Shown here: piece by piece, positions 1 through 28,772 of the stretch
Position numbering within the stretch: position 1 is the first letter of the stretch
Layout: each line of letters starts with the position of its first letter
Source of the DNA: a virus
Strand: one strand, 5' to 3'
Length of the DNA: 28,772 bases
IMG/VR virus record: IMGVR_UViG_3300042894_007152
Span: 1 to 28,772 of that record
Notes under the pieces: model-generated
What the model saw: the letters and a program-made list of their open reading frames with translations, nothing else
What the model was told of the DNA's origin: nothing
The model's database searches: none
Program-made: the position numbers and the translations under genes

Positions 1-1
1 C

Positions 2-364
2 GACGATGTTTATGGTGAATCACCCGAAGGTGGAATACAATTCTTGGCTCCTGTGGAGTTAAAAGGTTATGTTCAAATTCTTGCACCTAACGCACAAAGA
101 CTTGGAACTTCTCGAATTGAACAAAACGAGCCTGGTAATCTACGATTCTCAGTATACCAATCTTACTTGGACGAACTCGGTGTGGACATTCAATACGGTG
201 ACTACATCGGATATTACGAAACCGAAAGTAAAGTACGATACTACTCAGTTGCCGACGATGGTCGTGTTGTCTCTGACAATAAACATACTTATGGAGGTTA
301 CAAACCGTTCTACAGAACAGTAATTGCTACCCCTGCCAGTCAAAACGAATTCTTTGGAACCTAA
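2..364 (+). CDS. Neck protein, T4 gp14-like (C-terminal part)
   Basis: The reading frame is open from the left edge, so the start lies outside the window and 120 C-terminal residues are visible. A TTG at 44 is only an internal codon. The visible part opens with a DDVYGE segment, which resembles the conserved 'FGED/YGED' stretch of T4 gp14-type neck proteins. A mostly beta-strand region follows, containing GDYIGY and ending in a PFYRTV stretch. In T4, gp14 forms part of the neck that closes the filled head and joins it to the tail. The assignment rests on these weak motifs and on position: the next gene, starting in the overlapping TAATG, looks like gp15, which follows gp14 in T4. It could instead be another neck or head-completion protein. 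Confidence 0.5.
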   Translation, partial: DDVYGESPEGGIQFLAPVELKGYVQILAPNAQRLGTSRIEQNEPGNLRFSVYQSYLDELGVDIQYGDYIGYYETESKVRYYSVADDGRVVSDNKHTYGGYKPFYRTVIATPASQNEFFGT

Positions 365-1428
365 TGGCACTACCTAAAGTCCCTATATTCAAAACTCAAA
401 TTAAACCCAACATCGATTTGGTTCCACCCAAAACTTTGTCGGCAAGAAGAGAACAACTTCTTCAGTACATAAATGAGGATGGTACTTACCTTCCCAAAAG
501 TGTTTTACATGCCGATTTGGATGGGGGGATGTTAGAATTTGTTATGGGGGAATTAAAAACAACGGTTTCAGGTAAAGATATCAGTGTGGTTGACAAAATT
601 ATCACCAATCAAAGGTGGTCACAATTTACTGAAACATGGAATTTCAAAGACCAAGATTTCAACGTACAACTACCATTTATAACAGTGGTACGTCAACCTG
701 AGGTGAAGTTTGGTACGAATCCATCCACACAATATACTATTCCTAATAGGAAACAGTTCTATTATGCCCGTGTTCCAACTTGGAACGGAAACCAAAAAGG
801 ATACGACATTTATACAATCCCACAACCAGTACCTGTCGATATCAATTATAGTGTAAAAATTATTTGTAACAGAATGAGGGAGCTTAACACGTTCAATAAG
901 AATGTTTTACAAACTTTTTCTTCTCGTCAAGCATATACGTTCATCAAAGGTCAATATGTTCCAATTATTATGAACAATATTTCAGATGAATCTGTAATCG
1001 ATATCGAAAGACGAAACTATTACATTCAGAGTTATGATTTTACAATGCTTGGTTATTTGATTGACGAAGAAGAATTCCAAGTCAAACCAGCAATTTCAAG
1101 AGTCCTTCAATTGGTTGAGGTTGATACCCAAGTTGCTCAAGGGCTAAGAGCTCGACAGTTCCCTGAAAACCCCGATGAGTTTATCTATGATTTGTACTAC
1201 ACACCTAGCAATAGTGTAATTGTTGACGACCAAGTTGATTATAGAATCGACCTTAGTTTGATTGGTACAGACAATGTTGACAATTATTTTGTATACATCA
1301 ACGATGATTATTACGGACAAAATGTGTCAAATATTCAACTCAATACAGGAGATTTATTTAGAGTTGAAATTACAAAGACAACTGTAGGTCAGGAGGCTAA
1401 TGTAAAGTTCCAAGCTAAGCTTGTTTAG
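364..1428 (+). CDS. Tail completion / sheath terminator protein, T4 gp15-like
   Basis: This 354-residue protein probably caps the tail tube and sheath and gives the docking surface for the head, as T4 gp15 does. Residues about 85-255 follow the gp15 pattern. A RWSQFTETW segment is followed by strands leading into a PVPVDINYSVKIICNRMREL region (compare 'PSPIKMIYELSIFTRYEDD' in T4). Then come a helix about the tail-end interface, a 'VPIIMNN' strand and a final 'YTFIKGQ...YDFTMLGYLIDEEEF' part (compare 'WSLTFEVNGWMYPP'). The C-terminal 80 residues form an extra beta-rich segment not in the 272-residue T4 protein. The start codon overlaps the stop of the gp14-like gene by one base, so the two are probably translationally coupled. 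The function is inferred from pattern and order, without a database search. Confidence 0.6.
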   Translation: MALPKVPIFKTQIKPNIDLVPPKTLSARREQLLQYINEDGTYLPKSVLHADLDGGMLEFVMGELKTTVSGKDISVVDKIITNQRWSQFTETWNFKDQDFNVQLPFITVVRQPEVKFGTNPSTQYTIPNRKQFYYARVPTWNGNQKGYDIYTIPQPVPVDINYSVKIICNRMRELNTFNKNVLQTFSSRQAYTFIKGQYVPIIMNNISDESVIDIERRNYYIQSYDFTMLGYLIDEEEFQVKPAISRVLQLVEVDTQVAQGLRARQFPENPDEFIYDLYYTPSNSVIVDDQVDYRIDLSLIGTDNVDNYFVYINDDYYGQNVSNIQLNTGDLFRVEITKTTVGQEANVKFQAKLV

Positions 1429-1589
1429 TTTTCCCCATAGATATCTTTCTTGTCACCACACTTATCCAAGATGAGTTTTTCTAAAAACTTATACATTTTC
1501 AAACCGTTTTTTTCACAATAAGTTTTCAAGACCTTATGAGTCTCAGGTGAAATTTTTAGGTTCTTAATGTCTTTAGTGGTGTTTTTCAT
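1425..1589 (-). CDS. Small ribbon-helix-helix-like protein
   Basis: This 54-residue ORF is the only gene-like reading frame I support on the minus strand. It starts at an ATG (1589-1587) and ends in a TAA whose complement overlaps the gp15 stop codon, so the two genes converge tail to tail. The protein is lysine-rich. A short strand-like segment (ISPETH, residues 13-18) is followed by a helix, an asparagine-glycine turn (residues 28-29) and a second helix (KMYKFLEKLIL). That layout resembles the ribbon-helix-helix fold of small DNA-binding repressors. A well-matched Bacteroidetes-type promoter lies about 50 bases upstream on the same strand. There is no Shine-Dalgarno sequence, as for its neighbours. 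A regulatory role is an inference. It could also be an uncharacterised accessory peptide. Confidence 0.6.
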   Translation of the reverse strand: MKNTTKDIKNLKISPETHKVLKTYCEKNGLKMYKFLEKLILDKCGDKKDIYGEN

Positions 1590-1637
1590 AGGGAGAAAAA
1601 AGGTAGAAAAAAATCTTACTACTTAATAATACGTATT

Positions 1638-1668
1638 CAAAAGTAAAGTTTTTTGTATTGAAATCAAA
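1638..1668 (-). promoter_or_regulatory. Candidate host sigma-A promoter for the small minus-strand gene
   Basis: Read on the minus strand this is TTTG (1668-1665), 19 bases, then TACTTTTG (1645-1638). It matches the Bacteroidetes consensus TTTG / TANNTTTG at both boxes with normal spacing. Transcription would start near 1631, giving a leader of about 40 bases to the ATG at 1589. The TTTG box abuts the late-promoter-like motif of the sheath gene on the other strand. Confidence 0.5.
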
Positions 1669-1676
1669 TATTTATC
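1669..1676 (+). promoter_or_regulatory. Candidate late promoter motif TATTTATC, sheath gene
   Basis: One of six TATTTAT cores found in gaps before structural genes. It lies 35 bases before the sheath ATG in an AT-rich leader. No matching -33 box is present at normal spacing, as in T4 late promoters, which have only a -10 element. The function is inferred from recurrence. Confidence 0.4.
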
Positions 1677-1711
1677 TTAAAAATAAAACCGAATAAGAAA
1701 AATTTAGAAAA

Positions 1712-4700
1712 ATGTTTTTTCAATTAACTTCTCAAGCAAACCAAAAGGTCTTCGTATCTCCTGGAGTTTACACATCTGAAACTGATTTATCATTTGTTGC
1801 TCAGAGTGTTGGTGTAACAACTTTGGGTATTGTAGGTGAGACTCTCAAAGGTCCTGCTTTCGAACCAATTTTCATTACCAACTACGATGAGTTCCAAACA
1901 TTCTTCGGAGGAACGGTACCAACAAAATTTATCGGAACTCAAATTCCAAAATATGAAGCCGCTTACATTGCCAAAGCGTACCTTCAACAATCAAATCAAC
2001 TATTTGTTACTCGTATCTTGGGTTTATCAGGATATGATGCGGGTCCTTCATGGAGTTTGCAGGCGGTAGCAAACGTAGACAGTGCCTTCATCGGTATCGA
2101 CACATCAATTGCAACTGTTTCATTCACTGCTAATTTTTCCGGTTTTACTACAGGTAATACAGTGTCTTTTGGTTCAGGTCTACCAGCACTTCTCTCGAAT
2201 AATCTCTCAACATCTTACACTTTGATTGATGGTTCAACTTCAACATATAGTAGAGATGTATACAACTTCGCTACAGATATTATTGCAGCTAATTCAGTAT
2301 CAGGAAATACCGCCGTTGGTTATGGTTCAATTCCGAGTGTGGATTACAATACTTTGGCTTCGACCTATCCGAATGTTAACAACGAATTTGGTTGTGACAA
2401 TTTGAGTTTGTCCTTCGCGGATTTGTCCAATGGAAATAATGACCCTTGGTACTACGCAACTTTTGACCCAACTACAGGAAATAACTACTCAGGGTATTCT
2501 TGGTATTACTCTGTCACAAATTTCTTTACTGCGGCAACCCCCTCAGTGGCAAACAACTACTTCTTTTCAGGAACTGTTACTGGTCAATTGTACACTTATT
2601 CAGGACAGGCATACTATGATTGGAACAACTTAATTTTGGCAACAGTTCGTTCAAGAGGTATTTCAATTTATGATGCAAACGACCATGGTCCTCAATATCA
2701 AGTTACAGGTCTTACTGACTTGAACTTGGTATGTACAGGTCCTTACTCGGGAATTTCCCAAAGTCCATTTGCAACATTCTTGTTGAGTGGTACAACCTAC
2801 CAAGGAAATTCGTTTAGTTTTGAGGCGTCTTTTGATTCAACAAACTCCAACTACATTACAAAGGTGTTGGGTGTAACCAACTTTGCTAAACCAAGGACTG
2901 ATGTTCCAATTTACGTGGAGGAATCATATCTTGGATTATTGAATTACGGATTTAACAAAGGGTACGTTCGTGGGGTCAAATGTGATTTGATTGCATTACC
3001 TGAGGCAAGAGATAAGACCTCAACAACTTCAATCGCTTGGTTCTTGGACCAATACCAAACACCTAAAACTCCATTCCTTGTTTCTGAACTTCGTGGTAAT
3101 GTTGTTTACAATCTCTTCCGATTCATGACAATAAGCGATGGTAATTCCGCTAATACAGAGGTCAAAATCTCGATTGCGAATATTTCTTTCAGTAACCTTA
3201 CGTTTGATGTTTTAGTTAGAGATTTCTTTGACACGGACGCTAATCCAGTAGTTTATGAAAAATTCACCAACTGTACTATGGACCCCACAAGTAACAGTTT
3301 TGTTGCTAAGAAAATCGGTTCTTCTGATGGTGAATATCCGTTAAACTCGGCTTACGTAATGGTTGAACTCTCTGATGAATACCCTGTAGATGCATTACCT
3401 TGTGGTTTCTATGGTCTCGAAGAAAGAGTTTACGAAAGTACCGCTAACCCTTCTCCTTTCCCAATCATCAAAAACAAGTATTTCTTCCCAGGTGAAACTA
3501 TCTTTGACCCACCATTCGGAACAAGTGCGGGAGGAAGTAATATAACTTCATCTTCGGGTGACATAGTCAGAAGAACTTACTTAGGTATTTCATCTCAGTT
3601 TGGTATCGACACTGATTTGTTACAGTACAAAGGAAAAAAGAATCCAGTTGTGGGATGGGATTTGGCAACAACTTCTGAACCTTGGAACTACCAAACAAAA
3701 GGTTTCCACATGGACTCAGGTGCAACAATTATTCAGATTGCTAACTCACAAATAACTAGTGGTACTCCAGCGTTTGTCTGTGGTGTTGCTAATTTCAGTG
3801 ATGAACCTACAGACCAAGCGAATCCTTATTACTTCCTTTACTCGAGAAAATTCACCACTGTATTCCAAGGTGGTTTCGATGGATGGGACATTTACAGAGA
3901 GTTCCGTACAAACCAAGATAGATTTGCTTTGGGAGCTTCAGGTTATTTACAAGGTGCAACTCCTACTCAACGTTATCCAACGGCTTCGGGAGATGGTACA
4001 TTCAAGAGAATTGTTATTGGAGATAATACTCAAGATTTTGCTAACACCGACTATTACGCGTACTTGTTAGGTCAACTAGCGTTTGCGAATCCTGAGTCAA
4101 CAAACATAAATGTTTTTGCTACACCTGGTATTGACTACGTGAATAATTCTAATTTATGTGAGTTAGCAATTGGTATGGTTGAGAACGAAAGAGCGGATGC
4201 GGTTTATATCGTTACTTCTCCTGACTACAACATGTATACACCCGATGGAGGTTCTCAATATGAAATTATTTACCCGCAAGAGGCGGTGGATAATCTTGAC
4301 CAAACAGGCATAGATTCATCATACACTGCAACGTATTACCCGTGGATTTTGGAAAGAGATACTGTTAACAACACTCAGTTGTACATTCCACCAACTGGTC
4401 AAGTTTGTAGAAACTTAGCACTGACCGATAACATTTCTTTCCCATGGTTCGCATCGGCGGGTTACACAAGAGGTCTTGTAAATTCAGTGAAGGCAAGATT
4501 AAAACTTACACAAGAAGATAGAGACACTCTTTACCAAGGAAGAATTAACCCAATCGCAACATTCTCAGATGTAGGTACTGTAATTTGGGGTAACAAAACA
4601 CTTCAGATTAGAGATTCGGCACTTAACAGACTGAATGTTAGAAGACTTCTACTTCAAGCACGTAAGTTAATTTCGGCGGTAGCTGTTAGATTGTTGTTCG

Positions 4701-4936
4701 AACAAAACGATGAAATCGTGAGACAACAATTCTTGGATTCTGTAAACCCAATTTTGGACGCAATCCGAAGAGACCGTGGTTTGTATGACTTCCGTGTGAC
4801 AGTATCTTCAACTCCTGAAGATTTGGATAGAAACACCTTAACAGGTAAGATTTATCTTAAACCAACGAAGGCACTCGAATTCATAGACATAGAATTTTTG
4901 ATTACACCAACTGGTGCATCTTTCGAAAATATTTAA
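1712..4936 (+). CDS. Tail sheath protein (gp18-like), unusually long
   Basis: The product is the contractile sheath subunit that surrounds the tail tube and drives it through the cell envelope. The N-terminus has the sheath signature SPGVYTSETD (about residues 17-26), followed by a GxxGxxxKGP-type loop and a YDEFQTFFGG stretch. A helix then ends in LFVTRILG near residue 105. The conserved core resumes near residue 630, with a FQGGFDGWDIY segment around 718. The C-terminal domain (about 930-1074) contains NVRRLLLQARKLISAV and a YDFRVTVSSTPEDLD strand, typical of the sheath subunit handshake region. T4 gp18 has 659 residues and this protein has 1074. The excess is mainly a glycine, serine, asparagine and tyrosine-rich insertion at about 110-620, probably surface domains. 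The gene has its own upstream motif and downstream terminator. Confidence 0.9.
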   Translation: MFFQLTSQANQKVFVSPGVYTSETDLSFVAQSVGVTTLGIVGETLKGPAFEPIFITNYDEFQTFFGGTVPTKFIGTQIPKYEAAYIAKAYLQQSNQLFVTRILGLSGYDAGPSWSLQAVANVDSAFIGIDTSIATVSFTANFSGFTTGNTVSFGSGLPALLSNNLSTSYTLIDGSTSTYSRDVYNFATDIIAANSVSGNTAVGYGSIPSVDYNTLASTYPNVNNEFGCDNLSLSFADLSNGNNDPWYYATFDPTTGNNYSGYSWYYSVTNFFTAATPSVANNYFFSGTVTGQLYTYSGQAYYDWNNLILATVRSRGISIYDANDHGPQYQVTGLTDLNLVCTGPYSGISQSPFATFLLSGTTYQGNSFSFEASFDSTNSNYITKVLGVTNFAKPRTDVPIYVEESYLGLLNYGFNKGYVRGVKCDLIALPEARDKTSTTSIAWFLDQYQTPKTPFLVSELRGNVVYNLFRFMTISDGNSANTEVKISIANISFSNLTFDVLVRDFFDTDANPVVYEKFTNCTMDPTSNSFVAKKIGSSDGEYPLNSAYVMVELSDEYPVDALPCGFYGLEERVYESTANPSPFPIIKNKYFFPGETIFDPPFGTSAGGSNITSSSGDIVRRTYLGISSQFGIDTDLLQYKGKKNPVVGWDLATTSEPWNYQTKGFHMDSGATIIQIANSQITSGTPAFVCGVANFSDEPTDQANPYYFLYSRKFTTVFQGGFDGWDIYREFRTNQDRFALGASGYLQGATPTQRYPTASGDGTFKRIVIGDNTQDFANTDYYAYLLGQLAFANPESTNINVFATPGIDYVNNSNLCELAIGMVENERADAVYIVTSPDYNMYTPDGGSQYEIIYPQEAVDNLDQTGIDSSYTATYYPWILERDTVNNTQLYIPPTGQVCRNLALTDNISFPWFASAGYTRGLVNSVKARLKLTQEDRDTLYQGRINPIATFSDVGTVIWGNKTLQIRDSALNRLNVRRLLLQARKLISAVAVRLLFEQNDEIVRQQFLDSVNPILDAIRRDRGLYDFRVTVSSTPEDLDRNTLTGKIYLKPTKALEFIDIEFLITPTGASFENI

Positions 4937-4945
4937 TATCTTTGG

Positions 4946-4975
4946 GGTGGGAAAACAAATTCCCACCTTTTTTTT
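4946..4975 (+). terminator. Rho-independent terminator after tail sheath gene
   Basis: A perfect 8-bp stem (GGTGGGAA / TTCCCACC) with the loop AACAAA is followed by eight T residues. It sits ten bases after the sheath stop codon and separates it from the HAD-like gene. Confidence 0.9.
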
Positions 4976-4987
4976 GCCATTTAGTAA

Positions 4988-5809
4988 ATGAAAACTAAAC
5001 TACAGGACACTTTCAAAAGTGGAACACCGGACCTTAAGTACTATGCTTTTGATTGGGACGACAATATTGTTTTGATGCCAACCAAAATCATTTTGTTAAA
5101 TGATAAAGGAGAAGAGGTAGAAATGTCAACTGAAGATTTTGCGGAGTATCGTTCAAAAATCGGAAAAGATATTTTCGAGTACAAAAATAATTTGATTGTT
5201 GACTATGCTAAAGACGCATTTCGTAACTTCGGTGTAAAAGGGGATGATAAGTTCTTAAAGGAGTCTCTCAAAGCTAAGGTTGGACCTGCGTGGAACGATT
5301 TCAAAGAAGCCGTTAACAATGGGTCTATATTCGCTATTATAACCGCACGAGGTCATAACCCAAATACTATCAAAAAGTCAATTTTCAACTTCATACAGAA
5401 AAATCATAACGGAATTTCTAAGTCTGAACTTATAAAAAATCTAAAAAAATATAGAGATTTTGTCGACGAAGAAGAAATGTCTGAAGATGATATGATTAAA
5501 TCTTACTTAGAGTTAAATAGATACAACCCTGTAAGTTTTGGGGTAGAAGATGAGGCGGTTTCTCCTGAGGAAGCCAAAGTCAGAGCCATGGCAGATTTTG
5601 TTAATTATGTAAAAATAATTGCAGCTAGTTTGCAAAAAAAAGCATTTCTTAAAAAAGATATTGCTAATAAATTTATTCCTAGAAAACCAGTTATAGGCTT
5701 TTCAGATGATGATGAAAGCAATGTAAAAAAGATTAAAGATTATTTCAAAAGCATCAAAGAACCAATTAAGACATATTCAACTAAAGGAGGAATAAAAAAA
5801 GAATACTAG
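4988..5809 (+). CDS. HAD-superfamily phosphatase-like protein
   Basis: This 273-residue protein shows the HAD hydrolase motifs. Motif I is FDWDDN with nucleophile and acid aspartates D22 and D24. Motif II is the threonine of ITARG (T119). Motif IV is the acidic GFSDDDESN (D240-D242). The region between motifs II and IV is long and partly helical, with a lysine-rich end, and could hold a cap domain and the motif III lysine. Members of this fold remove phosphate from nucleotides, DNA or RNA 3' ends, sugars or proteins. The substrate cannot be told from the sequence. The gene lies between sheath and tube genes, which are adjacent in T4, and begins 12 bases after the sheath terminator with no obvious promoter of its own. 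Expression by read-through is likely. I am confident of the fold and not of the role. Confidence 0.75.
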   Translation: MKTKLQDTFKSGTPDLKYYAFDWDDNIVLMPTKIILLNDKGEEVEMSTEDFAEYRSKIGKDIFEYKNNLIVDYAKDAFRNFGVKGDDKFLKESLKAKVGPAWNDFKEAVNNGSIFAIITARGHNPNTIKKSIFNFIQKNHNGISKSELIKNLKKYRDFVDEEEMSEDDMIKSYLELNRYNPVSFGVEDEAVSPEEAKVRAMADFVNYVKIIAASLQKKAFLKKDIANKFIPRKPVIGFSDDDESNVKKIKDYFKSIKEPIKTYSTKGGIKKEY

Positions 5810-5878
5810 AACTAGATTACATAAGCAAGAGTAAAATTCTGAAAAAAAAAGTCAAGAGAAAAAATATTGTCATGGGTA

Positions 5879-5886
5879 TATTTATA
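5879..5886 (+). promoter_or_regulatory. Candidate late promoter motif TATTTATA, tail tube gene
   Basis: A TATTTATA core lies 36 bases upstream of the tube gene, within a purine-rich, coding-free gap (5810-5922). No -33 box sits at normal spacing. The gap otherwise holds only A-rich runs. Confidence 0.4.
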
Positions 5887-5922
5887 ATAAAAGATAAAAG
5901 TAAAAAAAACTAAGATATTACC

Positions 5923-6411
5923 ATGGCGGATTTATTAATGAAAATGCCGATTCCTTATGAACCAAAAAGACAAAACAGGTTCATACTAAGGTTTCCTTCA
6001 TCATTAGGTATTAATGAGTGGTTCGTAGAGTCAACGGCACGTCCTCACATAACCATTACACCTACTGAAATTCAATTCTTGAATACCTCAACGTTTGTTG
6101 CGGGAAGATTCAACTGGCAAACAATTCCAGTAACTTTCCGTGACCCCATCGGACCTTCAGCAGCTCAGGCACTTATGGAATGGGTACGTTTACACGCAGA
6201 ATCTGTAACTGGACGTATGGGTTACGCAGCGGGATACAAAAAAGACATCGACCTTGAAATGTTGGACCCAACAGGTGTAGTTGTAGAAAAATGGATTTTG
6301 TACGGTACATTCTTAACTGATGTTAACTTCAACACTTTGAATTATTCTCAAGATGGATTGGCAACAATCTCTGCTACTCTGAGAATGGACCGTTGTGTAT
6401 TGATATACTAA
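5923..6411 (+). CDS. Tail tube protein (gp19-like)
   Basis: The product is the subunit of the rigid inner tail tube through which DNA passes. At 162 residues it matches the size of T4 gp19 (163). It has the expected order: an N-terminal stretch ending PYEPKRQNRF, a strand with LRFP, the short segment EWFVESTARP that is typical of tube proteins, then FNWQTIPVTFRDPIGPSAAQALMEWV with its helix, and the closing DVNFNTLNYSQDGLATISATLRMD strands. It is flanked by a candidate late promoter upstream and a strong terminator downstream, consistent with a protein needed in over a hundred copies per virion. Confidence 0.93.
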   Translation: MADLLMKMPIPYEPKRQNRFILRFPSSLGINEWFVESTARPHITITPTEIQFLNTSTFVAGRFNWQTIPVTFRDPIGPSAAQALMEWVRLHAESVTGRMGYAAGYKKDIDLEMLDPTGVVVEKWILYGTFLTDVNFNTLNYSQDGLATISATLRMDRCVLIY

Positions 6412-6415
6412 TTTC

Positions 6416-6423
6416 TATTTATT
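6416..6423 (+). promoter_or_regulatory. Candidate late promoter motif TATTTATT
   Basis: The motif lies just after the tube stop codon and 58 bases before the hub-assembly gene. A terminator hairpin stands between it and that gene, so either transcription passes the hairpin or this copy is not active. It is the least convincing of the six copies. Confidence 0.25.
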
Positions 6424-6447
6424 TACTTTTATCAAACAGTATATTTA

Positions 6448-6481
6448 ACCGTAGAGCCAAACTCTACGGTTTTTCTTTTTT
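6448..6481 (+). terminator. Rho-independent terminator after tail tube gene
   Basis: A perfect 9-bp stem (ACCGTAGAG / CTCTACGGT) with a 5-base loop is followed by a T-rich tract. The tract ends directly at the ATG of the next gene, so that gene's leader is the terminator itself. Confidence 0.9.
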
Positions 6482-7225
6482 ATGGACCAAGATACACAAA
6501 ATTACGGACAACAAAACTTTACCCTTCCCCATGATGTAGTTCAACTACCATCTAAGGGAACTTTTTATAAAAATAAAAAGAGTTCAATCAAAGTGGGTTA
6601 CCTCACCGCAAGTGATGAAAACATTTTACTTGCTGGTGGTAAGGACATGACATTAAACTTATTGAGGGCAAAGATATACGAACCAGGTCTTCGGCCTGAA
6701 GAACTTTTGGAAACCGATATTGAGGCAATATTGATTTTTTTGAGAAACACAGCCTTTGGTCCTGAAATAGAACTGAACTTAACAGACCCAGTAACAGGGA
6801 AAAAATTCAAAGCCACCGAAAGACTCGATGAATTGAACATCCAACACGGACAACAACCCGCAGAAGACGGTACATTCTCCACAAGACTACCGATGTCTGA
6901 AAAAACAATCAAAGTAAAACCAATTACGTATGGAGAGAGTATTGAAATTAGTAATATGGTAGACACTTACCCACAAGGAAGAGTTGCACCAGTCAGAACT
7001 TGGAGACTTCAAAAAGAAATCGTTTCAGTAGAGGGAGTGACAGACAAAACTGAAATTCAGAAATTTGTGGAATCAATGCCATTGGCTGATTCTAAGCACA
7101 TAAAGAAATTCTTAAATGAAAACGAACCTCGCTTGGACCTAATCCGAGTGATTATTGCCCCATCAGGAGAAAAGCTGAACGTGAATATCGGCTTTGGGGT
7201 TGACTTTTTTCGCCCTTTCTTCTGA
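6482..7225 (+). CDS. Baseplate hub assembly protein, T4 gp26/gp51 type
   Basis: This 247-residue protein has features of the T4-type baseplate hub assembly family. These are LPSKGTFY near residue 22, then YLTASDENILL, a helical region (ELLETDIEAILIFLRN) and a TDPVTGKKF turn. The C-terminus ends in IGFGVDFFRPFF, like the 'LGVNFFWP' ending of cyanophage relatives. In T4, such proteins act as catalysts or chaperones in hub assembly. The ATG directly follows the T-tract of the tube terminator, so expression is probably low and depends on read-through. The last bases overlap a second open frame (7200-7364). The layout of tube, overlapping ORF pair and tape measure recalls the frameshifted tail-assembly chaperones of other phages. 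Confidence 0.55.
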   Translation: MDQDTQNYGQQNFTLPHDVVQLPSKGTFYKNKKSSIKVGYLTASDENILLAGGKDMTLNLLRAKIYEPGLRPEELLETDIEAILIFLRNTAFGPEIELNLTDPVTGKKFKATERLDELNIQHGQQPAEDGTFSTRLPMSEKTIKVKPITYGESIEISNMVDTYPQGRVAPVRTWRLQKEIVSVEGVTDKTEIQKFVESMPLADSKHIKKFLNENEPRLDLIRVIIAPSGEKLNVNIGFGVDFFRPFF

Positions 7226-7364
7226 CTATCGGCAAAACCAAATTGATGAATTTTATTATCTCTCTCAATTTTTCGGAGTTTCCTACTCGGATTTTACTGT
7301 CATGCCAGTATTTGTCCGAAAGTATCTTCTGAATAAATGGATTGATGAAAAACAGAAATCCTGA
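7200..7364 (+). CDS. Small out-of-frame ORF overlapping the hub-assembly gene, possibly made by frameshift
   Basis: A frame one base ahead of the upstream gene is open from 7185 to a TGA at 7362-7364. It encodes a peptide of about 54 residues if counted from TTG 7200. The peptide looks real: IDEFYYLSQFFGVSYSDF, then MPVFVRKYLLNKW and a charged tail, which is the pattern of small helical proteins that follow the hub-assembly gene in T4-like phages. No ATG exists before this core. The only starts are TTG at 7194 or 7200, or entry by a frameshift at the T run in GACTTTTTTCGC (7202-7213). A peptidyl Phe-tRNA on TTT could slip forward to TTC before the CGC codon, or slip back two bases. The coordinates assume the TTG start. 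A frameshift product would be a fusion of about 297 residues. Confidence 0.6.
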   Translation: MTFFALSSDYRQNQIDEFYYLSQFFGVSYSDFTVMPVFVRKYLLNKWIDEKQKS

Positions 7365-7371
7365 TTTAACC

Positions 7372-7379
7372 TATTTATC
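7372..7379 (+). promoter_or_regulatory. Candidate late promoter motif TATTTATC, tape measure gene
   Basis: The motif lies in the 39-base gap between the small overlapping ORF and the tape measure gene, 24 bases before its ATG. It shares TATTTATCT and the start-codon context with the sheath gene. Confidence 0.45.
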
Positions 7380-7403
7380 TAGAAGAAACAAGTAACGTAA
7401 AAA

Positions 7404-9026
7404 ATGTTTTTTCAAACCACAGCAGATAATCAAGGTAGCGATAACTTTGCGGACCGTATCAAAGAAGGTATTAAGGAGTCTGTAAATTTACTTGGAAACA
7501 TTGGTCGTATCCAAGATGGTATCACCAACATCAACCGTGGATTTGGTGAAACTCGTGAAAGATATCAAGAGTTTTCTAAAGTTGTCTCTGACAGTGTTTC
7601 AGATATCACACGATTAGGTGGGGGTGTTGCGGACATTGCTACGACAATAGAACAAATAGGTTTGGGTGCGAGGAGAAACGTAGTCGCTTCCAAAGAGACG
7701 TTATTAGAGATTTTCGCCACCCAACAATTCTTGGGACAGACTGTTGCGGGTATAGTTGAAAATTTTGCACAAATAGGTGTAGATTCTTCTATGATTGCTG
7801 AAAACGTAGAAAACTCCGTTAATTACGTAAGAGGAATTGGACTTAATGCAAGAACCATCATGAGTGACGTTTCTGCCAAAATGGATTTGATGAATAGATT
7901 CAATTTCCAAGATGGTGTTTTAGGTCTCACAAAAATGGCTGCGCAGGCTTCAATGTTGAGATTTGATATGCAAAAAACCGCAGATTTTGCAGACAAGGTT
8001 ATGAATCCTGAAGGTGCGATTCAAACGGCCGCGGCATTCCAAAGACTTGGAGTTGCTTCAGGAAATTTAATTGACCCATTTTTTTTGATGGATAAATCAA
8101 TAAATGACCCTCAGGGACTTCAAGACTCACTAATTGACCTTACAAGACAGTTTACATACTTTGATGAACAGGCTCAACAGTTCAAAATTAATCCGGGGGG
8201 GGTTAGGTTAATGAAAGAACTTGCTGAGGCTGCGGGTATGACGCTTTCCGAGTTTTCCAAAACTGCAATATCGGCGGCTGACTTAGATAGAAGGTTATCT
8301 ATGATAAACTTTGAAATAGACGCACCTGAAGAAGATAAACTTCTCATTGCTAATATGGCAAAGATGGGTGAGGGTGGTCGTTACTTCGTAGAAATTGAAG
8401 ATAAGGGTCAAGTCGAATTGGGACAAATAACTCAGGAAGAGTTCGGAAAGTTAAGAGAATCATTTGAAGAACCAAAAACAATTGAAGAAATCCAAAGGAG
8501 TCAATTGGATACGTTCAGACAGGTATCCAACGATATTATAGCCTTACCATTGAGAATTGGATATGCTCTTGCAGGACAAACAGGACTCGTTCGTGGTATC
8601 GAAACCTTAAGGTTTGAAACAGACAAATTAGCCGAAAGATTTTTAGGTGAACAAGGGTTCGGAACATCACAAGATTTCCGTGAAGGATTTGAAGGAATGG
8701 GAGACAAATTAATTGGAGACTTACAAAGTGTGATTGCTGGTGAAATGACCACCACAGAATTTCAGGCGAGTGCTATGTCGGCAATACGTGGTAATACTTC
8801 CCTTTTTCAAGAACAAGACAGAAGAAGAGGGTCCGCAGCAACTATTCAGACCCAAAGTAAAGTTGAAGTAGATGGGGATATAGTTATTCGGGTAGAAGCT
8901 CCCACAACTTTAAGTGAGCAACAAATTGATAGTATATTCAGTAAAAGAGAGGTACAAGAAAAAATATACCAAATAGTTTCGTCACAGGCTGATGTCGCTA
9001 TTAGAAAATCTAAAAATAACAACTAA
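7404..9026 (+). CDS. Tape measure protein-like (gp29-like)
   Basis: This 540-residue protein is long, polar and largely helical, with few prolines and no clear globular enzyme motif. It lies downstream of the tube and hub-assembly genes and upstream of the baseplate genes, where a tail length-determining protein is expected. T4 gp29 is about 590 residues, so a tail of similar length would follow. Residues 1-110 are alanine, glycine and aspartate-rich helices. A more compact region spans about 150-330. The C-terminus (about 480-540) has a VDGDIVIRVEAPTTLS strand segment and a terminal helix ending in lysines and asparagines. The first codons (ATGTTTTTTCAA) are identical to those of the sheath gene. 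The function is inferred from position and composition. Confidence 0.55.
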   Translation: MFFQTTADNQGSDNFADRIKEGIKESVNLLGNIGRIQDGITNINRGFGETRERYQEFSKVVSDSVSDITRLGGGVADIATTIEQIGLGARRNVVASKETLLEIFATQQFLGQTVAGIVENFAQIGVDSSMIAENVENSVNYVRGIGLNARTIMSDVSAKMDLMNRFNFQDGVLGLTKMAAQASMLRFDMQKTADFADKVMNPEGAIQTAAAFQRLGVASGNLIDPFFLMDKSINDPQGLQDSLIDLTRQFTYFDEQAQQFKINPGGVRLMKELAEAAGMTLSEFSKTAISAADLDRRLSMINFEIDAPEEDKLLIANMAKMGEGGRYFVEIEDKGQVELGQITQEEFGKLRESFEEPKTIEEIQRSQLDTFRQVSNDIIALPLRIGYALAGQTGLVRGIETLRFETDKLAERFLGEQGFGTSQDFREGFEGMGDKLIGDLQSVIAGEMTTTEFQASAMSAIRGNTSLFQEQDRRRGSAATIQTQSKVEVDGDIVIRVEAPTTLSEQQIDSIFSKREVQEKIYQIVSSQADVAIRKSKNNN

Positions 9027-9029
9027 TTC

Positions 9030-9037
9030 TATTTATA
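9030..9037 (+). promoter_or_regulatory. Candidate late promoter motif TATTTATA, large baseplate gene
   Basis: The motif lies 13 bases before the ATG of the 1694-residue protein gene. It sits inside the short inverted repeat TTCTA-TTTA-TAGAA. If it acts as a -10 element, the leader would be only a few bases. Confidence 0.4.
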
Positions 9038-9050
9038 GAATAAAAGAATA

Positions 9051-12000
9051 ATGGCCAGTCCACTCGATTTTCCTAGTTCAGAGGTCTTCAGAAAAAAACT
9101 TATTGTAAGAAACTTAGTTCCTTACAAAAAGACTCCTGGTTTACCGAGTGCCCCATTTCAATATGAAGTAGTACAGAGAGATTTATCTCCTGTTGATTCC
9201 AACGATGCTCTTATTGACACACCTGTATTGGCTAATGGTTTATACCCACTCAATCAATATGGTGCTGACGGTGGTTACAAACAAGTAAGAGATGTTAACA
9301 TTTTACAAAACACCCGTAGTAACGAAGGTGAATACGGATACCAAGATGCTAACATAATCGATGAAGGATTCATTGCAGCACAAACGGGTTTCCCTGGAGT
9401 GGCGCCGGCTTGGAAACCCCTTAACGCATATGCCAGTACTGACCAATTAACTGACGCGGCTGGTTTTTTCGGTAGTTTAGAAATCTTAACCCAAAATAAC
9501 GGAAGGAGTTCAAACGCTCAACCTTATCCTAATTTCAATTCTTCTTCGTACTCAACAATTAGTTTAATGTTGAATCCTGACCCTCAGGGTTCAAATGGTT
9601 TATTGTCGAGTGATTCTTATTTGGCAAAATTAGGTGCAACAAACCTAAAAAAACAAATCGAATATAATATTGGTCGAGAAATTAGACGTAACACTTTGGG
9701 ACGTGCTAATTTTCTTAACGTAAATGGTGGGGAAGATATACTTGCATTCATTAATGGAAGGGTGCCTTTATTAGAACCAAACTGGACAATTACTGAGGGT
9801 TCTACAATTATTGGTGCTGCTGCGGGATTGTTGAATAGAATATCGGGTTCATATGCGCCGTTTTCAGTCATACCAGGACAATATTTTGACCCACAAATCA
9901 ATAGTGGTATTCCTACAACGGGCCAACAGTTAGCTTCAGCATTTTTAGGTGCAAACTTAGCGGCTGGTATTGGTAGATTTTTTGCAAGACTTAATTCACA
10001 ATCGAACTTAAGGGGGTCACAACTGTTCCTCGAAAACACTGGTGGAGGTCAACGTTCTCAACTATTCAAAAATTTAGATTACAACCTCTACAAGCCGGGT
10101 TATGACCGACCAATTTTCGACCGAGTTGCAGGTGCTCTACAAGGTAGAAATACAAATAATGGGGAATATTATATTGGAAGTGTAAAAACGGAACCATCAC
10201 AGGTATTTTCGCCTTCTGGTGATGTTCCTGTTGACCAATTTGGTAGAGAAATTCAAGCTCCTGTTTATGGACCACAAGAGTTGGCTCAACTTTATGAGGG
10301 ACCTGGACAAGCACTTAACTTGGGTGCTAACGGACCAACATACAGTAGTGGTGGTGATATTGTAGGTGGGTTTACTTGGGTTTCACCCAAATTCAAGGGT
10401 AATGCCGGAAAGTATGTTGGATTGGGTGGAGATGCAATCGCTGAGGACCCTGACTTTAGACCTTCGGCATACCAACCAACAGAATCTACAGAATTCCAAT
10501 TTAGGCAAGGTTCGATTATGGATGATACCCAACGTATCATTGACTCACAGCCAAGAGGAGGTAGAAGACTTCAACATGTTGGAAATGCAATCGACCAAGT
10601 ATCGAAAGTGTTCAATGATGGGTATAAAGAAATCACAAAAGGTTCAAGAGTTAGAAGATATATTGGTGAAATTGGTGCCGAAGTGGGAATTGAATATTGT
10701 AGAATATTCCAAAAAGACACTCCGTACCTACAATACAATGACCTTCAAAAAACCGATGGTATAACCACCGAAGGAAGAAGATTTGCTTATTCGATATTTG
10801 ACAAAACATACAACCTTAATATCGCCCCCAATAAAAGAGAAGGTGGACAAGACTCCACAAATCTTATAGGTGGACCTGAGGGATATGCTAAAAAGTATAT
10901 GTTCTCTTTAGAAAACTTGGCTTGGAGGACTTCGAACAGACCAGGTTTAACAGTTTCTGACTTACCTGTGTGTGAAAGAGGTCCAAATGGGGGTCGGGTT
11001 ATGTGGTTCCCACCATACGGATTACAATTTAACGAGTCTGTGAGAGCATCGTTCAAATCAACTGATTTTATCGGTAGACCAGAACCTGTATTTACCTACT
11101 CCAACACTTCTAGGTCGGGAACCCTTAATTGGAAGATAGTTGTCGACCACCCATCGGTGCTCAATATGTTGGTCAACAGAGTCTTAAACGACACCACCTT
11201 GAAACAAAGGGCGGATGAAATTTTGGATTCTTTCTTTGCGGGATGTAGGAAATACGACCTTTATGAATTGGCAAGAAAATATTACACGGTTAACCCGAAT
11301 GACATTTTTGAAATTCAACAAAGATTGGAAACTAAAAATGTCACAAGAGAAGAAGTTCAGTATTACACGAGAACTATTCAAAGTGGGGGATTCAATACAA
11401 CTAATGGAGGTACTGCAGGGGTTTCAACTATTGCAGGGAGTTCTTCCTCACAGGTTGCAAATTCGGGATACAATTACCAATCAATAGTTAATTTTGGTTT
11501 TTACTACGACAATGATATTCCTAAACCACCACCAGCTCAAACAACAAGCTTTCAGGGTTATTGGGATGCGTATACTAGTCAATCGAATAAATCCAAATAC
11601 CAATCCAAAAGTACACCTTTAGGTCAGGCAACGAATGTTGCAAATTTCTTTACTCAAGTTGTTGAGGGAAACAAACAAGCTATTGATGTCGCCCTACGTA
11701 GTTTGAGTGACGACTTAACGAATGACCCAAGTGCGACCGCAACAATTTTATTGGAAGGAACGGCTTCGGCACCACAAAAAGTGGATTACAACCAAAGACT
11801 GTCAGTAAGAAGGAATGATGCGGTAATACAATACATCGCGTCAATTGGTAACTTAGGTAGTTTGATTCAAAACAAACAATTGTTCCTACAACAAAGAGCG
11901 TCTGGTGAAACTTCAACAGTAACTGTTAAAGGTGTAAACCAAACCGAAAATTTTGGAACGTATAATTGTGCGAGTGTTGTTGATGGCGCTGATAACCTTT

Positions 12001-14135
12001 CAAGTGATGAGTTAATTTACACCATAAATGCAATGGCTTGTAGAAGAACTTCGATTGCCAACATTTCATATAACCCGTCAACCAAAATAGAAGAGGTTAC
12101 TTCAAATGATGAAATACCTTTCTATAATACAGAAATCATTGAAAGCCGTACACCGAGAACAACTGTTGAACAGACTATTGTTGAAGAAACTGTGTTTAGA
12201 GACAACATTACTAAAAGAGTGTTAAGAAATCTATTGTCAGAATGTGATTACTTTGAAGTTATCAAACAAGAGACTCCAATGGTTTATGACAGTTTGAAAG
12301 AAAAACTAAAATTCTTCCATCCTGCATTTCACTCTATTACACCTGAAGGGCTCAATTCAAGACTAACATTCCTTCAACAGTGTATGAGGCCTGGTGACAC
12401 AATACCAACAGTGAAAGTTGACAAACAAGGTAATAGTAGTCTTCAGTATAATAATGCCGTTAACACTTCATTCGGAGCACCACCAGTTTTGATTCTAAGA
12501 GTTGGGGATTTTTTCCACTCTAAAATTATTCCTGAGAATCTGTCAATAAATTATGAAGATTTAGATTTGAACCCTGAGGGAATCGGTGTTCAACCAATGA
12601 TTGCAAACGTTTCTTTGAGTTTCCAATTTGTTGGTGGTCAAGGACTAAAAGAGTCCATCGACAAACTACAGAATGCTCTGTCGTTTAACTTCTACGCCAA
12701 TACCGAAATCTACGATGATAGGGCGGATGCTACTGATGATAGTTACAAAGTAATTGACCAAGACTTTATTAAGGACTTTGGATTACAAGTCCCACCACCA
12801 ACAATCAATCAAGTCCAAACAACACAACCACAGAATAACTTAGAAACCATCGGTAGAATATTGACTACAACCAATACACCAACTGGTGATATCGGGACTA
12901 TACAGTACAAGGATTTCATGGCTTTGTTATCAGTTCAAACTCAAAATTATTTTGCGACGGTGAACAATAAAATGAAAGACTTGAACCTCCAATACAACAA
13001 CGGTTTGAGACAACAATTCTCCTTTTCAAGAAACTACACTGATGGGGAACTTTTAGCCACAGGAACAAACTTTAATGTACCTTTATTTGGAAAACCGGCA
13101 CAGTTAGAAAGAGATATCAATATTGTTTTCAAGGATTTCAAAGACAACATTGACTCGGACACTGAAGGTTTCATCAGTTATTTGATAAATGATGTTGGTA
13201 TCTTCTCGAACAAAACTCTGAGAAATATTAAAAGAAATTACAAAGACTTTATCGATAATTTCAGAGGAACGTATCAAAACGGTGCAACATCAATACTTCA
13301 AAGTTTAGTCGATACACAGACATCATATATTCAAGTCCTTTCGAGAGCAAATGTAATACCTTTCCGTGCGAACACTTTCGGTCCTGATACTGGTACAGAT
13401 GGATTCCAAAGGACTGATGGAAATGTCGTAGTTTTGGATGTATCAGGAACGACAGCAATTTCACCCTCCTCACTTGGAGTTTCGAATACATTAGAGGAAC
13501 TTATAAATGACATTGGAATTGTTGGCTCAGCACTAACACAATTCAACGAAGTTATTCAAAGTGAATACACCGCTAACGTAAACGGACAAAGCTACACAGG
13601 TTATTTTGCATATGATACTGGAATACAAGTACAAATCAAACCTGATGTTTTCATTCCATTTACTTCAGGTAACACATTTTGGACACAATCAAATAAACGA
13701 CAGTATTTTATTTTGGCACAAGAAATAATCGACGAGAACAAATACAACTCATTCAAAAATTCTTTGATTGGTAATCTACAAGGGAACAGTGGGGCGTTGG
13801 GTAACTTGACATTCGAACAAGTTTCACAAACATTTGATAACTATTGGCGAGGAGTCGCTCGACCAGCTTACGTTAGTGAAAACCAAGCAACTCAATTATT
13901 CTTGGATGATTTCCAAGCGAACGCTTTGGCGGGTGGGAAAACGAATTTCATAGTGTTCACACCCTACAACTTAAATAAAGAAAGAGTTTTTACTTATGAA
14001 AAACTTTTACAACCAACATCAGAACAAGTTCAATTAATCAAAGGACTTGGACAAAAAAACAATGTCAACACAGACAACTCTTCTTGGGCGACTAAGTTTG
14101 GAGATGTGATAATAGGTAAAGCACAATTGTTATAA
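9051..14135 (+). CDS. Giant baseplate protein with OmpA-like domain
   Basis: This 1694-residue protein lies in the baseplate cluster directly before the gp53-like gene. Residues about 640-730 contain MWFPPYGLQF, FIGRPEPVFTYSNTSRSGTLNW and VDHPS, a beta pattern I associate with tail-baseplate junction proteins. A second region (about 1140-1230) has a similar layout: PPVLILRVGDFF, NLSINYE and QPMIANVSLSFQF, as in LysM-type tail proteins of contractile systems. Between them (about 870-935) is an OmpA-like module with YNQRLSVRRNDAV (N914, R920, R921). Compare OmpA's YNQGLSERRAQSV. The aspartate of the usual GHTD motif is replaced (GTAS, 903-906). The N-terminal 600 residues are glycine, asparagine and glutamine-rich and unrecognised. 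The gene ends two bases before the next ATG. A baseplate role is likely and the exact T4 counterpart is uncertain. Confidence 0.6.
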   Translation: MASPLDFPSSEVFRKKLIVRNLVPYKKTPGLPSAPFQYEVVQRDLSPVDSNDALIDTPVLANGLYPLNQYGADGGYKQVRDVNILQNTRSNEGEYGYQDANIIDEGFIAAQTGFPGVAPAWKPLNAYASTDQLTDAAGFFGSLEILTQNNGRSSNAQPYPNFNSSSYSTISLMLNPDPQGSNGLLSSDSYLAKLGATNLKKQIEYNIGREIRRNTLGRANFLNVNGGEDILAFINGRVPLLEPNWTITEGSTIIGAAAGLLNRISGSYAPFSVIPGQYFDPQINSGIPTTGQQLASAFLGANLAAGIGRFFARLNSQSNLRGSQLFLENTGGGQRSQLFKNLDYNLYKPGYDRPIFDRVAGALQGRNTNNGEYYIGSVKTEPSQVFSPSGDVPVDQFGREIQAPVYGPQELAQLYEGPGQALNLGANGPTYSSGGDIVGGFTWVSPKFKGNAGKYVGLGGDAIAEDPDFRPSAYQPTESTEFQFRQGSIMDDTQRIIDSQPRGGRRLQHVGNAIDQVSKVFNDGYKEITKGSRVRRYIGEIGAEVGIEYCRIFQKDTPYLQYNDLQKTDGITTEGRRFAYSIFDKTYNLNIAPNKREGGQDSTNLIGGPEGYAKKYMFSLENLAWRTSNRPGLTVSDLPVCERGPNGGRVMWFPPYGLQFNESVRASFKSTDFIGRPEPVFTYSNTSRSGTLNWKIVVDHPSVLNMLVNRVLNDTTLKQRADEILDSFFAGCRKYDLYELARKYYTVNPNDIFEIQQRLETKNVTREEVQYYTRTIQSGGFNTTNGGTAGVSTIAGSSSSQVANSGYNYQSIVNFGFYYDNDIPKPPPAQTTSFQGYWDAYTSQSNKSKYQSKSTPLGQATNVANFFTQVVEGNKQAIDVALRSLSDDLTNDPSATATILLEGTASAPQKVDYNQRLSVRRNDAVIQYIASIGNLGSLIQNKQLFLQQRASGETSTVTVKGVNQTENFGTYNCASVVDGADNLSSDELIYTINAMACRRTSIANISYNPSTKIEEVTSNDEIPFYNTEIIESRTPRTTVEQTIVEETVFRDNITKRVLRNLLSECDYFEVIKQETPMVYDSLKEKLKFFHPAFHSITPEGLNSRLTFLQQCMRPGDTIPTVKVDKQGNSSLQYNNAVNTSFGAPPVLILRVGDFFHSKIIPENLSINYEDLDLNPEGIGVQPMIANVSLSFQFVGGQGLKESIDKLQNALSFNFYANTEIYDDRADATDDSYKVIDQDFIKDFGLQVPPPTINQVQTTQPQNNLETIGRILTTTNTPTGDIGTIQYKDFMALLSVQTQNYFATVNNKMKDLNLQYNNGLRQQFSFSRNYTDGELLATGTNFNVPLFGKPAQLERDINIVFKDFKDNIDSDTEGFISYLINDVGIFSNKTLRNIKRNYKDFIDNFRGTYQNGATSILQSLVDTQTSYIQVLSRANVIPFRANTFGPDTGTDGFQRTDGNVVVLDVSGTTAISPSSLGVSNTLEELINDIGIVGSALTQFNEVIQSEYTANVNGQSYTGYFAYDTGIQVQIKPDVFIPFTSGNTFWTQSNKRQYFILAQEIIDENKYNSFKNSLIGNLQGNSGALGNLTFEQVSQTFDNYWRGVARPAYVSENQATQLFLDDFQANALAGGKTNFIVFTPYNLNKERVFTYEKLLQPTSEQVQLIKGLGQKNNVNTDNSSWATKFGDVIIGKAQLL

Positions 14136-14137
14136 CT

Positions 14138-14461
14138 ATGGCCTTTCAATACTACAACAGGTATACCCCTTTTCAGAACAACGGACAGACAAGCGTAGTC
14201 CCTTACATTCCATTGACAACCAAACCATCAGATAAAATTTATGTTTATAAAGTTGGTAGAAGTAGATTGGATAAAGTTTCGCAAGAATATTATGGCACTC
14301 CGTTCTTCAGTTGGTTGATATTACAGGCTAATCCTGAATTTGGTGGCTTGGAAAATAATATAATTGATGGTGCAGTATTGAATATTCCTTATCCTTTAAT
14401 AACTTCATTACAAGACTATAAACTTTCGGTAGAAAACTACTTCTATTACTATGGCAGATAA
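14138..14461 (+). CDS. Baseplate wedge protein, gp53-like with LysM-type fold
   Basis: This 107-residue protein resembles the core of T4 gp53, the wedge subunit that clamps baseplate arms. The telling segment is RLDKVSQEYYGTPFFSWLILQANPEFGG (residues about 45-72). It matches the T4 pattern of an 'xAxxxYGxPxxxWxLLxxN' helix-turn-helix. It is followed by DGAVLNIPYP, the closing strand typical of LysM-like domains. It is shorter than T4 gp53 (196 residues), lacking the C-terminal extension. It starts two bases after the stop of the giant upstream gene, and its own end overlaps the next gene by 11 bases. The three genes therefore probably form one translationally coupled unit. Confidence 0.65.
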   Translation: MAFQYYNRYTPFQNNGQTSVVPYIPLTTKPSDKIYVYKVGRSRLDKVSQEYYGTPFFSWLILQANPEFGGLENNIIDGAVLNIPYPLITSLQDYKLSVENYFYYYGR

Positions 14462-17400
14462 TGTATTCGGGGACAATTCAGGTAACATTTTTGTAGACGC
14501 CGATTACAACAACATTATCTTAGTTGACCCAAACAAAACTTCAAGGGTTACTTCGGGTGGTAGAGCCATCGTTGAGGAAAGATTAGTCGACCATGAAAAT
14601 TTGGTTATGTATGCCAATCTTGAAGCACATGTGCTTCCAAGAACAAAATTAGCGGTGGGTGCCAGTCCACAGGACAATCTTAGAACAATTTCAATTGCAT
14701 CAATAAATTTCTTGAAACCTAACAGTGACGAATTTCTTAATACTGGTTATTACGATGATTTGACAGGTTTGAATTCAAATGCTGGTAAAGCAAGAAATCA
14801 AAGATTCGAAACAGTTGTAAGTAACGACAACAATGGACAAAAATTTTACAAACAGTTCACCGCGACTGACACAAGGGGTCAGGTAATCGACAACGGTCTA
14901 TTGGGTATTACTAGTATCCAAATACGAACAAATATGTCTTTTATTCCTGAGGTCACGATTGAATTGGAAGATGTACAGGGTAAAGCGTTGTTTGAATCGG
15001 GGGACCAATCTCCTTATGCTGCATTTTTTAATTTACCTTATTGTCCCTTTTATTTGACACTCAAAGGTTGGTATGGACAAGCGGTTCGATACCAACTTAA
15101 TATGATAAAGTTCACCGCACGGTTCAACACCTTTAGTGGGAACTATCAGGTGACTTGTCAGTTTGCGGGATACAAGTACAACATTCTCAATGAGATATCT
15201 TTGGGACATTTGATTGCCACACCTCACATGTATAGTAAGACCTTCAACATCACCAGAAACGATGTTGGTCTTCAGGATGGTAATATCGAAAGTTCTGCTT
15301 TGGCTGAGGGTAATTTGACTGGAGACATCGAGATTTCTGATGAGGTAACAAGTGTTTCGACAGTTTCCGAAAGAGGGTATCAGAAAATCAAAGAATTGTA
15401 TGGAGAGTATAAAACCAAGGGATTAATACCCATGGACTTTCCAGAAATTACTGTTGCGGAAATGGCCTACAAGTTACAACACTTGGAACAGGATATTCTG
15501 AATGAATTTAAGGGGAAGGCGGACTTACAACCTTTGACAGACTCAACAACCTATGCAAAATACTTGGACCAGTACTTCAAAAAAATTAGAGGACAAGGTT
15601 CATCATGGTTTGGTAAATATGTTAACCCAAATCCATATGTTTTACAAAATGGTACATTAGTTTATGGATTCAAATCTGAATTAGACCCTGAACAAAGAGA
15701 CAGAGCCTTAACTGAATTAAGGGCTGAAATAACATCTTTTACCGCAAGATTAGACGAAAACAGAACATTTGGTGAGGTAAGAGGGGAAAAGAATTTCAAA
15801 ATAGATAATTCGATTACATATAACTCTATAGTAACCTTTATTGACCCAGGTCAGTTGGATTTACTTCAAAGTCTACGTCAACAAACAGGCGTATTAAACC
15901 CCACTTCGGGTCAAACTAATGATTTTTTCAATAGAATACTTCGTGACCAATTCAATGTAACAATCGAAATAACCCCTGAAGGTATCAAGTCAGTTAAGAA
16001 ACCTTTCTTTGTATTCGAGGGGTTAGGTAGATTCGACAACTTGATTCGGGTGATGCAGAGTGATTTGGACAAAAAAACCTCTATCATTGAAGAAGATTTG
16101 AGTGCCAAATTAGCTGAAAGAATCGCATCGAAAAGTGGTTTAGGTTTTGTTCCGACTGTAAGGAATGTGATGGCCGTTATTTTTGCCTCCACGGAAGCAT
16201 TCATAAGATTGATGGATGAGGTACATAGTGAGGCTTGGGATGTAAGAACAGACCCAATCCGAAAGAATGTAATTTTTAATAACTCCACGACCGTTCCCAA
16301 TTCGGATAACGTAAGGAACGTACAATACGCGGCTAACGCATCAAACGCAGCGGTAAGTTCGGAGGAACCTGTTTATCCTTGGCCACAAATTTTTATTGAG
16401 AACAAAGACAGAAACAATGTTAACAAGTATGAACTAGCATACCCTGGCGACCCAAGTATTGTTAATCTTACAAAGGGTTATCTTTATGATAAGTGGCCCG
16501 AAGTAGAATTTGTTGAAGAATATCTGAAAGGTGTCAGTCAGAGATATCAACCCCCGATTACACAACCCCCTGTTGAGAATGAATCACAGGTAACAAATAG
16601 GTTGAACATTAATGCCTTAGAATTTCCTTATGTTAACTTTGCGTACCTCAACAAAGAAGAAGTGAGATTCTTCTACGAGATTTACGAAAGAAGTATCATC
16701 TATCCAAGATACACAGGATTGGCGAGAGTCGGGAATTCGGCCAACAGAACCGCAATTTTGGAACTCGTTGGAAACGTTGAATCAAGTAACATTGTGACAA
16801 GTTTAGGGGTTAGTTCACCTTACATTATTCTTAAACTCAAAAATTTCCCCCTTAACTCTGACAACTATATCTCGTTCTTATCTACCATATCTAACGATGG
16901 AACAGGAAGGGATTGGAATAATTTTGTCAGAGATTATTGGATAACACCTTATCTTAGGGACGAGGTTGCTAATAGTAGCTCTATATTAAGTTTGGATTCA
17001 CTTTCAACGAGTGTACAAACTCAAACATTTTCTTTGCCACAAGTGGAGTCTTTGGCACAACTTCTTACTTTGACAACAACCAATCCCCCACAAATTGTAG
17101 ATACATATCCCTTTACTGATGAGCTGTGGAACACCACATACCTCAATGGATATATCCTAACAAATGATGTTGATAGAGCATTCAACACTACTAAGACGTA
17201 TAGATTATACCAACAGAAAAATCTTATTACCAACTTTACTGACCCAAATAACAAAACTGAAATACGTCCTGTTACTTCTTTCAGTTACTTGGATGCCACT
17301 ACCCCCACTTTAACAGAAGGTTTAGAAGAATTCTTCACTGGTAGAAACGCTGGTGACCTTTTACCAACAGAGGGATTTGTTTCATATCAGTCTGCAAACC

Positions 17401-20400
17401 TACCACTTAGAACAACTACGTCAATGCTCAACACCCCGTACTTTATCAATGCGGTACAGTGGGGGGTTAACAGACAAAAAGGAGCTCAGAATGCACCGTA
17501 CAAAGAAGCTGCTTACTTGTTTTTGAATTCATTGCCGTTGGCGACCCTAAAGGAAAGATATCAAACACTGAACTCTGCAAACCCGTTGGATTACATTTTT
17601 GCGTCGATGAAGAAGTTCGGTGCCGTTCACAGACTCCCTTATGTGTGGATTCTCAAGTACGGTTCGATTTGGCATCGATACAAGACGTTTGTTCAAACGG
17701 GGCAAGACATCTTAGCTCCGATTTGGTCGGACTACGATTACATCGGAAACTACGACCCCAATAACGGTGACACATCATTGAGTTATACTTTGAACGGGGT
17801 GGGGACAATCACCCTTCAAGAGCAAGAATTAGATACGGGAACCTTATACGACGAATTACAAATTGGTTTTTACCCACGTACTATCAACGATTTCAATTAC
17901 TTCTTGAACGGAAGAGATTTATGGAGTGGTTATACTGATAGTGAAATCAATCAATCAATTGCTCAAGGATTCAAAATTCAGAATCTTAGTCAGTCGAACA
18001 TTTTTGTTTCTACAACTGACACCACAGGTCTGCCAAGGATTATTAACATCAATACCTACAGTTGTTTAGTTCCTGATACAATTGAGCCTTCTGACCCAAA
18101 TGTCTTGGTTTGTAATACACCTCCATCTACACCACAGACCAATTACTATATCTTACCTTCTTTTGGTACAACCGAAAACCAAGTAAGACAAGCACTTTTC
18201 AATGATGCGGGAGTACTGACTCAAAATATTGAGAACAACCCTTCAATTTTTAATGGAAGTGTAAGAACAATGTGGAAGATGCCAAACTACGGATACTTGG
18301 ACATCCAAGGAGTTCAGAGACCAGATTACGACGCTTACGTTAATCTTATTCCAATAGTTGGTGTTGTTCCTCCCTTTACTTTGAGAAACACTCAAGACTA
18401 TTCCAAGATTGATGATTTATTGTCAACGTTTGAAAAACAAGTCTTGGATTCATTCGAAAGAGAGTTTCTGAAGTTTTCACAACCTGTTACTAACTTTGAC
18501 CCACAATTAGGCGGGGGGGACTTTTTGATTGATGAGGCTCTAGCAACTACAAGAGGAACTTCTCAAGCACTTACCACAACAAACAATACATACAAAAACT
18601 TCCAAATGCTTTATAGGGAGCTAATGAGTGTTCCACTTCCAATTGTTTTTGCCGACCAAGAGGAGATGTTCAAACAAGTTATTGACAACCAATTCTCCAA
18701 ATCAATGAGTCAATTGCAAAACTTATTGGAATTTGATGTTGTCTTGAGAATAGGAAACCCAACACAATACAAAAGAAGAGAAACCGATTCGTATTTGACT
18801 TACATTACAGGAACCAACATCGTAGTTGACCCGATTCCTTTTGGTCCATATGTTGATGGTTCATTGCCGACTAATGGTGGTTCGGTAACATTAATTCAAT
18901 CACAAGTTGCTAATCCACAGGCTTGGTCTGCCCTAAGAACTGAAGTTGGGTTCTCAACCATTCCTGAATTGGCTTATGGGGATAATGGTTCCTTCATAAC
19001 AGATTTCTTCATTGATAACAACATCGCCTTCACACAGCAGAATGTTGAATTCATGGCTCCGATTATCAAGATGTACGCTACACAAAAATTGGATGACCCA
19101 AATGTGACAAGTCAGACTTTTGCCGTGACACTTCAAGATTATTTGGAAGGTAACCTAACATTCCAAAATACTGCATTGGATAATACTTTGAATCTTGTGA
19201 GGAGGGAACTTCCGAATATTACGGAGTTACCTGAAAAAACAATTCAGTCAAAGTTTGATTCCAAGCAAAGTAAGGTGGAATTATATGAGGTCTTCAAGGC
19301 ACTAAATGATAAATGGATTGCTGGTTCGGATTATAATAATCAAACTTTATTTGAGGACATGTTGTTTTTGGACAGGGCATCAAGGAACATTGGGGACAAA
19401 ATTGTTTTGGACATTTTTGATTTGAAAATGATGGCCGACCCAACAAACATAAATTACAATATGAGTGTGTTTGTGTTTATAAGCGGTATACTGACCCAAA
19501 ACCATTTCTCAGTGATGCCACTACCTTCTTACATTAATTTCTATAATGTACAAGATGTTTCGGCCAACGCTCAGCCAAACTTGGAACCTGGTCAGGATTT
19601 CGCTAACAGTATGTGGGGAACATTCTTAAATGTCGATTACAGAAATTCGGGTCCTAAATTGGTTTGTTTCTACACTGAAAGACCATCTACCTATGTAGAT
19701 ATGCAAAGTGAAAACAAAAACTACCTCTTCAGAAGTGATGCATTTGATTTGAGAGAACCACAACTTAATCCGTTAGTGGAGAACCAAAGTGACAAAACAG
19801 ACTGGGCGTTGTCAAACAGAGTTGTGGGATTCAACGTTGACATTGGTACAAGAAATCAAAATGTATTTTATTCATTTTCTATTAGTCAGGATGGTGGTAA
19901 GGCGACTTCTGAAAGTATTCAAAACGTTAACTTGATTGCGGCAAGTGCTGCGGGTAGAACCACCTCAACACAGAATGTTTCGTTGTACAACATCTATAAG
20001 AACATGACTTACGAATGTGAAGTTGTTTCATTTGGTAATGCGCTTATTCAACCTACAATGTACTTCAACCTGAGACATGTTCCGTTGTTCAATGGTTCAT
20101 ACATGATTACTGAAGTACAACACACTGTTGCACCTGGTACATTTCAAACCAAATTTACGGGAATCAGACAAAGTCTTTTTGCACTACCTTATTTGGATGG
20201 ATATCTTCAGAGTATCAATAAAAATTTGGTTAGCAAACTTCTTCAGACAACCAAACAAAAGAAAAGTGTTACAAGAGGTACTACCACTACAACAACTCAA
20301 GGTAACAATGCTAATCTTTCCACTGACCCTCGTACTCAAAACGACACACCCAACTCGTGTGTATCTAAGGTCTTGGAAGAGCCGTATTTGAATACCTTTG

Positions 20401-20975
20401 GGTATGATTCAACCAGTGGTGTTGAAACCTCTATTAATGCTCAAGGATTTATTTCTTTGTTGAATCAATCTACCGACAATTCCGATTTAAGGTATGTAAT
20501 ATTCTTGTTGTCTTATGCATCAACAGGAGTAAATCAACAACTTCAATCTTCTAACAACAACTTTGGTAAGATTACTTTGAATTATGATTTTGGTGCAACC
20601 GCGGACCAATATTTTGAAAGAAGATATGTTTGTAGAAAAATACGTACTCAAGCATCAACTGAAATATCAATGCCGTTTGCATCTTTTGCTAATCCGTTGA
20701 GTTACATCAATTTTGTGAGAGACAGAGTATTCAATAATTTGGGTGAAATACGTTCGAAGAGTATTGAACAGTTCTTTTTACAGAACTGGCCCTACCCAAG
20801 AGCAACCAATCAGTCTCAAAGTGCACAACTAAAGGCTAGTTTGAAAGAAGCAGTTAGTTTGGCAGAACAACTTGGATTAACTTCCACCTTACCTGTTTAC
20901 ACTCCAGCACCCACTCCAACACCTCAACAAAATAATATAAACGTAATCAATACGGTTACACCAACTTGTACCTAA
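14451..20975 (+). CDS. Giant baseplate hub protein (gp27-like) with possible wall-hydrolase-like C-terminus
   Basis: This 2174-residue protein begins within the end of the gp53-like gene. Residues about 150-260 look like a hub tube-barrel: GITSIQIRTNMSFIPEVTI, YLTLKGWYGQAVRYQL and FNTFSGNYQVTCQFAGYKYN. Residues about 1860-1925 contain the hub closing pattern, with QPTMYFNLRHVPLFNGSYMI, EVQHTVAPGTFQTKFTGIRQ and aromatic residues after it. About 1600 residues of beta-rich, unrecognised sequence separate these parts. A threonine-rich linker (about 1940-1970) leads to a C-terminal module (about 1985-2115) with NNNFGKI, YVCRKI and FASFANPLSYINFVRDRV, reminiscent of lysozyme-fold wall hydrolases. 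A catalytic glutamate is not evident. A proline and threonine-rich tail follows. Hub identity is moderately supported. Hydrolase ancestry is tentative. Confidence 0.6.
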   Translation: MADNVFGDNSGNIFVDADYNNIILVDPNKTSRVTSGGRAIVEERLVDHENLVMYANLEAHVLPRTKLAVGASPQDNLRTISIASINFLKPNSDEFLNTGYYDDLTGLNSNAGKARNQRFETVVSNDNNGQKFYKQFTATDTRGQVIDNGLLGITSIQIRTNMSFIPEVTIELEDVQGKALFESGDQSPYAAFFNLPYCPFYLTLKGWYGQAVRYQLNMIKFTARFNTFSGNYQVTCQFAGYKYNILNEISLGHLIATPHMYSKTFNITRNDVGLQDGNIESSALAEGNLTGDIEISDEVTSVSTVSERGYQKIKELYGEYKTKGLIPMDFPEITVAEMAYKLQHLEQDILNEFKGKADLQPLTDSTTYAKYLDQYFKKIRGQGSSWFGKYVNPNPYVLQNGTLVYGFKSELDPEQRDRALTELRAEITSFTARLDENRTFGEVRGEKNFKIDNSITYNSIVTFIDPGQLDLLQSLRQQTGVLNPTSGQTNDFFNRILRDQFNVTIEITPEGIKSVKKPFFVFEGLGRFDNLIRVMQSDLDKKTSIIEEDLSAKLAERIASKSGLGFVPTVRNVMAVIFASTEAFIRLMDEVHSEAWDVRTDPIRKNVIFNNSTTVPNSDNVRNVQYAANASNAAVSSEEPVYPWPQIFIENKDRNNVNKYELAYPGDPSIVNLTKGYLYDKWPEVEFVEEYLKGVSQRYQPPITQPPVENESQVTNRLNINALEFPYVNFAYLNKEEVRFFYEIYERSIIYPRYTGLARVGNSANRTAILELVGNVESSNIVTSLGVSSPYIILKLKNFPLNSDNYISFLSTISNDGTGRDWNNFVRDYWITPYLRDEVANSSSILSLDSLSTSVQTQTFSLPQVESLAQLLTLTTTNPPQIVDTYPFTDELWNTTYLNGYILTNDVDRAFNTTKTYRLYQQKNLITNFTDPNNKTEIRPVTSFSYLDATTPTLTEGLEEFFTGRNAGDLLPTEGFVSYQSANLPLRTTTSMLNTPYFINAVQWGVNRQKGAQNAPYKEAAYLFLNSLPLATLKERYQTLNSANPLDYIFASMKKFGAVHRLPYVWILKYGSIWHRYKTFVQTGQDILAPIWSDYDYIGNYDPNNGDTSLSYTLNGVGTITLQEQELDTGTLYDELQIGFYPRTINDFNYFLNGRDLWSGYTDSEINQSIAQGFKIQNLSQSNIFVSTTDTTGLPRIININTYSCLVPDTIEPSDPNVLVCNTPPSTPQTNYYILPSFGTTENQVRQALFNDAGVLTQNIENNPSIFNGSVRTMWKMPNYGYLDIQGVQRPDYDAYVNLIPIVGVVPPFTLRNTQDYSKIDDLLSTFEKQVLDSFEREFLKFSQPVTNFDPQLGGGDFLIDEALATTRGTSQALTTTNNTYKNFQMLYRELMSVPLPIVFADQEEMFKQVIDNQFSKSMSQLQNLLEFDVVLRIGNPTQYKRRETDSYLTYITGTNIVVDPIPFGPYVDGSLPTNGGSVTLIQSQVANPQAWSALRTEVGFSTIPELAYGDNGSFITDFFIDNNIAFTQQNVEFMAPIIKMYATQKLDDPNVTSQTFAVTLQDYLEGNLTFQNTALDNTLNLVRRELPNITELPEKTIQSKFDSKQSKVELYEVFKALNDKWIAGSDYNNQTLFEDMLFLDRASRNIGDKIVLDIFDLKMMADPTNINYNMSVFVFISGILTQNHFSVMPLPSYINFYNVQDVSANAQPNLEPGQDFANSMWGTFLNVDYRNSGPKLVCFYTERPSTYVDMQSENKNYLFRSDAFDLREPQLNPLVENQSDKTDWALSNRVVGFNVDIGTRNQNVFYSFSISQDGGKATSESIQNVNLIAASAAGRTTSTQNVSLYNIYKNMTYECEVVSFGNALIQPTMYFNLRHVPLFNGSYMITEVQHTVAPGTFQTKFTGIRQSLFALPYLDGYLQSINKNLVSKLLQTTKQKKSVTRGTTTTTTQGNNANLSTDPRTQNDTPNSCVSKVLEEPYLNTFGYDSTSGVETSINAQGFISLLNQSTDNSDLRYVIFLLSYASTGVNQQLQSSNNNFGKITLNYDFGATADQYFERRYVCRKIRTQASTEISMPFASFANPLSYINFVRDRVFNNLGEIRSKSIEQFFLQNWPYPRATNQSQSAQLKASLKEAVSLAEQLGLTSTLPVYTPAPTPTPQQNNINVINTVTPTCT

Positions 20976-20977
20976 AA

Positions 20978-20994
20978 AAACATTATTAATGTTT
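20978..20994. repeat. Perfect inverted repeat (possible operator or weak terminator)
   Basis: AAACATTA, one central T, then TAATGTTT. It lies between the giant hub gene and a late-promoter-like motif seven bases downstream. As RNA the stem is AT-rich with too short a loop to be stable, so a dimeric protein binding site is as likely. Confidence 0.35.
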
Positions 20995-21000
20995 GTGGTA

Positions 21001-21008
21001 TATTTATA
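21001..21008 (+). promoter_or_regulatory. Candidate late promoter motif TATTTATA
   Basis: A TATTTATA core lies 15 bases before the ATG of the 74-residue gene and seven bases after a perfect inverted repeat. No -33 box is seen at normal distance. Confidence 0.4.
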
Positions 21009-21023
21009 AGAAAAAACAATATT

Positions 21024-21248
21024 ATGGATATGAATTCTATGTTGAACCAATATCTTGGAAAACAAACCAGAATCCGTCAGACTGACAACGGAGATGGAAC
21101 CAAAAACGTCTGTGACTTGGACACAGGAGATTGCTATACAATTCGTGAAAGAGACGGATTAATTGAAAGAGCCGGTAATGATATTACTATTAATCGTAAG
21201 GTTAGAGTAGAAACACCCAACGGAGTTAAAAATTTATTAAATGGCTAA
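21024..21248 (+). CDS. Small protein of unknown function, downstream of hub gene
   Basis: I do not recognise this 74-residue protein. It is polar, with an N-terminal helix (about residues 1-12). A strand-rich middle contains two cysteines (VCDLDTGDCYTI, about residues 30-41) and a basic C-terminal part. A second ATG six bases downstream is also possible. It lies directly behind a candidate late promoter and overlaps the next gene by eight bases, so the two are probably co-expressed late and may be minor virion or assembly proteins. That role is inferred only from position. Confidence 0.65.
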   Translation: MDMNSMLNQYLGKQTRIRQTDNGDGTKNVCDLDTGDCYTIRERDGLIERAGNDITINRKVRVETPNGVKNLLNG

Positions 21249-21897
21249 TACAATGAGTATTGATAAGAAAATATTAAAAGAGATTGAAAGACATCATCGT
21301 ATCAACAAGTACATCAATGAACAAGAAGTTGGTGGATTGGTTCCTGGTTTACCTGAACCTGACGCGGCAACTCCTGCAGGAGCGGAACCCGCAACACCAG
21401 CAGCGGCACCAACTGGTACACCCGAAAAAATAGATTTAGCAACAGACACTGAAGTTGAGAAAATTACGGATGGTGGAGAAGTTGCGACCGAAGAAGGTGG
21501 TTCACAGGAACTCGATGTAACTGAGTTGGTCAATGCACAAAAAAATATTGAAACAAAACAAGAAGAATATTTTGACAATTTATTTGGATACATACAAAAC
21601 TTAGAATCAAAACTTTCAGAGATGGATAACTTGGTAAACAAGTTAAATGACATCGAATCCAAATTAGAAAAATACAGACCAAAAAGTGCTGAAGAGAAAT
21701 TACAACTTAGAACGATAGATTCAGGACCATTTAACAAAAAACTTTCAGATTTTTTTGACGACAAAAAAGAAGATTGGGAAAAATCAGGAAAACACGAATA
21801 TATTTTAACAAGCGATGAAGTTGAAGATATCAGTCCTGCAGAAATTAAGAAGACATTTTCTTCGAACGAAACGGACCAATTACCATTCAAATTTTGA
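21241..21897 (+). CDS. Probable virion-associated protein with linker and coiled coil, unknown function
   Basis: This 218-residue acidic protein has a basic N-terminal helix (KKILKEIERHHRINKYINEQ, residues about 8-27) and then a low-complexity linker rich in proline, alanine and threonine (about 30-65). A helical region follows with heptad-like spacing (about 95-145: DNLFGYIQNLESKL, MDNLVNKLNDIESKL), likely a coiled coil. The C-terminal region is acidic (LSDFFDDKKEDW, then DEVEDISPAEIKK). The start at 21241 overlaps the upstream stop. An ATG four codons later is an alternative. A terminator follows, closing the structural block. No enzyme motif is seen. A structural or assembly role is inferred from the neighbours. 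Confidence 0.7.
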   Translation: MANTMSIDKKILKEIERHHRINKYINEQEVGGLVPGLPEPDAATPAGAEPATPAAAPTGTPEKIDLATDTEVEKITDGGEVATEEGGSQELDVTELVNAQKNIETKQEEYFDNLFGYIQNLESKLSEMDNLVNKLNDIESKLEKYRPKSAEEKLQLRTIDSGPFNKKLSDFFDDKKEDWEKSGKHEYILTSDEVEDISPAEIKKTFSSNETDQLPFKF

Positions 21898-21921
21898 TTT
21901 AATGAAAAAGTTTACTATATT

Positions 21922-21954
21922 AAAGGTTGTGGAAACACAACCTTTTTTATTTTA
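21922..21954 (+). terminator. Rho-independent terminator closing the structural block
   Basis: A perfect 10-bp stem (AAAGGTTGTG / CACAACCTTT) with a GAAA tetraloop is followed by a T-rich tail. It separates the baseplate genes from the replication genes. Confidence 0.9.
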
Positions 21955-21986
21955 TTTGACAACGTAAATATGATTTTCTATATTTT
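21955..21986 (+). promoter_or_regulatory. Candidate host sigma-A promoter for the replication block
   Basis: TTTG (21955-21958), 20 bases, then TATATTTT (21979-21986). It matches the Bacteroidetes consensus TTTG / TANNTTTG except for the last G. It lies between the terminator and the gp32-like gene, giving a leader of about 20 bases. Confidence 0.5.
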
Positions 21987-22012
21987 TAACACTAACTTAA
22001 ATTAATTTTTTT

Positions 22013-22870
22013 ATGAGTTCATTAGACGCAGTTTTAGCACAGTATGAAAAAGCTCAACAATCCAATGGTGGAGGACAGGGCAAAATGTCACAGGACGAAA
22101 GAATGAAGAAATACTTCGCACTTCTTTTGGATGACAAATCAAATTCAGGAACCCGTCGGGTTCGTATTCTACCCACACGTGATGGTAGTTCACCCTTTGT
22201 TGAGGCGTGGTACCATGAAATTCAGGTGGGTGGTAAATGGCAGAAATTTTATGACCCAGGAAAGAACGACAACGAGCGTTCTCCTTTGAATGAAGTTTAT
22301 GAAGAGTTGATGTCTACGGGCAAAGACTCAGACAAGGAATTGGCAAAACAATATAAATCACGTAAGTTTTACATTGTCAAGGTTATTGACCGAGACCGTG
22401 AAGAAGATGGTGTGAAGTTTTGGAGATTCAAACACAATTACAAGAACGAAGGTATTCTTGACAAGATTATCCCTATTTGGAGAAACAAAGGTGATATTAC
22501 CGACCCAGATAAAGGTCGTGACCTTATCATTGAGTTGACTAAACAAAAGACCCCTAAGGGTGCTGCATACACTACAGTATCTACTATCATGTATGACGAC
22601 CCTACCCCAATCCACGAGGAAAAAGAGACAATGAACGGTTGGATTAACGACGAGCTAACTTGGCAAGACGTTTATGCTAAAAAACCTGTTGAATACCTCG
22701 AAGCAATCGCGCGTGGAGAGGAACCCCGTTGGGATTCTGAAAAGGGTGGTTATGTTTACGGAAACGACTCGGAGTCAACTGAAACCTACGGAGGTTCAAG
22801 TAACTCAGGTTCGAAGTCGTACACTGACCCTCAGGCGGACGCAACTCCTGACGAGGACCTACCATTTTAA
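22013..22870 (+). CDS. Single-stranded DNA-binding protein (gp32-like)
   Basis: This 285-residue protein coats single-stranded DNA at the replication fork and during recombination. The core follows T4 gp32: RRVRILPTRDGSSPFVEAW, GGKWQKFYDP, a basic KQYKSRKFYIVKVIDRD stretch similar to the gp32 basic motif, and FWRFKHNYKNEGILDKI. The protein has no cysteine at all, so the zinc-binding Cys-rich subdomain of T4 gp32 is missing. The C-terminus is a serine and glycine-rich linker ending in DEDLPF, which looks like the tip of bacterial SSB (DDDIPF). That tip recruits repair and replication enzymes. The gene is led by a host-type promoter and followed by a strong hairpin, consistent with high early expression. 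Confidence 0.85.
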   Translation: MSSLDAVLAQYEKAQQSNGGGQGKMSQDERMKKYFALLLDDKSNSGTRRVRILPTRDGSSPFVEAWYHEIQVGGKWQKFYDPGKNDNERSPLNEVYEELMSTGKDSDKELAKQYKSRKFYIVKVIDRDREEDGVKFWRFKHNYKNEGILDKIIPIWRNKGDITDPDKGRDLIIELTKQKTPKGAAYTTVSTIMYDDPTPIHEEKETMNGWINDELTWQDVYAKKPVEYLEAIARGEEPRWDSEKGGYVYGNDSESTETYGGSSNSGSKSYTDPQADATPDEDLPF

Positions 22871-22882
22871 TTTAAGTTAGTT

Positions 22883-22912
22883 GGGTGGGGGAAACCCCAC
22901 CCTTTAATTTTT
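22883..22912 (+). terminator. Terminator or attenuator hairpin after gp32-like gene
   Basis: A very strong 8-bp stem (GGGTGGGG / CCCCACCC) with a GAAA tetraloop is followed by TTTAATTTTT. The following replication genes lack an obvious promoter, so partial read-through is likely, giving more gp32-like protein than downstream products. Confidence 0.85.
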
Positions 22913-22917
22913 ATCAC

Positions 22918-23154
22918 ATGACAAAAGAAACAAGACAAAAAACAATAGACAGTCTCAAAAAAAAATATGAGGCTCAAATCTTGGAAGCCGAAGCAACTCT
23001 AATGATTTATTTAGAAAACGCAGCGGGAATCGGAGAACACCCACAAATGTTAGAGGAAATGGATAATATGGTGGAAAAACTAGCAAGTGCGAGTGACAAA
23101 CTCCAAGTGTTAACAGAATTTTGGAAATACAATGGCAATAAAGAAAACAACTGA
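22918..23154 (+). CDS. Small helical protein of unknown function upstream of uvsX
   Basis: This is a 78-residue protein from the ATG at 22918. An upstream GTG at 22885 is rejected because it lies inside the terminator stem. The sequence is charged and predicted to be almost all helix: residues 1-35 (KKKYEAQILEAEATLMIYLE) and about 45-72 (MLEEMDNMVEKLASASDKLQ) look like two helices forming a hairpin. No known family is recognised. The end overlaps the recombinase start by 23 bases, suggesting coupled translation and a replication or recombination accessory role, which is only inferred. Confidence 0.65.
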   Translation: MTKETRQKTIDSLKKKYEAQILEAEATLMIYLENAAGIGEHPQMLEEMDNMVEKLASASDKLQVLTEFWKYNGNKENN

Positions 23155-24139
23155 TTTTTCTTCATTTAAGAAGAAATATTCAACATCAGCAAAATATAAA
23201 CCCCAACGTTTCTTTGACTTGGGTTCTGACTTCCTTGATGCGGTAGGACTACCTGGTCCTGCAATCGGACACATCAATATGTTTTTGGGACACTCTGATA
23301 CGGGAAAAACAACTGCTTTGGTGAAAACCGCAGTTGATGCTCAGAAAAAAGAAATCTTACCCGTATTCATAATAACGGAACAAAAGTGGAGTTTTGAACA
23401 CGCTAAACTCATGGGATTTCAATGTCAAGAAGTTGTTGACGAAGAAACAGGTGAAATCGATTGGGATGGTTTTTTCATCTTCAATAATAACTTCGATTAC
23501 ATTGAACAAATCACTGATTACATCAACGAACTCCTTGATGCCCAAGAGAAGGGTGAATTAGACTATAGTTTGTGTTTCCTATGGGATTCTGTGGGGTCTA
23601 TTCCGTCCAAAATGACCTACGATGGTAAGGGTGGAAAACAACACAACGCAGCAACTCTTTCTGACAAAATTGGTATGGGTATCAACCAAAGAATTTCTGG
23701 TTCTCGTAAAGCAGATTCCAAGTTCGAAAACACTTTGGTTATTGTTAATCAACCGTGGGTTGAACTTCCCGACAATCCTTTTGGACAACCCAAAATTAAA
23801 GCTAAGGGAGGAGAATCTGTTTGGTTGAACTCTTCTTTGGTATTCCTATTTGGAAACCAAAAAGGAGCTGGTACAACTAAGATTACCGCAACTAAGGACA
23901 AGAGAACTGTGAAGTTCGCAACTCGTACCAAGGTCTCTGTAATGAAAAATCACATAAATGGTTTGGGTTACGAAGACGGAAGAATTATTGTTACTCCACA
24001 CGGGTTTTTGGCGGGAAAAGACACTACTGAGGAAAAGGCTTCTATTGAGGCATATAAAAAAGACCATTCCGATTATTGGAAAGAAATTATCGGAACTGAG
24101 GGAGATTTCACATTGACGGACGAAAAAGAAGAAATTTAA
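23132..24139 (+). CDS. uvsX: UvsX-type RecA-like recombinase
   Basis: This 335-residue protein forms filaments on single-stranded DNA and carries out strand exchange, which T4-like phages need for recombination-dependent replication and repair. Walker A is GHSDTGKTT (residues 53-61) and Walker B is LCFLWDSVG (about 147-155). The segment EQKWSFEHAKLMGF lies between them, where the RecA catalytic glutamate region is expected. A VIVNQPWVELP strand and the glycine-rich KAKGGESVWLNSS loop follow, as in RecA L2 and beyond. It is shorter than T4 UvsX (391 residues), mainly at the C-terminus. Neighbours are gp32-like, 5' nuclease and helicase genes, its usual functional partners. Confidence 0.88.
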   Translation: MAIKKTTDFSSFKKKYSTSAKYKPQRFFDLGSDFLDAVGLPGPAIGHINMFLGHSDTGKTTALVKTAVDAQKKEILPVFIITEQKWSFEHAKLMGFQCQEVVDEETGEIDWDGFFIFNNNFDYIEQITDYINELLDAQEKGELDYSLCFLWDSVGSIPSKMTYDGKGGKQHNAATLSDKIGMGINQRISGSRKADSKFENTLVIVNQPWVELPDNPFGQPKIKAKGGESVWLNSSLVFLFGNQKGAGTTKITATKDKRTVKFATRTKVSVMKNHINGLGYEDGRIIVTPHGFLAGKDTTEEKASIEAYKKDHSDYWKEIIGTEGDFTLTDEKEEI

Positions 24140-24149
24140 TATCTTCTTT

Positions 24150-25160
24150 GTGAAAACACTATTAGTCGATGGAGATAATCTATTCAAAATTGGATTCCAC
24201 GGAGTCCGAGAATTGTTTGTTGAGGGTAATCACATTGGGGGAGTCTTCCACTTCCTCAATACCCTCAGAAAACAACTGGTTGATAACGAGTACGACAAAG
24301 TTATTGTTTTTTGGGATGGAAAACAGAACACCAAAATTAGACGTGAATTATATCCTAACTACAAGTTAAACCGAAAAAATGATATGACTGAGGAAAAACT
24401 CGAGTCATATTACACCCAAAAAAACCGAGTAAAACAATATCTTGAAGAGTGTTTTGTGAGACAAGTTGAGGTTGAACAAAATGAGTCTGATGATTTAATT
24501 GCTTTTTATTGTCAAATTGCAACTGACGAGGAAAAAGTTATTTTTTCTTCGGATAAAGATTTATTGCAACTAATCAATGAATCAACGAGTCTGTACTCAC
24601 CACTTCAGAGATATACATACAAAAACGGTGATAAGGTGAAATTTGGCGATTACTACATCCCTCATCAAAACATATTAACAGTGAAGATACTCATGGGAGA
24701 CAAAAGTGATAACATTCAAGGAATCGAAAGATTGGGTGAAAAAACTTTTGTAAAAATTTTTCCTGAGGTACTTGAAACATCACTTTTCGTTGATGATATT
24801 TTAACAAAAACAAAACAACTTTTAGAAGAAAAAAATAAGTTGAACGTCTTAAAAAATATCGTGAATGGTCAAACTAAAGATGGTGTTTTAGGTGATGAAT
24901 ACTACGTAGTGAACAAAAAAATAATGGACTTGGGAAGTCCATTAATTACCGAAAAAGGTAGAGAAGTTGTTTCCCTTTATTATTCTGAATCTCTCGACCC
25001 TGAAGGAAGAGATAGGAAAAACATAATTGGAATGATGATGGAAGATGGCTTCTTCAAATATCTCCCAAAAACAGATGAAGCGTTTGTGGATTTCCTAAAA
25101 CCGTTTCTGAAATTAACAAGAAAAGAAAAAAGAAAATTTAATCAATCAAATCTAAATTAA
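24150..25160 (+). CDS. rnh: RNase H / FEN-type 5'-3' exonuclease (T4 Rnh-like)
   Basis: This 336-residue 5' nuclease probably removes RNA primers and flaps from lagging strands. All metal-binding acidic clusters of the family are present: LLVDGDNLF (D7, D9), VFWDGK (D56), NESDDLIAF (E112, D114, D115), SSDKD (D135, D137) and GDKSDNIQGI (D184, D187), the last followed by the helix-hairpin-helix-like region. The basic RRELYPNYK segment (64-72) matches the arch start. T4 RNase H has 305 residues, so the size is normal. The start codon is GTG at 24150, directly giving the family N-terminus MKTLLVDGDN. It lies ten bases after uvsX and two bases before the next gene. Confidence 0.88.
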   Translation: MKTLLVDGDNLFKIGFHGVRELFVEGNHIGGVFHFLNTLRKQLVDNEYDKVIVFWDGKQNTKIRRELYPNYKLNRKNDMTEEKLESYYTQKNRVKQYLEECFVRQVEVEQNESDDLIAFYCQIATDEEKVIFSSDKDLLQLINESTSLYSPLQRYTYKNGDKVKFGDYYIPHQNILTVKILMGDKSDNIQGIERLGEKTFVKIFPEVLETSLFVDDILTKTKQLLEEKNKLNVLKNIVNGQTKDGVLGDEYYVVNKKIMDLGSPLITEKGREVVSLYYSESLDPEGRDRKNIIGMMMEDGFFKYLPKTDEAFVDFLKPFLKLTRKEKRKFNQSNLN

Positions 25161-25162
25161 TT

Positions 25163-25615
25163 ATGAAAGAAGAATCAATCACAAAAATGGAATTTCTTTT
25201 GACCTTGAACGACAATATCGTGGTTCAAAGATTTTTCAACGTTCGTAACTATAATCACTCCGCAGGTAAATCAGTTGACCTAATCTACTTCATGAGACAA
25301 ACTGAAGATGATTTGGTTAATGATTTGAAGATGAAGACTGTAATGTATATGATGGACAATCAAGAAGCAATTTATCTTGACCCTGAAATTTTGAACACCT
25401 CAAATACAGACGGTCCTGAGTACTTTCACATGTATGTCAAATTGGCCGATGATAAAATTTTTCACAGAATTTTTGACGCAAAATTATACCCACCAAAAGT
25501 GAGATATACGGTTGACGTTCGTCCCAGCCTGAAAAATATTTTGAAGGGATTGACTGACATTTTTTCAGGTGAAAGTTTTAGCTTCGAGTACATGGACTAC
25601 GACCTTTCTCGCTAA
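25163..25615 (+). CDS. Protein of unknown function between 5' nuclease and helicase
   Basis: I do not recognise a named family for this 150-residue protein. It opens with a strand pattern (MEFLLTLNDNIVVQRFFNVRNYN, residues about 9-31) that I associate with hypothetical proteins of T4-like phages near replication genes, though I cannot name one. A helical, acidic region (about 45-70) and a second strand region (EYFHMYVKLADDKIFHRIFDAKLYPPKVRY, about 87-117) follow, so the fold may contain a repeated beta unit. No catalytic motif and no cysteines are seen. It starts two bases after the 5' nuclease gene and lies 25 bases before the helicase gene. The position could suit a helicase-loading or fork accessory factor, but it shows no clear resemblance to T4 gp59. 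Confidence 0.7.
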   Translation: MKEESITKMEFLLTLNDNIVVQRFFNVRNYNHSAGKSVDLIYFMRQTEDDLVNDLKMKTVMYMMDNQEAIYLDPEILNTSNTDGPEYFHMYVKLADDKIFHRIFDAKLYPPKVRYTVDVRPSLKNILKGLTDIFSGESFSFEYMDYDLSR

Positions 25616-25640
25616 TATTTAATGAATACATTAAGACTTT

Positions 25641-27029
25641 ATGACTAAGAATTTTGACTATCTCGGTAACACTTTTCAACTCCAACTCCTCAACCAAATT
25701 ATCGTAGATAAAGAATTCGCACAGTCGATTATTGATGTTTTAGAACCAGCATATTTCGATAACAAATACTTTAAGCTTGTTATCCAAATGGTGAGGGAAT
25801 ATTACGGAAAATATCAATCCACACCAAATTTCGAAACTCTTGAACAAATAGCGAAAGCAGAAATTTCTCAAGAGTTGGCACTCAAAATTGTGTTGGATTC
25901 TTTGAAACAAATTCAAGACGCCCCATTTGATGGTAGTGTCTTTGTTCAAGAAAAGGCTCTCAAGTTTTGTAAACAACAGGAACTTCAGAAAGCGATGGAT
26001 AAAGCACAAAAAATTATCACAAATGGAGAATTTGAATCATACGACCAAGTTGAAAGTATGGTTCGAGAAGCACTCCAAGTGGGTGAGAGAGAAACAGGTG
26101 TCTTGGATGTATTCAATGGGTTGGATGACGTACTTAATGATGACTACAGGCATCCTATTCCTTTAGGTGTTGAAGGGATTGACCGGCTGTTAAAAGGTGG
26201 TTTAGCAAAGGGTGAAATTGGTGTTGTTCTTGCACCAACTGGTGTGGGTAAAACCACCTTGATGACCAAGATTGCGAACACCGCTTTTAGTATGGGATAT
26301 AATGTTCTACAAATCTTTTTTGAGGATAACCCAAAAATTATTCAAAGAAAGCATTTCACAATATGGACAGGTATCGAACCTGACAACCTATCAATGAGAA
26401 AAGATGAGGTTATGGAAAAAGTAAAAGACATTCAAAACTTGATGCCAAATAAGTTGATTCTTAAAAAACTTCCGTCCGATACTATGACAATGAATCAAAT
26501 CAAAAATCAAGTTCGTAAGATGATTGCGGATGGAACTCCAATTGATTTAATTACGTTGGATTACATTGATTGTGTTGTTCCTGAGAATTTGAAAAACGAC
26601 GAATGGAAAGCCGAAGGTTCCGTCATGAGACATTTCGAAGCTATGTGTCATGAACTAGGAATTGCTGGTTGGACTGCGACACAAGGAAACCGCTCTTCAA
26701 TATCTTCTGAAGTTGTAACCACGGACCAAATGGGTGGTTCAATTAAGAAAGCTCAAGTAGGACACGTCATTATCTCTGTTGCTAAAACCCTACAACAGAA
26801 AGAAATGAAACTAGCAACCATAGCGATTACTAAGTCAAGACTCGGTCCTGACGGTATTGTTTTTGAGAATTGCAAGTTTGACAATGAACTCTTGGTTATA
26901 GATACAGAATCTTCGGTTACTTTCTTGGGATTTGAAGAACAACAAGAACAAAAGAAAAGTGACAGAATCAAAGAATTGATGGAAAAGAGGAAACAACGGG
27001 AGTCCACACCACAAAATCCTTTCAATTAA
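25641..27029 (+). CDS. DnaB-type replicative helicase (gp41-like)
   Basis: This 462-residue protein unwinds duplex DNA at the fork as a hexamer, travelling 5' to 3' on the lagging strand. The N-terminal domain (1-150) is helical, as in DnaB and gp41. The RecA-like motor begins near 175 with GVEGIDRLLKGGLAKGE. Walker A is APTGVGKTT (198-206, K204). Walker B is LITLDYIDC (303-311, D307). ATQGNRSS (about 350) provides the motif that senses nucleotide and DNA, and TKSRLGPDG (about 395) the late DnaB motif. The C-terminal end is lysine and glutamate-rich. T4 gp41 has 475 residues. No primase domain is fused and no gp61-like primase gene is seen in this window. Confidence 0.9.
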   Translation: MTKNFDYLGNTFQLQLLNQIIVDKEFAQSIIDVLEPAYFDNKYFKLVIQMVREYYGKYQSTPNFETLEQIAKAEISQELALKIVLDSLKQIQDAPFDGSVFVQEKALKFCKQQELQKAMDKAQKIITNGEFESYDQVESMVREALQVGERETGVLDVFNGLDDVLNDDYRHPIPLGVEGIDRLLKGGLAKGEIGVVLAPTGVGKTTLMTKIANTAFSMGYNVLQIFFEDNPKIIQRKHFTIWTGIEPDNLSMRKDEVMEKVKDIQNLMPNKLILKKLPSDTMTMNQIKNQVRKMIADGTPIDLITLDYIDCVVPENLKNDEWKAEGSVMRHFEAMCHELGIAGWTATQGNRSSISSEVVTTDQMGGSIKKAQVGHVIISVAKTLQQKEMKLATIAITKSRLGPDGIVFENCKFDNELLVIDTESSVTFLGFEEQQEQKKSDRIKELMEKRKQRESTPQNPFN

Positions 27030-27099
27030 AATTTGTACCACTTAGCAGTATAAAAATTTACCTTTATTTGCCATAAATAAAAACAACAGAAATCAATCA

Positions 27100-28377
27100 A
27101 TGAACAATACAGATTTTAATACCAACGAACTACGATTTGTAATCAAACGTAGTGGAGACAAAGTCCCTTTTGAAGAGGACAAAATAAAAAACGCAATTCT
27201 CAAGGCAATGTCAAGTAGTGGCAATGTAGATGTGGAAATGGCAGAAAAAATTGCCAGACTTACTAAAAAAGGGGTTTTCAGAAATAACAAAATCAATACA
27301 CCACATGTTGATGAAATCCATGACATGGTTGAAAACAAACTTATGGATAATGGATTGAATGATGTTGCGAAGGAATACATCATTTATAGGTCGAAACATC
27401 AACCAAACATCTTCACAAAAAGAGTTAATTTGAAACCATATGAGTATCCCAACTTGGTAGAATATGTTGATGCTATTAGACACTCTTATTGGGTTCATAC
27501 AGAATTTAATTTCACATCTGACATTCAAGATTTCAAGGTTCATCTAAATGAAAAAGAACAAACTGCGGTACAGAGAGCGATGTTGGCAATTTCCCAAATA
27601 GAAATTGCGGTAAAAACTTTTTGGGGGGATATCTACAAAAGATTACCAAAACCGGAAATCGGAAGTGTCGGAGCGACTTTTGCGGAATCAGAAGTTAGAC
27701 ACGCAGATGCTTATTCTCACCTCCTTCAGTTACTCGGATTGAATGGTGAGTTTGAGAATCTTTTACAAGTACCCGCTATTCGTAGAAGAATCAAATATTT
27801 GGAAAAATCAATTTCAAATTCTAAGTCAGTAGAAAACCAAGAGTACTTTGAGTCGGTTGTTTTATTTTCAATGTTTGTTGAAAACGTATCCCTATTCTCT
27901 CAGTTTTTGGTGATTATGTCCTTCAACAAACACAAAAACGTTTTGAAGGGTTTGAGTAATGCTGTAGAAGCGACCTCCAAAGAAGAAAACATCCATGCGG
28001 AATTCGGGTTTGATTTGGTGAATTTAATCAAAAAAGAAAACCCAAGTTGGTGGACTCCTGAGTTAGTTGAGGATTTGATTGAGGCAACAAAAGAGGCGTA
28101 CGAAGCTGAATCAGAAATCATTGATTGGATATTTGAAAAAGGGGACTTGGATTTCTTAACAAAAAATCAAACAATAGAATTTATTAAACACCGATTCAAC
28201 GTATCTTTGAATTCAATAGGAATTGACAATGTATTTGAAGTTGATGAAAAGTTAGTTGAAACAACGGAGTGGTTTGATGATGAAATCTTAACCACTAAAC
28301 ACACGGATTTCTTCAACAAAAGAAGTATCAACTACAGTAAAAAATCAAAATCAATTACCCTTAACGACTTATTTTAA
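27100..28377 (+). CDS. nrdB: Class I ribonucleotide reductase small subunit with N-terminal ATP-cone
   Basis: This 425-residue radical-generating subunit partners NrdA to make dNTPs. Residues about 10-98 form an ATP-cone: FVIKRSGDKVPFEEDKIKNAI, then a KINTPHVDEIHDMVE helix and a closing YIIYRSKH. This allosteric domain usually sits on NrdA. The ferritin-like core has E198, H201, Y205 (EVRHADAY, compare E115, H118 and radical Y122 in E. coli), E261 (FVENVSLF), E296 and H299 (KEENIH). The first metal ligand, D84 in E. coli, falls near E168 here, within QIEIAV, so it may be glutamate. An ATP-cone on NrdB is known from flavobacteria such as Leeuwenhoekiella blandensis. The gene follows gp41 after a 70-base gap and leads into nrdA 18 bases later. 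Confidence 0.92.
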   Translation: MNNTDFNTNELRFVIKRSGDKVPFEEDKIKNAILKAMSSSGNVDVEMAEKIARLTKKGVFRNNKINTPHVDEIHDMVENKLMDNGLNDVAKEYIIYRSKHQPNIFTKRVNLKPYEYPNLVEYVDAIRHSYWVHTEFNFTSDIQDFKVHLNEKEQTAVQRAMLAISQIEIAVKTFWGDIYKRLPKPEIGSVGATFAESEVRHADAYSHLLQLLGLNGEFENLLQVPAIRRRIKYLEKSISNSKSVENQEYFESVVLFSMFVENVSLFSQFLVIMSFNKHKNVLKGLSNAVEATSKEENIHAEFGFDLVNLIKKENPSWWTPELVEDLIEATKEAYEAESEIIDWIFEKGDLDFLTKNQTIEFIKHRFNVSLNSIGIDNVFEVDEKLVETTEWFDDEILTTKHTDFFNKRSINYSKKSKSITLNDLF

Positions 28378-28395
28378 TTATTAAAAATTTATAAC

Positions 28396-28772
28396 ATGGA
28401 ACATAGACAACCTTTTGACTGGATTAATGAAGAGTCAATCACATTTCTCCGCAGAGGATATCTCAGTGCTGGTGAAGAACCTTTAGAGCGTATTAAAACA
28501 ATCGCAGAACATGCGGAAAAACTTTTAGGTATTGATGGTTTCGCTGAAAAGTTTTACGACTATATGGGAAAAGGGTGGTATTCCTTGTCGTCTCCTGTTT
28601 GGGCTAATTTCGGAAAAAAAAGAGGTTTACCCGTAAGCTGTTTCGGTTCCAATGTCGGAGATAATATCGAATCGATTCTTTACACTCAGGCTGAAGTTGG
28701 AGAAATGAGTAAGATGGGTGGTGGTACTTCGGGGTATTTTGGAAATATTCGTGGTAGAGGTGCGGAAATTAC
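28396..28772 (+). CDS. nrdA: Class I ribonucleotide reductase large subunit (N-terminal part)
   Basis: The frame is open to the right edge, and 125 N-terminal residues are visible. It starts directly with INEESITFLRRGYL, the beginning of the catalytic alpha chain, so the usual N-terminal ATP-cone is missing. The upstream NrdB carries one instead. SLSSPVWANFG and LPVSCFGSNVGD (C82) match the conserved strand holding the first redox cysteine (C225 in E. coli). The glycine-rich GGGTSGYFGNIRGRG continues the family pattern. The order nrdB then nrdA, with an 18-base gap, indicates one operon. The catalytic glutamate, thiyl cysteine and C-terminal cysteines lie outside the window. Confidence 0.92.
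   Translation, partial: MEHRQPFDWINEESITFLRRGYLSAGEEPLERIKTIAEHAEKLLGIDGFAEKFYDYMGKGWYSLSSPVWANFGKKRGLPVSCFGSNVGDNIESILYTQAEVGEMSKMGGGTSGYFGNIRGRGAEI

What the first reader, a model, noticed from the sequence alone, without database searches (positions are those of the whole stretch)
7185..7364. Hidden out-of-frame ORF behind the hub-assembly gene, with a plausible programmed frameshift
A convincing protein segment (DEFYYLSQFFGVSYSDF...MPVFVRKYLLNKW) is encoded one frame ahead of the gene at 6482-7225, with no ATG to start it. At the overlap lies GAC TTT TTT CGC. A Phe-tRNA on TTT can re-pair on TTC (+1) in front of the uncommon codon CGC, or slip back two bases within the T run. The position between tail tube and tape measure genes is exactly where tail-assembly chaperone pairs with conserved frameshifts occur in P2, lambda and Mu (Mu uses -2). 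The alternatives are a TTG start at 7194 or 7200. If frameshifting is real, this T4-like phage would carry the chaperone-frameshift device in its gp26/gp51-type gene.
Basis: partly seen in the sequence, partly recalled or inferred. Interest (0 to 1): 0.72.

Follow-up and report, generated by a model that had tools for sequence, protein, structure and literature searches.

The report
Forward ribosomal frameshift in phage chaperone
In this T4-like phage the ribosome most likely slips forward by one base near the end of a tail-assembly gene, so that one gene makes a short chaperone and a longer one with an extra domain; hundreds of relatives keep this arrangement, although the slip itself has not been measured.

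Summary
ORF1 (6482-7225) is a PF12322/phrog_150 gp26/gp51-type protein; a second, ATG-less ORF lies in its +1 frame (open 7185-7364). In 123 distinct close relatives the second ORF is always +1, always open and under purifying selection (dN/dS 0.16 beyond the ORF1 stop). The junction GGG NYN GAN TTY TTT CGN CCT TTC TTC is almost invariant. Natural variants pin the mechanism: stop codons just upstream rule out the TTG starts and a GGGG slip; variants with TTC TTT CGY rule out -2 and transcriptional slippage. What remains is P-site UUU re-pairing on UUC (+1) before CGN, here CGC, the second-rarest codon of the window. A second clade does the same at TTT TTT TGG, whereas cyanophage-type relatives shift -1 at T TTT TTC. 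The extra domain is a confident three-helix fold, linked by profiles to the C-terminus of T4 gp51; T4 gp26 and gp51 look like the same short/long pair made from two genes. So this is the tail-assembly-chaperone short/long device in the gp26/gp51 family, run by +1 instead of -1. Nothing has been measured in cells, and the key paper on T4-like chaperones could not be read, so novelty is probable, not proven.

The parts
6482..7225 (+). ORF1, short form (247 aa): T4 gp26/gp51-type hub assembly / tail assembly chaperone, N domain
   Evidence: PF12322 33.2 bits (cut-off 24.5), phrog_150 E 1.6e-9; AlphaFold model pLDDT 84.9, whose Foldseek matches include T4-type baseplate hub assembly proteins, residues 240-247 disordered
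7185..7364 (+). Open +1 frame; the part read after the shift is 7212-7361 (stop TGA 7362-7364)
   Evidence: dN/dS 0.16 in this frame beyond the ORF1 stop; open in 123/123 relatives
7205..7213 (+). Shift site TTT TTT CGC: P-site TTT 7208-7210 re-pairs on TTC 7209-7211, next codon GCC 7212-7214; zero-frame A-site codon CGC 7211-7213
   Evidence: second TTT invariant 123/123 while the first is TTC in 5; CGC 4 of 8836 codons, second rarest; +1 re-pairing possible in all 171 distinct +1 members, -2 not possible in 7
7196..7199 (+). GGGG, possible Shine-Dalgarno-like stimulator 5 nt before the T-run
   Evidence: Gly codon GGG invariant 123/123 (0 changes, against 15-31 at other conserved four-fold sites, GGA at 7166 excepted); function inferred
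7166..7170 (+). GGAGA, second synonymously invariant purine motif 39 nt upstream of the site; role unknown
   Evidence: Gly codon GGA has 0 changes in 123 relatives
7212..7222 (+). Double-coded stretch read as (R)PFF in ORF1 and ALSS in the extension
   Evidence: CCT TTC TTC invariant 123/123, expected from double coding
6482..7364 (+). Predicted long (frameshift) product, 293 aa, junction ...GVDFFALSSDYRQ...
   Evidence: translation with TTTC read as one Phe step
7223..7225 (+). ORF1 stop TGA, bypassed by the shift
5923..6411 (+). Tail tube protein gene, upstream neighbour
   Evidence: phrog_4542 E 2.1e-24
7404..9026 (+). Downstream gene in the tape-measure position (540 aa); identity inferred from position only
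   Evidence: no family match above cut-off; no similarity to the immuto tape measure

Best explanation
The gene at 6482-7364 is a tail assembly chaperone of the T4 gp26/gp51 family and makes two proteins. Most ribosomes stop at 7223 and make the short form (247 aa). A minority reach TTT (7208-7210) with a slowly decoded CGC in the A site; the Phe-tRNA moves forward one base onto TTC and translation goes on in the +1 frame to 7364, giving a 293-aa long form with an extra three-helix C-terminal domain. By analogy with lambda gpG/gpGT, many short copies and few long copies would hold the tape measure protein and recruit tube subunits. Shown: the two conserved reading frames, the invariant site, the exclusion of other starts and of -2 in natural variants, and the family and domain assignments. 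Inferred: that frameshifting happens, its rate, the stimulatory role of GGGG and of the slow CGN codon, and the chaperone function.
For: Peptide frame always +1 and open in 123 distinct relatives, dN/dS 0.16. Second TTT and GGG have zero synonymous changes, whereas comparable two-fold and four-fold sites have 5-22 and 15-31 (a GGA codon at 7166 is also unchanged). Stops in the +1 frame directly before the T-run in 13 of 123 and no ATG/GTG/TTG in 4 close (clade B) and 23 second-clade (clade A) members confine the switch to the T-run. GAT/GAA TTC TTT CGY variants (L373, L379, L387, L417) keep the +1 frame, which leaves only UUU>UUC. CGC is the second-rarest codon. A second clade (Mel-JY01, immuto and about 65 others) has the same +1 layout at TTT TTT TGG; SP-15, GXN1, LIS04, RM378 and LR756508 are also +1. 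Extension domain: pLDDT 91.8, three helices; profile links window clade to clade A (97%), clade A to proteobacterial -1 relatives (92%), these to T4 gp51 C-terminus (78%); phrog_634 'baseplate hub assembly catalyst' covers both the -1 small ORFs and gp51 147-246.
Against: No peptide, ribosome-profiling or reporter evidence. CGT, found in 40 of 123 relatives, is not rare in the window, so a hungry codon cannot be the whole stimulus. No conserved downstream RNA structure was found. In about half of the first 44 relatives an ATG in the +1 frame upstream would allow independent initiation. The direct profile match of the window-clade extension to gp51 is nil (0.1%); homology rests on a chain. Foldseek matches of the extension are not significant, though several are named tail assembly chaperones.
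Confidence: 0.88

Rival explanations
1. The extension is a separate small protein started independently at TTG 7194/7200, at an upstream ATG in some relatives, or at a rare start codon near the T-run (as T4 gp26' starts internally).
For: TTG codons exist in the window; 22 of 44 relatives have an ATG at about -38; Mel-JY01's small ORF is annotated from a TTG; T4 has the internal product 26'.
Against: TTG becomes TCG, TGG or TAG in relatives; 13 of 123 have a stop between any such start and the domain; 4 clade B and 23 clade A members have no ATG/GTG/TTG at all. It does not explain the invariance of the second TTT. T4 gp51 carries the domain fused.
Confidence: 0.07
2. The ribosome slips back two bases (-2, as in Mu) on the T-run and enters the same frame, giving one additional Phe.
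For: The T6 run of the window allows it; -2 re-pairing is possible in 96 of 100 clade B and 65 of 66 clade A members.
Against: Not possible by simple pairing rules in L108, L109, L111, L373, L379, L387 and L417, which keep the same frame.
Confidence: 0.03
3. RNA polymerase slips on the T-run and drops one base, so that part of the mRNA carries the fused frame.
For: T6-T7 runs at the junction in most members.
Against: Five relatives have the run broken (TTC TTT) and still keep the frame; L108, L109 and L111 have no run of more than three T at the site.
Confidence: 0.02

Closest known systems
Tail assembly chaperone frameshift of lambda (gpG/gpGT) and P2 (E/E+E')
   Same: Short/long pair from one start; second ORF out of frame without its own start; gene next to the tail tube gene and before the tape-measure position; slip codons Phe-rich as in P2 (T TTT TTG, from memory).
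   Different: +1 instead of -1; N domain is of the PF12322 gp26/gp51 family; no measured ratio.
T4 gp26 (short) and gp51 (long), described as short and fused copies by Vladimirov, Gautam and Davidson 2022 (paper not held; summarised in PMC10885494)
   Same: Same N-domain family (PF12322, phrog_150) and, through profile links, the same extension domain (phrog_634); gp26 ends GLKEFFELL like the short forms.
   Different: T4 uses two genes and no frameshift; here one gene with a +1 shift.
-1 frameshift in cyanophage-type and proteobacterial relatives (S-SM2, S13, Moby, 6E35.1a) and in Vandenendeviridae (PMC12846349)
   Same: Same junction of N domain and extension, FF codons at the junction (S-SM2 type).
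   Different: T TTT TTC, shift -1 (80 of 80 distinct loci of the S-SM2 group); window and second clade shift +1.
+1 frameshift of bacterial RF2 (prfB)
   Same: P-site codon that re-pairs forward, slow A-site, G-rich Shine-Dalgarno-like stretch upstream; UUU is among the best +1 P-site codons after CUU (PMC10885494).
   Different: A-site is a sense codon CGN/TGG, not UGA; G-run 5-8 nt from the P-site codon rather than 3.
Haloarchaeal myovirus HSTV-2 tail chaperone, very likely +1 (PMC5009743)
   Same: +1 frameshift in a tail-assembly gene.
   Different: No relation to the PF12322 family was tested here.

Membership tests
T4 gp26/gp51 family (PF12322, phrog_150) | N-domain profile match above cut-off | tested here: met
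   33.2 bits against cut-off 24.5; phrog_150 E 1.6e-9 over residues 14-243
T4 gp26/gp51 family (PF12322, phrog_150) | N-domain fold | tested here: met
   Foldseek 54 matches at E <= 1e-3; those with informative names are mostly T4-type baseplate hub or hub assembly proteins
Long form with gp51-type C domain (phrog_634) | Homology of the extension to gp51 C-terminus | tested here: inconclusive
   No direct match; linked through clade A and -1 relatives at 97, 92 and 78%; 3 of 69 extension sequences match phrog_634 directly
Frameshifted tail assembly chaperone (lambda G/GT, P2 E/E') | Second ORF out of frame, without its own conserved start, overlapping the first | tested here: met
Frameshifted tail assembly chaperone (lambda G/GT, P2 E/E') | Gene order tail tube, chaperone, tape measure | tested here: inconclusive
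   Tube upstream shown; downstream 540-aa gene has no match. In immuto and LIS04 the gene in that position is annotated as tape measure
Frameshifted tail assembly chaperone (lambda G/GT, P2 E/E') | -1 slip on X XXY YYZ (the most common form) | tested here: not met
   Frame is +1 in all 123; hence filed as a variant
Frameshifted tail assembly chaperone (lambda G/GT, P2 E/E') | Both forms made in a set ratio and binding tape measure and tube protein | not testable with these tools
   needs experiment
Programmed +1 frameshift (RF2-like) | P-site tRNA can re-pair one base forward, and this is conserved | tested here: met
   171 of 171 distinct +1 members
Programmed +1 frameshift (RF2-like) | Upstream Shine-Dalgarno-like stimulator | tested here: inconclusive
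   GGG invariant in the window clade, absent from the second clade

The most novel reading that the evidence does not exclude
Across the gp26/gp51 family the same two-domain chaperone is made in three ways: -1 frameshift (cyanophage and proteobacterial branch), +1 frameshift (window branch, Flavobacterium, Microcystis, Bacillus and Rhodothermus phages), and two separate genes (T4). The need for a short/long pair is fixed, while the direction of the ribosomal slip has switched in evolution at one and the same pair of Phe codons, perhaps tuned by the distance of a G-rich element from the slip codon.
Probability: 0.55. Interest if true: 0.76.

Novelty: new variant of a known kind. Interest (0 to 1): 0.63.

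Why it matters
T4-like phages have been presented as the group that makes its tail chaperones without frameshifting. Here a large branch of T4-like phages appears to use frameshifting, and in the forward direction, for which no general motif is known. Over a hundred natural variants of one +1 site, and sister clades that shift -1 at the matching place, make a ready experiment on what decides the direction of a slip. It also explains a string of missing or truncated small genes in phage records, and gives gp51's C-terminal part a role as the minor-form domain.

Tried and rejected
A slip at the invariant GGGG (GGG re-pairs +1) was considered: relatives with GTA read TAG right after it, so it would be a dead end. 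Start at TTG 7194/7200: not conserved. -2 and transcriptional slippage: see rivals. Downstream RNA structure: no covariation, z about -0.9 in the window clade. Fold search of the extension: no significant match. Sequence search of solved structures: nothing. No relative in the bacterial genome collection, so host unknown. Close-relative scans with the SP-15 and Atu_ph07 proteins returned only those phages' own records. Rfam and tRNA scans of the window were empty. The paper of Vladimirov et al. is not held, so what it says is known to me only through citing papers.

Full report
Observation. The DNA is as described. ORF1 6482-7225 ends ...GGC TTT GGG GTT GAC TTT TTT CGC CCT TTC TTC TGA. The +1 frame is open from 7185 to 7364, with TTG at 7194 and 7200 and no ATG. 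ORF1 matches PF12322 (33.2 bits, cut-off 24.5) and phrog_150. It lies downstream of a tail tube gene (phrog_4542).

Not chance. Searching IMG/VR with the small peptide gave 430 related stretches, with ORF1 27. In the first set the peptide is always in the +1 frame of ORF1. After two more scans with divergent members, 123 distinct sequences were compared: +1 frame open in 123, second Phe codon TTT in 123, CCT TTC TTC in 123, GGG three codons before the T-run in 123. Beyond the ORF1 stop, dN/dS is 0.16 in the +1 frame, the same as for the last 60 codons of ORF1 (0.15), while reading the same DNA in the other two frames gives 2.2 and 0.85 with three to four stops.

Where the frame changes. The bases just before the T-run vary freely with ORF1's valine and aspartate/glutamate codons, so the +1 frame there reads TTG, TCG, TGG or TAG. 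Thirteen of 123 have a stop immediately before the T-run. Four close relatives (clade B), 23 of 67 of the second +1 clade (clade A) and 28 of 80 of the -1 clade have no ATG, GTG or TTG in the peptide frame from the last upstream stop to about 13 nt past the ORF1 stop. So the switch is confined to the run of Phe codons. About half of the first 44 relatives do have an upstream ATG in this frame; it coincides with AAT GTT codons of ORF1 and is not conserved.

Which slip. Five relatives have TTC TTT CGY instead of TTT TTT CGY and keep the frame. In them only the second codon can re-pair one base forward (UUU on UUC), and -2 re-pairing is impossible. The same holds for L108 (TTT CTA) and L111 (TTC TTT CGT), and by simple pairing rules for L109 (TTT CTT TGG). 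Over 171 distinct +1 members, +1 re-pairing is possible in all and -2 is not in seven. The third base of the second TTT has no change on the tree, while comparable two-fold sites have 5-22 changes and the first TTT has 2. The A-site codon is CGC (66), CGT (40) or CGG (17), never CGA; CGC is the second-rarest codon of the window's large ORFs (4 of 8836), CGT is not rare. GGG is a low-use glycine codon (7.0 per 1000, against 33.4 for GGT), yet has zero changes where other conserved four-fold codons have 15-31; a GGA codon at 7166 is also unchanged. A Shine-Dalgarno-like role of GGGG is an inference.

The wider family. The second clade (Microcystis phage Mel-JY01, Flavobacterium phage immuto and about 65 distinct IMG/VR loci) has the +1 layout at TTT TTT TGG CCT. 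Bacillus SP-15, Listeria LIS04, vB_SagM-GXN1, Rhodothermus RM378 and LR756508 are +1 too. All 80 distinct loci of the S-SM2 group, and S13, Moby, 6E35.1a, RHph_I9, OC, Atu_ph07 and LR756511, have the extension in the -1 frame, nearly all at T TTT TTC/G/T. On a tree of N domains the direction follows the branches and needs two changes; long branches make the places of Atu_ph07 and LR756511 unsure.

What the product is. The extension is a 51-residue three-helix domain with pLDDT 91.8. Profiles link the window clade to clade A (97%), clade A to proteobacterial -1 relatives (92%), and these and the cyanophage group to the T4 gp51 C-terminus (76-78%). phrog_634, 'baseplate hub assembly catalyst', matches the small ORFs of S-SM2, 6E35.1a and RHph_I9 and residues 147-246 of gp51. 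T4 gp26 is short and ends GLKEFFELL; gp51 carries N domain and extension in one frame. This fits the account, quoted in PMC10885494 from Vladimirov et al. 2022, that some T4-like phages carry one short and one fused copy instead of frameshifting. The N-domain model matches hub assembly proteins of T4-like phages, and its last eight residues, where the extension would join, are disordered.

Mechanism proposed. A small fraction of ribosomes with UUU in the P site and CGN in the A site shift +1 and add the extension. UUU is among the best forward-slipping P-site codons after CUU (PMC10885494). By analogy with lambda (PMC5009743) the long form would join tape measure and tube proteins; this step is inferred, and the downstream gene is called tape measure from position only.

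Known and new. Frameshifted tail chaperones are a known kind; polyT -1 sites in T4-like and Vandenendeviridae chaperones are reported (PMC12846349), and one haloarchaeal myovirus is thought to use +1 (PMC5009743). A +1 site conserved over a large branch of the gp26/gp51 family was not found in the papers that could be read. Filed as a new variant of a known kind.

Noticed in passing
window 7166-7170: GGAGA with a synonymously invariant glycine codon (GGA, 0 changes in 123 relatives), 39 nt before the shift site; too far for a usual stimulator. Unexplained.
   Followed up: partly
L109 3857-3967, L112 3297-3416, L281 downstream of 1932, L114 3196-3369: In GenBank records the extension is annotated as a truncated small gene (immuto35A_232, SP15_046), as a small gene with a later ATG (SSM2_011), or not at all (LIS04).
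   Followed up: yes
L285 and L288: Vibrio phage D532 and Cba120 have the extension in -1 but no canonical slippery heptamer (CTT TTC AAG and ATT TTC ATT).
   Followed up: no
L116: LR756511 (595 kb phage) has a -1 site T TTT TTC although its N domain groups with +1 phages, so direction may have switched more than once.
   Followed up: partly
A3 members, clade A extensions: 12 of 69 extension sequences weakly match Pfam DUF6760 (best E 0.0011); from memory that family occurs in extracellular contractile injection systems, which might then carry the same chaperone pair.
   Followed up: no
window 1712-4936: Tail sheath gene of 1074 aa in which the best sheath-profile match covers only residues 753-1072; a long N-terminal part is left without that match.
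   Followed up: no
window 22013-25160: Single-strand binding protein, UvsX-like recombinase and an exonuclease match follow the tail genes; two giant ORFs (9051-14135, 14451-20975) match no PHROG.
   Followed up: no
window 21294-21890, minus strand: A 198-aa open frame runs antisense to almost the whole of the 218-aa ORF 21241-21897.
   Followed up: no
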